A stretch of DNA of 45,034 bases from a virus. Each line of letters begins with the position of its first letter. The first letter of the stretch is position 1. The stretch is from IMG/VR virus record IMGVR_UViG_3300025087_000127, positions 1 through 45,034 of that record; one strand, given 5' to 3'. The position numbers were made by a program, and so were the translations under genes. The notes beneath the pieces are model-generated. The model searched no databases and had not been told where the DNA came from. It saw nothing but the letters and a program-made list of their open reading frames with translations. Shown piece after piece: positions 1-45,034 of the stretch.

Positions 1-126
1 GATGGGAAGGTGGGTTTTGAACAAGGCCGGCGCCTCCGTGAGCTGGGGGTACTTTGATAAGCCCGGGGACTCCACCATCGTTAAGATAGTTCGCTATGCC
101 CCGGTGATTTCGCGCTATATCAAGGT
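1..126. repeat. terminal direct repeat, left copy (assembly overlap of a circular genome)
   Basis: These 126 bases are identical to 44900-45025. The giant reading frame stays open and in phase across the join, as expected for a circular or circularly permuted genome assembled with a short overlap. A true packaged terminal repeat cannot be excluded, but its position inside a coding frame and the short length favour an assembler overlap. Confidence 0.85.
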
Positions 127-253
127 GACGGACTATGGCCTGGAAGAGAAGCGGCGCGCCAAGAAGGGAGAGAAACTTGAGCGGCAAGCCGAAAAACGAA
201 TTAGGCGCAAGGATCGGAGGGCGAGCAGGAAGGACATGGTCTTGGTGCCATGA
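1..253 (+). CDS. C-terminal end of the giant polyvalent protein (continues from 33825-45025)
   Basis: This is the last part of the gene that begins at 33825. Position 2 corresponds to 44901, which is in frame with the start at 33825, so joining the contig ends gives one frame of 3,775 codons. These 83 residues are residues 3693-3775. The tail is very basic, with Arg/Lys-rich stretches such as EKRIRRKDRRASRK, and ends MVLVP. The stop TGA (251-253) overlaps the ATG of the next gene at 250. It should not be annotated as a separate 83-residue gene; the apparent start at position 2 is an internal methionine. Confidence 0.9.
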   Translation, partial: MGRWVLNKAGASVSWGYFDKPGDSTIVKIVRYAPVISRYIKVTDYGLEEKRRAKKGEKLERQAEKRIRRKDRRASRKDMVLVP

Positions 254-696
254 AACGATATTGGCTTCAAATATACTTTGCCTCAGTGTTCTTAACGTGG
301 CTTGTACTACTTTTCGCGGCGCTCGGAGTCGCGCGCGGTGAAGAGCAGCCCCCATACGAGGTGCCGGACGTGGCCATTTCAGAGAACTTCCGGCGCATTT
401 ATCAGATCGTAGATCAGCTGCGCCAGAACGATGGATCACGGATCTTCGTTTCTTCCGGGAATTCAACGCAGTTCAACAACGCCGACGTTTACGGTTCCAG
501 TGTTACGCTGGCGGCCAACGCTTCCGCGATTGTGGCCGTGGTTGGATTAAAGGCAAACTGGATCCCGATTTTTTCCGAAATGAACACTTCCAGCAAGACC
601 GTCACTTGCCGGGTTTGGGCAAGCTCGTTCACTCTCACCAACACGTCCGGGGCTGATTCCAAGACAGTGAATTGGTGGATATTTGGGAGGAGATAA
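250..696 (+). CDS. exported or membrane-anchored small protein
   Basis: The 148-residue product starts with a long hydrophobic segment (about residues 5-29, ending FAALGVARG) that reads as a signal peptide or anchor. The rest is polar and Ser/Thr/Asn-rich with a beta-strand-like pattern, and it ends in GRR. The start ATG overlaps the stop of the giant gene, so it is probably translated by coupling. The family is not recognised. It has the general look of the secreted protein at 26482 (exported, Ser/Thr-rich, same GRR ending), which may mean both are virion surface or decoration proteins; that is inference only. Confidence 0.75.
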   Translation: MKRYWLQIYFASVFLTWLVLLFAALGVARGEEQPPYEVPDVAISENFRRIYQIVDQLRQNDGSRIFVSSGNSTQFNNADVYGSSVTLAANASAIVAVVGLKANWIPIFSEMNTSSKTVTCRVWASSFTLTNTSGADSKTVNWWIFGRR

Positions 697-1025
697 TGGC
701 AAACGACGATTATAAAGCCGGCGAGAGTTTTGGACAGGTAATCGGCGGGCTGACAGGAGAGATAAAAATTCTTACAGTCGCCATTGGCGAGCTAAAGACA
801 GAATTCCGGATGTTCAAATCCGGGATAGGCCCCCGCCTTGAAGAACATGGCAACAAACTCACGGCTCTCGAAACGAACCGCGCAAACGACAAGAACCACA
901 TCATTTCCGTCTCTGAAAAGATCGAGAAGCACGTTGACGGGCATTGGAAGTGGATCACAGTTTTGGTGGGTCTTTTGTCCATTTTAGCCGTGCTTTTCAA
1001 ATTTACAATGAGCCACCGTGGGTGA
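696..1025 (+). CDS. coiled-coil protein with C-terminal membrane segment, XhlA/holin-accessory-like
   Basis: The 109-residue product has a predicted coiled coil in the middle (KTEFRMFKSGIGPRLEEHG and following) and a single C-terminal hydrophobic helix (WITVLVGLLSILAVLFKF). This layout is shared with haemolysin XhlA-type and other phage lysis accessory proteins. I chose the ATG at 696 because it overlaps the previous stop (TAATG) and follows a GGGAGGAG ribosome binding site; an in-frame ATG at 672 lies inside the upstream gene. Its position before an NlpC/P60 peptidase supports a lysis role. The family call is tentative. Confidence 0.7.
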   Translation: MANDDYKAGESFGQVIGGLTGEIKILTVAIGELKTEFRMFKSGIGPRLEEHGNKLTALETNRANDKNHIISVSEKIEKHVDGHWKWITVLVGLLSILAVLFKFTMSHRG

Positions 1026-1177
1026 CCTGCTACCGGTGCCTAAAGGAGATCAGAGATGACCAATTTGTCGAAGCGGTCACTTCCCATTGGTGGGGTGAAA
1101 CCACGATCAAGCACTTCCACAAAAATTGTCCTGACGGAACACCAGATTCTCGTGATCCGCCAGGCCATCGTACTTGA
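1022..1177 (+). CDS. possible tiny zinc-finger protein overlapping the peptidase gene
   Basis: A GTG at 1022 overlaps the stop of the upstream gene (GTGA) and opens a 51-codon frame. The peptide has CYRC near the start and HFHKNC about 28 residues later, a plausible four-ligand zinc knuckle. It overlaps the first 120 bases of the NlpC/P60 frame in another phase. Either both are translated, or the peptidase really begins further down and this small protein occupies the 5' part. The cysteine/histidine spacing and the coupled start are the only evidence. Confidence 0.45.
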   Translation: MTCYRCLKEIRDDQFVEAVTSHWWGETTIKHFHKNCPDGTPDSRDPPGHRT

Positions 1178-1619
1178 GGCCGGCCAGCTCATTGGTATCC
1201 CGTATGCCAGGGAGGACGACGACCCTAAGACGCCCTGGACCGGGAAAGGCAAGTGGATGGACTTTTCCAAGAGGCCGGTTTCCTTGGATTGCTCTGGCCT
1301 GACCACGGGCTGTTACAAAAAAAACGGAGTAACCCTGGTGCACGGCTCGAAGAACCAGTTTAACGCCACGATCAAAGTGGACTACCCCCAGCTGGGAGAC
1401 TTGGCATTTGCGGCGGAAGGGAAAAACATCACAAAAGTTTACCACGTGGGGATGGTGTTGGACGATCTCTTCATCATTGAGTCTCGCGCGCGTCAAAAGG
1501 GAACTTCTTTCGTCACAGGCCAAGTTATCATCCGGCCGCGCAAGAACTGGGAGGCCTGGAACAATTTCGTCGGATACCGGGCGCATCCCAAACTGATTTT
1601 ACAGGCGATTCGAGCCTGA
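1056..1619 (+). CDS. NlpC/P60-family cell-wall peptidase (endolysin candidate)
   Basis: The 187-residue product carries the NlpC/P60 signature: catalytic Cys in LDCSGLTTGCY, His in YHVGMVLDD about 70 residues later, and a polar third residue nearby (IESRA). Such enzymes cut peptide bonds in peptidoglycan stem peptides, and this is the only recognisable wall-degrading enzyme here. The ATG at 1056 has an ideal AAGGAG seven bases upstream, but residues 1-30 are Ser/Thr-rich, lie opposite the zinc-finger frame at 1022 and do not look like the family. A GTG at 1152, just before the conserved VIRQAIVLEAGQLIGIPY helix, is an alternative start. No signal peptide is seen, so export would need a holin. 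Confidence 0.85.
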   Translation: MTNLSKRSLPIGGVKPRSSTSTKIVLTEHQILVIRQAIVLEAGQLIGIPYAREDDDPKTPWTGKGKWMDFSKRPVSLDCSGLTTGCYKKNGVTLVHGSKNQFNATIKVDYPQLGDLAFAAEGKNITKVYHVGMVLDDLFIIESRARQKGTSFVTGQVIIRPRKNWEAWNNFVGYRAHPKLILQAIRA

Positions 1620-1639
1620 TTCCGGAGGAGGTGTGAGCT

Positions 1640-1915
1640 ATGGGAAAATACGACGGCGCGGCCAAGCGGGCGGGGGAAGCGGTGATGAAGGAATTCGAAG
1701 ATGATATCAAGGCACTCAAGACAACCAACCTGGACAAGATGTTCCCGGTGGCCGCGGACCGGAAACTGATGGGGGATATGATCGCCGCGGTGGATAAGGC
1801 AACAAGCAAAAACGAGCTGGTGACGGCGTTCCATGTGTTCGGGGCCAAAGCCACCGCTGAAGGGGTGAAAGTTCTCAAAGAGGGGTTCAAGCTGGCTAAG
1901 AAGGTGATGTTGTGA
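1640..1915 (+). CDS. small helical protein of unknown function
   Basis: The 91-residue product is charged, mostly helical by pattern, and lacks a signal peptide or membrane segment. A GGAGGAGGTG ribosome binding site lies just upstream of the ATG. Its stop overlaps the GTG start of the lipoprotein gene at 1912, so the two are probably translated together. I do not recognise the family; position in the lysis/envelope cassette is the only functional hint. Confidence 0.7.
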   Translation: MGKYDGAAKRAGEAVMKEFEDDIKALKTTNLDKMFPVAADRKLMGDMIAAVDKATSKNELVTAFHVFGAKATAEGVKVLKEGFKLAKKVML

Positions 1916-2499
1916 TCAGCCGGGGCATTCTCCTTGCCCTTTGCCTGGTATTTGCCGGGTGTGTGACGCTCCCTAAACAGACCCAGGAGCTCAATGCTCT
2001 CCTGGGCAACCAGATCGCTGAATCCAAGCGCATGAACCTTGAGATCATAGATGGATGGGCGGAGCAAAGCAGCGGGCGCATCAAAACCCTGCTTCATTAC
2101 CACCTGGTGCCCCAGCTGATAATCCGCTTCCTTGAGGATCCGGACGTTAAGGGAGACTTCGCCAAGATCGCTTGCAATGACAAGGGCGGCATCATGGACC
2201 GCGCCTTCGTTGTCCGGGACATGGTGGAAGCCATATCCAGGGAAGTGGAGGCAATGACCGGCAAGCTCATGGGGACCGTGGAAACCGAGCGCGCGGCGCT
2301 CATGGACGCGGCCACCCTGCATTATGGGGACATGGAGCGGATGCACCGGGCCATCCAGGCCAACATCAATTCCGTGGTGAGGGGTCAGGACTTCGAGAAG
2401 CAGATCCGGGATGCCCTGTCCAGACCAATCCGGGACGTTGTGCCTCTGCAAAAAGCGCAACAGAAGCTAGATGATGCGCTGGAAAAGCTGAGCCAATGA
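1912..2499 (+). CDS. lipoprotein with long coiled coil
   Basis: The 195-residue product begins with a short hydrophobic stretch ending in a lipobox (LVFAGC), so the mature protein should be lipid-anchored at Cys17. The rest is helical and charged, with no enzyme motif. The start is GTG, overlapping the previous stop (GTGA). Its place after a peptidase and before a holin-like gene resembles a spanin position, but it is longer than typical Rz1 lipoproteins and has no partner clearly matching Rz, so spanin function is only a guess. Confidence 0.75.
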   Translation: MISRGILLALCLVFAGCVTLPKQTQELNALLGNQIAESKRMNLEIIDGWAEQSSGRIKTLLHYHLVPQLIIRFLEDPDVKGDFAKIACNDKGGIMDRAFVVRDMVEAISREVEAMTGKLMGTVETERAALMDAATLHYGDMERMHRAIQANINSVVRGQDFEKQIRDALSRPIRDVVPLQKAQQKLDDALEKLSQ

Positions 2500-2714
2500 A
2501 AAAGGACATCCCCGGCAACGCTTCCACCGGAATCTGGAGTATCGGCTTTAAAGACACGGTCCAGCTCGTCATAACCATGGCTGTTGTCCTGACGTACTGC
2601 TATCTTGTGGTGAAGCAATTGGCCTCCGTGGACGGGTTTGTGGGCATAGCTCTTTATGTGATAAAAAAATTCCTCGATGTTATTGAGGAAAATAATGGAG
2701 GTAACGCAAAATGA
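2496..2714 (+). CDS. small membrane protein, holin-like
   Basis: The 72-residue product has one strong central membrane segment (VQLVITMAVVLTYCYLVV) and a second, weaker amphipathic/hydrophobic stretch (VGIALYVIKKFLDVI), with a charged C-terminus. Size and layout fit small phage holins, and it lies in the lysis cassette between a lipoprotein and an exported protein. The ATG overlaps the previous stop (ATGA). Holins have little sequence conservation, so the call rests on topology and neighbourhood only. Confidence 0.65.
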   Translation: MKKDIPGNASTGIWSIGFKDTVQLVITMAVVLTYCYLVVKQLASVDGFVGIALYVIKKFLDVIEENNGGNAK

Positions 2715-3196
2715 TGAAAAAACTGATTGGGCTGTTCATGCTGTCGTTCTGGTTGGGCGCGGCGCCGGCTATGGCGGTGTCCGTAGACAACTGGAAAGAC
2801 CTTTTCACCCAAACCGAAGGGAACGTCCTGGATTGGGCCATTGCGTCCAGCGTTGAGGCCGGGTATGCCCGCGACATGATCGGTGGAAGGAACGCCGTCG
2901 TGGGCCAGATCCCCGTGGTCTACGTCACCCGCTACATCAATGCCGACTTCGGATATGTCACCGGCTATGATGCCAAATCTCGGGGATCCCTTATGTTCGG
3001 CGGGACCATACGGATCAACCGCCTCATTGAGGACATTTGTAAAAATGACTTGGCTCTGGCCCAAAAACTTGTCGGCGAAAGCAAATGGGAAAATATCTGG
3101 CTCGGCCCATGGATCGCTCACGGCTTCACTTCCGGGGAAGTTTTGGGCGGGATCAAGGGCGGCCTTAAGTTTGACAAATTGTTTGGAACTTGGTGA
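2711..3196 (+). CDS. secreted protein of unknown function
   Basis: The 161-residue product has a textbook signal peptide: MMKK, a hydrophobic core and AAPAMA followed by VSVDN. The mature part of about 138 residues is aromatic and Gly-rich with no recognised motif. The ATG lies eight bases after TGGAGG and overlaps the previous stop. It is the last gene of the envelope cassette; a strong terminator follows 30 bases after the stop. Confidence 0.75.
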   Translation: MMKKLIGLFMLSFWLGAAPAMAVSVDNWKDLFTQTEGNVLDWAIASSVEAGYARDMIGGRNAVVGQIPVVYVTRYINADFGYVTGYDAKSRGSLMFGGTIRINRLIEDICKNDLALAQKLVGESKWENIWLGPWIAHGFTSGEVLGGIKGGLKFDKLFGTW

Positions 3197-3224
3197 AAAA
3201 AGTTTAATTATCTCATCCCAAGGT

Positions 3225-3274
3225 AAATAAACCACCGGAGACTTGACGATCTTTTTCCGGTGGTTTATTTTTTT
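3225..3274 (+). terminator. rho-independent terminator ending the lysis/giant-gene transcript
   Basis: A perfect 15-bp stem (3225-3239 pairing with 3256-3270) encloses a 16-base loop and runs into a T-rich stretch. It lies directly after the last envelope gene and before the strong promoter at 3318, so it separates late from early transcription. Confidence 0.9.
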
Positions 3275-3317
3275 CATTTTTGTTTTCTCCGTCGGATAAT
3301 TTATTTTTACAGGGGTA

Positions 3318-3346
3318 TTGACACAACATCGTTCTTTTTGTATATT
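3318..3346 (+). promoter_or_regulatory. strong sigma-70-type promoter for the early region
   Basis: TTGACA (3318-3323), a 17-base spacer and TATATT (3341-3346) match the housekeeping consensus at 11 of 12 positions. Transcription should start near 3353 and read towards the early genes at 3582 and beyond. It is the best promoter seen in the window. Confidence 0.8.
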
Positions 3347-3423
3347 TAACGGGTCGGGGGGCACCAAGTATAAGGAGTGCCAAAATGGAAGCGAAAAAAG
3401 TCCTGCGAGAAAAAACGAATTTC

Positions 3424-3458
3424 AGCCGAATCCCAATCATCGGGGATCGGCTTTTTTT
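3424..3458 (+). terminator. leader terminator 1
   Basis: AGCCGA (3424-3429) pairs with TCGGCT (3447-3452) and TCCC (3431-3434) with GGGA (3443-3446), leaving one bulged A. The stem is followed by seven T. It would end transcripts from the 3318 promoter after about 105 bases unless bypassed. Confidence 0.75.
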
Positions 3459-3460
3459 AT

Positions 3461-3536
3461 GCCCCACACTTCTCTCGCAGGAGCGCAGCGCGGTACGCCG
3501 AGTTGCGTCTGGCTTCCAGGGTGTGGGGCTTCTTTT
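3461..3536 (+). terminator. leader terminator 2 (long-loop hairpin)
   Basis: GCCCCACAC (3461-3469) pairs perfectly with GTGTGGGGC (3521-3529) around a 51-base internally structured loop, then TTCTTTTT follows. The long closed loop is unlike a simple terminator and recalls the structures at 6244 and 13910. Confidence 0.6.
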
Positions 3537-3581
3537 TAACTCAAAGGCAGCGCGAACACATGAACAAAGGAGGCAAATACG

Positions 3582-3851
3582 ATGATGTGCGAGGATTATC
3601 CGTGTTGTGGGCATGGGCCGGGGGAGACCGGTGGCGATGGCGGCTTCAAGGTGATCCGGCCCGCTGCCGGTTCGTTTGCGAGGAAAGTTTTGTCAGATCC
3701 CGGCACCCATAATTGGGTGAAGGATCAGTTTATCGCCAGCCTGGACCGGGATCCGGTGGACGCATTGGCCGACGCTCGCCTCTTGTCGGCGATGCTTGAA
3801 GATCGGTGGCGAACACTCCGAGACAAAGGAATGTTGGGAGGTCTTTCATGA
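3582..3851 (+). CDS. small DYPCCGH-motif phage protein
   Basis: First gene of the early region: 89 residues starting MMCEDYPCCGHGPG. Small phage proteins with a similar Cys-Cys-Gly-His start are familiar from early regions of many phages, but no function is known to me; the cluster of Cys and His could bind a metal. The start ATG has a perfect AAAGGAGG site (3566-3573). The stop overlaps the next ATG at 3848. Confidence 0.75.
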   Translation: MMCEDYPCCGHGPGETGGDGGFKVIRPAAGSFARKVLSDPGTHNWVKDQFIASLDRDPVDALADARLLSAMLEDRWRTLRDKGMLGGLS

Positions 3852-4027
3852 ACGTCGATGCGATCAATGTTTTAAAAGACGACATCACCATGTGCTTAAA
3901 GGATCCAACGCTGACAACGAACGTCCAGGAATGTCTTGCCGGGTGCCTGGAGCTGGCCGTATCCGCAATCAACATGAGAATGTTCCTGGAAAAAATCCAG
4001 AAGGAGGGCTACATTTATGGGGATTGA
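3848..4027 (+). CDS. small helical early protein, unknown function
   Basis: The 59-residue product starts MNVDAINVLKDD. The ATG at 3848 overlaps the previous stop (ATGA), which makes it preferable to an in-frame upstream ATG at 3806 that would lie within the preceding gene. There are two Cys in the middle (QECLAGC) and no recognised domain. It overlaps the start of the next gene by 11 bases. Confidence 0.65.
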   Translation: MNVDAINVLKDDITMCLKDPTLTTNVQECLAGCLELAVSAINMRMFLEKIQKEGYIYGD

Positions 4028-4244
4028 GGGAGTCTTGAGCCTGTCCATCGTTGGGATAACGCTTGTCGTCGTGATCTGGACGCATCGGTTCGGCATCTGG
4101 TGTTGGTGGGAAGGGTGGAAGGCCGCGCGGAAAATGTTCCCGAATGCAAGAGACGTCAATCAGCGGACGACGTTTGCAAAGCGGTACGCGATAAACCTTC
4201 ACTACATGCGCTATTCCATCCGCGCCATGAGGGGCCACAAGTGA
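4017..4244 (+). CDS. small membrane protein
   Basis: The 75-residue product has one N-terminal membrane helix (VLSLSIVGITLVVVIW) followed by a basic, aromatic cytoplasmic tail (WCWWEGWKAARK). The ATG follows AAGGAGGG by eight bases. The stop is shared with the GTG of the next gene. The family is not recognised. Confidence 0.7.
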   Translation: MGIEGVLSLSIVGITLVVVIWTHRFGIWCWWEGWKAARKMFPNARDVNQRTTFAKRYAINLHYMRYSIRAMRGHK

Positions 4245-5278
4245 GCAACCGATACTCGAGCGTTAAGGGCCTTTCGGACAATCTTCGAATGCCGCGCCTG
4301 GGAAAAATACGGCTTGGCGTCAAAGTCGCAAACGACGCCCAAAACTCATATTATCCAAGGGAAACCCAGCATTTCGTGTGTCCCCCGGAAGTGGAGGCAA
4401 TCTACGGCGAGGATCCAACCGAACTGGATATCGTGTTCCCGCTGGACAACGAGCAAGAATGCTTTCCCCAAGCCTACAAGTGGTACGCGGGGCCATCTCT
4501 TCGCTGCAAGGGGGATGGGGAGAGCGCCCTGCGCGCTGCCGGGGCCCTGGGGGACCAGATTGAGCTGGTTAAGGACCATATCCCGGCGGATCCAAACGCC
4601 ATGGTGGAGATATCCTGTCCGTGTCCTTTGCTGGACAAAGACGGGAAAGGAAAATCCGCATGCAACCTTGTTGGCACCCTGTCTTTCATGCTTCCCCGTG
4701 TAAGCATTGCCGGGATATATCAGATTGACATGCGGAGTTACAACTCCATCCTGAACATAAACAGCGGGCTGGCGCTGGCCCGAAGCATTGCCGGCCGCAT
4801 TTCCATGATCCCCTTTAAACTTAAACGCATTCCCCAGGCCATCCAGTATAAAGGCAAAACGAACACGCATTATATTTTGAGGCTTGAACACCAGCTTACC
4901 ATGGCTCAAGTGCAGGGGATCCGGGGAGACAAATTCTTTTTGGGTTACGCGCCTCAAAACCAGGATTTGAAAACAGCCGGCGCCGCGCCCTCATCCGCTG
5001 AAGATATAAACCCCGAAACCCTAAGCGATCAAAAAATTGAGATTTCCGTAACAGATGTTCAATTCCCCGAAAACGGCGGAAATGGCTCCTACATTATCAA
5101 GGGTTGCGAAAATGCCGCGTCCTCTGAACTGGAATTTAAAAGCCTGGTCCCGGACTTTGCCAAGGCAGCCTGGGAGATTTCAACCGAGGATCAGTGCCGT
5201 GTTGTGGTCCGGTACAGGATCGTAGCGGATGGATCCTTCGAAGTGTTTGAAATCCTGAAAGGCCGGCCGCTCCAATGA
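4241..5278 (+). CDS. gp3/recombination-directionality-factor-like phage protein
   Basis: The 345-residue product (GTG start overlapping the previous stop as GTGA) has the hallmarks of the phage family annotated as gp3-like or RDF-like: an early LGKIRLGVK, then YYPRETQHFVCP, GEDPTELDIVFP, a WYAGPSLRCKGDG segment, and a mid-protein CPCPLL motif. Members named after phiC31 gp3 reverse serine-integrase recombination, but most family members occur in phages without such an integrase. No integrase is visible here, so a recombination role is doubtful; a conserved early DNA-metabolism or metal-binding role is equally likely. A longer frame from 4100 overlaps the upstream gene and is rejected. Confidence 0.8.
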   Translation: MSNRYSSVKGLSDNLRMPRLGKIRLGVKVANDAQNSYYPRETQHFVCPPEVEAIYGEDPTELDIVFPLDNEQECFPQAYKWYAGPSLRCKGDGESALRAAGALGDQIELVKDHIPADPNAMVEISCPCPLLDKDGKGKSACNLVGTLSFMLPRVSIAGIYQIDMRSYNSILNINSGLALARSIAGRISMIPFKLKRIPQAIQYKGKTNTHYILRLEHQLTMAQVQGIRGDKFFLGYAPQNQDLKTAGAAPSSAEDINPETLSDQKIEISVTDVQFPENGGNGSYIIKGCENAASSELEFKSLVPDFAKAAWEISTEDQCRVVVRYRIVADGSFEVFEILKGRPLQ

Positions 5279-6039
5279 GCGTAAAATCTGACATAGAGTG
5301 GACGGATGCCACGTGGAATCCTGTCACCGGCTGTACGAAAGTGAGCGCGGGCTGCGCGAACTGCTATGCCGAAACCTTGGCCAAGCGCTTCTGGAAAGAT
5401 CGAAAATTCACGGACGTCCAAATCCGCCCGGAGAGGCTGGACGATCCGTTGAATTGGATGAAGCCGCGCCGCATCTTCGTCAATTCCATGAGCGATCTGT
5501 TTCATGAAAAAATCCCAACCGAATATATCTACGACATTATCGGCCGCATGACGCTGGCGAAACACCACACATTTCAAGTGCTGACCAAGCGGCCCGAGAG
5601 AATGGCCAAAATTGTACAACACGACCACCCAAACATTTGGTGGGGCGTCTCTGTTGAGGACCAGGCCTCGGCGGACAAGCGGATCCCAAAGCTGATCATG
5701 ACGCCGGCTGTGGTCCGGTTTATTTCTTGTGAGCCGCTTCTTGAGCATATAAATTTAGAGCGGTGGCAGCCGGCAATCGATTGGTGCATTGTTGGCGGCG
5801 AGACCGGACCCGGAGCGCGCGCCACCAGCTTGGACTGGATCGAATCGATTGTCCACCAATGCCAAACCAACGGAATTCCTGTGTTTGTAAAACAGGTTGG
5901 ATCCAGGCCTCAATTTAAATTTGAGAACGGAGGCAAAATTCAGGAAGCCCACGGCAAATATCTCGGCATCAAAAATTATAAAGGCAGCGATATGTCCGAG
6001 TGGCCCGAAAGCATCCGAGTCCGGGAGTTCCCGAAATGA
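5275..6039 (+). CDS. DUF5131 (phage Gp37/Gp68) radical-SAM-like protein
   Basis: The 254-residue product opens with EWTDATWNPVTGC and has Cys20, Cys27 and Cys30 in TGCTKVSAGCANCYA, the cysteine triad of the DUF5131 family, which is related to radical SAM enzymes. Further family motifs are IFVNSMSDLFHE, FQVLTKRPERM, WWGVSVEDQ and SCEPLLE. The reaction is unknown for the family; it is common in phage and mobile-element genomes. The length is typical and the gene looks intact. The start overlaps the stop of the gp3-like gene (ATGA). Confidence 0.9.
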   Translation: MSVKSDIEWTDATWNPVTGCTKVSAGCANCYAETLAKRFWKDRKFTDVQIRPERLDDPLNWMKPRRIFVNSMSDLFHEKIPTEYIYDIIGRMTLAKHHTFQVLTKRPERMAKIVQHDHPNIWWGVSVEDQASADKRIPKLIMTPAVVRFISCEPLLEHINLERWQPAIDWCIVGGETGPGARATSLDWIESIVHQCQTNGIPVFVKQVGSRPQFKFENGGKIQEAHGKYLGIKNYKGSDMSEWPESIRVREFPK

Positions 6040-6227
6040 GTCTCGGCATGTTTTGCAAAAAGTGCGGTAACGCCCGCGACACTAAAATTTCAATGCGCTT
6101 GTGCGGCCCGTGTCACGTTATATACCGCCGAAACTACGACCGGAAATATGTGCGTCCCTACACACTGGTGGGTTTTTTTGATAGAATCCGCAAGGCCGCA
6201 AAACGGTTGGTGAGGATTTATCTTTGA
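6036..6227 (+). CDS. small zinc-ribbon protein
   Basis: The 63-residue product has CKKC near residue 7 and CGPCH near residue 25, a four-Cys zinc ribbon, followed by a basic tail (YRRNYDRKY, RKAAKRLVR) that could contact nucleic acid. The ATG overlaps the previous stop (ATGA). It is the last gene before a terminator. The function is unknown. Confidence 0.7.
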   Translation: MSLGMFCKKCGNARDTKISMRLCGPCHVIYRRNYDRKYVRPYTLVGFFDRIRKAAKRLVRIYL

Positions 6228-6243
6228 CAGAAATTAAACAGCC

Positions 6244-6345
6244 GGCGCTCTCCGCCTCCAACCCAGTGTCAAATCTTTCCGGAGAAGAAGGCAACAGTCC
6301 TGTAGGCTGGAGTTCTGGGCTCCGGGCGGTGAGCGCCTTTTTTTT
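6244..6345 (+). terminator. terminator with long multi-branched loop
   Basis: GGCGCTC (6244-6250) pairs with GAGCGCC (6331-6337) and CCGCC (6252-6256) with GGCGG (6325-6329), separated by one T/T mismatch, and eight T follow. The 68-base interior can form further hairpins. It closes the operon beginning at 3582. The rest of 6228-6426 holds only a weak promoter candidate. Confidence 0.75.
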
Positions 6346-6359
6346 GTTTCAAAGTGATG

Positions 6360-6388
6360 TACTTTTTGTAAACTTTTTGTGTTATAGT
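6360..6388 (+). promoter_or_regulatory. weak promoter candidate for the replication operon
   Basis: TATAGT at 6383-6388 is a good -10 element and is shared with the promoter at 13802, but no good -35 hexamer stands 16-18 bases upstream (TACTTT at best). The surrounding CTTTTTGTA motif also occurs near the promoters at 3318 and 13802. Confidence 0.35.
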
Positions 6389-6426
6389 TATGACGTTTCA
6401 AGAAATAGCCTGGGAAGGGGAATAAA

Positions 6427-7488
6427 ATGAGCGACAACGAATTCGAAGTACGGGATCGTCGCCCGCGCGGATGGTTTTGGATCGATAACAGCTTGATGGA
6501 CCAGTGGGCGGCCATCATCGGAGTAAAAGCCCTGCTCGTCTATATCTGCCTTTGCCGCCATGCGGACAATGACCAAAAGGCATGGCCCTCCCAAAGCCTG
6601 TTAGGGAAAAAATTAGGCATGTCCGAAAGCAGTGTCCGGCGCGGGATTAGAGCCCTGGAAAAACACGCCATCATCCGGATCGAAAAAGTGAAGGAAAAAG
6701 GCCGCTTCGCCAGAAGCGTCTACCACCTTTTAGACCAAGCATCGTGGATGGGCGCCACAGAGTTATCCACAAGCGAATCAATAGACGAAAAAGAAGGAAC
6801 TTATCCACAGAGTTATCCACAGGATAAACCACCGGTCACACAGACCGCCGGTCAAAACAGTCAAAATGAGGGTATTTCAGCCATAAAACCGGCCGATCAC
6901 CACCGGTCACACAGACCGCCTAACAAGACCAATGTAAAACAACAGAAACAACAACATCCCCCCTTTATCCCCCCTTCCCCGGAAGAGGGGGACAGTTTAT
7001 CAATCAAACCTAAAAGCCGAAAAAAACACAAACCAGAGGACTTCAATTTTTTAAAAGATTACCAGCAAAGGACTTGGAAGCTTTCCGGTGGGGAATACCC
7101 CTGGGGGAAGGTTGACGCGGGAATGTTGGCAAGGATCCTCTCCTACGGACTCCCCACCGCCATGGCTTTACTGGACCTCTTCTGGGACAAGATCAGATGC
7201 CCTGAAAATAAGTGGGTCATGGACAACGTGGGGAGAAACGCTAAGGGCTTGCTTCAGATGCTTCCGAGGCTCATGGACATGGCGGAGGTCAAAACAAGAG
7301 CCAAAAAGCATGAAAGCGCGCTGCTGGCAGCCATTCCAGGCGCGGACTTAAAGGCCGCTGAAACCCTGGCGGACACTATAGCGTCCGGGTTCAAGAAGCT
7401 GCCGGCGCCGCCAAACCAGGAAGAGATGCGCCGATCGGCTCTGGCCAAAGCGGACGCCATCGCAAAGGAGAAAGAATGGCGAGGATAA
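6427..7488 (+). CDS. phage O-like replication initiator (HTH_36 family) with internal origin
   Basis: The 353-residue product has an N-terminal winged-helix domain typical of phage replication proteins (RGWFWIDNSLMDQWA, then SQSLLGKKLGMSESSVRRGI at about residues 54-73). Residues 110-190 form a polar Gln/Pro/Lys-rich linker, and a helical C-terminal domain follows. This is the lambda O layout, where the linker DNA holds the origin. Here the linker DNA contains three perfect DnaA boxes and two iterons. The protein should bind these repeats and bring in the host helicase; no phage polymerase or helicase loader gene was recognised. The ATG has a GGGAAGGGGAA site upstream. Confidence 0.85.
   Translation: MSDNEFEVRDRRPRGWFWIDNSLMDQWAAIIGVKALLVYICLCRHADNDQKAWPSQSLLGKKLGMSESSVRRGIRALEKHAIIRIEKVKEKGRFARSVYHLLDQASWMGATELSTSESIDEKEGTYPQSYPQDKPPVTQTAGQNSQNEGISAIKPADHHRSHRPPNKTNVKQQKQQHPPFIPPSPEEGDSLSIKPKSRKKHKPEDFNFLKDYQQRTWKLSGGEYPWGKVDAGMLARILSYGLPTAMALLDLFWDKIRCPENKWVMDNVGRNAKGLLQMLPRLMDMAEVKTRAKKHESALLAAIPGADLKAAETLADTIASGFKKLPAPPNQEEMRRSALAKADAIAKEKEWRG
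6763..6920. other. probable replication origin: three DnaA boxes and two iterons inside the initiator gene
   Basis: TTATCCACA, the strongest form of the DnaA box, occurs three times in direct orientation (6763-6771, 6801-6809, 6813-6821). It is followed by two exact 22-bp direct repeats (6828-6849 and 6899-6920), each containing the palindrome CGGTC-ACACA-GACCG; a further GACCG-C-CGGTC lies at 6843-6853. An A-rich, C-rich strand-biased stretch follows to about 6960 and could be the melting region. Such density by chance is negligible. DnaA boxes plus lambda-like iterons suggest the host DnaA and the phage initiator cooperate. Confidence 0.8.
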
Positions 7489-7613
7489 AGGTCTGTCCTG
7501 AAGGCTGGATCGTAGAATCCGTCTCGCGGAAAAAATCAGAGCGGAAGATTCTCGGCGGCCCTTACAAAAACATCAGCGAGACGGACCCACCCCGGCGCGT
7601 GAGCGAGAGATGA
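7476..7613 (+). CDS. 45-residue basic early protein
   Basis: This short gene starts MARIKVCPEGWIVES, with AAAGGAG six bases before the ATG. It overlaps the end of the initiator gene by 13 bases, and its TGA overlaps the ATG of the methyltransferase (ATGA). The chain of overlaps and strong ribosome binding site support translation. The product is Lys/Arg-rich with no recognised domain. Confidence 0.6.
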   Translation: MARIKVCPEGWIVESVSRKKSERKILGGPYKNISETDPPRRVSER

Positions 7614-8198
7614 AAGATAGAATCATTCTGCATCTTTGTGCCAAGGAAGGTTCAGATTCAAAGCCTTACGCCGATGCAGGCTATGACGTTCGCATTATCG
7701 GCGAGGACATTGGTGTCGAGAATTATCATCCACCGGAGAACGTATACGGAATCATTGCAAATCCGCCTTGCACAATGTTTTCCATTGCCAGAACTTCCGC
7801 CAAAACTCCGAGAGACTTACGGGAAGGCATGAGACTTGTTAAAGAGTGTCTACGGATAATTTGGGAGTGTCAGTATCGGATTGTTGGCTCTCAAAGAAAA
7901 TCTCCTCTTGCGTTTTGGGCTTTAGAGAATCCGGCAACAGGAATGTTGAGATTATTTCTAGGACGTCCGGTATTTGAATATCCGCAAAACGAGTACGGGG
8001 GGGGGGCTTTCCAAAAGAACGGCTTTATGGGGAATGTTTAATCTTCCAAAACGTCCCATACTTTTTAATCCGTTGCCTTCTGGATGCACTCTTGGAAAAA
8101 GGAATGAGGGGCTTATCCAGACATCATCGAGAGATATGCAAATCAGAAGCCGTTGCCCGATAGGTTTTGCGGAAGCTTTTTATGAAGCGAATCCATAA
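7610..8198 (+). pseudogene. C5-cytosine DNA methyltransferase interrupted by a frameshift at a G10 tract
   Basis: The first frame (7610-8041) gives a small phage-type methyltransferase: LHLCAKEGSDSKPYADAGY, an IANPPCTMFS loop with the catalytic Pro-Cys pair of C5 enzymes, and WALENPATG. It then runs through ten G (7997-8006) into 11 aberrant residues and a stop. One base fewer in the tract would join it to the downstream frame (LSKRTALWGMF, then FNPLPSGC, and a final PIGFAEAFYEANP), restoring 195 residues with the expected C-terminus. This may be an assembly or sequencing error, a broken gene, or phase-variable or slippage expression. The product would methylate cytosine to evade restriction. 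Confidence 0.8.
7997..8006. repeat. G10 homopolymer inside the methyltransferase gene
   Basis: Ten consecutive G sit exactly where the reading frame shifts. It is the longest single-base run I noticed in the window. Nine G would give an intact gene. Confidence 0.95.
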
Positions 8199-8236
8199 CC
8201 GCCGCGCGACGGCATGAGGGGAGGGGTAAAGAAATA

Positions 8237-8452
8237 ATGATGGAAGAAGAATCAGTAGCGCTCGAAACCCGAGTGATCGTTTGCACGTGTGGTGGTCATC
8301 ATTTTGGGATCGAAATCAGCAATGGGCTGGATGGAAAGACACACTCCCTCTGGCTTAGATGCGCCCAATGTGGATTGTCAACCTGCATGCGAAAAATTAT
8401 GAAATCCATGGAAGAGGCGGCCGCGATTGTCCCCCAGCTTCAACACAGATGA
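8237..8452 (+). CDS. small zinc-binding protein
   Basis: The 71-residue product has VCTCGGHHFG near the start and LRCAQCGLSTC later, a plausible zinc ribbon. A GGGGAGGGG site lies about 12 bases before the ATG pair. The stop overlaps the ATG of the DUF3310 gene. The family is not recognised. The stretch 8199-8236 upstream holds nothing else. Confidence 0.65.
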   Translation: MMEEESVALETRVIVCTCGGHHFGIEISNGLDGKTHSLWLRCAQCGLSTCMRKIMKSMEEAAAIVPQLQHR

Positions 8453-8766
8453 AAAACAAATATACCCCGGGGCCATGGAGAAGCGTCCCGATAGAAAACA
8501 GTTCCCCTGCGCCGGTCCCGGACATGGTGAACCGTCCGCCGCATTACACGTTTGGAACCATCGAAGTGATCAACGTCATAGAAGATTGGAAGCTTGGCTT
8601 TATGCTCGGCAACGCAATCAAGTACATCGCCCGGGCACCGCACAAGGGAAGCTATGTTGAAAATCTGAAAAAGGCGCGGTGGTACCTGGACCGAGAAATA
8701 ACCAAGGCGGAGAAAATTGAAAAATCCATATCCCGTTCGATCAAAATTCTGACGGAGGGCAATTGA
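8449..8766 (+). CDS. DUF3310 protein
   Basis: The 105-residue product contains the compact DUF3310 core: VNRPPHYTFGTIEVINVIE, then LGNAIKYIARAPHKG and ENLKKARWYLDREI. The family is common in phage early regions, sometimes fused to nucleotide kinases, and is thought to relate to nucleotide metabolism; the reaction is not established. The ATG at 8449 overlaps the previous stop (ATGA) and is preferred to an in-frame ATG at 8359 inside the preceding gene. Confidence 0.85.
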   Translation: MKNKYTPGPWRSVPIENSSPAPVPDMVNRPPHYTFGTIEVINVIEDWKLGFMLGNAIKYIARAPHKGSYVENLKKARWYLDREITKAEKIEKSISRSIKILTEGN

Positions 8767-8981
8767 AAAATCCAAATAAACCTGTCCGCCGCTGCAAGTG
8801 CCACAAGGCCCCCATAGGGGCAGAGTTTGACGACAAAGGAAACTTCTTGAATCGGTATTGCGTCGTCACTCTGGAAGAGCTTCTTAGCCACCAAGTCTAT
8901 ATGGCAACGGCGGGCAGCGCGGATGAGGTATCTGTGGATCCGGGACCGGACGTCCAGCGCGGCGCCAGCCTCAACGATTGA
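8763..8981 (+). CDS. small Cys-containing early protein
   Basis: The 72-residue product starts at TTG (TTGA overlap with the previous stop) with GGAGGG close upstream. An N-terminal CKCHKAPIGAEFD followed by RYC could form a metal site. The C-terminal half is acidic. No family is recognised. Confidence 0.6.
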   Translation: MKNPNKPVRRCKCHKAPIGAEFDDKGNFLNRYCVVTLEELLSHQVYMATAGSADEVSVDPGPDVQRGASLND

Positions 8982-9027
8982 ATGAGGCTCCCATGGTGGC
9001 TCTGGCGATCGTGAGAACGGAGTTCTG

Positions 9028-9288
9028 ATGACGAAAAAAGCACGTCGGCTGACGCAAAAAGCACGTGGGCTACGGACATGGCTTAAAAATAGAATGGTGC
9101 CTAAAAAATACACTCGTATTGGTATGGGGCATAAATTTACGCCTAGTGTTTTAAAAATGTGCGAGGTAGAGTTTTCAAAAGAGTTTTTTAAAATAGCAAT
9201 GAAATATAAAAGCTTGGTCAACAAAGAATACGGTAATTTGGAAAACATAAGGCCACGTTCGTTAAGGAGAAGAGAATGTCAAAAATAA
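9028..9288 (+). CDS. basic AT-rich early protein, unknown function
   Basis: The 86-residue product is strongly basic (KKARRLTQKARGLRTW) and has no recognised domain. Its middle part is much richer in A and T than neighbouring genes, which suggests a separate origin. A CGGAG site lies five bases before the ATG. It overlaps the next gene by 13 bases. Confidence 0.55.
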   Translation: MTKKARRLTQKARGLRTWLKNRMVPKKYTRIGMGHKFTPSVLKMCEVEFSKEFFKIAMKYKSLVNKEYGNLENIRPRSLRRRECQK

Positions 9289-9746
9289 TCACGAAGGTAA
9301 AAGTTAAACCGGAGGCTGTTGAAATCCGGTATCTTGAAAAGGACGGGAAGGCGGACAAAGAGGTTATCTACAAATGCCCGGAAGCCCCGCACCCGGATCT
9401 GGACGCGGCCATGAGCGCGCTGGTGAGAGACGTCTACGATATCCTCGAGCTGCCGCTCGATTGGGCCCCGCAGAGGATGAAGATCACCGGCGTAAGCTTC
9501 AGCTGCCACGAAGAAACAGGCGTTGAGGGCGCGGTCATTACCGGGGTGGTGGAACTGAGAGCATCCAACGCGCCATTCTGCTTTAACACTCCCCATATCC
9601 CGTTCGATCAATACTCTGACGGCGGGACAGCCCCCGTCATGTCCGAAGCGGCGATACGGAATCTTGAAATCGTCAAACACGAGGCCGATAGGTACGTTGG
9701 CGGCAAGCGCGCGCAGCTGGAACTGGCGGGGATGGAAAAGGAATGA
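9276..9746 (+). CDS. conserved-looking early phage protein, unknown function
   Basis: The 156-residue product has a beta-rich N-terminal half and a helical, charged C-terminal end (AAIRNLEIVKHEADRYVGG). The pattern resembles small phage proteins found beside recombination genes, but I cannot name the family. The ATG follows AAGGAGA closely and the stop overlaps the ATG of the RusA-like gene. Confidence 0.7.
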   Translation: MSKIITKVKVKPEAVEIRYLEKDGKADKEVIYKCPEAPHPDLDAAMSALVRDVYDILELPLDWAPQRMKITGVSFSCHEETGVEGAVITGVVELRASNAPFCFNTPHIPFDQYSDGGTAPVMSEAAIRNLEIVKHEADRYVGGKRAQLELAGMEKE

Positions 9747-10153
9747 TCACCGGCGGGCTGGCAAAGAAGGTCACGGTGACTGACTACCGGCGCCGGGCAG
9801 TGGTTGTGACAATTCCATTTCTTTATCCGTCCGAAAACAAAATATTGAGCATGCACTTCATGGCCAGAAAAAAGGAGCATGACAGGTTCCAGAAAAACGC
9901 CGGGGTGTTTCTTAAAGCGCAACACATCCAACCATTCACGGTCCCGGTGAGCGTCTCGATTGATCTTTGCTTTATAAAGCGGCGCCGCAGGGACAACGAC
10001 AATTATACCGGGAAGTGGCTCATTGACTCAATCGTAAAGGCGGGGATATTGCCCGATGATTCCACAAAGTGGATCCCGGCCGCCCCGGACATTCTAATTC
10101 TTGACGGGGAACCCGAGGACAAAATAGTTATGCAGCTATGCTCTTGGCCGTGA
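9743..10153 (+). CDS. RusA-like Holliday-junction resolvase
   Basis: The 136-residue product has the RusA layout: a substrate-binding basic patch and the acidic metal-binding core in RRDNDNYTGKWLIDSIVKAG followed by ILPDDS. These Asp residues coordinate the metal used to cut branched DNA. RusA-type enzymes resolve junctions before packaging in many phages. The length is typical (about 120-140). The start overlaps the previous stop (ATGA). Confidence 0.8.
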   Translation: MITGGLAKKVTVTDYRRRAVVVTIPFLYPSENKILSMHFMARKKEHDRFQKNAGVFLKAQHIQPFTVPVSVSIDLCFIKRRRRDNDNYTGKWLIDSIVKAGILPDDSTKWIPAAPDILILDGEPEDKIVMQLCSWP

Positions 10154-10213
10154 GCTGAGGAAGCCCACTCGTCCAGAGAGTGATGAGGCGTATATTTAAT
10201 TTCAATGACTAAA

Positions 10214-10301
10214 TCCCGGCGGGTGTGGAAATATCTCTGTAAGTCCGTGTCACGGCATCAGCTGAGACTTGAGATAGTGAAGCTCCATTCGCCCGCCGGG
10301 A
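10214..10301 (+). ncRNA. candidate structured RNA upstream of a coiled-coil gene
   Basis: The gap 10154-10321 has no gene. A perfect 10-bp GC-rich stem (10214-10223 with 10292-10301) closes an 68-base interior that can form TATCTC/GAGATA plus AAGT/ACTT helices and a small CCGT/ACGG hairpin at the tip. No T-run follows, so it is not a simple terminator. It ends 20 bases before the next start codon and could be a translational regulator, processed RNA or ribozyme-like element. An additional small hairpin (CACTC/GAGTG) lies at about 10167-10183. I could not match a known class. Confidence 0.45.
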
Positions 10302-10321
10302 CACTTTGAGGGAGGGATATA

Positions 10322-10678
10322 ATGAGCTTTGACGAAAAACCAGAATCAGATATTCACGGAGAGTGCCGAGAAGAAATAAAAAGACTTGAATCCGACAATC
10401 TTAAAATGGTCAAGGAATACACGAGGATGCAGACGCATTTCCAGGAAGCCGTTGACCGTATTAACGACATGAAGAAACGCATCTATGGCCTCGTGGATTA
10501 TTCTGAACAATCTACTGGCAGAGAACATTTTATTCGTGGAGAGCTGATAAAGATATGCGAGAATCCTGTGGTTTTGCCGAGAACCGGAACAGTAGAAAGA
10601 CGAGAAGGCAAGCGTAAACTTACCGGAGATTCGCCGGAAGTTCAAGGAGCCAGAAAAGAGCCGGCTGATTTTATATGA
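10322..10678 (+). CDS. coiled-coil early protein, unknown function
   Basis: The 118-residue product has a long charged helix in its first 60 residues (EEIKRLESDNLKMVKEY, then MQTHFQEAVDRINDMKKRI) and a polar tail. There is a GGGAGGG site before the ATG, right after the structured intergenic element. The stop overlaps the next ATG. The family is not recognised. Confidence 0.65.
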   Translation: MSFDEKPESDIHGECREEIKRLESDNLKMVKEYTRMQTHFQEAVDRINDMKKRIYGLVDYSEQSTGREHFIRGELIKICENPVVLPRTGTVERREGKRKLTGDSPEVQGARKEPADFI

Positions 10679-10875
10679 AAACTAAACTAGCAATATCTCA
10701 AAAAGAGATTGATGAAATCTATGCGCGGATAATTGATTCCGCGAGAATGTCCATAGTTCCGCCAATGCTTTTTGCTGATTTCAAGAAGCCATCCAACACA
10801 ACCTGTTTTGTTTTAAGGGGGCGAGAGATGAAAACTGCCGCAAAAGCCAGGGCGATTGAGGGAAAGCCCGCATGA
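10675..10875 (+). CDS. small early protein, unknown function
   Basis: The 66-residue product starts MKTKLAISQKEIDEIY and overlaps both neighbours by four bases (ATGA at each end). It has no recognised motif, and the unbroken chain of overlaps is the main support for it. Confidence 0.6.
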   Translation: MKTKLAISQKEIDEIYARIIDSARMSIVPPMLFADFKKPSNTTCFVLRGREMKTAAKARAIEGKPA

Positions 10876-11267
10876 GCGAGTTTAAAAAACAATGGTACTG
10901 TGTTCATTTGCCAGCATTTGAAGGAATATGCAAACAATGTTACCTGGAAAACATAGACCCACTTTTAAAAGAACTCGCCTCCGCTGAGAAAGACAGGTGG
11001 GAGTTGAATAATTTAATTCAGGATGACATCGGTTATATTCTTGTGGCATTGGGCCTTGGGGATCATGCCCGTCCGGTTTCTCCGCATCAGGTTATCATCG
11101 GTGAAATTGTGCCTAAGTGCCAAGCCATTGAGAAAGACAGGCGGGAGTTGAGGGAGCGAATTATGAAAGCCCGCAGGGTAATGATTGACGAATGCGGACT
11201 GTGTAAAACTTGCGGAGAAGTAATCTTAAAGGCCCTATCCACGGAGGTGTCAGATGAGAAGGTTTGA
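10872..11267 (+). CDS. zinc-binding coiled-coil protein with internal repeat
   Basis: The 131-residue product has an N-terminal CVHLP and GICKQCYLEN, and a C-terminal CGLCKTCGE, so it may form zinc knuckles at both ends of a helical core. The core contains a near-perfect 24-base direct repeat (10984-11007 and 11129-11152, one base different) encoding EKDRWEL and EKDRREL. This points to an internal duplication. The start is an ATGA overlap. Confidence 0.65.
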   Translation: MSEFKKQWYCVHLPAFEGICKQCYLENIDPLLKELASAEKDRWELNNLIQDDIGYILVALGLGDHARPVSPHQVIIGEIVPKCQAIEKDRRELRERIMKARRVMIDECGLCKTCGEVILKALSTEVSDEKV

Positions 11268-11349
11268 CTCACCTAAAATCAATCCGCTTGACGGGATAAA
11301 GCGGGCCGTCAAGATTGGTCCGGGTCCGGGTCCGGGTAAACAGTTTTGA
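11254..11349 (+). CDS. 31-residue peptide sharing a segment with the Com-like protein
   Basis: A very short gene with a CGGAGGTG site before the ATG. The product ends in a GPGPGPG tract coded by three perfect GTCCGG repeats. Its DGIKRAVKIG segment is identical in protein and DNA to part of the Com-like gene at 21211. Its stop overlaps the TTG of the next gene. It may be a duplicated fragment rather than a functional protein. Confidence 0.45.
   Translation: MRRFDSPKINPLDGIKRAVKIGPGPGPGKQF
11288..11318 (+). repeat. 31-bp exact repeat, copy 1
   Basis: These 31 bases are identical to 21386-21416, about 10 kb away and in the same orientation and coding phase. Both copies encode DGIKRAVKIG. Confidence 0.95.
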
Positions 11350-11576
11350 CAATTTGCATGGGCTGTCGGCTTGGGGATCACGAACTGTGCAAGTGCGCGC
11401 CCGAGTGCAGCTGTTGGTGTCAGGACGATGAGGAACGAATGAAGAGATGCCGCGATCATTTATTTGGAATCGTCACGGGCCGGTGTGTTTTTTGTGGGTT
11501 GAACAAACCCCAACCGGAAAAAGACGCAGAGGAGAAATTCAAAAATGAAAAAAAACACCGTAATCGAAAAACTTAA
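11346..11576 (+). CDS. cysteine-rich zinc-binding protein
   Basis: The 76-residue product (TTG start in a TTGA overlap) is exceptionally Cys-rich: CMGC, CKCAPECSCWC, RCRDH and CVFCG, enough for two zinc sites. It ends in a Lys-rich tail that overlaps the start of groES by 32 bases. No enzyme motif is seen; protein-protein or nucleic-acid contacts are likely. Confidence 0.65.
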   Translation: MTICMGCRLGDHELCKCAPECSCWCQDDEERMKRCRDHLFGIVTGRCVFCGLNKPQPEKDAEEKFKNEKKHRNRKT

Positions 11577-11844
11577 ACCCCTGGCGGATCGGGTGTTGGT
11601 GCGGCCCGAACCGCAAAAGGAAGAAGTGGACGGGATCCAGCTCGCGCCCGGTGCCCAAGAAAAACCGCAGCGCGGCGTTGTCCTGGCGGCCGGTCCCGGG
11701 GTCTACGACTCGGGCAAGCTGATCAGGCTGGATGTGAAGGCCGGCCATAAAGTTTTGTACGGCAAGAATCTCGGAACAGAGATTCACATCAACGGCGAAA
11801 AGCTTCTGATCTTGAGACAGGACGATATATTGGGAACGATTTAA
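11545..11844 (+). CDS. groES: co-chaperonin GroES
   Basis: The 99-residue product is a normal-length GroES: KLKPLADRVLVRPEPQKEE, the mobile-loop region around VDGIQLAPGAQEKP, GVVLAAGPGVYD, and a C-terminal strand ending ILGTI. GroES caps the chaperonin ring and encloses the client protein. It is followed by groEL with a 39-base gap. Both genes share an identical upstream segment (GGAGAAATTCAAAAATG), pointing to matched translation rates. The residue run after VDG is somewhat divergent from cellular GroES, so the ring partner is probably the phage GroEL. Confidence 0.95.
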   Translation: MKKNTVIEKLKPLADRVLVRPEPQKEEVDGIQLAPGAQEKPQRGVVLAAGPGVYDSGKLIRLDVKAGHKVLYGKNLGTEIHINGEKLLILRQDDILGTI

Positions 11845-13801
<1,957 letters not shown>

Positions 13802-13805
<4 letters not shown>

Positions 13806-13830
13806 ATTAAACGCGAACTCGTGATATAGT
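13802..13830 (+). promoter_or_regulatory. promoter for the packaging/capsid operon
   Basis: TTGAAT (13802-13807), a 17-base spacer and TATAGT (13825-13830) give a fair housekeeping promoter immediately before the small terminase gene. A CTTTTTGTAT motif follows, as also seen in the promoter at 3318. Confidence 0.6.
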
Positions 13831-13876
13831 CTTTTTGTATCGAATATGTGACAGCGGATTAATTACCCGCTTTTAA

Positions 13877-13964
13877 GCGCAGCCTAAACTGCGCGCCAAC
13901 GGCTTTTAGGGGCCGATTGTTCTTCGAGCGCCAACGTGCGCCCGTCCAATGATCGGCCCTTTTT
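13877..13964 (+). terminator. leader hairpins and terminator ahead of the terminase genes
   Basis: A GCGCAG/CTGCGC hairpin (13877-13882 with 13889-13894) is followed by GGGCCGAT (13910-13917) pairing with ATCGGCCC (13952-13959), then five T. The 34-base loop holds a further GCGC hairpin. As at 3318, a promoter is followed at once by a terminator, which suggests antitermination or attenuation. The remainder of 13806-13987 holds nothing else apart from the promoter and the AGGAGG site of the next gene. Confidence 0.65.
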
Positions 13965-13987
13965 GTTGGTTAGGAGGCCTTAGAGCT

Positions 13988-14437
13988 ATGGTAGGGAAAC
14001 GGTTGGAAAAGAAAAGCGCGCGGAAAGCCGCGATCATGATTCACCAGGGAGTTCCGATAGCCAAGGCGATGCAAAAAATCGGATATTCCAAGACCACGGC
14101 ATATCACAAACAGCAAGCGCTCACAGGCAAACCAATTTTTAAGCAAGAGTTTGAAGCGGTCCGGGCCATCATTGCGGCATCCTGTCTCAAGCATGGAGTA
14201 ACGGTTGACCGCATGGTGAAGAAGGTTGCGTACGGATTGGACGCCAGGATCCAGTTTAAAAATAAGAGTATCCCGGATCACGAAGTGCAAATTAAGTGGT
14301 GGGATCGCGGCGCGGTCCTCCTGGGAATGACGAAAGAGAAGGACGAAGTGGAGACCGGGATCCAGAAAGTCATAAACGTACACCAGCTTTTTCAAATCGT
14401 TGTGGATGCAAGGAGGGAAAGAGGGCTTGAAATTTGA
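13988..14437 (+). CDS. terminase small subunit
   Basis: The 149-residue product has an N-terminal helix-turn-helix-like DNA-binding region (AIMIHQGVPIAKAMQKIGYS, then KTTAYH) followed by a helical oligomerisation region, the usual small-terminase layout. It lies immediately before the large terminase, overlapping it by 11 bases. The ATG at 13988 has TTAGGAGG upstream; an in-frame ATG at 13949 lies inside the terminator hairpin and is rejected. The protein would recognise the packaging site, possibly the repeats at 13524. Confidence 0.75.
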   Translation: MVGKRLEKKSARKAAIMIHQGVPIAKAMQKIGYSKTTAYHKQQALTGKPIFKQEFEAVRAIIAASCLKHGVTVDRMVKKVAYGLDARIQFKNKSIPDHEVQIKWWDRGAVLLGMTKEKDEVETGIQKVINVHQLFQIVVDARRERGLEI

Positions 14438-16169
14438 TAAAAGACACCTTTTCGTTTTCCTCACCATCATGGGCCTTATGACCACGGCCTGCGCTTCTCT
14501 CACCCCAGAAACAGTAAACCAAAAAATCAAAGAATCAAAATTTTTCCGCGAGACATTCTTCTCAATCGTCAACCGAGACGAACTCACCGTTCCATTCATC
14601 CAAAACAAAGCCCAAGCAAAATATTATAAAGAGCAGACCAGCGACGATCTGATTCTGAAGGCCCGTAAACTCGGGTTCAGTTCAGAGATTGAAGGCGACT
14701 TCCTTTTCGATTGCATGTTTAAAGAGAACACCAACGCGGTCACCATGGCGCATACCATGGACGACACTCACATCCACATGCAGAGGATCAGGTTTTATAT
14801 CCGTTCGATGAGAAGGTTGCCGACCCCGATGGAAGTGAAGCTGGAAGCGGACAGCGCCACGGAGTTATATTTCCCGGAAAAGAACTCCTATTATTGGATC
14901 GGGACATCGGGAGCCAAGGGGTTTGGCCGCGGACGGCAGATCACGCGGTTTCATGGGTCGGAAGTGTCTCATTGGCCGGACCAGGGCGTTCTCACTGGCG
15001 TTTTGAACGCCAGATCAAAGCAAGCCAAGACCCGGTTGGAAACGACCGCCAAAGGCATGGAGAAGTTTGCTGAGATGTGGTTTGAAGCTGAGGATCCAAA
15101 CATAGAATCGCCGTGGGCACAGCATTTCTTCGCATGGTGGATGGATCAGGACAACGTCCGTCCAGTCACGGACAAACGGTTTGCCGCGACCTCCGAGGAA
15201 GGTCGGATGAGGGAGGCCGTTCAGAAGCTTTATAAGATCACCTTAACGGATGAGCAGATCAACTGGTGGCGCTGGGAGCGGTCCCGCCAATCCGACAAAG
15301 CTCTCATGCCTCAAGAGCATCCGTCTTTCCCCCGCGAAGCCTTCCTTTCCAGCGGCCGCCACGTGTTTCCTCTTCCGAAGCTTGAAATCATGGAAACGAG
15401 GGTAAAAGACCCTATCATGGTGGGCTATCTCGAGGACGACGACAAGGCCATCCGGCCGGTGGACGACCCGGACGGGCCGCTGACCATATGGATTCCACCC
15501 CGCGAGGGACGGCGTTATATCATCCCAGCCGATCTGGCCGAAGGCGTGAAGGATGGAGCCTTCAATGTGGCCCCGGTGATGGACCGATCATCTTGGGAAG
15601 TGGTGGCCCAGCTACGATTGCGCTCGGATCCCGGTGACTTTGGCCGGATGCTGGCCACCCTGGGCGAATATTATAATTGGTCCCTGGCGATTCCAGAAAT
15701 GAACAACCATGGCCACGCATGCCTGGAAGCCATGAAAGCTTGGCGCGGCCGGGGATATCCCCATATCCTTAAAACAACCGATTTGTGGCGTGATGTGACC
15801 GAGAAGCTTGGTTTTCCAACCGATGAACGGACCAAGGCTCTCACCATCACCGCTCTCCGCAACACGATTGACCAGCTTGCCTACGTTGAAAATTCACCCG
15901 TGGCGATCAAGGAAATGATCGGCGCGGTCTACAACGAACACGGCAAGATGGTGAGCGAACGATCCAAAAATGTTGTGGGGAAGGACAAGGAACGGCTCCA
16001 TTTGGATTGTGTGATTACCCGGATGATCGGAATGTACTGCCTCAAATTTCTCACCCTGGACACCACCTACAGAGAGACCAATGCCGTTCAAGGCGGGATA
16101 TTGGCTTCCAGGGTGGCCGGGACTAAAGCAGATAAAAAAACAAAGCCGTGGTTGAGGAAAAGCGCATGA
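14427..16169 (+). CDS. terminase large subunit (packaging ATPase-nuclease)
   Basis: The product of about 580 residues has an ATPase domain with the Walker-A-like segment LILKARKLGFSSEI, a Walker B region near FHGSEVSHWP, and a C-terminal RNase-H-like nuclease domain beginning IPADLAEGVKDGAFNV with acidic residues. It pumps DNA into the procapsid through the portal and cuts it. I chose the TTG at 14427, nine bases after AGGAGGG; a frame open from 14400 lacks a better site. The gene looks intact and of normal length. Confidence 0.85.
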   Translation: MKFDKRHLFVFLTIMGLMTTACASLTPETVNQKIKESKFFRETFFSIVNRDELTVPFIQNKAQAKYYKEQTSDDLILKARKLGFSSEIEGDFLFDCMFKENTNAVTMAHTMDDTHIHMQRIRFYIRSMRRLPTPMEVKLEADSATELYFPEKNSYYWIGTSGAKGFGRGRQITRFHGSEVSHWPDQGVLTGVLNARSKQAKTRLETTAKGMEKFAEMWFEAEDPNIESPWAQHFFAWWMDQDNVRPVTDKRFAATSEEGRMREAVQKLYKITLTDEQINWWRWERSRQSDKALMPQEHPSFPREAFLSSGRHVFPLPKLEIMETRVKDPIMVGYLEDDDKAIRPVDDPDGPLTIWIPPREGRRYIIPADLAEGVKDGAFNVAPVMDRSSWEVVAQLRLRSDPGDFGRMLATLGEYYNWSLAIPEMNNHGHACLEAMKAWRGRGYPHILKTTDLWRDVTEKLGFPTDERTKALTITALRNTIDQLAYVENSPVAIKEMIGAVYNEHGKMVSERSKNVVGKDKERLHLDCVITRMIGMYCLKFLTLDTTYRETNAVQGGILASRVAGTKADKKTKPWLRKSA

Positions 16170-16501
16170 GCATGAAACTGCCGCCTTCTCCGGATCAAAA
16201 TAGTCCGGATCCATCTTCTTCAGAAGTGCGTCAAAAGGAGGCATCATTGGCGCGGCTTCCAAAAATGTCAACGATCGGCAGCGGATTCTATAGGGAATGC
16301 CCGGTTTATTGCCTGTGCTATACCTGTGGAGGGATGATGATCAACGACACCGTGATATCGACTCTGCTTTGCCCGAAATGCCCGTCAAAACTGCCGATGA
16401 TGAATTTTTCCGATTTCGATTATGCCGTGAAAGAGAGCCAGCGCTCAAAAGGAGAGAAGTTCCTTCGCGAGCGCGGTGAATCATTGGGAGGAGCAGCGTG
16501 A
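16166..16501 (+). CDS. small zinc-ribbon protein in the packaging operon
   Basis: The 111-residue product has CPVYCLCYTCGG and LLCPKCP, which fit a zinc ribbon, between a Ser/Pro-rich N-terminus and a charged C-terminus. The ATG at 16166 overlaps the large terminase stop (ATGA). Its stop overlaps the GTG of the next gene. The function is unknown. Confidence 0.65.
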   Translation: MSMKLPPSPDQNSPDPSSSEVRQKEASLARLPKMSTIGSGFYRECPVYCLCYTCGGMMINDTVISTLLCPKCPSKLPMMNFSDFDYAVKESQRSKGEKFLRERGESLGGAA

Positions 16502-17118
16502 GCAAGCGGGCCGTGAAATCTTACGATACCAGCCTTTGTACCCCGCTCGGGGACGTCATTGTGGCGGAGCCATTTGACCGGATCGCGGTAATTGATGGCA
16601 TTATGATCGCCGCAGAAGAGGAAAAGTCCCATGAGGAAACAAAATCCGTGGTCCGCGCTGTCGGACCGGAAGTCACCAAGGTTAAGCCCGGTGACGCCAT
16701 TTTTCATAGCCGGTATGCCGGATCCCCAACCGCAATCAACGAAAAGCCGTTCATTGTGATGAGGGAGAGCCGCGCCGCCAACGACCTGTTTGGTATTTTC
16801 TTTGGCAACCGTCCGATCGACATCTCCCCAATGGACGACATTCTTTTCGTGGAGTGGGAGGACGGCACAAAGGAATTCCAGGGAACCAAGATCCAGAAGG
16901 TTGGAATCGACATGGAGCGGCATTACACCGGCATTATCCTTACGCATGGACCGGATGTGATGGACAAAAGGATCAAGTCTGGCCAGCGGATATTCTTCAA
17001 TCAGTTCTGCTCCCCGGAGCGCGTGGATTACCAGGGCAAGCGCTATGCCTTCATCCGGGAATATGACGCCCTTTTGATCGTTCCGAGCCGAACCGAAATG
17101 GCGGTGCTTGCGGCATGA
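16498..17118 (+). CDS. tandem double GroES-fold protein in the head operon
   Basis: The 206-residue product (GTG start, GGGAGGAG upstream) appears to be two GroES-like domains in a row. Domain 1 (about 15-100) has LGDVIVAEPFDRIAVIDGIM, then VVRAVGPEVTKVKPGDAIF and a terminal FIVMRES strand. Domain 2 (about 102-200) has ISPMDDILFVEW, TGIILTHGPDV, SGQRIFFNQF and YAFIREYDALLIV. A seven-subunit ring could form from fewer chains than usual. It is separate from the groES at 11545 and lies between terminase and portal, so it may be a dedicated co-chaperonin for capsid protein folding or a structural protein using the same fold. The call is by pattern of strands and Gly-Pro turns. Confidence 0.65.
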   Translation: MSKRAVKSYDTSLCTPLGDVIVAEPFDRIAVIDGIMIAAEEEKSHEETKSVVRAVGPEVTKVKPGDAIFHSRYAGSPTAINEKPFIVMRESRAANDLFGIFFGNRPIDISPMDDILFVEWEDGTKEFQGTKIQKVGIDMERHYTGIILTHGPDVMDKRIKSGQRIFFNQFCSPERVDYQGKRYAFIREYDALLIVPSRTEMAVLAA

Positions 17119-17156
17119 CCCTAGATTTTGAAGAGTGGGATTTTCTTGAATTCTAA
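17115..17156 (+). CDS. possible 13-residue peptide
   Basis: An ATG overlaps the previous stop (ATGA) and gives MTLDFEEWDFLEF. It may only couple translation to the next small frame, which begins inside it. It is too short to be sure. Confidence 0.25.
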   Translation: MTLDFEEWDFLEF

Positions 17157-17271
17157 CCAGCGCCGGCTTAAACAGATGCGGCACAACGCCAAGCGAAAGG
17201 CCACGAAGGCGCGCCGGCTTCGAGCGTCAAAGCAGATCGGGCAGCAACGCAGTTATACCCTATGGGGTTAA
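17146..17271 (+). CDS. 41-residue highly basic peptide
   Basis: A TTG at 17146 gives a product with a run of Arg and Lys (LKQMRHNAKRKATKARRLR) that could bind nucleic acid. It overlaps the 13-codon frame at 17115. The ribosome binding site is weak (GAGTGGGA), so expression may depend on coupling. Without it, 17119-17288 would be empty. Confidence 0.45.
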   Translation: MNSNQRRLKQMRHNAKRKATKARRLRASKQIGQQRSYTLWG

Positions 17272-17288
17272 AAGGAGGCCAGTGAGCC

Positions 17289-17570
17289 ATGATGACAGAG
17301 AACGTAAAAGAAGTTCCGGCGGCGGTGCCGCCTTCGGACCAGAGGATCAAGCTGGCCGAAGTGAGTTATGATAAGCCGGATATGCTCGAATCGAACACGG
17401 TTCAGATCACGTTTAATTTGGAGAACCTAAGCCGCTTGCCGTATGGAGTGGATATCATTCTTGGGCGGATGGACCGGATCAGAGAGGACCTTGCCTTTAT
17501 CATTATGGAGAAACAAGCGCGCCGGGCCAAGCTGGCGAACCCAGCCGGCCCCATCAAGATCGTCCAGTAA
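17289..17570 (+). CDS. small protein of the packaging operon, unknown function
   Basis: The 93-residue product starts MMTENVKEVP and has a helical, basic C-terminus (IIMEKQARRAKLANPAG). AAAGGAGG lies about ten bases before the ATG. No family is recognised. Confidence 0.65.
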   Translation: MMTENVKEVPAAVPPSDQRIKLAEVSYDKPDMLESNTVQITFNLENLSRLPYGVDIILGRMDRIREDLAFIIMEKQARRAKLANPAGPIKIVQ

Positions 17571-17582
17571 AAGGAGGCTGTC

Positions 17583-17843
17583 ATGCCGGGAGAAATTATC
17601 ACGATTGACTCAGCAAATTACCCCGATCTTGCCAAAATTGAAGATGGGGAACAGGTGGAACTCAAGGTGGTCGGCACCAAGACATCGGATGAGGATGGCG
17701 GGATCCAGATTGAGACAACGTCAATTGAGCAGATGAACGTGAACCCGGCCAAGAAGTCTCTCAAAGAAATGAAGAAACCCGGAATGCCCATGGGCAAACC
17801 GGACAACGACATGCCGGACGCGGAAGAAGAGGGGGATTACTAA
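17583..17843 (+). CDS. small paralogous head-operon protein A
   Basis: The 86-residue product has a beta-rich core (GEQVELKVVGTKTS) and a C-terminal NPAKKSLKEMKKPG followed by an acidic tail. The C-terminal motif recurs in the next gene (NPARKSLEEMKKP), so the two look like tandem paralogues. AAAGGAGG precedes the ATG. It could be a small decoration or assembly protein; no function is recognised. Confidence 0.65.
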   Translation: MPGEIITIDSANYPDLAKIEDGEQVELKVVGTKTSDEDGGIQIETTSIEQMNVNPAKKSLKEMKKPGMPMGKPDNDMPDAEEEGDY

Positions 17844-18112
17844 TGGACGGCGCTGTAATATCTCCAACTCCATACCAGCCGCCAACTCATCTTCAGCTCA
17901 CCAAGGAACAGGCTGGAGATTTGGCCATTGGCGAGCATGTGAAAATATCCATTTCGGGAAAGGTTGTCGGTATTTCGCAGACAAAAAGCTGGGATCAAAA
18001 GAAAAAGAAGGACGTTGTAACTGGGTACGACGTCCAACTGGAAGATTCCAGCGTCGTTGATATCGCAACAAACCCGGCCAGGAAGTCCTTGGAGGAAATG
18101 AAAAAACCATGA
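17843..18112 (+). CDS. small paralogous head-operon protein B
   Basis: The 89-residue product resembles its upstream neighbour: GEHVKISISGKVVG in the core and NPARKSLEEMKKP at the very end. The start overlaps the previous stop (TAATG). The pair probably arose by tandem duplication and divergence. The stop overlaps the next ATG. Confidence 0.65.
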   Translation: MDGAVISPTPYQPPTHLQLTKEQAGDLAIGEHVKISISGKVVGISQTKSWDQKKKKDVVTGYDVQLEDSSVVDIATNPARKSLEEMKKP

Positions 18113-18219
18113 AAAAGACCAAGAGAATTATTTGGTTCATTATCCTGGCGGCAGCGTCCACCCCGAGCGGCGTTTGGAAGGCCTGGAGAGATGCCTGGGA
18201 CGATGCAGAGGATATGTGA
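18109..18219 (+). CDS. 36-residue membrane peptide
   Basis: An ATGA overlap starts a short product with basic residues, a hydrophobic segment (IIWFIILAAAS) and a Trp-rich acidic end (WKAWRDAWDDAEDM). It could be a small membrane protein. Support is limited to the coupled start and composition. Confidence 0.5.
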   Translation: MKKTKRIIWFIILAAASTPSGVWKAWRDAWDDAEDM

Positions 18220-18277
18220 CGGATGGTTTTTGTTCATAAATCAAATAGGGAGGCGGATGCCAAGAGCAACACTATGA

Positions 18278-20392
18278 GTGCTTAAAACGAAGATAGACTT
18301 TTCCAACATTCAAGTCCTGGAAGCCGGCCTGGATTCTTCAAACCAGGACCACGACCTTCTTGATTTGACGGATAAGCAAGCCGCCCGGATCCGGCGCACA
18401 CTCAAAGAAGAGATTTCGGCCTGGGAAAGCGAAACAGCGCCGCTTATTCAGAAGCTTGAGCATTGGTACGACCTGTCAGAAGGGATAATTGACGACAGCG
18501 ACGAGCCCTATCCCGGGGCCTTCCACACCCACATCGACCTGATCGGCATTTACCTCAAAATTTATACCAGCATCGAGAAGCGGTCCATCCTTGGACCCGA
18601 AACGCTTTGGTATGCCGAAACCGAAGCGGATCCCGAGTTTGACAGCGTTCAGGATGCGCTCCCGGAGATTGACGAAATGATGAATTACAAGGCCCGGGCG
18701 GAGTGGAACGTCACCGAGGCCATTGGGGAAGCCTTCCCCTGCGTCAACCGGGACGGCCTTGCGGTCCTTAAAATCCCACATGTCGTGGACACCGAGGAAG
18801 TGGAGGATCGGGTTCTTCTCCGCAATCTTGAAGATCTGATACTTGAGTTTCCTCCCGGAGAATCAAGCCTGTCTAAAAAGGAGTGGGGCGTTCTGGCCCA
18901 ACTGGTTGAAGCAAACGGCAGCGATGAGACCCCAATCGAAGTCCCGGTAACTTCCGAGCGCACAAATTATTATGGGCCAAAAGCCTATGTCATTGAGCGA
19001 ATCAATTTCGTCACGTTTCCTTCCAATGCCCGGAGCCTAGACCGTGAATTTTGCCGCGGCCACGGAGACAGGTTCTATCTCCGCCGCGAGGAAGTCCGCC
19101 AGAAGATGGAGTCGGAGGAGTGGTACGAGGATGCCTGTAAAGAATTCCTCAAAAAGACGAAGAAGGCGGCCGGCTCCGACCCCACCAGTTACCGCACAAA
19201 TCAGGAAAGCATCACAGGGATCAACCGGGGGGACAAAGCAGACGAGTTCGAATTTTACGAGCTGACCTACTGGATGCGGCTTGAGCAGAAAGGCGTTGAG
19301 AAAAAATACGTGTTCATTTATACCAAGGAACACAATATTCTCATGTTCGCCAAGGTTTACTGGTATCGGACGCCCTCATACTACGCCAAGTTGAGGATAG
19401 AGCGCCGGGCTAACCAGATTGACGGCAAGTCTGTGGTTGGGCAGCTTGAATTTTTAAACGAAGAGCTGGATCTGCTCCACAACATGTGTGTCCAGGGTTG
19501 GCAGATCAGCAATATCCCCAGCTTCAAGATGGAGAAGGGCCTTGCCAAAGAGCTGGACCTCGAAGCCGACGAAAATCTCTGGCACCCTGGCGTGGTATTC
19601 CATCTCCCGGCCGGGACATTTGAAAAGTTCATTCAGTTCGATGTGCGGCCAACGGACAACGGCGCGATTACCCGCGGCGAGGCCCAGCTTTTAAATTACG
19701 CGGCGCTTATCATGGGGATAGACGCCTTCCTGGCCAGCGGCCGGCCATCACCCGAGGATCCCAACGCGCCGGGGAACAAGACCCAGCTTTTGGTCAATCA
19801 GGGCAACATTCGGATGGAGGATCCGCTGTCCGAACTACGGTATGGCGTTGAGGAAGTTGGGCAGATCTGCCTTTCTCACCTTTATCAGTTTGGGCCGGCG
19901 CAGATCCAGTACAAGGGCACGGAAGGCAAGAAAAAGATTACCAAATACCTTTCCAAGAAGTTTCTCCGGTCCGGCATCAGGCTCAAGATGCAGGGATTGA
20001 GTGTTGTCATGAACTCCGAAAACGAATTCAGGAAAGGAATAGAGAAGTGGGGGATAGCCATTAAAGAGCCGCTGGTGGCCCAAAAGGCCAAGTATAGGCT
20101 CGAGGCCATGCACCAGGCCTTCCGAAAGGGCCGTGTGCCTGATTACGCGCGATATATCCCTACCATGGAAGAGGCCGAAGCCTACGATGTCCAAGTAGCC
20201 AAACAGGCCATCCTCAACATGGCCATGGAACAGCAAGCCGCACAGGAAGAGGCCAGAATGGAGCAAATGAAGGCCCAAGAACAGCAAAAAGCCATGGCAC
20301 TGAAAGGCCTCTCGGATAAAGTCAGGGCCCAAAATCTCATAAAGCAAATTACCGAGCAAAACCTAGCAGCACAATTACAGGAGGCAGCTTGA
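18278..20392 (+). CDS. portal protein
   Basis: The 704-residue product matches the pattern of large phage portal proteins: an N-terminal helical WESETAPLIQKLEHWYDLSE, the PYPGAFHTHIDLIGIY segment, a long central region with the IDGKSVVGQLEFLNEELD helix, and a Gln-rich helical C-terminus. Twelve copies would form the DNA channel at one capsid vertex and dock the terminase and neck. The GTG at 18278 is the only reasonable start; the nearest GGGAGG lies 25 bases upstream, so the start is uncertain. The length fits podovirus-type portals. Confidence 0.8.
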   Translation: MLKTKIDFSNIQVLEAGLDSSNQDHDLLDLTDKQAARIRRTLKEEISAWESETAPLIQKLEHWYDLSEGIIDDSDEPYPGAFHTHIDLIGIYLKIYTSIEKRSILGPETLWYAETEADPEFDSVQDALPEIDEMMNYKARAEWNVTEAIGEAFPCVNRDGLAVLKIPHVVDTEEVEDRVLLRNLEDLILEFPPGESSLSKKEWGVLAQLVEANGSDETPIEVPVTSERTNYYGPKAYVIERINFVTFPSNARSLDREFCRGHGDRFYLRREEVRQKMESEEWYEDACKEFLKKTKKAAGSDPTSYRTNQESITGINRGDKADEFEFYELTYWMRLEQKGVEKKYVFIYTKEHNILMFAKVYWYRTPSYYAKLRIERRANQIDGKSVVGQLEFLNEELDLLHNMCVQGWQISNIPSFKMEKGLAKELDLEADENLWHPGVVFHLPAGTFEKFIQFDVRPTDNGAITRGEAQLLNYAALIMGIDAFLASGRPSPEDPNAPGNKTQLLVNQGNIRMEDPLSELRYGVEEVGQICLSHLYQFGPAQIQYKGTEGKKKITKYLSKKFLRSGIRLKMQGLSVVMNSENEFRKGIEKWGIAIKEPLVAQKAKYRLEAMHQAFRKGRVPDYARYIPTMEEAEAYDVQVAKQAILNMAMEQQAAQEEARMEQMKAQEQQKAMALKGLSDKVRAQNLIKQITEQNLAAQLQEAA

Positions 20393-20832
20393 TTTATCAG
20401 GAAAAATTGCTTTCAAGAGTTGTGGAATCTGGCCCCATAAATTGTTGGTTGTGGGGTGGAATTCTTAACAGAGATGGTTACGGACAATCCCAGGGTTTTA
20501 AACCAGCAATATCGGCTACATTAACCCATAGAATCTCTTATGAGCTTTTTGCGGAAAAAATTACAGAAGGACATGAAATTGATCACCTTTGTAAAAATCG
20601 CGCGTGTCTAAACCCAGGGCATTTAGAAGTTGTTACTCACTTTGAAAACCAGAGACGCGGTGCGAGCTTTTCAACAAAAAATGCAATGAAAAAAAGATGT
20701 AAAAGAGGCCATCTCTTTGACCTAAAAAACACATACATCTATCCAAATAGCAATTACCGGGCATGCCGAGCTTGCACAAATGCCAGGTTTTGCAGAGTTA
20801 GGCACAATCAAAATAGGAGGAAACAACCGTGA
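20389..20832 (+). CDS. free-standing HNH homing-type endonuclease
   Basis: The 147-residue product has the HNH core HEIDHLCKNRACLNPGHLEV preceded by a CWLWGG segment and followed by a zinc-binding CKRGHLF with CRACTNARFC. Such enzymes nick or cut DNA and often spread as selfish genes. The gene is clearly richer in A and T than the portal gene before it, a sign of recent arrival. It uses a TTG start overlapping the portal stop (TTGA) and its own stop overlaps the next start, so it disturbs neither neighbour. Confidence 0.85.
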   Translation: MIYQEKLLSRVVESGPINCWLWGGILNRDGYGQSQGFKPAISATLTHRISYELFAEKITEGHEIDHLCKNRACLNPGHLEVVTHFENQRRGASFSTKNAMKKRCKRGHLFDLKNTYIYPNSNYRACRACTNARFCRVRHNQNRRKQP

Positions 20833-21239
20833 AGCCGACGAGCTTACGTCCGAAAGAAAAGCAGACCATGACCCTTGATCAAGTGAACGAAGAATTAAGG
20901 AAAAAGACCGCCAAGCGCGGGATCCTCCTTAAAACCATTGGCCTCATCGAGAAAATCAAAGTGGACATTGCCGGGCCGCTGTGGCAGCATATCAGCATAA
21001 AGATGGGCGGCATGCTGGCCGGCGTGGATCAACTGGACGACCGGGCGGACGAATATGATCCGCAAGCGCATCCTATCCCGGACCGCGTGATCTGGAAAGC
21101 CCACGGCATCAGGAAGGCCGCCAAGGCAATCCTTGCCATCGAAAACATGGTGGAAAATGAGCAGGGATATAAAGATTCACTGGAAAAAGTCGAAAAGGAG
21201 ATTAAAGATCTTGGAGCCAGAAAGCAGCAGCTTGGCTGA
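20829..21239 (+). CDS. coiled-coil head-operon protein, unknown function
   Basis: The 136-residue product has an N-terminal charged helix and a long C-terminal coiled coil (NMVENEQGYKDSLEKVEKEI). The GTG at 20829 follows AGGAGG and overlaps the HNH stop; the ATG at 20868 is an alternative. It might have been directly downstream of the portal before the HNH gene arrived. Confidence 0.65.
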   Translation: MKPTSLRPKEKQTMTLDQVNEELRKKTAKRGILLKTIGLIEKIKVDIAGPLWQHISIKMGGMLAGVDQLDDRADEYDPQAHPIPDRVIWKAHGIRKAAKAILAIENMVENEQGYKDSLEKVEKEIKDLGARKQQLG

Positions 21240-21474
21240 AACTCTCCCGGCCGATCCGGCCGCGGACCAGGAATGGGCCCTGCCCGGGGATAATGAGCCA
21301 GGGTGGGTAGACGTCCGGTGTTGCGGCGTTATGGACCGTCAGCTTTGCAACAAGCTTTTGTTGAGGATCACAGCGGCGCCAACCTTTGACGGGATAAAGC
21401 GGGCCGTCAAGATTGGGTTGGACATGAAATGCCGGCGCTGCAAGGAAATAAATTACCGGGTGATCGTCATATGA
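21211..21474 (+). CDS. Com-like zinc-finger protein
   Basis: The C-terminal 55 residues follow the Mu Com pattern: VRCCGVMDRQLCNKLLL, then a spacer, then LDMKCRRCKEINY, giving two Cys pairs around a zinc. Com of phage Mu activates translation of the Mom DNA-modification gene. Here the N-terminus is extended and acidic. I chose the TTG at 21211 with AAAAGGAG about ten bases upstream; a frame open from 21133 lies inside the previous gene. The spacer DGIKRAVKIG is coded by the 31-bp repeat shared with 11254-11349. Confidence 0.65.
   Translation: MEPESSSLAETLPADPAADQEWALPGDNEPGWVDVRCCGVMDRQLCNKLLLRITAAPTFDGIKRAVKIGLDMKCRRCKEINYRVIVI
21386..21416 (+). repeat. 31-bp exact repeat, copy 2
   Basis: Identical to 11288-11318, in the same reading phase, inside the Com-like gene between the two Cys pairs. 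Confidence 0.95.
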
Positions 21475-21623
21475 TGGGATTCCGGAAGCCCAGAAAGATG
21501 AAAAACAGGGGCATGCGGGCCGCCAAGCGCAAGAGTTTGAACCCGATGTCAGCATCGGACAAGATTGGTAGGTTGAAGGCCGCGATCAAAAAGATCGAGG
21601 AACACGAAGCAAAGAATAAATAA
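21471..21623 (+). CDS. 50-residue basic protein
   Basis: The ATG overlaps the Com-like stop (ATGA). The product is rich in Lys and Arg (FRKPRKMKNRGMRAAKRK), followed by a short helix (IGRLKAAIKKIEEHEAK). It may bind nucleic acid; the family is not recognised. An upstream in-frame ATG at 21429 lies inside the previous gene. Confidence 0.6.
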   Translation: MMGFRKPRKMKNRGMRAAKRKSLNPMSASDKIGRLKAAIKKIEEHEAKNK

Positions 21624-21675
21624 CCAGATATTCGCTCCTGATTGAGCGAGTAAACCACAGAGACTATCACGAGTC

Positions 21676-21711
21676 CCGGTTTGAGCCCTTGAGGCTTTAA
21701 CCGGATTTTTT
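21676..21711 (+). terminator. rho-independent terminator before the scaffold-like gene
   Basis: CCGGTT (21676-21681) pairs with AACCGG (21699-21704), with an inner AGCC/GGCT helix, then a six-T run follows. A second small CGCTC/GAGCG hairpin lies at about 21634-21649. The gap 21624-21728 holds nothing else. Confidence 0.8.
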
Positions 21712-21728
21712 ATGTCCAGGAGGATGCG

Positions 21729-22604
21729 ATGAAAGGAAAAGGCGCAGCTGGCGGCGGGAAGGGTCCGAAAGGCGGAACGGCTATAGCGGACCCGGAAGAA
21801 GATGTATTGGAACCAGAAGAAACCGCAGAAGAACCGGAAGCGGAAGATGTACTGGAAACACCGGAAGGTGATGAGACGGATGAAACCGGCAAAGAAACGG
21901 ATGCCGATAAAGATGAGACGGATGAGTCCGGAGATGAACCGGAGGCCGATCCCGACGCCGATGAAGAAGAGGATCCCCGCGACGCCACAATAGCCGAGCT
22001 TCGGGAACGCCTGGACAAGCTGGAAAAGGGCCCGGACAAGAAGGAAGAGCCGAAAGAATTGTCCGATGCCGACTGGCAAAAGATTGAGGATCAGTTCGGA
22101 ATATCTGAAAAAGACGGCATGCCCGGGACGTTTGGACGGCAGGGGATCCAGCAGCTCTTTCGTTTGCTGGCCGGGCAGAGACAGTCTCTCGCGGACATGA
22201 TCCAGTCCGAGATTGGCGGATTCAAAAAAGAGGCTGTCATTTCCGAATTGGCCCAGGAAAAAGGGTTTGAGGATATCAAGGGCCACCGAAAGGGCATGGA
22301 CGAGTTCTTGAAGGATTACGATCCGCGCATCCGGGCGGACAAACAACTGCTCAAAAAAGCGCTGATTTACGCGCGCGGAATGGCTGCAAGCGGCAAAGTC
22401 AAGAAGGCATTGAACAGCCGTGAGCGGGACAGGCGGATCGCCGCGGGCGGCGCCCACGGGAAACCTGGAGCGAAAGGATTAAAAAAGGCGGTCAGCTTGA
22501 CGCCGGAACAAAAGCAAGCCGCGAAGATGGCCAAGATGCCGGAGGCGGAATACATCAAATATCTGACCACCGACAACTTGGAGGATATCGATCTTCCTGA
22601 ATGA
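21729..22604 (+). CDS. scaffolding-like capsid assembly protein
   Basis: The 291-residue product has a Gly/Lys-rich start, a very acidic region (about residues 20-95, rich in Glu, Asp and Thr), a coiled coil (TIAELRERLDKLEKG) and a helical basic C-terminus. This layout and the place just before the capsid genes fit a scaffolding protein, which guides capsid assembly from inside and then leaves. An AGGAGGATGCGATG start region is clear. No protease gene was recognised nearby. Confidence 0.7.
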   Translation: MKGKGAAGGGKGPKGGTAIADPEEDVLEPEETAEEPEAEDVLETPEGDETDETGKETDADKDETDESGDEPEADPDADEEEDPRDATIAELRERLDKLEKGPDKKEEPKELSDADWQKIEDQFGISEKDGMPGTFGRQGIQQLFRLLAGQRQSLADMIQSEIGGFKKEAVISELAQEKGFEDIKGHRKGMDEFLKDYDPRIRADKQLLKKALIYARGMAASGKVKKALNSRERDRRIAAGGAHGKPGAKGLKKAVSLTPEQKQAAKMAKMPEAEYIKYLTTDNLEDIDLPE

Positions 22605-22906
22605 GTTACCGGGAAACGCAAAGGCAAAGTGATGGGTTTGGGAGAGAAGTATTCCCATTAAAGCCGGCTCGAAGGATCGGGGAGACGACCTACATCACAT
22701 GCCAGCAGTGCGGATTCGCCGTGGACACGCAGTCCAGGACATTCAGCAAGGAAGCGGCCGGAGAGGTTGAAAATATCAACGAAGGAACGGGCCCGAAAGG
22801 TGGATGCCCTCTTTGCCTTTCCACAAATTGGGCTCCTTTCAAGCGAAAACTTAAAGACGCGAACGATACAAGCACAAAACGAAGTGACAGGAGGAGGTTG
22901 AGATAA
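22601..22906 (+). CDS. zinc-ribbon protein of the head operon
   Basis: The 101-residue product has CQQCGFAVD and GCPLCLST, a zinc ribbon, within a polar and C-terminally basic chain. The start overlaps the scaffold stop (ATGA). The function is unknown, though small zinc-ribbon proteins often lie next to capsid genes in phages. Confidence 0.65.
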   Translation: MSYRETQRQSDGFGREVFPLKPARRIGETTYITCQQCGFAVDTQSRTFSKEAAGEVENINEGTGPKGGCPLCLSTNWAPFKRKLKDANDTSTKRSDRRRLR

Positions 22907-22908
22907 TC

Positions 22909-23172
22909 ATGGTGAAAACAAAAGTGTTGTCCGTAATATCTAATCCGAATGAAAGGGCCGACGGCCCCGGGTTCGGGTTGGTAAAAGCAATTGAGCATCG
23001 GATCGCCACGTTCCTTGAAGAGGTTGGTGGAACGGAAGCGGGTTACGATCTCGCCGGCGCATCAATTGATGCCGGGGCTGGAAGTGCGCAGGATTCCCAG
23101 GCCGTATTTGGGAGGACGCTTGTGGTCCTCAAGTATGAGTCCGGCGAGGCACCCAAGAAGAAAAAGAAATAA
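22909..23172 (+). CDS. small head-operon protein, unknown function
   Basis: The 87-residue product has a beta-alpha-beta pattern (VKTKVLSVISNP, then GRTLVVLKYES) and ends in a run of Lys. GGAGGAGG precedes the ATG. No family is recognised. Confidence 0.65.
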   Translation: MVKTKVLSVISNPNERADGPGFGLVKAIEHRIATFLEEVGGTEAGYDLAGASIDAGAGSAQDSQAVFGRTLVVLKYESGEAPKKKKK

Positions 23173-23208
23173 ATCTGAAACACAAAACATCAGGGAGGTG
23201 AAAGTGAC

Positions 23209-23955
23209 ATGAATGCACGACTCAGCAAATACGATCAGAAGCGGCATGGGTTAATCCCCATCTATGCAGCCGCGGCAGATATTCCCAACGGGGCCATGCT
23301 CCGGGTAGGAACGACCGCCGGCACGGACTTTGGAGCCGCCGTTGTGGCCTCCGGATCATCCGATATCCCCGGGATGCTCGGCTATTTGGAAGAGACGCTT
23401 GATTACTCCGTGGATGGAGAGACCCTTCAAAACGGCTCAGACTTCGTTCGGAAAAAAGTCGGGTTGGCTTTTAATAACCCGACGTTTGAGCTGGAATTCT
23501 CCCTTGCAACTGCGGATTCCATCGTGGCGACATCGTCAGGCACTACGCTGACGGTTGGTTCACTTGAGGACAACATAGACGCAAGCTTTATCTATGTTGC
23601 GGCCGGAACGGGACGCGGTCAGCTTCAATATCTGGCGGCTTCGGCTGCTGGATCCGCAACCCTCAAGGCAGCCTTCGGCACAGCGCTGGATGGATCCACT
23701 TCGAGAATCATCAAGATTCTCCGGAGATTCCATTCCCTCGTGAGCCTCACTGCGGACGGGACCAAACTATCCAGCCAAGCGGCTGTCGGTGCGGTCAACG
23801 CCAGGATCATGGACATCAGGATGATCCGGGCCTCGGAAAAGGACGAATGCCTGGACCCGGAAGTGCATCCCGGAAAAACAGGGCTTCACAACGCGCCGGT
23901 GCGCTTCGTGGCGGACGTTATCTTCACCACGACCGCGTCCTACACCATCGACTAA
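23209..23955 (+). CDS. putative capsid decoration or head protein
   Basis: The 248-residue product is Ala/Gly/Thr-rich with many short strands, located directly before the major capsid gene, where decoration or head-stabilising proteins are commonly found. There is a GGGAGGTG site and ATG. No motif proves the role. Confidence 0.6.
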   Translation: MNARLSKYDQKRHGLIPIYAAAADIPNGAMLRVGTTAGTDFGAAVVASGSSDIPGMLGYLEETLDYSVDGETLQNGSDFVRKKVGLAFNNPTFELEFSLATADSIVATSSGTTLTVGSLEDNIDASFIYVAAGTGRGQLQYLAASAAGSATLKAAFGTALDGSTSRIIKILRRFHSLVSLTADGTKLSSQAAVGAVNARIMDIRMIRASEKDECLDPEVHPGKTGLHNAPVRFVADVIFTTTASYTID

Positions 23956-23980
23956 AACAAAAGAAGGAGGGAACTGACCA

Positions 23981-24871
23981 ATGACCATAAATAGAGGTAA
24001 CTTCCAGGCCTCTGACTTCCCCCACTACAAGAAGATTTTCCATCTTGGAATGGGCCGGGAGGTCAAGGATCGGAGAGAAGTCTACTTCGACCAGGTAAGC
24101 TCGGATCGTAAATTCGAGACTTACTTCGAAGTAGGGGATTTTGGAACCGTGCCGGAGTTCGACCAGGAACTTCAGTATGAGGGAGTGCAGCAGGGGTACC
24201 AGAACACCATCACCAACAAACTCTACGCGAAGGGCATGCGTATTGAGTACGAGTTCAAGAGGGTTGACCAGCAGAGGATCGCGAACAGCCTTCCCAAAAT
24301 GTTGGCAATGGCCATGAGGCGCCGTCTGGCCGGCGATTCAGCAACGTGGTTTAACGATGCGACCACGACCTACCTAACGAGGGACGGCCTGTCTCTCGTC
24401 AACGCCGCGCACACCAGCAACAACGGCGGCGCGAACCAAAGCAACCGCATCACGACCGCGTTCTCGGCCGTGGCCCTTGCGGCTGCCCGCATCACCATGC
24501 GGAAGTTCCTGAGCAACACCGACCAAATCCTGGACATCATGCCGGACACGCTGTACGGCGGGATTGACTTACAGGATTCCTTCGAAGAAGTGATCAAGTC
24601 GAAGGGGCAGGTGAACACAGCGAACAACACCATCAACATCATGCAGGGCGCGTTCCGGGCAGTGACGGACCGGCGCTTTGAGGACACCAACAACTGGGGA
24701 ATTGCGGATTCAAAACTCCAGAAGGAATTCAACATCTGGCAAACCGTGGATCCTGTCAGCTTCCAAGAGGCGGAAGTTTTTGACGGAATGACGGCGAAAT
24801 ATTCGTGCCGCAGTTTTCACGGGTACGGAAGCACCGGATGGGAATGGCTCCTCTTCGCAGAGGTTGCTTAA
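23981..24871 (+). CDS. major capsid protein (Mu gpT-like)
   Basis: The 296-residue product resembles the Mu gpT family of HK97-fold capsid proteins: YFDQVSSDRKFETYFEVGDF near the start, EFKRVDQQRIANSLPKMLA in the long-helix region, DGLSLVNAAH, and a C-terminal WGIADSKLQKEFNIW segment. A strong AGAAGGAGGG site and a terminator just after the gene fit high expression. It should build the icosahedral shell with the scaffold-like and portal proteins. Confidence 0.8.
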   Translation: MTINRGNFQASDFPHYKKIFHLGMGREVKDRREVYFDQVSSDRKFETYFEVGDFGTVPEFDQELQYEGVQQGYQNTITNKLYAKGMRIEYEFKRVDQQRIANSLPKMLAMAMRRRLAGDSATWFNDATTTYLTRDGLSLVNAAHTSNNGGANQSNRITTAFSAVALAAARITMRKFLSNTDQILDIMPDTLYGGIDLQDSFEEVIKSKGQVNTANNTINIMQGAFRAVTDRRFEDTNNWGIADSKLQKEFNIWQTVDPVSFQEAEVFDGMTAKYSCRSFHGYGSTGWEWLLFAEVA

Positions 24872-24881
24872 ACACTAAACG

Positions 24882-24905
24882 AGCGCCAAGAGTGCCGCTT
24901 TTTTT
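24882..24905 (+). terminator. terminator after the capsid gene
   Basis: AGCG (24882-24885) pairs with CGCT (24896-24899) around a partly paired interior (CA/TG with a C/C mismatch), and a run of T follows. It is a short imperfect hairpin but in the expected place. Confidence 0.5.
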
Positions 24906-24931
24906 CAGAACAAATAAAAGGAGAGTGCCCT

Positions 24932-25471
24932 ATGAGTGCCGACATCCTTAAGGAAATGGCAAACCCGCGGACGCGTATCATGCCGATGGGTGAGCAAGAC
25001 CGGTTGCAGGGAAAGATAGTTACGGAAAAAAGGGATATGAATGGGGACAGTCAGGAATACACCCGGGACATGAAGAAACACCTCATCAAAAACCCGCCCG
25101 GAGCCAGCGAAGCGGATCAGAATGAGAACAGGATCAACATAAAGCGTATGGAAGCTGTCCTTAAAAGGCAGGGAAATCGGCCGGTGACAAAGGCGGAGAT
25201 TGTAATCTTAGAGGCGAGAGCCAAGACGCTCAAAGCTGAAATGCGTAAAATGATGGTCCCTGTTGAGGACACGCAGCTGACGCCGTCCAAGCCGGGCGGG
25301 GCGGCCAGCCAGGAGTTCAGAAGGGCTGTGAACGCAATGGCTCAAGGAGAAATGTCTCCAAAGTTCCGCCAGAAAGCCCATGAGCTTAAAAACATCCTCC
25401 GGATTCTTGGGAAGGATGATCCGGACGCCGGAAATTTTGAAAACTTCCGTCCTTCAAGGGGCGAAGTTTAA
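24932..25471 (+). CDS. helical charged protein after the capsid gene, unknown function
   Basis: The 179-residue product is mostly helical and charged (AEIVILEARAKTLKAEMRKM, then KFRQKAHELKNILRILG) and has no signal peptide. AAAGGAGAG precedes the ATG. Its position between capsid and tail genes suggests a structural or assembly role, not further resolved. Confidence 0.65.
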   Translation: MSADILKEMANPRTRIMPMGEQDRLQGKIVTEKRDMNGDSQEYTRDMKKHLIKNPPGASEADQNENRINIKRMEAVLKRQGNRPVTKAEIVILEARAKTLKAEMRKMMVPVEDTQLTPSKPGGAASQEFRRAVNAMAQGEMSPKFRQKAHELKNILRILGKDDPDAGNFENFRPSRGEV

Positions 25472-25505
25472 TCGCAGCGGAAGCATAAATCATAGGAGGT
25501 TTAAA

Positions 25506-26450
25506 ATGTTCAGAAAAATTGTCGGGTTTGCTCTTCTTGCCGTTGTGATGGCTTCTCCTGTCTTTGCGGGAGAGCCTGGGGACCGCCTCTCGCCGGACGC
25601 TTGGGGCGTTGGTGGGCCTGGATCAAGCAGAGTTTCTTCGCAACCTGTCGTCAGGGTTGACTACGACGGAGATGTTTTGCCGGCTGAAAACGCGCGGCAA
25701 TCTGTCGGTTCTCCAACGGAAACATGGAAAAGCGGCCACTTCGGAAGCATTGAGGTTACCAGCGGCATTGCCAATCACACGGAATTCTTTTTCAATCTTT
25801 CCTCGGGTAACACACTGGGCATGCGCGCTGCCGGCTTCGTTGTTTCGACGAACACCTTGAGGAATTCAGCAACGACGTATATTGAACACGAAATCATCCA
25901 GTCCTCCGGTGCCCCTCGAAACGTCACCATCAGCGTCTCCAGTTCAGTCATTGGAGCTATAGGCGCGGCCTCCACCATGACTTTAATTGGATGCGCGACC
26001 TTTTATGGATATGATGCGGCCGGATACTTTGTCTCCGAGCTTGTCTCCTTCTCCACCACATCCGGCGTCAGCATAGTTCTGTCCACCGCTCCTGGAGCGG
26101 GCCTTTGCCAGGATCAGACTTGCCAAAAATCCGGTATGGGCGTAGGAAATGTAGCCTTTGCAAAAATCTCCAGCTTCACGGCCCAGCTTGCGGAGGCGTT
26201 GCCTGTCGCTGGCAGCCTTCCCGAATTGATCACTCTGAGGATCGGATGGGGCAACAAGATAGGGCTTTCAAACCAGGTCTCCAATTCGTCCGATGTCTAT
26301 AAAGTCACGGACTCAAATGGGGACGTATCATCGCCTCAAAATAATCCCGGATTCTCCGTCAACACCACTTTTTCAACGGTCGTGTTCGATCAGACTCCGG
26401 CCCTGAGCAATAAGAAGGTGTGGTATAAGACGAGACGGTCCTGGCGGTAA
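25506..26450 (+). CDS. secreted virion-region protein 1
   Basis: The 314-residue product starts with a clear signal peptide (MFRKIVGFALLAVVMASPVFA then GEPGD). The mature part is Ser/Thr/Gly-rich with beta-strand periodicity, plus WKSGHFGSIEVTSG, a phrase typical of phage tail-fibre or receptor-binding repeats. AGGAGG precedes the ATG at 25506; an in-frame ATG at 25380 lies inside the previous gene. It is the first of seven consecutive genes with signal peptides. Confidence 0.75.
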   Translation: MFRKIVGFALLAVVMASPVFAGEPGDRLSPDAWGVGGPGSSRVSSQPVVRVDYDGDVLPAENARQSVGSPTETWKSGHFGSIEVTSGIANHTEFFFNLSSGNTLGMRAAGFVVSTNTLRNSATTYIEHEIIQSSGAPRNVTISVSSSVIGAIGAASTMTLIGCATFYGYDAAGYFVSELVSFSTTSGVSIVLSTAPGAGLCQDQTCQKSGMGVGNVAFAKISSFTAQLAEALPVAGSLPELITLRIGWGNKIGLSNQVSNSSDVYKVTDSNGDVSSPQNNPGFSVNTTFSTVVFDQTPALSNKKVWYKTRRSWR

Positions 26451-26481
26451 AGGCGGCACCATTTCATAAGAGGAGGCTAGC

Positions 26482-26991
26482 ATGAAAAGAATTATTTTTG
26501 CGGCCATGTTTATTGCGGCCGGATGGGCCGGCGCCGCCTGGGCGCAGCCCATCGGCGGGCCGGAGAGTCAACTCACGGTTGTCCCAATCTATGAGGAGTA
26601 TGGAAACACATCGAGGCTCATCAATGTGCCAATCAGCACAACCAATGTCGTTGTGATTTCCTCGGAAGCGCCGAACGCCTATGGGCATCAAACGTCCACA
26701 TCAGAGGCTCTCGGGATATCCGTTTGGCGCTTTCGTGAGATTGTGAACACAAGCACGTGCGCGGCCCTGGCATTATATCCAGACCGGAGCTACACAACAT
26801 ACACTTCCAGCTTCGGGATTGTGTTGAGCAGTGATTCCACCAATCTTGGCGCCGGCGATTCCTATGTTGTCCCAAGTCAAACCGCCATTTATGGGATATG
26901 GTCGCCATCGTCTGGATCCTCAACGTGCGGCGCTGCTGGGGCTGGTGCCGGGGGATATGAAACTTATTACCTCCAAAGCGGGCGGAGGTAA
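26482..26991 (+). CDS. secreted virion-region protein 2
   Basis: The 169-residue product has the signal peptide MKRIIFAAMFIAAGWAGAAWA followed by QPIGG. The mature part is Ser/Thr/Tyr-rich and ends GYETYYLQSGRR. AGAGGAGG precedes the ATG. Its composition and GRR ending resemble the exported protein at 250. A small beta-sandwich virion or surface protein is a reasonable guess. Confidence 0.7.
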   Translation: MKRIIFAAMFIAAGWAGAAWAQPIGGPESQLTVVPIYEEYGNTSRLINVPISTTNVVVISSEAPNAYGHQTSTSEALGISVWRFREIVNTSTCAALALYPDRSYTTYTSSFGIVLSSDSTNLGAGDSYVVPSQTAIYGIWSPSSGSSTCGAAGAGAGGYETYYLQSGRR

Positions 26992-26996
26992 CTTAA

Positions 26997-27572
26997 ATGA
27001 AAAAATTCATGTTCTTTTTTTTGGCGTTGCTGCTTTACTGTGGGACCGTTGAAGCGGCCGGGATCAAGAGAAAGGTCACGGGGAAGGCCGGCGCAGCTGG
27101 ATCGGCCGGCGCTTCGGGGACGTCCGGGACAATCTCCGGATCGACACTCTCATATGTCTTGGATATCCCAACGGTTTATCTCTCGACCAGTGGGCCTTGC
27201 TCAACTCCTCGCGCGTGCATCAGCGCGGGCGTTGACACCATGACCATCGTGGCCTATTGGTTCGACGCGGTTCATCCTTCGACGAATTCTTTTTCTGGAT
27301 TCAAACTGGTGATTACCACGGGACCGGCAAATTTCGGGAGTCTCGCAAACGCTTATCCGGTTATTCAGGATAGGTTCAACAACATGACCGTCTCGATGGC
27401 CACAGCCACAGCTATCGGGCGCGGGGATGGGTTCAGCGGTATCATTTCAACGTCAGTGATTCTTAACGCTGGGGAGACTCTTACAGTTTGGACTTCGACG
27501 ACCAACGCAAGCGGCCCTCCGACGAGAGGAGGAAAATTCCATGTGGATGCGTGGACCAAGGCCCGTTATTAA
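26997..27572 (+). CDS. secreted protein with short collagen-like tract
   Basis: The 191-residue product has a signal peptide (MKKFMFFFLALLLYCGTVEA) and then a Gly-X-Y tract (GKAGAAGSAGASGTSGT), as found in trimeric phage fibres, followed by a beta-rich domain. CGGAGGTAAC precedes the ATG. It overlaps the next gene by 32 bases. A trimeric fibre-like role is inferred from the tract. Confidence 0.7.
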   Translation: MKKFMFFFLALLLYCGTVEAAGIKRKVTGKAGAAGSAGASGTSGTISGSTLSYVLDIPTVYLSTSGPCSTPRACISAGVDTMTIVAYWFDAVHPSTNSFSGFKLVITTGPANFGSLANAYPVIQDRFNNMTVSMATATAIGRGDGFSGIISTSVILNAGETLTVWTSTTNASGPPTRGGKFHVDAWTKARY

Positions 27573-28389
27573 AATACACAGCGGCATACTTTTCTTCTTA
27601 ATATTCATGGGGCAATCGCTGCATGCGATCAACCCAACGGACCCGCTTGACCCAAATTGCATCCTTGCCGTTGATATGAAAGATGGCCGCGGCGGCGTGG
27701 CCAGGGATTTAAGCAAGTCTGGACTCGACATGACGCTGAACGGGGCGGCCGCGTGGCTTGAGGAAACCCAAATTTTCGCGGATTGGAGAGAAACTCTTTT
27801 CAGCGTAAGGCCAGCCTCACTTACTTATGCGCCACTCTATGGTCACGCTGTTTATTTGACGGCGACGGCTGGCATTGACTTAACAACGAACGTCACAACC
27901 AAGTTCGATTTCAGCGGGAACAAGCCATTCATGTGGGCCATTATAATCTCTGATTACTCCATAGGCTTTGATGCGGGGCAAGTTTCTATTTTCAACTGGT
28001 CGCAAGGGGCCAACAGCTGTGGACTTTCCCTTGAAATTACTGGCGGGGCAAACCAGACTTTGAATTTAAATGCGGCCGGGATTGGAACAATGTCATCTTG
28101 GAATATCGAGTATGGGCGCGACACCAAACCTCACATGATCGGATTCTGGCGAGACGAGGCTGGCCATACCGATGCTTATTACGATGGAAAACTGGTTAGG
28201 TCTAATTCTTCGATCGCAGATATGAACACTTGTGGGGGTGGGTCAGCTATGAATATCGGCAAGGCCAAGACGGGCGCGGCAGGGGAAATGGGTGGAATTG
28301 TAGGGCCATTTTGGTGGTGGGATAAAACGGTCGAGAGAAATAACGCTCCTGGGTTCTTTAAGGCGTGGCTTGAAAATCAATCTTTTTAG
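27541..28389 (+). CDS. secreted LamG/concanavalin-like protein
   Basis: The 282-residue product has a basic N-terminus, a hydrophobic core (ILFFLIFMGQSLHA) and then a domain with the LamG-type pattern: ILAVDMKDGRGGVARDLS, KPFMWAIIISDY, HMIGFWRDEAGHTDAYYDGK and an aromatic FWWWDK end. Such folds bind carbohydrates, which would fit host-surface recognition. AGAGGAGG precedes the ATG. Confidence 0.7.
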   Translation: MWMRGPRPVIKIHSGILFFLIFMGQSLHAINPTDPLDPNCILAVDMKDGRGGVARDLSKSGLDMTLNGAAAWLEETQIFADWRETLFSVRPASLTYAPLYGHAVYLTATAGIDLTTNVTTKFDFSGNKPFMWAIIISDYSIGFDAGQVSIFNWSQGANSCGLSLEITGGANQTLNLNAAGIGTMSSWNIEYGRDTKPHMIGFWRDEAGHTDAYYDGKLVRSNSSIADMNTCGGGSAMNIGKAKTGAAGEMGGIVGPFWWWDKTVERNNAPGFFKAWLENQSF

Positions 28390-28804
28390 CTTCCTTTTCG
28401 TTCTCGTAGCCTCCGGGATTCTGTGGGCCCAGGATCCTAAGCCTAAGACTTATTTTCTCCGCGTTGCTGTTAACCCGGTGCAGACCAAGCAAACCGTTGC
28501 GACAGCGTTTAAGACGAAGGGAAACCAGGTTTCGGACAATCCATTTTATCTCACGCACACGCTGACCCAACCCGACACGAATTACGTCCTGGTGATAATG
28601 ACCCCGAAGGACGGGGCCGAGGACACTCAAGTGAAGGGCGGCGGGTTTGCTCTCCCTGGAGATGTGTACCAGATTTGGGAATTTGAGCCAAACAGCATAC
28701 CGCAGTGCATCGTGGACAACAGCAAAATTTTCCCCGTAGATCACGATTGGTCTGTCGAGGTTAGCTGCCCGGTAGCTAAAGAAAGGAAGGGGTTAGGAGG
28801 GTAA
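28370..28804 (+). CDS. secreted virion-region protein 5
   Basis: The 144-residue product starts at TTG, overlapping the previous gene by 20 bases, and has a signal peptide (MKINLFSFLFVLVASGILWA then QDPKP). The mature part has two Cys and no recognised motif. The GTTAGGAGG at its end serves the next gene. Confidence 0.65.
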   Translation: MKINLFSFLFVLVASGILWAQDPKPKTYFLRVAVNPVQTKQTVATAFKTKGNQVSDNPFYLTHTLTQPDTNYVLVIMTPKDGAEDTQVKGGGFALPGDVYQIWEFEPNSIPQCIVDNSKIFPVDHDWSVEVSCPVAKERKGLGG

Positions 28805-28805
28805 G

Positions 28806-29561
28806 ATGAAGCGCATAATATCACTTTTCCTGTTTTTCTGCATTATAGGGATTCATTCTGCTGAAGCGCTCACGCTTTCCGATATCCGGACATCCATCCG
28901 CCGTGAAGTGCATGACAATCCCGCCGATACGGCCCGCCGCCGATATTCCGATACCGTCCTCAATGACCTGATCAATGAAGGACAGCGCGAAATCACAATC
29001 GCTGGGGACCTTGCGGACAAAACCACCGTCTATACTCTTTCCCCACGGACCACTTATTATATCCTTCCGACCGATGTTATCGGGGTCAAGCAAATTTATT
29101 TCACGGACAAATTTTTCCAGCTTCTTGAGCTTGAGGAAAAACCCCAAAAATCCCTCTATGATAAAAACCCACAATGGGAAAGAAACTCAGGATCCCCAAA
29201 CTCATACTGGATCAGCCAAGCCACTCACCCGCGAAACCAGCAATCGGCGCCGCTCCGGATCTCCTACATTCCTATCCCGACCAACCTGTCCACCGGGACA
29301 GTCACCATCTGGTATTCCTACATAATGTCGGACCTATCGGCGGACACTGATGTTCCGTTTGAAAACCGCAGAAACCTTTACCCCTACCACGCCGCGCTCA
29401 TTTACTATACCGTGGTCCGCCTGAAAGTGACGGAAGGTAAAATATCAGAGGCGTCCACCTACCAGCAGCTCTATACCTCGACTTTAAATTCCATGAAAGG
29501 AAAACTCGGGGAAATGCCAAACTACACCCCTGGAATAGCAATCCCTGGAGTTAATCGGTAG
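28806..29561 (+). CDS. head-tail adaptor-like protein with a signal peptide
   Basis: The 251-residue product has the phage neck adaptor pattern after residue 22: TLSDIRTSIRREVHDNP, RRRYSDTVLNDLINEGQREI, YILPTDVIGVKQIYF, and a final helix around AALIYYTVVRLKVTEGKISE. Adaptors of this type bind the portal and seat the tail. Unexpectedly it is preceded by a strong Sec signal (MKRIISLFLFFCIIGIHSAEA). AGGAGGG precedes the ATG. How a neck protein with a cleavable export signal meets a cytoplasmic procapsid is unclear. Confidence 0.75.
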   Translation: MKRIISLFLFFCIIGIHSAEALTLSDIRTSIRREVHDNPADTARRRYSDTVLNDLINEGQREITIAGDLADKTTVYTLSPRTTYYILPTDVIGVKQIYFTDKFFQLLELEEKPQKSLYDKNPQWERNSGSPNSYWISQATHPRNQQSAPLRISYIPIPTNLSTGTVTIWYSYIMSDLSADTDVPFENRRNLYPYHAALIYYTVVRLKVTEGKISEASTYQQLYTSTLNSMKGKLGEMPNYTPGIAIPGVNR

Positions 29562-29565
29562 GCAA

Positions 29566-32028
29566 ATGAATGGCCGCTTTTGTTTCCTCATTAGCGTTTT
29601 CGCCTTCGCCGCGCTGTCGCTGGCGCAGGGGGCAACGCTTCCTCTCATCCCTAAACCCCAAGGGTTAAATACCGACACTGACCCGCTCCTTATAACTGAC
29701 GGCAAATCACCGGACTCTGAAAATGTGGTCACGGACGAATTGGGCGGGATCAAGCCGCGCGAAGGGTTTGTCCGGTTCAGCACTCAAGCAATCGACCAGG
29801 AATGGATTTTTGCGCACAGCAACGGGACCCGGTATTTCATTGTCCGGACCAGCACGCAGCTCCTTGCCTCAACCGGCGAGAGCAATTTTACGGTCTTTAT
29901 TGCCACGGTGGACAGGAACGTCCAGACAGCCGCGGCCCAGCTGGGGGATAGGTGGTTTTTCGGCAACACCACGGACATTCTCAAGTATTGGGACGGGAGC
30001 GCGGTTGTTACGACGTCCCAATCCATCCGGCCGGCCATGCTGGCGTCTCACAAGGCCCGCCTATGGGCGGCCGGGATCGGTAGCGACGAAAGAACGATCT
30101 ATGGCTCCGAATATCTTCAGGGCCACAATTTTGCCCTAGCGCTGGATCCGGTTGAGACCGATCCTGTCCGGATCCCGGTCCAAGGCGCATTGGATGAGGT
30201 TATAACCGCGCTCTACGCATCCTTCAACGACATGCTCATGTGGTTTAAGCCGGCGGCATTTGGTGGAATTCATGGGAGCCGAAGAAGCAATTTTGGATCC
30301 CGGAGTTACAGCGAGACGGTCGGGAGCGCATATCCAACCAGCATTCAGGACTGTGATGGTGAATTGCGGTTCCTTGGGTCCCGGCGCCGGGTCTTTGCCT
30401 TTGGCGGAAACGCGGCCGGCGAGCCAGTTTTGAGGAAGATCAGCGAAGATATCGACACCCTGATGGACACGGTGTTGCAGGGAGATTTGACGCAAAGGAC
30501 TTGGACTCAAACTTCACAGGGAGAGTGGGCCCTTGGGTCAGGCGGAAACCCCAACATGGGGTTAAGCACGAACACGGTCGCTGGCGATGTGGCTTTTGTG
30601 GCACAGGCGACCATCGCTGTGCCCGCCGATGGATTCGACGATTCAAGTTATTTGTCCAGCCCAGCGTGGAATGTCGTAAACGGTTCTTTTGGTGTCGTGA
30701 ATGGGGATCTTCAGCTTTTAAGTTTGCCGGCCGGCCTTGCAGATATAAATTTGCCCAGCAACTTCAGCACCGGCACATGGACAATTTCCGGCACAAATCT
30801 TGGAACCGGATTCTATGACTTCATGAATTCGCAAGCAGATCTTTCCGGAGAGGGATATCAGTTTTACTATGATGCGGGCGGCACACTTGGATTGCGCTAT
30901 CGCAGACCGATTGGGTTTGGGCCCACCATCGCGGCATCCGTTGCCTTCGCTGTCGTTGCGCCGCTTAAAAAAATCAGCGTTACAAGGACGGAAAAAGGAA
31001 TTTTTATATCTTCGTATTCGGACAACAATGTAACTGACTTGCCTTTGACCGGCATTCCCGGAGTCGCCATTGACACTGTGACGTCCTATTCAAATTATTT
31101 CTCACTTCAACCGGATGATGGGAGCGGCTTCAGCTTGGATTATGTTCAGGTCAGCAGCCCAGCCTACATTTTTTACTCTTCTTTCACGTCTCAATCGTTT
31201 AACACCGGAACGGATGCTTCCGCCTGGGGAAACTTTACAGCGAATTCCACCGAAAACGGCGGGACGATCACATATGGAATATTCTCCGATTCGGACACGA
31301 CATTAAACATTTCGGATCAAACGACATTCATTGCCAGCCAAACCATTGTCCCAGACACCACCCCAACACTAAGGATCTCCTCTTATGTAACGGTCGCGGC
31401 GTATTTTAACCGGCGGTTTTCCACGAATACGGTCAGCATGAACGATTTTGTCGTGCGCTGGAAGCAGGGATCCACCCTTGACGTTCCATCGGCCTGGATA
31501 AATCAAAGGTTCTGGCTTGGCGTGGCAGTCGGGTCCGCCGCGAACAATTCCGTCCTCGTCTTTGATCGTAACAGGGAATGGAACCTTTATACCGGGATCA
31601 ACATGACCGCAGCGGCGATCTATGATTCCAGCCTCTTCTTTGGGAATGCCGCCGGGTTATGGGAGGCAGAGATTGGGACAAGCGACAATGGCGCGGCCAT
31701 CACCGCCTACTATAAGACCAAGGCTTTCGCGCCGGCCGGCCTGAACACTAAGACGACTTTCCGCGACCTTTTCATGACCACGACTGAAAGCGCCGCGACT
31801 TTGGAAACGGATTATTTTATCAACGGCATCTCCGCCGCCTATAGCCTGGCAGATTATGCAATGGATGGGGTGTCCGGATATCAGGATTTCAGGATCCCGT
31901 TTGCAACGACGGATATTGAGCAGGGCAAAACAATCGCTTTTAGGTGGACGATAACAAGCGACCTGGCATGGCAGATCCTTTGGGCCAACCTCTATCACGA
32001 ACCGGACACGATCATGACGGACAATTAA
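29566..32028 (+). CDS. large tail/nozzle-like protein with a signal peptide
   Basis: The 820-residue product has a signal peptide (MNGRFCFLISVFAFAALSLA) and then LPLIPKPQGLNTDTDPLLI and SPDSENVVTDELGGIKPREG, the start typical of podovirus tail tube/nozzle proteins with a propeller-like body. WIFAHSNGTRYFIV, WFFGNTTDILKYWDG and FAFGGNAAGEPVLRKISEDI follow the same style. A large inserted beta-rich region is at about 350-620. It follows the adaptor-like gene directly, as expected for a neck-tail pair. Confidence 0.7.
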   Translation: MNGRFCFLISVFAFAALSLAQGATLPLIPKPQGLNTDTDPLLITDGKSPDSENVVTDELGGIKPREGFVRFSTQAIDQEWIFAHSNGTRYFIVRTSTQLLASTGESNFTVFIATVDRNVQTAAAQLGDRWFFGNTTDILKYWDGSAVVTTSQSIRPAMLASHKARLWAAGIGSDERTIYGSEYLQGHNFALALDPVETDPVRIPVQGALDEVITALYASFNDMLMWFKPAAFGGIHGSRRSNFGSRSYSETVGSAYPTSIQDCDGELRFLGSRRRVFAFGGNAAGEPVLRKISEDIDTLMDTVLQGDLTQRTWTQTSQGEWALGSGGNPNMGLSTNTVAGDVAFVAQATIAVPADGFDDSSYLSSPAWNVVNGSFGVVNGDLQLLSLPAGLADINLPSNFSTGTWTISGTNLGTGFYDFMNSQADLSGEGYQFYYDAGGTLGLRYRRPIGFGPTIAASVAFAVVAPLKKISVTRTEKGIFISSYSDNNVTDLPLTGIPGVAIDTVTSYSNYFSLQPDDGSGFSLDYVQVSSPAYIFYSSFTSQSFNTGTDASAWGNFTANSTENGGTITYGIFSDSDTTLNISDQTTFIASQTIVPDTTPTLRISSYVTVAAYFNRRFSTNTVSMNDFVVRWKQGSTLDVPSAWINQRFWLGVAVGSAANNSVLVFDRNREWNLYTGINMTAAAIYDSSLFFGNAAGLWEAEIGTSDNGAAITAYYKTKAFAPAGLNTKTTFRDLFMTTTESAATLETDYFINGISAAYSLADYAMDGVSGYQDFRIPFATTDIEQGKTIAFRWTITSDLAWQILWANLYHEPDTIMTDN

Positions 32029-32039
32029 GGGGGAATTTT

Positions 32040-33074
32040 ATGATTCCAGGCGACAAAAACGCAGAACTCTACAAAACAGGACGCGCGTCCTATGTGGACC
32101 CGGTCACGGGAAAGATGGTTTATCTTGATCGGGTTGGGCCGGAAGGGTCAAATCTCACATCAATGGATCTTGGAAACCCTGCCGCGATTGATAATAGCGC
32201 GGCCCCTCAATCCATAGATTCTCTTGTCAATTCGCTGATCAAGAGCATGTCTCCGTCCAATCGCGGTACAGGCAATCAGCCGTTTTTGTCCAGCCTGGTT
32301 GATATGGCTCCAAAGATCGCGGATTATTACACGCCGCCGGAACAAACGTCGGACAAATATTTCCAGGATCTTCTGGCGTCCATCACCGGACCGTCCAGCG
32401 TTGAGGATGCGCTTAAACTCGTGGAATCGCAGGGATTGGGCGCGGAGCTCTCCGAGATCGACCGCGGGACCCGGGCAAACGTGGCATCCGCCAAAATGGA
32501 CTTTTTTGACCGAGGCATTGCCGGCCCGGGTCGTGGATCTGACATCGAGGCCAACGCCATTGCCCAGCTCATGGCCGGCGGTGAGCGGACAAAATCTGCA
32601 ACCCGGTCGGACGTCCTGAAAACGCAGCTGGGGAGACAGTCGGAAAAAGAAAAGGCGAAATCCGCCGCTTTGGGATTGCAATACCAGACCGGCGCGGCCC
32701 GGGACACTCAGGAACGTGGTATTGCCGCCAGCAGCGCCCAGACACAGGCCCAGCTCATGTCCCAGCTTTTAGGACAGGAGTATGGCGGATTCATCACGCA
32801 GCGGGAAGGCATGCTCTCACGGGAATCGGCGTCCAGCCAGAATTATCTGAACCAGATCCTCAATTATGCCCTCAAGACCGGGGAACTGAGCCAGCAAGAC
32901 GCTCAATTCTATTCGAAGCTGATTTCGGATGAGAACACGGCGGCGGCGGACCGCACGGCATCCTATGACCGCGCGCTGTTGGGGACGAGAGGAAAAGACA
33001 AGGATATCCTGGATCAGATCCAGCAAGTGACTTCCATCGGGAAAGATGCCATGAGTATTTATAGGGGCTATTAA
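32040..33074 (+). CDS. internal virion/tail protein, helical, Gln/Ala-rich
   Basis: The 344-residue product lacks a signal peptide and has a mostly helical, Ala/Gln/Ser-rich body (GIAASSAQTQAQLMSQLLG, then DAQFYSKLISDENTAAADR), typical of internal or ejected podovirus proteins. The ATG at 32040 follows AAGGGGG; a frame open from 31944 lies inside the tail gene and is rejected. It precedes another small gene and the giant one. Confidence 0.65.
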   Translation: MIPGDKNAELYKTGRASYVDPVTGKMVYLDRVGPEGSNLTSMDLGNPAAIDNSAAPQSIDSLVNSLIKSMSPSNRGTGNQPFLSSLVDMAPKIADYYTPPEQTSDKYFQDLLASITGPSSVEDALKLVESQGLGAELSEIDRGTRANVASAKMDFFDRGIAGPGRGSDIEANAIAQLMAGGERTKSATRSDVLKTQLGRQSEKEKAKSAALGLQYQTGAARDTQERGIAASSAQTQAQLMSQLLGQEYGGFITQREGMLSRESASSQNYLNQILNYALKTGELSQQDAQFYSKLISDENTAAADRTASYDRALLGTRGKDKDILDQIQQVTSIGKDAMSIYRGY

Positions 33075-33087
33075 AGGAGGCTGAACG

Positions 33088-33825
33088 ATGGCAACACCAA
33101 ATTGGCTTAAAACGCGGGCAGATCTTCAAGCGGACCAGGACCGGGCCCTGATGGAGAGGGCGCTGCTCCAAGGCGGCCACATGCAGCCCGATATCCCAAA
33201 AGGCGGGCTTGTCATGCGCGGACCCAACGGTCTTTATGTTGTGGATCCTAATCAGGCGGCCGGAACGGATGAAGCCGAGCGGCCACTGAAGTTTAAGGCC
33301 AAAGATGATGATTCTGTTGAAGGCGGCCCACTCTTCACGATGAAGAACGGGGTGATAACCCCGCTTCCCAAAATGCCGGGACTTAAACGGAAAGAGCAAA
33401 TTATAAATTACAGCGAGCCGTCGGAAAAAGAAAACCCGCAGCTCACCATGGCCAAGGAAACGTACAAGGAATATGTGCGAAAAATTGCCGCAGGGGAAGC
33501 TACGACCGACACCTTCTTAAAACAAGTGGAGGCGATTGCCCCTCTGCTGAGTTTGGTCAAGGTGAGAAATCGCGGAGAGGAAAAGACAAGTGGTTGGTGG
33601 AAAAAGACCCCAACGGGAGAATTTGATCCTGGACCTACCATCTATAAGCCGGCGGAGAACGTGACGGCGGACGAATGGGCCGTAACGGCACAGGAAGAAA
33701 TCCTGGATGCCATGGCTCTGGATAAAAAGTATTCTGGACTGTCCGAAGCTGAAAAAAGAAAGCTGATCGGGCCCAAGGCCATTCAAGACGCGATCTTCCA
33801 GCTCCGGGGTGCTGGGAAAAAGTAA
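33088..33825 (+). CDS. virion-region protein of unknown function
   Basis: The 245-residue product starts MATPNWLKTRADLQADQD. It contains LVMRGPNGLYVVDPNQAAG and several charged helices, with no signal peptide and no recognised domain. AAAGGAGG precedes the ATG. Its TAA overlaps the ATG of the giant gene (TAATG), so the two are probably co-translated, suggesting a partner or internal virion protein. Confidence 0.65.
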   Translation: MATPNWLKTRADLQADQDRALMERALLQGGHMQPDIPKGGLVMRGPNGLYVVDPNQAAGTDEAERPLKFKAKDDDSVEGGPLFTMKNGVITPLPKMPGLKRKEQIINYSEPSEKENPQLTMAKETYKEYVRKIAAGEATTDTFLKQVEAIAPLLSLVKVRNRGEEKTSGWWKKTPTGEFDPGPTIYKPAENVTADEWAVTAQEEILDAMALDKKYSGLSEAEKRKLIGPKAIQDAIFQLRGAGKK

Positions 33826-36800
33826 TGGCTTTAGACCTCTCCATCATACAGCTTGAGGATTCTCCTCTCGATGATGAAAAAAAGAGGGTTCTTCCAGACA
33901 GCGAACAACCCAACTTATTAAAGGTTGGTAAGCCGGCCCAGGCCGGAAAAATAGACCTGTCGGGGATCACCCTTGAAGAGCCCGGTGCGGAAAAAGAGGA
34001 AAAAGCCCCTTTTTCCGCACCGAAGGTTAAGCCTCTTCTCCAGGATCTTGCCCGCCGCGCCGCCAGAGCCACGGAGGCCGTCCCGGGATCCACCCCACTC
34101 AAATACCTCGAAGAGATGTATGGCCCCAAAGCCACGCCGCTCAAGCCCGTAACGGAAGGAATGAAAACGGCCAAGGATTTCACGGTTCAAGCCGCCGGGG
34201 TCTTTAAACTTCGCCAACCCTTCATGTACGAGCAATCCATAAAACTGCCGGGGAATGATAAAAGGACGCTCACTCCAGAGCAGGCTGCCTGGGAAAGAGA
34301 CGTCAACGCCATGGTGGAAATCGAAGCCCAAGACCTGGCAAAGAACCTTGCAGGGAAACGACACCCATCCCTGGAAGCCGCTCAAAGCGGCCAAAAACAG
34401 CTTCAGCTTGTCATGGACCTTGGCTTTATAGCGGCCGCGGCAGCGGGGACTGGCGCGGTGCTTACTCCAGTCAAAGAACTGCCCAAGATCGCCAAGTTCA
34501 TCACTCAAATGCCGCGGCTGGCCCGGCTGGTGGAGGCCGGAGCCATCGGGATCCCCTATGCAACCTCTCAAGAATTTAGGAAGGTGACCCAAGAAGATCA
34601 AACGCTCAAAGAAGCTTTTTCCACCTATCCTGAAGATGTGGCAAAAAATGTTGCCGGATTTATGGCATTTTCAGCGGCCGGGCAGCTTGCCGGTGCGGCG
34701 TTTGACAAGGTTGCCTATGACCGGGTCGTCCAAACCATGCCTCTCAAAGTTATCACACTCACGGCGGAGAAGGTGAAAGACTTTCTTGGCAGCCTGGAAG
34801 CAAATCCAGGGATGCGGGAATTCATGAACAAGGCTGTGCCCGGATTCCAGGAATTGGCCAAAAAAACATTTAAGACGGGCGAAGAGACGAAAGTTTTGAT
34901 CCCCGAGATTATGGTAACCAAGATGGCAGCAAAGCCGTGGTACCAGGCTTTCCGCAAGGCCCTCGTCTCGGATGCAGAGCCGGTCATGCCGCGCCTGTTT
35001 GCGCAAGGGAAAGACGTTGCCAGAACGTTGGTTGATGTTGGAGGCGTCCCGCCACCGCCCGCTGGACAGCTTCCCGGCCCGAAAGGGCCTCTCACAATGC
35101 CTCCTGGTGGGCCCGGATCCACCGGCGCGCCGGCCTCACCCATAGATTTGGCCAAAATCCAGCTTGAGCCCGCCGCTACGGCCCCATCCGCCGGGGGTAC
35201 GATTGCGCCATTTGGATCCGGGGAGCAGGGGGACCCCAAGGACCTGATCCAATTCAATGAAGAGGCCAATCCGATCAAAGAAGCCAGAAAGAAGGGGCTG
35301 GACGACCTGGGCTTGATTGCGGTCCGGTACACGGATGAAAGGACAGGCCTTTTAAAGAGCGATTTCTTGGGTGAGGCGCGCACGAAGCTCCCATCCTATG
35401 AGCATCCAGACAATGAGGAGAAGCCGCTGGATGAGATGCCCATGCTGATTGCCGACCTGGACAATTTCAGCAAAATAAACAACACCTACGGCCATAAAAT
35501 GGGGAATATGGTCCTCAAAACCGTTGGGGATCTTGCCAAGAAGTTTGCGGACGAAAACGGCCTGATCGCGGTCCGGGACGGCGGGGAAGAATTCAAATTC
35601 ATCATTTTAAACAAACAGGATCCGTCGGATCTGGCCGTAAAGCTGGATAAGGTGAGGGACGACCTTAAGAGGGCCAAATTTATTGACGAAACGACCGGGG
35701 AAGTGCTTTTCACAGGGGTAAACTTCAGCGCGGGGTTTGGCGTCAATTTTGAGAGGGCGGACAAAAGGCTTTACGACGCAAAAAAAGCAGGGAAAGGGCG
35801 AACCACCCCCATTGACATTCCCGAATTGGAGAAGTACAATAACCTTGGAGGTACCAAACATGAGCTTAAAAGAAAAGAGGCCGCGGCCACCGATCTTGAG
35901 CGACAAGGAACTCCAAAAGAAGTACCCGAAGGTTTACCCAAACCCGGTTCGAGTGGAGCTGGACGGGCAGACGATCGGGAGATACGACCCTCCGGGAAAC
36001 AACCACCCGCCCAAGAAGTAAAGCCTCCGACCCCAAAAACGCCCGCCGATGTAACGGCGTCCCACACGCCGCTTCTCCAGGACATTGTCCCCCAGGAAAA
36101 GAAACTTGCCGGCCAATCTGACATCGTCCAATTCGTCATAAAAAATGGCGGGATCGACCCCGGGAAGGATTCCGGCGATATTTTAGAGCTTGGAGACAAG
36201 CGCCTCATAAAGAAAACCGGGAAATCCCTGGACCACATGAGGGAAGCCGCCGCTGAAGCGGGCTATATCCCGCGCGATACCTCCAGTCAGGAACTCATTG
36301 ATCTTATCGACACCCAATTAAAGACGGGCAAGCGTCAATTCGCCGTTTTGGGCGGCGCGGAGAGCATTGAGACGCGGCCGGTATCGAACTTGAGCGCTCG
36401 AGAACTCATTCAAGCCGAAGAAGATTTTAATGCCCTCAAAGCCAAGCGGCCTTTGACCGAAACAGAGGCAGAGATTTATTTCGAAGTCCAGGAAATACGC
36501 GAGCGGACCGGCGCGGCGATAAAGATTGACCTGTCAAAACTCCCGCTTGAAGAGCCGCCGGCGCCCGCCGCCGGAGAAATCCCACCGGACATTTTAAAGC
36601 GTCTTGAAGCCGCGGCGCTCACTTTCCTGCGAAGGCATGGCTCAATGCCTTATGACAAGATTCTCGAAGGTGCAAAAGCCGGATACCTGAAAGAGGTTCA
36701 AGCCGGCGGACCGGCCGCGGGGCTTGAAATGATTGAGGAGGCAGAGAGGGTCCTTGACAAAGGGAAAAACGGTGATATACTCGAAGGGGAGGATCCCAAT

Positions 36801-39800
36801 GCCAGAACTGAAGCTGCACCAATTGAGCGAGGAGAGGAAGGGTCTCGGCCCGTGGGGGCAAGAGGCGGAGATCCATTGGAGGGCGAACCTCCCGCTGCTT
36901 TACCAGGCTTTAAAGAAGGCGGGGAAACTCCAGGAAGCGCTCCAAAACGCGGACAAGCGGACCGCGGCGGCGTTCCACAAGGAGAAGGAAAAGCTGGAAA
37001 GCCGGGGGATGGATCCGGCACAGGCGGCAACGATCGCCCTGGAACTGGTGAGGGAGGAGTGGGTTTACCTTCAAGCGGAGGAGGACCAGCTTCTACCAGA
37101 CAGCGAGAGCTTAATCGAAAATCTGCTTTAGAGAAACTTTCCAATTACCGCATCACCGCCGCTGACCGAATCGGCGAAGGCACACCCGAAGAAAAATACC
37201 AAAACAACATAGCCGCGATCAAGCTTCTTAAACAGCTTGAACTGGAAGGCCGGCCGCCGCTGCCCGAGGAAATGCCCGTTCTTGCCCGATACGTCGGATG
37301 GGGCGGCATGCCTCAAGTCTTTGACGATTACAACCCCAAATTTAAAAAGAAATTCACAGAACTCGAAGCCCTCCTGACGCCGGAAGAGTACGAAGCCGCC
37401 CGCGCGTCCACTCCAAACGCCCACTATACGTCCCCCGAAGTGATCAACTCCATGTACGAAGCCATAAAGCGTATGGGGTTCACCGATGGCCGCATCCTTG
37501 AGCCGGCGGCCGGAGTCGGGAACTTTATTGGCATGATGCCCGAAAGCATCATCCTAGATTCTAGGATAACGATGGTGGAGCTGGACAGCATTTCCGGACG
37601 GATCGCCAAAGCCCTTTATTCCGCAGAGGACGTCCGGATCCAGGGTTTTGAGACCGTGAAGATCCCGGACAATTATTTTGACCTGGCCATTTCAAACGTT
37701 CCATTCGGGAATTTCCCTGTCCATGACCCGGCCTATGCGAAGCTGGGGTTGGCCCGGAGCATCCACAATTACTTTTTCGCCAAATCCATCGACAAGGTGC
37801 GCCCCGGCGGGCTGCTGGCATTCATCACGAGCCGATACACCATGGACGCGGAGGATCCGCGCATCCGAAAATATTTGAGTGAGCGAGCCGACCTGGTGGG
37901 AGCCATCCGCCTCCCCAACACCGCGTTCAAGAAGAATGCCGGGACCGAAGTGGTGACGGACATCATCTTTTTGCAAAAGCGCGAATCCTGGCAAACCCCG
38001 AAGGACGCCTCCTGGGTTGAAACCACGGAAACGAAAGTGGGCCGGGAATCCGTAGAAATCAATTCTTATTTTGCAAAGAACCCGGCGATGATGCTTGGAA
38101 AGCCGGCCATGTCCGGGACCATGTATGGTGACAAGGAATTCACATTGGAGCCCACCGGGGACCTTCCACAACAACTGACCCAGGCGATTGCGAAGCTGGA
38201 CGCCAACATATATAAGGCCGCGGCGGCCGCCAGGAGCGCTGTGCGCGAAGTTTCCGTACCGGCCCCGGAATTCGTGAAGGAAGGCGGCCTCTTTGTGGAT
38301 GGAGGAAAAGTATATAAGAAGATCGGGGACACCGGAGAGGAATTCGGAGGAATATCTGTCCCGCACATTCAATCCTTCCTCAAAGTCCGGGACCAGCTTC
38401 GAACAACCATGGGCAACCAGCTCATGGGAAATGAAGCACTGATCCCGGCCGACCAAAAAGCGCTGAACAAAGCCTACGACAATTTTGTCGCAAATTACGG
38501 GCCGATCAACGCCAAAAAAAATGAAGTCTTTGCTCCTGACCCAGATTATCCGATGATGCTGGCCATTGAAAAAAAGAACAAGGATACCGGGAATTATGAG
38601 AAAGCGGACATTTTTTCAAAGCGCGTTCTCGCGCCGGATCTTAAAGTGGAGTCCGTAGAAACCAGCCTCGAATCTCTCTTCGTCTCCTTAAACGAGACCG
38701 GCCGGCTTAACTTTGCTCGCATGGAAGCGCTCACCGGAAAAAGCCGCGCGGATCTGATCGCGGAACTGAAGGGATCGATCTACAAAAACCCGGAAACCTC
38801 TCAATACGAAACCGTGGATCAATATTTGAGCGGGAACGTGCGCCGGAAGCTGGAACTGGCGGAGAGCGCCGCCAAGAACGACCCGGATTATAAAGAGAAT
38901 GTCCACGCCCTGAAAGAAGTCCAGCCTAAAGACTTGATGCCCGCGCAGATCAAGGCCCGGCTCGGTTCACCCTGGATCCCGGCCGAAGTGGTAGATCAAT
39001 TTGCAGCGGAACTCTTCAATTTGCCGCTTGAGAGCAGCATCACCACCACCTATATTCCCCAAGCCGCTACCTGGGCCGTGGATGAAGGCCGCAATCGCTG
39101 GAGTTTGTCCGACAACGTGGGCAACACCAAAACTTGGGGGACAGACCGCTATCCCGCCGTTAATCTCATCTCGGACACCTTAAACCACAAGCTGCCAACC
39201 GTGTACGACCGGGACGCGGGGGAGGCTGTTGTAAACAAGGCGGAAACGGAAGCGGCGCGGGACAAACAGGAGAAGATCAAAGAGAAGTTCCAGGCCTGGG
39301 TGATGGCAGATCCAAAACGTGCCACAGACCTTGCCGCCATCTATAACCGAGACTTAAACAATATCGTCCTCCGCACCTATGACGGGAAGCATCTCACCCT
39401 TCCGGGAGCCAACCGCCTCATATTTGAAAAGCTCCGAAAACACCAGAAAAATGGGATATTTCGTTCCTTGCAGGGAAAAAATGTTCTCCTGGCGCATGCC
39501 GTGGGCGCTGGCAAGACCTGGGAAATGGCCGGGATCGCCATGGAAAGCAAGCGGATCGGGCTTTTCAATAAGTCGGTCATCACGGTCCCCAAGAACCGCC
39601 TAAAAGCGACCGCGGCTGAATTTCTCCAGATGTACCCGTCCGCGAATCTGCTTGTTGCTGACAGCCAAGACTTGTCCGAAGCCAACCGCAAGGTATTTAA
39701 ATCCCGGGTCGCCACCGGGGATTGGGACGCCATCATCATCAGCCATGACAGTTTTTCCCGGATCCGCATGGGCGACGCAACCATCCAGAAATTTCTGGAC

Positions 39801-42800
39801 GACAAGATGGCGGAATTCACACATGCCATTGAGGCAGCGCGCGGAAGCGGCGGAAAAAATATGTCGGTCAAGGAACTGGAAAAAGCCAAGAAGCGCATAG
39901 AGGCAAAGCTCAAGGCAATGATGAAACAGGAAAAGAAAGATGAAGGCCTCACATTTGAGGAACTGGGGATTGATCAGATCATCGTTGACGAGGCACAAAA
40001 TTATAAGAGCCTTTTCCTGGTAACCCAAATGACGCGGGTGAAGGGGATCCCCACAAGCGCCGCGGACCGCGCCTTCGATATGTTCATGAAAACCGAGTAC
40101 CTTAACCGCGTGAACAACGGGAAGGGCATCGTTTTCGCTACCGGAACGCCCGTCACCAACACAATCGCTGAAATTTACATCATGCAGAGGTATCTCCAGA
40201 ACGAAATGCTCAAGTCCTACGGGATCGACAATTTTGATGCCTGGGCCCACACGTTCGGTGAAACCGTGACCGGCTTCGAACTGGACACCACCGGGAAAGG
40301 ATTCCGGCCCGTGTCCCGCTTCTCCAAATTCTCAAATATGCCGGAACTCTTGAACATCTTTTTCCAGGTGGCGGACGTACAAACAGCGAAGATGCTTAAC
40401 CTCCCGGTCCCAAAACTCAAAGGCGGAGCGCCCCAGCCGGTCATTTCGAAGCCTTCCCCGGAACTTTTGGAGTATGTCCAGAAGCTCATGAAGCGCGCGG
40501 AGGATGTGCGCGCCGGCCGGGTGGACAAAACGGACGACAACATGCTCAAAATTTCAACGGACGGCCGGAAGGCCGCTATGGACATGCGCCTGGTGGATCC
40601 TACCGCCAAAGATTATCCCGGAAGCAAGTCAAATCTGCTCGTGGATAAGCTTGTGGACATTTTCCGCGCAAATGCCAAAACCCGGAGCATCCAGCTCGTA
40701 TTCAGCGATTTGGGGACGCCTGGGACCAGCGGCCACTTCTCTGTTTATGACGATATCCGAAAGAAGCTCGTTGCCAAAGGCATCCCCAAGGAACAGATCG
40801 CCTTCATTCATGACGCCAAAACGGCCGACGCACGGAAGCTCCTGGAAGAGAAGGTGAACTCCGGGCAGATCCGCATCCTGGTTGGAAGCACACCCAAGAT
40901 GGGCCTTGGAATGAACGTGCAAGAACGGATCGTGGCGCTTCACAACCTGGACGTCCCCTGGCGGCCGGATTGGCTGGAACAGCGGAATGGCCGCGCACTC
41001 CGGCAGGGCAACCTATATCACGATGAAGTCCAGATTTATAATTACGGGACAGAAAAAAGCTTTGACGCCTTCATGTGGCAGACTGTGGAGAGAAAAGCAA
41101 AATTCATTTCTCAAGTAATGTCCGGGGAGATAAGCGCCCGCGAAGTGGAGGACGTTGACGACGTCGTTCTGAACTTCGCCCAAATGAAAGCCATCACGAC
41201 CGGGGATCCAACCATTCTGGAAAAGGTGGAACTGGACGCCAAGATCGCCAAGATGCAATCCTTGCAGACGACCTTCCTCAACAACCAGCACATGGCTCAC
41301 ATGGAGATAGCGGCTCTCCCGGACAAACTGAAAGGCCTGGAAACAACGATCACGGAGATTGAGGCCGACCTGGCAACCATTTCCAAGTACGATCCAAAGA
41401 ATTTCAAGATCACGCTTGGCAGCATGGAAATTGACGAGCGCGTCCGTGCCGGCGAGAAGATCATGCTCCTGGCAAGGCAGCACCGCGTTGAGGGCCGCGT
41501 GGGCCAGGACTTCCATATCGGCGAATTTAAGGGCCTCCCCCTCTTCATTTATCCCGCCGGCGTCACCGGCAACCCTGACCGGATCCACGTTCAAGGAAAA
41601 GCCTTCAAGTATGAGGCGTTCATCGGTGATTCCCCGGACGGCCTGATCAAGAGCCTGGATTATCAGTCCGGGCTGGAAACGCTCAAGAAGAAGCTCGAGT
41701 CATACCACGAAGCGAAGTCCACCCTGGAAAAGAAGCTCAAGGATCTGGAACAGGAAGTCAAAAAGCCTTTCCCGGATGCTGACAAACTGAAGGACATGGC
41801 CGCGCGACAGCAAGAACTGGAAAAGAAGCTGGACATGAGCAAAGGCGAATCAACCGTTGGCACAGCGGAGGAGGAGCGGGCCGGCGCGTCCGATCCGGAG
41901 GACCAGCCTCCCGCGCGCGATTCTGCTTCAGTGAAGCAGAATGGAGGAGGCGGCGGCGGAGCAGCCATGAGACCCCAGGGCGGCGCGGCCGCGCGGGCAC
42001 CCAGCACAAAACCAGGGCCCGGGGGACCGCCAGAAGGAGAAGCGGCTGGTGATGGCGAGGTTGAACAGCCAAAGAACCCGGTATGGCCAGGATCGCCAAA
42101 CGACTTTATTCCTCATATCGAAATGCCGGAACTGGTGCGCTTCGTGCGGCTGCTAACTGGGCATATTCCAACCGTAAAGAAGCTGCGGCGAAATCTCGGG
42201 TATTTTAAGGGGCAAACAGGCGGACCGGAATCCAGCATATCTCTGGACATTGGCATTTTCAAGGATCCGGTTGAGGCAACGAAAATACTGGCGCACGAAA
42301 TTGGACATTTGGGTGATTGGCTTTCAAACTTTCACCTTGACCGCGGGAACATACTCGGCCGGCTCAAGACCCTCATTGGGTACCGCAAAACCCTGATTGA
42401 CCCGCTTCCCTCCGCCAACGACGCCCTGGACCCTGTGGACCGGCGGAAGCTGAAGAACGCGGCGATCAAGGAGGCTTTGAGCCACACGGATTATACCCTG
42501 GCGAACTATATCAAGAACCCGGAGATTCGGCGGGCCATGTGGCCTCTTATCCGGGAAACCTACAATCAGATGGTGGCCGACGAAATCAAGAAAAAAGGCC
42601 TCATCACCAAAGAGCAAGTGATGAACGAGCTTAAAGCGGTCACCCGATACTGGCATCCTTTCGACCCCGACAAGGACGCCAAGTACACCGCATACCGCTT
42701 TTCCGCGAAGGAACTCTACGCGGAGGCCCTTTCCATGCTATTTAATGAGCCTCTCCGCCTAAAGGAGATGGCTCCCACTTTCTATAAAGCCTTTTGGGAC

Positions 42801-45034
42801 AATCTGGAAAAGAAGCCCGAAGTGCAGTTCAACCTTTTGGAGCTGGACGAACTGCTCGGGACGGAGCAAGGACGGAAGCAGATTTTGGAGCAACGATCCA
42901 TTGACACCCGCGAGGGTTATTGGAAGGGAGAGAAAATCTGGTATCAGAAGCGCATGGAGCGGTCCCTCCGGAAGCGGAATTTCTGGCTCACGTTGAAGGA
43001 TGAGCTGGTGGACAGAAACGCCGCGCTGATCGCCAAGGTCAAAGAACTGCAAAAGCAGGGGAAGAAACTCAATCCGGAAGACAATCCCATCTATTACCTT
43101 GAGGAATATAATTACTTGGGCGGAAAAATTCACAACCTTCTTGGAGACATTTCAAAAGATGTTCTGGAAGAAACCGCGCGCCTGGGGATCTCCCAGGAAG
43201 ACATCGGAGAGTATCTCGAACGCCGGCGCGTCGTTAAGGAGAGAAAAGAAATCGCCAATCCGCTTGGGCAAAACATTATGACGGCGCAGAAGTCTCTGGA
43301 ACACCTGCTCTCTAAGTTCAACGATCTACAGAGGAGCGAGCTGGAAAAAGCGATCCAGAATTTTGCAGGTGGTTTTGAGAAACTATTCAAGGAAATGTAT
43401 GACGTCGGCCTTATATCTGCCGAGAATTACCTCAAATACAAGGACAACGACGCCTACGCCACATTTGCCGTTGTAGATTACCTTTCCGATTACATTAGTG
43501 CCGGCATCATTCATCAGGTGGGGACGTTTAAGGAAATTGCCAATCCCTTAACCGCCTCAATCATGAAGATGATTTCGATGAAGCGCGCGGTGGAGCGGGA
43601 AAAGACCCGGAAGATGGTCCACAAATTCATGATGGACAACGTCCCGGAAGAAATCAAGGAAGCGGAATATAAATTTATCGGCATGAAAGGGGACATACCC
43701 ATCCGGGAGCCCCGAGAGAAGGAGGGGTTCGGGATACTCACGATTCACGTGGACGGGAAGGCCAAACATTTTTACGTGGATCCATATATTGCTGACTCCG
43801 TGAATTATACCCCACAGCAGTTTAACAGCGCGATCATACGCGCGCTGCGCTGGTTCAATCAGGGATGGTTCCGGCCGATCTATATCAACCTCAACCTGGG
43901 ATTCCAGAGCTTTAACCTAATCCGCGACTTTATGCGCGGCTGGAAACTCAACCCCGATGTCTCCTTTGCCGGGCAACTGCTGGCCTATTACCGCGCGGCG
44001 CCGTCCGCCTATTCCGCAGTTTGGGGGAAACGCCCGGACCAGATCATTCATGACATGCGAGAGCATGGGATGTCCAGCATCACCTATAACGACATGTTCA
44101 AGGGCGCGGAGGGGGAGGATAGCCAGATCGAATATTTGCAAAAGAAGTACGGCTTGGGGCCAGCCACAGGAAAGGAAAAGCGGAACCCATTCATCGCCGT
44201 GATGGACTTTATCAGCGACCTGGGAAATTTCATAGAACTTCTTCCCAAGGTGGCTGGGGCCCAAACGCGAATCAAGGCTGGCCGGATCCCAATGAGACTG
44301 ATAACCCACGAGGTGCAGCATTATGCCGGATCCCCGAACTTTCTCCGTAAGGGACGCGGGTACACCTGGTATAACGAGGTTTTCCTTTTCCTGAACGCCG
44401 CGAAAGAAGGGTTTCGAGGCGATTTCGAGGGGGCCTTTACGAACCCGCGGACCCGCGCCGGATATTGGTGGAAAACAACCGCAACGGTCCTTGTCCCTGC
44501 CCTCTTGGCGTTTCTGGCCGCCGCCGGCTTCGCAGGTAAAAAGATGAAGGAGATGTACGACCGCGTCACAGAATATGACAAGACCAGTTATATCGTAATT
44601 CCGATGGGGATGACGGACAACGATCAAGTCGTCTATCTAAGGATCCCGATGGACGAGGTCGGGAGGCTCATTCATGGCGTGTTTTGGAAGATGCTGACCG
44701 GCACTGACGACGTTTTGGAGGCGGCAGTGCAAGTGGCCGGTCTGACAGCTGGGCAGATGCCATCCCAGGCGCCTATCCTGGATATGGTTACAACCGTGTC
44801 GGAATACATGATTGGGCGCAACCCCTACGATTGGTTCCGGGGCCGGCAGATCCTTACGGATGACGAACAGCGAGTGCGGGGCCTTCCAGCCGCAAAGAAG
44901 ATGGGAAGGTGGGTTTTGAACAAGGCCGGCGCCTCCGTGAGCTGGGGGTACTTTGATAAGCCCGGGGACTCCACCATCGTTAAGATAGTTCGCTATGCCC
45001 CGGTGATTTCGCGCTATATCAAGGTACCCCCAGC
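33825..45034 (+). CDS. giant polyvalent phage protein: GGDEF, methylase, helicase, zinc peptidase, LPD38-like (continues at 1-253)
   Basis: I read this frame codon by codon and found no stop from 33825 to the contig end; joined at the repeat it continues to 253, about 3,775 residues. Domains: hydrophobic segment near 200-220; GGDEF about 500-664 (GGEEF at 586-590); methylase about 1190-1400 (NAHYTSPEVI, ILEPAAGVGNF at 1224-1234, SNVPFG at 1290-1295); helicase about 1880-2430 (Walker A VGAGKT at 1893-1898, DEAQ at 2055-2058, TGTP at 2106-2109, QRNGRALRQG at 2386-2395); zinc peptidase HEIGH at 2824-2828 with downstream Glu about 2967; C-terminal membrane helix about 3551-3571 in an LPD38-like region. 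The methylase-helicase pair resembles those of conjugative elements and phage P1 DarB. It is probably ejected into the host. Disordered linkers are at about 406-469, 664-746, 982-1102 and 2676-2756. The last nine bases (45026-45034) are not part of it. Confidence 0.9.
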   Translation, partial: MALDLSIIQLEDSPLDDEKKRVLPDSEQPNLLKVGKPAQAGKIDLSGITLEEPGAEKEEKAPFSAPKVKPLLQDLARRAARATEAVPGSTPLKYLEEMYGPKATPLKPVTEGMKTAKDFTVQAAGVFKLRQPFMYEQSIKLPGNDKRTLTPEQAAWERDVNAMVEIEAQDLAKNLAGKRHPSLEAAQSGQKQLQLVMDLGFIAAAAAGTGAVLTPVKELPKIAKFITQMPRLARLVEAGAIGIPYATSQEFRKVTQEDQTLKEAFSTYPEDVAKNVAGFMAFSAAGQLAGAAFDKVAYDRVVQTMPLKVITLTAEKVKDFLGSLEANPGMREFMNKAVPGFQELAKKTFKTGEETKVLIPEIMVTKMAAKPWYQAFRKALVSDAEPVMPRLFAQGKDVARTLVDVGGVPPPPAGQLPGPKGPLTMPPGGPGSTGAPASPIDLAKIQLEPAATAPSAGGTIAPFGSGEQGDPKDLIQFNEEANPIKEARKKGLDDLGLIAVRYTDERTGLLKSDFLGEARTKLPSYEHPDNEEKPLDEMPMLIADLDNFSKINNTYGHKMGNMVLKTVGDLAKKFADENGLIAVRDGGEEFKFIILNKQDPSDLAVKLDKVRDDLKRAKFIDETTGEVLFTGVNFSAGFGVNFERADKRLYDAKKAGKGRTTPIDIPELEKYNNLGGTKHELKRKEAAATDLERQGTPKEVPEGLPKPGSSGAGRADDREIRPSGKQPPAQEVKPPTPKTPADVTASHTPLLQDIVPQEKKLAGQSDIVQFVIKNGGIDPGKDSGDILELGDKRLIKKTGKSLDHMREAAAEAGYIPRDTSSQELIDLIDTQLKTGKRQFAVLGGAESIETRPVSNLSARELIQAEEDFNALKAKRPLTETEAEIYFEVQEIRERTGAAIKIDLSKLPLEEPPAPAAGEIPPDILKRLEAAALTFLRRHGSMPYDKILEGAKAGYLKEVQAGGPAAGLEMIEEAERVLDKGKNGDILEGEDPNARTEAAPIERGEEGSRPVGARGGDPLEGEPPAALPGFKEGGETPGSAPKRGQADRGGVPQGEGKAGKPGDGSGTGGNDRPGTGEGGVGLPSSGGGPASTRQRELNRKSALEKLSNYRITAADRIGEGTPEEKYQNNIAAIKLLKQLELEGRPPLPEEMPVLARYVGWGGMPQVFDDYNPKFKKKFTELEALLTPEEYEAARASTPNAHYTSPEVINSMYEAIKRMGFTDGRILEPAAGVGNFIGMMPESIILDSRITMVELDSISGRIAKALYSAEDVRIQGFETVKIPDNYFDLAISNVPFGNFPVHDPAYAKLGLARSIHNYFFAKSIDKVRPGGLLAFITSRYTMDAEDPRIRKYLSERADLVGAIRLPNTAFKKNAGTEVVTDIIFLQKRESWQTPKDASWVETTETKVGRESVEINSYFAKNPAMMLGKPAMSGTMYGDKEFTLEPTGDLPQQLTQAIAKLDANIYKAAAAARSAVREVSVPAPEFVKEGGLFVDGGKVYKKIGDTGEEFGGISVPHIQSFLKVRDQLRTTMGNQLMGNEALIPADQKALNKAYDNFVANYGPINAKKNEVFAPDPDYPMMLAIEKKNKDTGNYEKADIFSKRVLAPDLKVESVETSLESLFVSLNETGRLNFARMEALTGKSRADLIAELKGSIYKNPETSQYETVDQYLSGNVRRKLELAESAAKNDPDYKENVHALKEVQPKDLMPAQIKARLGSPWIPAEVVDQFAAELFNLPLESSITTTYIPQAATWAVDEGRNRWSLSDNVGNTKTWGTDRYPAVNLISDTLNHKLPTVYDRDAGEAVVNKAETEAARDKQEKIKEKFQAWVMADPKRATDLAAIYNRDLNNIVLRTYDGKHLTLPGANRLIFEKLRKHQKNGIFRSLQGKNVLLAHAVGAGKTWEMAGIAMESKRIGLFNKSVITVPKNRLKATAAEFLQMYPSANLLVADSQDLSEANRKVFKSRVATGDWDAIIISHDSFSRIRMGDATIQKFLDDKMAEFTHAIEAARGSGGKNMSVKELEKAKKRIEAKLKAMMKQEKKDEGLTFEELGIDQIIVDEAQNYKSLFLVTQMTRVKGIPTSAADRAFDMFMKTEYLNRVNNGKGIVFATGTPVTNTIAEIYIMQRYLQNEMLKSYGIDNFDAWAHTFGETVTGFELDTTGKGFRPVSRFSKFSNMPELLNIFFQVADVQTAKMLNLPVPKLKGGAPQPVISKPSPELLEYVQKLMKRAEDVRAGRVDKTDDNMLKISTDGRKAAMDMRLVDPTAKDYPGSKSNLLVDKLVDIFRANAKTRSIQLVFSDLGTPGTSGHFSVYDDIRKKLVAKGIPKEQIAFIHDAKTADARKLLEEKVNSGQIRILVGSTPKMGLGMNVQERIVALHNLDVPWRPDWLEQRNGRALRQGNLYHDEVQIYNYGTEKSFDAFMWQTVERKAKFISQVMSGEISAREVEDVDDVVLNFAQMKAITTGDPTILEKVELDAKIAKMQSLQTTFLNNQHMAHMEIAALPDKLKGLETTITEIEADLATISKYDPKNFKITLGSMEIDERVRAGEKIMLLARQHRVEGRVGQDFHIGEFKGLPLFIYPAGVTGNPDRIHVQGKAFKYEAFIGDSPDGLIKSLDYQSGLETLKKKLESYHEAKSTLEKKLKDLEQEVKKPFPDADKLKDMAARQQELEKKLDMSKGESTVGTAEEERAGASDPEDQPPARDSASVKQNGGGGGGAAMRPQGGAAARAPSTKPGPGGPPEGEAAGDGEVEQPKNPVWPGSPNDFIPHIEMPELVRFVRLLTGHIPTVKKLRRNLGYFKGQTGGPESSISLDIGIFKDPVEATKILAHEIGHLGDWLSNFHLDRGNILGRLKTLIGYRKTLIDPLPSANDALDPVDRRKLKNAAIKEALSHTDYTLANYIKNPEIRRAMWPLIRETYNQMVADEIKKKGLITKEQVMNELKAVTRYWHPFDPDKDAKYTAYRFSAKELYAEALSMLFNEPLRLKEMAPTFYKAFWDNLEKKPEVQFNLLELDELLGTEQGRKQILEQRSIDTREGYWKGEKIWYQKRMERSLRKRNFWLTLKDELVDRNAALIAKVKELQKQGKKLNPEDNPIYYLEEYNYLGGKIHNLLGDISKDVLEETARLGISQEDIGEYLERRRVVKERKEIANPLGQNIMTAQKSLEHLLSKFNDLQRSELEKAIQNFAGGFEKLFKEMYDVGLISAENYLKYKDNDAYATFAVVDYLSDYISAGIIHQVGTFKEIANPLTASIMKMISMKRAVEREKTRKMVHKFMMDNVPEEIKEAEYKFIGMKGDIPIREPREKEGFGILTIHVDGKAKHFYVDPYIADSVNYTPQQFNSAIIRALRWFNQGWFRPIYINLNLGFQSFNLIRDFMRGWKLNPDVSFAGQLLAYYRAAPSAYSAVWGKRPDQIIHDMREHGMSSITYNDMFKGAEGEDSQIEYLQKKYGLGPATGKEKRNPFIAVMDFISDLGNFIELLPKVAGAQTRIKAGRIPMRLITHEVQHYAGSPNFLRKGRGYTWYNEVFLFLNAAKEGFRGDFEGAFTNPRTRAGYWWKTTATVLVPALLAFLAAAGFAGKKMKEMYDRVTEYDKTSYIVIPMGMTDNDQVVYLRIPMDEVGRLIHGVFWKMLTGTDDVLEAAVQVAGLTAGQMPSQAPILDMVTTVSEYMIGRNPYDWFRGRQILTDDEQRVRGLPAAKKMGRWVLNKAGASVSWGYFDKPGDSTIVKIVRYAPVISRYIKVPP
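35860..36021 (+). CDS. 53-residue overprinted gene inside the giant gene
   Basis: In another + frame, an ATG at 35860 with TTGGAGG eight bases upstream gives a product starting MSLKEKRPRPPILSDKELQK and continuing KVYPNPVRVELDG, a convincing small protein. The giant frame opposite it (residues 679-733) is a Lys/Glu/Pro-rich disordered linker. The signal that the small frame is the constrained one is its normal composition and ribosome binding site. Function unknown. Confidence 0.5.
   Translation: MSLKEKRPRPPILSDKELQKKYPKVYPNPVRVELDGQTIGRYDPPGNNHPPKK
36799..37131 (+). CDS. TnpV-like protein overprinted inside the giant gene
   Basis: An ATG at 36799 with AAGGGGAGG upstream opens a 110-codon frame in another phase. 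The product (MPELKLHQLSEERKGLGPWG, then LPLLYQALKKAGKLQEAL, and an EEWVYLQAEED end) follows the layout of TnpV proteins of mobile elements: a WG turn, an LY..L..GKL helix pair and a C-terminal helix ending in an aromatic. The giant frame opposite (residues 992-1103) is Gly/Pro-rich low complexity, as if forced by the inner gene. TnpV function is not known. Family assignment is from memory of the pattern. Confidence 0.55.
   Translation: MPELKLHQLSEERKGLGPWGQEAEIHWRANLPLLYQALKKAGKLQEALQNADKRTAAAFHKEKEKLESRGMDPAQAATIALELVREEWVYLQAEEDQLLPDSESLIENLL
44900..45025. repeat. terminal direct repeat, right copy
   Basis: Identical to positions 1-126. The true genome is 44,899 bp if this overlap is collapsed. 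Confidence 0.85.
45024..45034. other. fold-back artefact at contig end
   Basis: The last 11 bases, GTACCCCCAGC, are the reverse complement of 42-52 (and 44941-44951). They diverge from the expected continuation at position 127. A short inverted copy at a contig tip is typical of chimeric reads or amplification fold-back. Confidence 0.75.

Follow-up and report, generated by a model that had tools for sequence, protein, structure and literature searches.

The stretch of DNA analyzed here, referred to below as the window, is the whole of IMG/VR virus record IMGVR_UViG_3300025087_000127 (45,034 bases) and belongs to a virus of bacteria. Its head and packaging genes include an open reading frame (ORF) for a protein in which two GroES-like domains, A and B, follow each other in one chain (table 1). 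This ORF starts with GTG, and its start codon and the stop codon of a small CxxC-containing ORF overlap in the sequence GTGA. The frame is open and, as read from the sequence, appears to be translationally coupled to the small ORF.

Table 1. Positions of the tandem GroES-like gene, its predicted parts, and neighboring genes in the window
Feature	Position	Strand	Basis and remarks
Ordinary single-domain GroES with roof hairpin	11545..11844	+	Pfam Cpn10 E 6e-23; roof segment 18 residues
Phage-encoded GroEL, 545 aa	11884..13521	+	NCBIfam TIGR02348, 723 bits (cut-off 582); full-length match to solved GroELs
TerL, up to 67.9 kDa	14400..16169	+	PHROG 38407 E 2e-24; terminase PHROG 24361 E 2e-4; annotated TerLs E to 6e-34; alignment A1
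Upstream ORF, CxxC...CxxC, zinc-ribbon-like	16148..16501	+	Sub-threshold Pfam zinc-ribbon match, E 0.025
Shine-Dalgarno-like GGGAGGAG	16486..16493	+	Sequence just 5' of the GTG start of the tandem gene
Tandem GroES-fold protein, 206 aa, 23 kDa	16498..17118	+	Two Pfam Cpn10 stretches
Domain A, nearer ordinary GroES	16540..16770	+	Residues 15-91; Pfam Cpn10 28.9 bits alone; groups with L170
Putative mobile-loop segment, domain A	16576..16644	+	Residues 27-49, tip G-I-M-I; alignment to canonical GroES; partly low pLDDT
Domain B, lineage-specific type	16822..17073	+	About residues 109-192; phmmer relatives; B clade 99/94
Putative mobile-loop segment, domain B	16861..16929	+	Residues 122-144, degenerate tip; alignment; residues 124-140 pLDDT <50
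Portal candidate, 704 aa, 80.7 kDa	18278..20392	+	Position, size, weak alignment with annotated portals, same place in relatives
Major capsid candidate, 33.7 kDa	23981..24871	+	PHROG 371 major head protein, E 6e-9

The original prediction placed this gene between terminase and portal and held it to be distinct from the true groES, and both statements agree with the gene order: TerL and the portal candidate flank it, and groES and groEL are separate genes. The portal candidate had no family match of its own in the family and PHROG searches. Judged by its sequence, the phage GroEL looks intact. A GGM-type C-terminal tail is a reference feature of GroEL, and the window protein ends without one. 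Two small adjoining ORFs between the tandem gene and the portal candidate (17583-17843 and 17843-18112) hold or end in a near-identical motif (NPAKKSLKEMKKP and NPARKSLEEMKKP, respectively) and are likely the product of a tandem gene duplication. In the virion module (25473-32028), signal-peptide-like hydrophobic N-termini are found on ORFs 26482, 26997, 27541, 28370, 28806, and 29566 and on one ending at 26450; the ORF at 28806-29561 matches the head-and-packaging family PHROG 399 (E 4.5e-10). Elsewhere in the window, 5275-6039 has a strong match (E 5e-92) to PHROG 2045, a family whose function is not known.

The claim of two GroES repeats in one chain is upheld by several lines of evidence. 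Pfam Cpn10 (PF00166) matches the whole protein in two stretches (E 2.1e-10; 40.9 bits, cut-off 21.1) and PHROG 3188 (GroES) matches it with E 9e-13. Taken alone, half 1 lies above the Pfam cut-off and half 2 lies below it (15.1 bits, E 0.024). A non-circular GroES model, trained on the GroES of fetched contigs with the window's own proteins left out, detects both halves, at residues 15-91 and at about 109-192, with E 1.2e-9 over the chain. Of 2000 shuffles made for each half, the best reached 10.3 bits for half 1 (1845 scored), whose own score is 24.0 bits, and 8.9 bits for half 2 (1790 scored), whose own score is 17.4 bits. A two-sequence BLAST of one half against the other gives E 5e-4. Together with the predicted fold, these results establish that the tandem is real and not a chance resemblance. 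Searches with phmmer found relatives of domain B in L182, L094, L183, L185, L180, L186, and the first half of L181 (E 8e-14 to 2e-6). Exact-peptide scans of viral contigs and of genome contigs gave no close relative of the tandem protein, and tblastn against phage records gave no convincing one.

Structure prediction of the two halves, the check originally proposed, recovered the GroES strand order in each half of both AlphaFold2 models (alignments A4 and A6). The confidence of these models is moderate (mean pLDDT 68.8 and 71.8, pTM 0.44 and 0.52) and drops at both mobile-loop positions. Foldseek and VIA-align match them, at that confidence, to many GroES/Cpn10 chains, consistent with a GroES beta-barrel fold. 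The VIA-align list tests mainly residues 107-201, and the missing of other folds there proves nothing. The top PDB match of both models in the structure searches is the Cpn20 chain 7ekq_R (VIA-align 2: Z 10.1 over 165 residues, model residues 10-196, rmsd 6.6), Cpn20 being the best PDB match by sequence, profile, and fold alike. The tandem model aligns to T4 gp31 (1g31) with Z 9.7, and some viral models align across the whole tandem in Foldseek.

The proposed check for a mobile loop in each half found one in half 1, which in the alignment retains the hydrophobic triad (GIMI), and a weak one in half 2, in which the tip is degenerate (GTKIQKV) and the triad is lost. In the B-type loops of relatives the third position is basic (LVRP, LIRP); together with the loss of the triad, this suggests that GroEL binding by half 2 may be weak or absent. 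Despite very different sequences, relatives keep a mobile-loop segment of 17-30 residues, with a hydrophobic tip in most. The roof segment has 10 and 12 residues in the two halves versus 18 in the window's own GroES, and by this alignment most of the GroES roof hairpin is missing from each half, as it is from T4 gp31. Among the domains of the TerL-portal set the roof segment has a median length of 12 residues (23 domains; 12 or fewer residues in 14 and 19 residues in four), versus a median of 19 for 45 GroES linked to GroEL, five of which have 14 or fewer. Roof loss is not a rule of head-operon position, since the head-operon GroES of two pelagiphages have roof segments of 19-20 residues.

Relatives of the window were recovered with the TerL alignments A1 and A5, which gave 80 loci each and, with six contigs common to both, 154 distinct contigs; single-sequence scans with TerL and with the capsid protein gave no relatives, nor did a scan of genome contigs with alignment A5. 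A GroES-like ORF follows within about 4.5 kb of TerL in 18 of the 154 contigs (L180, L181, L182, L183, L184 [=L094], L185, L186, L187 [=L095], L188, L189, L191, L192, L194 [=L098], L195, L196 [=L100], L115, L170, and L223, the ORF of L223 overlapping the end of the TerL frame). These cases are not all independent, as L187 and L188 have identical proteins and L191 and L192 equal scores, and 18 is a lower bound because many contigs end shortly after TerL; L190 has 680 bp of sequence beyond it. All nine other contigs with a TerL score of at least 330 bits have a GroES-like gene after TerL, and below that score its presence is patchy. No GroES-like gene was found after TerL in L193, L096, L097, or L099, and nothing GroES-like is present between TerL and an adjoining portal gene in well-annotated distant relatives (e.g., L083 and L085-L087). 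The ORFs between TerL and portal of CRP-7 were considered as hidden GroES and rejected for want of a GroES match. Signal-peptide-like N-termini are seen again in ORFs after the GroES-like gene of L094, L183, L185, and L186.

Every Cpn10 found in a survey of the 18 contigs is the head-operon one. A search for GroEL in 50 + 21 records, often fragments but including all 18 contigs, found none, and the same search detected GroEL in 14 of 14 named genomes used as a positive control. The relatives would therefore use the GroEL of their host, as gp31 does, and pairing with a phage GroEL would be special to this window. In L008 (5892-14389), a more distant TerL relative found through its GroEL, GroEL lies between TerL and portal and GroES upstream of TerL, an order that again ties chaperonin genes to the head and packaging module.

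The most interesting part of this comparison is the repeated occurrence of single, split, and fused forms of the two domains in one phage lineage. In L180 the two types are encoded by consecutive ORFs, the A-type GroES scoring 61.0 bits with Pfam and the B-type falling narrowly short of the cut-off at 20.9 bits. L181 has the domains fused in the reversed order, B-A, in 217 aa; L189 and L095 have fused proteins of 233 and 216 aa, and L182, L183, L094, L185, and L186 have the B domain alone. In L188, a 42-kb record that may be incomplete, the tandem protein is the only Cpn10 found. In a tree of 36 domains, half 2 falls within a B clade (support 99/94), which is phage-only among the domains compared, none of them from plastids. 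Half 1 lies outside this clade on the canonical GroES side, grouping with L170 at a support of only 85/87; the deep forks of the tree are poorly supported, and long branches lead to several rows. Outside the loop, members of the B type have conserved residues in common (W-E and HYTG, for example). With only half 2 inside the B clade, we disfavor a simple internal duplication; the simplest reading of the sequences is that two different GroES-like genes were fused.

A possible counterpart exists in cultured phages. Gp096 of Cellulophaga phage phi18:3 (BFVD S0A356, cpn10, 200 aa) aligns to the tandem model over 207 columns in Foldseek; its gene, annotated as GroES, lies at 41458-42060 of the phage genome (L264), just before TerL and portal. 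As in the window, a second, single GroES is present (gp080, 84 aa). Unlike in the window protein, the C-terminal half of gp096 alone is GroES by sequence, the N-terminal half scoring below shuffles, and its tandem nature therefore rests on the predicted fold, from which gp096 may be a diverged tandem GroES adjoining TerL. By length and match we take gp096 to be PHROG 13932. A search of the phi18:3 genome found no GroEL. MS/MS virion notes are attached to 12 phi18:3 proteins, neither gp096 nor gp080 among them. The phage records searched include four phages of this kind, each under two accessions.

We consider the tandem protein to be probably a dedicated, roofless, Cpn20-like phage co-chaperonin for head or packaging proteins, derived from two fused GroES-type genes. 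An A-type gene nearer to ordinary GroES and a lineage-specific B-type gene, both of the head and packaging module, would have been joined, and the product would cap GroEL through its mobile loops, using the phage's own GroEL here and the host's in relatives. The resulting lid would be without a closed roof, as in T4 gp31, and would serve the folding of late head or packaging proteins. We infer GroEL binding, ring formation, client, and timing for this protein; as the client we would name the 81-kDa portal next door as a first guess, then TerL, and then the capsid protein.

Gp31 is reported to be without roof loops and to fold gp23 (PMC6318259), and the absence of these loops is proposed to aid folding of the larger gp23 (PMC6318259, PMC3012670). 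Should the roofless lid serve to accommodate over-size clients, the portal or the terminase would be likelier than the capsid protein. Both may be chaperonin clients; the portal protein B of lambda is reported to need GroES/EL (PMC3224144). The capsid protein, the client named in the original prediction, is unproven in this role, its candidate having 34 kDa versus 81 kDa for the neighboring portal and being small enough for an ordinary cage, a point that counts against the co-chaperonin reading.

Alternatively, the protein may have lost its partnership with GroEL and put the GroES fold to structural or assembly use, for example as a connector, scaffold partner, or terminase/portal adaptor. This reading would suit the location of the GroES-like gene, which in many relatives lies between TerL and portal, the conserved B-type positions outside the loop, the degenerate tip of half 2, and the absence of GroEL from the relatives' records. 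We judge it unlikely, given that a long loop with a hydrophobic tip is kept in relatives of very different sequence and that neither phi18:3 GroES protein is among those with a virion note. Moreover, related phages with annotated TerL and portal do without the gene (L083, L085-L087), and the GroES-like protein is thus not an essential connector of this head type. Between the two possibilities originally offered, a capsid co-chaperonin and a structural protein derived from GroES, the co-chaperonin is better supported, by the hydrophobic-tip loops, the many roofless domains, and the virion notes of phi18:3.

It is quite unlikely that the tandem protein forms no lid of its own and instead enters host or phage GroES rings, retuning cage size, client choice, or turnover. 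The additional single GroES encoded in the window and in phi18:3 would be in accord with such a modifier, as would one good loop beside one poor and the existence of mixed Cpn10/Cpn20 rings (reported in PMC5780408), but L188 carries the tandem protein without a second Cpn10, with the reservation that host GroES would be available to it and its record may lack a part. That the gene is the decaying or neutral remnant of a groES gained by horizontal transfer is very improbable despite the weak score of half 2, as the frame is open with apparent translational coupling and the gene holds the same place across divergent phages, in a clade with conserved residues of its own.

For a dedicated co-chaperonin, the even number of domains is no obstacle, as there are reports of seven-domain mixed Cpn10/Cpn20 rings and of functional lids with six or eight domains (PMC5780408, PMC3542282). 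Three tandem proteins and one single GroES would give seven domains. It is conceivable, though doubtful, that the phage builds a complete asymmetric chaperonin of its own from its GroEL and such a lid (3 x 2 + 1 = 7), with six of the seven domains roofless and an open top through which part of an over-size client, such as the 81-kDa portal or the 68-kDa terminase, could protrude. The tandem gene would then stem from repeated fusions of two specialized packaging-operon GroES genes, and the assembly would be a viral counterpart of the chloroplast Cpn10/Cpn20 ring.

The tandem Cpn10 described here is from phages, in which its two domains also occur singly and as separate neighboring genes. These forms make up a natural series in which the origin of a double co-chaperonin can be studied, and they also bear on how an even domain number meets the seven-fold GroEL. 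In some phage lineages, to judge from these genes, packaging operons may commonly carry a dedicated roofless co-chaperonin, and the cultured Cellulophaga phages with a comparable gene make the co-chaperonin reading testable.

Our literature search, with subscription journals largely outside it, found no phage protein described as a tandem GroES. Single-domain head-operon GroES occur in podovirus-like phages. One of them, annotated as GroES in Phage DSL-LC05, is encoded between TerL and portal, as the tandem protein is in the window. The head-operon GroES of pelagiphages HTVC023P and HTVC027P are likewise single-domain proteins, located between TerL and capsid genes and having a long roof; GroES is listed in the HTVC023P-type core genome (PMC9599517). 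HTVC023P gp30 (201 aa) was considered as a tandem GroES and rejected, having no GroES match.

Like T4 gp31 and RB49 CocO, the tandem protein is phage encoded, has a GroES fold, and has a head protein as its proposed client, and gp31 shares the absence of roof loops. Gp31 differs in being a single-domain protein, and identity to it in the structural alignment is only 10-11%. PHROG 931, which we take to be the gp31 family, did not match the window tandem protein at E 10 and gave weak matches to L095 and L170 only, among 10 proteins searched.

The Cpn20 of plastids and apicoplasts is already known to carry tandem Cpn10 domains (PMC5780408, PMC3542282), an arrangement described as specific to eukaryotes of plant lineages (PMC3542282). 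With these proteins and whole-tandem viral models at hand, the "new architecture" of the original prediction is too strong a term. We use the name Cpn20-like, and not Cpn20, because half 2 belongs to a phage-only B clade in a tree without plastid sequences. Unlike Cpn20, the window protein is encoded by a phage gene in a head and packaging operon, combines a lineage-specific B domain with an A domain, and has a degenerate loop tip in half 2; the roof segment is short in both its halves, whereas in 7ekq_R, by profile alignment, it is short in the first domain and long in the second. Like Cpn20 (7ekq chains R and Q), the window protein fits two head-to-tail Cpn10 domains into about 200 aa and coexists with a single-domain Cpn10.

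Follow-up and report, generated by a model that had tools for sequence, protein, structure and literature searches.

Signal peptides on a head–tail adaptor, a nozzle-like protein and adjacent tail-region genes of a tailed phage

The locus and its genes

The window – the whole stretch of DNA analysed here, 45,034 nucleotides in length – is a 45 kb phage record from IMG/VR (IMGVR_UViG_3300025087_000127), whose last ~126 bases duplicate its first ~126, so that the end of the record probably closes on its start. The structural genes are all encoded on the plus strand (Table 1), running from the large terminase through a portal candidate, which returned no family match, to the capsid, the tail region and a giant polyvalent protein. 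The latter, read from 33825–45032 and on into 1–253, exceeds 3700 aa and contains, by eye, methylase, helicase and GGDEF-like stretches. Near the end of its gene there are three further signal- or lipoprotein-like starts (250–696, 1912–2499 and 2711–3196), which possibly mark a lysis region; they are known from the list of open reading frames only, and the crude gene caller drops some genes.

Table 1. Features of the window, with predicted signal-peptide cuts (arrows) where present
Feature	Position	Strand	Signal peptide	Basis and remarks
Large terminase	14427–16169	+	signal-like, ACA↓SLT	tblastn alignment with terminases, starting at residue 33 in the 589-aa frame
Portal candidate	18278–20392	+	none	size and position
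Scaffold-like gene	21729	+	none	position
Major capsid protein	23981–24871	+	none	PHROG_371 (5.9e-9)
First gene of the run	25506–26450	+	VFA↓GEP	fibre-like by eye
169-aa protein	26482–26991	+	AWA↓QPI
191-aa protein	26997–27572	+	VEA↓AGI	cut followed by a Gly/Ala/Ser-rich stretch
282-aa protein	27541–28389	+	LHA↓INP	lectin-like by eye; no PDB match
144-aa protein	28370–28804	+	LWA↓QDP	TTG start
Head–tail adaptor, SU10 type	28806–29561	+	AEA↓LTL	PF24175; PHROG_399; Shine–Dalgarno and start-codon scan
Adaptor signal peptide (~residues 1–21)	28806–28868	+	AEA↓LTL	sequence and detector
Nozzle-like protein, 820 aa	29566–32028	+	SLA↓QGA (~residues 1–20)	hmmsearch and hhalign to nozzle family
Two genes after the block	32040–33825	+	none	cargo/ejection by position only
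Giant polyvalent protein	33825–45032	+	none	open at record end, continues over end repeat

The terminase has a probable TTG start with a Shine–Dalgarno sequence, and its signal-like N-terminus would be cut just ahead of the conserved domain; the same N-terminus (window 14400–16169) is possibly lipoprotein-like. The window also carries a complete GroEL gene (PF00118; 11545–13521 region), preceded by a reading frame at 11545 that looks GroES-like by eye; a GroES-type gene (PF00166) stands apart from these at 16498–17118. Host assignment from GroEL was abandoned; its identities – 51–55% to every genome tried, and 53.9–54.9% among the plasmid matches listed – single out none. A DUF5131 gene (5275–6039) resembles one at L247:3857–4639; the phage in question is of Bacteroidota type and has signals on genes of its virion region.

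The adaptor and the nozzle-like protein

The adaptor matches the Pfam family PF24175 (SU10_adaptor) with E = 1e-21 and 78.7 bits, against a curated cut-off of 27, residues 23–233 aligning with profile positions 2–182; it also matches PHROG_399 (structural protein) at 4.5e-10. Its N-terminus, MKRIISLFLFFCIIGIHSAEA↓LTLSDIR..., begins at an ATG with AGGAGG upstream; the first 80 codons contain one other in-frame start, the GTG of codon 35, which already belongs to the family domain, so that the start-codon scan found no restart between the signal peptide and the PF24175 domain. The preliminary description had proposed a neck protein whose recognisable pattern follows directly behind a signal peptide, as opposed to an unrelated secreted protein or a product with a misplaced start, and the adaptor bears this out on each count: the match is nearly profile-wide, it opens at residue 23, and it is the first ATG that has the Shine–Dalgarno sequence. 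Like the SU10 adaptor, the protein matches almost the whole profile and occupies the same place in the gene order, before the nozzle; unlike it, it has a signal peptide ahead of the domain.

The nozzle-like protein starts with MNGRFCFLISVFAFAALSLA↓QGATLP..., from an ATG without a good Shine–Dalgarno sequence. Its residues 68–300 match a nozzle-family profile – seeded by a protein of MW202692 annotated as 'phage stabilization protein' – at 24 bits in hmmsearch and at 4e-5 over 212 columns in hhalign; as controls, 11 other window proteins gave P values of at least 0.11, and the best of 60 shuffles reached 24.4, versus 47.5. The protein has no curated Pfam or PHROG match, a Pfam search with other nozzles returned no named family, and the name 'nozzle' is not firm because PHROGs labels part of the MW202692 seed amidase. 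Single-sequence AlphaFold2 models of the adaptor and the nozzle-like protein (mean pLDDT 35.7 and 30.9, respectively) are unusable, and the nozzle assignment therefore rests on sequence profiles. With the podovirus nozzles of the P22 gp10 type the protein shares the profile and its place after the adaptor, and it differs from them in its length, its signal peptide and the missing Pfam and PHROG matches. The earlier claim of a tail-type protein with an export signal thus holds at the level of the profile and the peptide, and finds no support from curated families. As for its start, the poor Shine–Dalgarno sequence counts against it, and in its favour the next two starts in frame (codons 54 and 59) both lack a good ribosome site; by the start-codon scan, a mis-called start is unlikely for the nozzle-like protein and was rejected for the adaptor.

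A block of seven signal-bearing genes

Both genes lie where the preliminary description had placed them (28806–32028), but that extent proved too narrow: they close a run of seven consecutive genes, beginning at 25506 and ending at 32028, each of which starts with a signal peptide according to our detector. The first of these genes found no family match in a search that used a longer frame, from 25380. In all seven peptides the n-region is charged +1 or +2, the core is strongly hydrophobic and the cut is of AXA type; the cuts were assigned by eye (for the gene at 26482, the one chosen by the script lies three residues nearer the N-terminus). Glutamine occupies the +1 position in 3/7 genes at the assigned cuts, or 4/7 by the script's looser motif, which falls short of the Bacteroidetes Q-rule (~71% of substrates expected). 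The mature parts are without a strong membrane segment, the highest 19-residue mean being 1.82. The block has edges on both sides, the genes at 18278, 21729, 23209, 23981 and 24932 before it and those at 32040, 33088 and 33825 after it being negative with the detector.

The detector is rule-based and the gene caller crude; with these tools, 8/45 window genes were positive, compared with 26 of the 706 genes called in 82 other loci (3.7%), and the longest run of signal genes was seven in the window, versus three at most in the comparison loci. That run of three (L012) looks conjugation-like rather than virion-related. In a control on E. coli, 23/84 genes were flagged – presumably most of the exported ones, but also proteins anchored in the membrane by their N-terminus and two cytoplasmic ones whose hydrophobic cores are weak – and the detector cannot tell signal peptides and such anchors apart.

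Two further ideas about the block were rejected. Two of the seven proteins have a net early-mature charge of +4 and +2, respectively (the highest value in the E. coli exported set is +1), but as a sign of failed export this positive charge does not distinguish the block from E. coli significantly (p = 0.41). The copying of one signal cassette among the genes was not convincing either, the best pair being 52% identical (p = 0.064 by codon shuffle; a plain shuffle is a poor control).

Taken together, we consider it very probable that genuine signal-peptide sequences sit here on genuine neck and tail proteins.

Signal peptides in other phages

Scans of viral_contigs with the adaptor, terminase, capsid and portal yielded no close relatives of this phage, and none emerged when 50,697 phage records were searched by tblastn with the adaptor, nozzle and portal. 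Sequence searches of the PDB found no match from a phage. With the giant protein's methylase stretch as query, 80 viral loci were retrieved, and PF24175 was found in 19/50 records from these loci, at 22 places, and in one of 395 Bacteroidota genomes. None of the 23 adaptor-family places elsewhere has a signal peptide (those on the minus strand were judged by eye), and the adaptors at L142:15440 (24.6 bits) and L148:9990 (24.1 bits), both below the cut-off, are likewise without one. The giant protein of Pelagibacter phage Baldr resembles that of the window at 22%, and no signal peptide was found among the 15 Baldr genes checked. Among the loci compared, the window alone showed signals on its adaptor and nozzle.

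Signal peptides on virion-region genes do occur in two further groups of phages that have giant proteins of this kind. The first, of Bacteroidota type, comprises the L142 record and its relatives L247, L248 and L249, with signals on genes around the capsid and on a spike-type gene (PHROG_2234), and its homologues stay signal-like while their letters differ. Glutamine stands behind the cleavage motif in 11 of 13 hand-picked non-capsid signal genes of this group, the spike included, and in 14/173 non-signal genes. An average of 71% is the figure given in PMC5837995 for glutamine after the cut in Bacteroidetes signal peptidase I substrates, so the 11/13 indicates that phage proteins from the virion region that bear such signals can be genuine substrates for export. 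The capsids of this group (L142:4333–5745, L247:9914–11329, L248:9980–11419 and L249:7516–8928) have bodies that are 50–75% alike and N-termini that are unlike, yet signal-like in being hydrophobic; these N-termini may be something else, because a hydrophobic N-terminus is present in 4/4 and the Q-rule is followed in 0/4.

In the second group (the L004 record and its relatives), fibre-type genes carry signals, with glutamine in 11/15. A capsid signal peptide of L004 was considered as a second conserved case and dropped, since the N-terminal arm of this capsid (~20 residues) proved hypervariable when 14 close relatives (L146–L159) were compared, ranging from signal-like to absent. The neck genes – adaptor and nozzle – of both groups are without a signal peptide. 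Signal peptides on appendage-type genes thus recur across phage groups. Q-rule signal peptides on fibre- or spike-type genes, with signal character kept between relatives, were noted in L142, L106, L107, L148 and L154.

Export, late docking and alternative explanations

By the accepted view, tailed viruses assemble inside the cell, which makes an export tag on the parts that join head to tail a puzzle. One reading, which we favour at a probability of roughly 35–40% on the basis of sequence, is that this podovirus-like phage makes its adaptor, its nozzle and five fibre- or decoration-type proteins as preproteins for Sec and signal peptidase I. These tail parts would be translocated and trimmed, would fold beyond the inner membrane, and might dock on DNA-filled heads once that membrane fails at lysis; head and tail would then be built in separate compartments. 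Its fullest form – in which heads fill in the cytoplasm while a complete tail machine is Sec-exported, matured outside and snapped on at lysis – we hold to be unlikely.

In favour of export followed by docking, the edges of the block fit a division between head and tail, which suggests a late joining of exported tail parts to heads, and the adaptor homology begins right behind the peptide. The nozzle profile match, the make-up and number of the seven peptides, the missing restarts, the mature parts free of strong membrane segments and the glutamine counts of the Bacteroidota-type group count on the same side. Going by its title, a 1967 paper by Israel and colleagues reports that P22 could be assembled in vitro out of heads and components of the baseplate. 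Against late docking, P22 heads without neck proteins lose their DNA. The terminase must act on DNA and ATP in the cytoplasm, and because this cytoplasmic worker also looks signal-bearing, a simple export reading is weakened. The lack of close relatives, the signal-free adaptors and nozzles elsewhere, the early-mature charge in two of the seven proteins and the detector's blindness to anchors weigh on the same side.

The main rival is leaky or dual routing with cytoplasmic assembly, in which the signals work but much of each protein would reach its fold in the cytoplasm beforehand and join virions in that compartment; what is exported would act otherwise, such as in a superinfection block or in envelope stress. 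We regard it as possible, if doubtful. It would account for the signal-like terminase and for the unfavourable early-mature charge of some proteins; the phage GroEL and GroES-type genes would perhaps aid cytoplasmic folding, and the fact that only part of the virion proteins bear signals in each of the three groups fits a meeting of parts in the cytoplasm. However, neither the adaptor nor the nozzle has an in-frame second start from which a signal-free form could be made, and a single block with edges is left unexplained.

It is improbable, in our judgement, that the N-termini are uncleaved hydrophobic anchors, which would tether components of neck and tail to the membrane or insert into that of the host on infection. 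The detector could not have told such anchors apart, and the capsids of the Bacteroidota-type group, uniformly hydrophobic at the N-terminus and none with glutamine after the cut, count in its favour; but each of the seven peptides has an AXA-type cut, A↓Q in three of them, and the usual orientation of an anchor would still put the body of the protein outside the cytoplasm.

Quite improbable, too, are drifting N-terminal arms that come to resemble signal peptides and are tolerated or removed by a phage protease. The hypervariable capsid arm of the L004 relatives, signal-like in only some of them, speaks for this reading, and signal predictions on capsids of Porphyromonas phages were put down to a prohead protease (PMC10367356). 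Seven such arms in a row would nonetheless be very unlikely against the 3.7% background, and homologues in the other groups retain their signal character despite sequence divergence.

That the starts or families are wrong – the hydrophobic stretches being untranslated, or the proteins unrelated secreted ones – is very improbable: it could appeal to the nozzle's poor Shine–Dalgarno sequence and lack of Pfam or PHROG support, but is opposed by the start-codon scan, the PF24175 match and the nozzle profile match, and for the adaptor is already largely refuted. Sec import into a membrane-bounded replication compartment was rejected, as the window's portal and capsid have no signals and another group shows the reverse arrangement, with signals on the capsid and none on the neck.

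Comparison with known systems and implications

Filamentous phages also have signal peptides on virion proteins, which use the host Sec pathway and assemble in the membrane; the phage of the window differs in being a tailed phage with terminase, portal and capsid. For the Nixviridae phages of Porphyromonas gingivalis, PMC10367356 describes predicted signal peptides, including one on the major capsid protein, some of them obeying the Q-rule. There the signals fall on the capsid, spanins and proteins of unknown function, whereas in the window they fall on the neck, the nozzle and the whole tail block. Our search found no open-licence paper whose title or abstract describes signal peptides on an adaptor or nozzle.

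By standard teaching, tailed phages take shape entirely in the cytoplasm. The present tail module, marked throughout by export signals and sharply bounded by the head genes before it and by signal-free genes behind it, makes a clear, testable exception, and a signal peptide is no ground for excluding a gene as a virion component.

Follow-up and report, generated by a model that had tools for sequence, protein, structure and literature searches.

The question raised by this locus is whether a small phage genome really devotes a single giant gene to a protein that modifies, remodels and signals at entry and, if so, what a GGDEF domain would do there. The window, as we call the whole stretch of viral DNA analysed (45,034 nt), had been interpreted in a first-pass annotation as carrying one polyvalent gene that joins a GGDEF domain, an adenine-type methylase, an SF2 helicase, an HExxH peptidase and an LPD38-like region. 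Searches on slices of the frame, which that annotation had advised, recovered the named domains: GGDEF, methylase, SF2 helicase and HExxH were found, with LPD38 as a weak match below its cut-off.

Domain composition of the giant protein

The central part of the protein is a DarB-like core (37122..41864, plus strand), delimited from PHROG 10089, alignment and motifs, and comprising an LPD36-like VGWGG element, an adenine methylase (aa ~1195-1390) and an SNF2-type helicase (aa ~1869-2435), the same order of LPD36, adenine methylase and SF2 helicase as in DarB-like anti-restriction proteins. PHROG 10089 ('DarB-like antirestriction') matches aa 1007-2700 with 1,664 bits, while Pfam returned N6_Mtase (1.7e-4), ResIII (2.6e-5, ResIII/SNF2) and Helicase_C (1.4e-7). 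The motifs VGWGG, YTSP, LEPAAGVGNF, NVPF, VGAGKT, DEAQ, GTP and QRNGRALRQG are present in the core. An alignment with ten relatives shows that those of the methylase (VGWGG, YTSP, LEPxxGxGNF, N(V/P)PF) and of the helicase (VGAGKT, DE, GTP, QRxGRxxRQG) are kept, the methylase NPP(F/Y) being replaced by NVPF here as in the fecal relatives. Low-complexity linkers lie between the modules. We are thus nearly certain that this is a DarB-like polyvalent protein; several unrelated activities (GGDEF, methylase, SNF2-type helicase and HExxH region) stand together in one giant chain, which is how Iyer et al. 2017 recognise polyvalent proteins. PADLOC matches were rejected as defence systems, being explained by shared helicase and methylase folds. 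The nearest cellular DarB cores (44-46%) belong to Verrucomicrobiota MAGs (L096-L099, L126, L157), mostly in compact frames of ~1,700 aa, which may be a weak hint to the host or to the source of the gene.

The C-terminal half contains the HEIGH of a metallopeptidase region (aa 2824-2828; 42294..42308, plus strand), with a possible third ligand in ELYAEA at aa 2963; this region matched no Pfam family. A single protein among phage records, the 2,329-aa product of Pelagibacter phage Baldr (OQ414636), is related to the HExxH part and the C-terminus, and HE(I/L)GH and the downstream AE are conserved in it. The likeness runs from HExxH to LPD38 (22% identity over ~900 aa, E 3e-30) and the Baldr gene is located after tail tubular protein genes, but the Baldr protein has neither a DarB core nor a GGDEF domain. 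A hydrophobic segment detected by hydropathy (aa 3549-3573; 44469..44543, plus strand) is followed by the LPD38-like region (aa 3576-3684; 44550..44876, plus strand), which is common to Baldr and matches Pfam with 20.1 bits against a family cut-off of 27 (E 7.2e-4).

The first-pass annotation had called this combination unusual in so small a genome, and here it has to be revised on two counts. Vibrio phage VvAW1 (NC_020488; 38,682 bp, circular) has a DarB gene of 3,640 aa that fills 28% of its genome, and in 16 DarB-core viral contigs of 37-46 kb, which may be fragments, the DarB gene takes up 20-37% of the length; giant DarB genes occur commonly in small genomes. Furthermore, Iyer et al. in 2017 (PMC5512222) discussed polyvalent proteins with GGDEF domains and described a giant protein of an Acetonema longum prophage (WP_004096050.1) that unites GGDEF and an adenine methylase with a SWI2/SNF2 ATPase and a zincin-like peptidase. 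Compared by its published description, that protein differs in having also an ART domain, for which Pfam gave no match in the window protein, and in residing in a Firmicute genome. VvAW1 and the Bcep22-like phages (JC1 gp69, BcepIL02 gp70) resemble the window phage in the DarB core (35-39% identity) and in a gene of 3,640-4,680 aa that occupies 22-28% of the genome and closes the structural run, but they have no GGDEF, a different phage backbone and other N-terminal parts, such as lysozyme/transglycosylase in Bcep22-like phages.

The GGDEF domain itself is rare in DarB genes: Pfam found it inside the DarB frame in 1 of 88 other DarB-bearing records. Pfam was used for this count because a GGDEF profile of our own making lacked the power for it; a two-row profile was too unspecific for use on cellular genomes. 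The single case is a DarB-core viral protein on a 39-kb contig (L063:1-9978), with an SGDEF motif and an HExxH similar to that of the window. On a fecal phage contig, another of the 88 records (L008:359-2317), a separate GGDEF gene lies directly upstream of a giant DarB gene. The overall domain set is of a known kind, and what is worth following is the substitution in the GGDEF domain, a second viral architecture, and a set of repeated peptide tags.

The GGDEF domain and its altered base-reading residue

The GGDEF domain (aa 538-658; 35436..35798, plus strand) carries DLDNF, INNTYGHKMGN and GGEEF, and was identified by Pfam (PF00990, E 5.5e-15), by PDB sequence search and by modelling. Structure prediction per domain had also been advised at first pass; run on this domain with 19 alignment rows, AlphaFold2 gave a model that agrees with the GGDEF fold (pLDDT 78, pTM 0.75) and replaced one made without alignment (pLDDT 38). 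Foldseek aligned it with solved PDB diguanylate cyclases at a TM of about 0.7.

What is new here is a domain whose GGEEF (aa 586) is intact, as is its DxD metal site (DLDNF, aa 544), and yet which has Asn (GHKMGN) in place of the canonical Asp at the PleD-type guanine-reading position, and in which a search for an RxxD I-site found none. The 61 other viral GGDEFs whose motif could be read all have Asp at this position; because many are near-identical prophage copies, they amount to far fewer than 61 independent cases. The portion of PMC6456294 used here states that the base-reading residue has to be matched in length to the D/E of the motif, Ser paired with GGEEF being inactive; the pairing of Asn with GGEEF is not described in that portion. 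Because of this possible mismatch, with DxD and GGEEF kept and Asp lost, we put the predicted catalytic activity of the domain at about even. Identity as a Hypr cGAMP synthase was ruled out since that class needs Ser/Thr with GGDE(F/Y), and here the residue is Asn and the motif GGEEF.

A second viral protein bears on how the domain may work. A GGDEF-led search retrieved L176 (IMGVR_UViG_3300042988_001700; 661-11409), where GGDEF, methylase and a Strawberry-notch helicase share one frame of at least 3,583 aa. The two GGDEF domains are 32% identical (E 3e-20) and alike in GGEEF, absence of the I-site, a short C-terminal loop and a place N-terminal of methylase and SF2 helicase. L176 differs in its Strawberry-notch-type helicase, its 98-kb contig and its canonical Asp at the base-reading position, for which reason its GGDEF should be an ordinary cyclase. 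As read from its sequence, L176 is an independent viral GGDEF-methylase-helicase architecture, new here, and the pairing of GGDEF and methylase with two helicase types argues for a working link.

These observations could also be explained if the domain were a regulatory part that binds GTP or a cyclic nucleotide and switches the adjacent methylase-helicase, instead of a signal-making enzyme. This reading is tentative, though a serious one: the change of the guanine-reading Asp to Asn, the missing I-site, the matching rule of PMC6456294 and the fact that GGDEF precedes a methylase-helicase pair in two layouts unrelated to each other all speak for it, whereas the retained DxD metal site, the full GGEEF and the canonical Asp of L176 speak for an enzyme.

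Proposed role at phage entry and the peptide tags

Virion proteins among its homologues suggest where the giant protein is carried. JC1 gp69 was identified in virions by mass spectrometry with 51 unique peptides (PMC9144972), and DarB of phage P1 is located in the head, its first 30 residues being sufficient to load a reporter (PMC9024508). P1 DarB is likewise a methylase-helicase anti-restriction head protein believed to enter the cell; it differs in its length of 2,255 aa and in its need for further Dar proteins, and no GGDEF or HExxH region is described for it. Moreover, the giant gene ends the structural run, with terminase, capsid and adaptor genes upstream on the same strand, which links it to packaging and late genes, and it is placed after head/tail genes as in VvAW1, BcepIL02 and Baldr. 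The earlier proposal of an ejected protein is thus supported by homology: since the named domains, the position after structural genes and the virion homologues concur, the giant protein is likely virion-borne and ejected. Taken as a whole, the locus would with good probability encode an anti-restriction protein that is carried in the virion and injected, and to which a cyclic-dinucleotide synthase, possibly active, has been added.

The same protein could instead be expressed late and stay unpackaged inside the cell, its methylase modifying progeny DNA before packaging. Virion location in this phage is deduced from homologues, which leaves room for such a role, but those homologues, JC1 gp69 and P1 DarB, are themselves virion proteins, and position and architecture fit ejected proteins; we consider intracellular action improbable.

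If the protein is ejected, its synthesis would, as the homologues suggest, fall late, ahead of its uptake into the phage head and its delivery with the DNA. The SNF2-type motor would then travel along the DNA as it enters, and the adenine methylase would mark that DNA or shield it from restriction. Modules may be cut free from the polypeptide by the metallopeptidase, a release proposed by Iyer et al. (PMC5512222), and the LPD38/hydrophobic end may have a role at the membrane or inside the virion. From the GGDEF domain would come a pulse of a cyclic dinucleotide, most likely c-di-GMP, free of the I-site brake, and this pulse would disturb host signalling or nucleotide-based defence. With the window, the rare polyvalent proteins that bear GGDEF gain a small-phage genome that appears complete, and with L176 a second, independent viral architecture; together they make it testable whether a nucleotide-signal synthase is injected at entry and which product it makes.

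Candidate signals for loading or cleavage come from a short peptide with the pattern D-L-(S/A)-x-(I/L)-x-L-E, present in four copies, all in linkers and all on the plus strand: ALDLSIIQLEDS (aa 2-13; 33828..33863), KIDLSGITLEEP (aa 42-53; 33948..33983), PIDLAKIQLEPA (aa 439-450; 35139..35174), which precedes the GGDEF module, and KIDLSKLPLEEP (aa 900-911; 36522..36557), which precedes the DarB core. The pattern was found nowhere else in the six frames of the window. When the giant protein was scored by the second and fourth copies, the third and first ranked next; in 0.6% of 2,000 shuffles the second-best match reached the level of the weaker of these two.

Repeated peptides were also sought in the first 90 residues of other proteins (shuffle p < 0.02). 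They occur in 19 of 70 giant viral DarB proteins, a few of the 19 being low-complexity or weak pairs, compared with 7 of 256 internal control windows and none of the 60 DarB frames that came from genome contigs; the window protein under this test alone gives p = 0.10. N-terminal repeats within the first ~60 aa of the giant frame are seen in L021, L025, L027, L029, L034, L071, L077, L081, L083, L090, L091, L092 and L176. The peptide differs by phage and is almost confined to the giant frame, and in some proteins it returns in later linkers, as with DIFDQVAPD, which stands at the N-terminus of L021 and has more copies further on. Tags sought in neighbouring genes of the same loci gave one chance-like match with the loosest pattern (L094), and inspection by eye of the first 120 aa of P1 DarB showed no obvious repeat of this sort. 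Because the test followed sight of the pattern and the loci are partly related, the repeats are a lead and not a proof. If the tags do serve head loading or cleavage, they would offer a general way to study how capsids are loaded with giant proteins. All these elements might be joined in one rather speculative proposal, which we think unlikely as a whole: an injected cyclic-dinucleotide synthase, with substrate choice altered by its Asn, would be coupled to a methylase-motor tracking the entering DNA, and phage-specific tags, at the N-terminus and before modules, would be the signals by which giant injected proteins generally are loaded into heads or cleaved.

The reading frame, the contig ends and the genome setting

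The gene runs on the plus strand from 33825 to 45025 (codons 1-3733) and continues at 127..253 (final 42 codons and stop) once the circle is closed. Its ATG overlaps the stop of the preceding gene (TAATG), and the frame has no stop from 33825 to the contig end (33825-45032); the longest stop-free frame in shuffled sequence (n=20) was 385 codons. The first 126 nt of the window (1..126) are a direct terminal repeat, 100% identical to 44900-45025, whose collapse keeps the frame and yields a genome of 44,899 bp. The joined segments then encode 3,775 aa plus stop with zero internal stops. Re-translation of the closed circle thus bears out the first-pass claims of a frame that crosses the ends, of 3,775 codons and of a quarter of the genome (25.2%), the length being right because the repeat is collapsed; naive end-to-end joining gives 3,820 aa, 45 of them falsely duplicated. 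The gene does end at 253 as first read, but it does not resume at position 2, which belongs to the repeated copy, the true junction being 45025/127.

A 9-nt tail, ACCCCCAGC, at 45026..45034 is likely a fold-back end artefact in the simplest reading, its reverse complement matching the start region near 42-55, and it may hide the terminal repeat from automatic circularity tests. That the giant gene is partly an assembly artefact of ends that do not belong together is scarcely credible: the fold-back tail, the false duplication on naive joining and a junction unconfirmed by any close relative would allow it, but the contig itself contains 11.2 kb of the frame, stop-free and with codon-position GC stable along the gene, and closure, where the 126-nt repeat joins in frame, matters for the last 42 codons only.

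No near relative of the whole phage was found, and when viral contigs were scanned with single sequences, neither the N-terminal/GGDEF part nor the DarB core, the C-terminal part or the portal retrieved a relative; in the window, Rfam matches and tRNAs were absent. The gene content comprises a terminase, a capsid protein, an SU10-type adaptor (28806..29561, plus strand; PF24175, E 1e-21), which is a virion gene upstream of the giant gene, an NlpC/P60 hydrolase, a replication initiator, GroEL and two GroES-like genes. The chaperonin genes lie at 11545-13521 and 16498-17118, and a leader of 21 nt around the ribosome site is nearly identical in groES and groEL (11527, 11866). An identical 31-nt element with the inverted repeat TTGACGG...CCGTCAA, of which none is expected by chance, occurs at 11288-11318 and 21386-21416, before the GroES/GroEL genes and the scaffold/capsid genes, and is possibly an operator, terminator or processing site. 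Finally, the gene at 4100-5278 belongs to the Gp3-like recombination directionality factor family (E 2e-39), which hints at a temperate relative.
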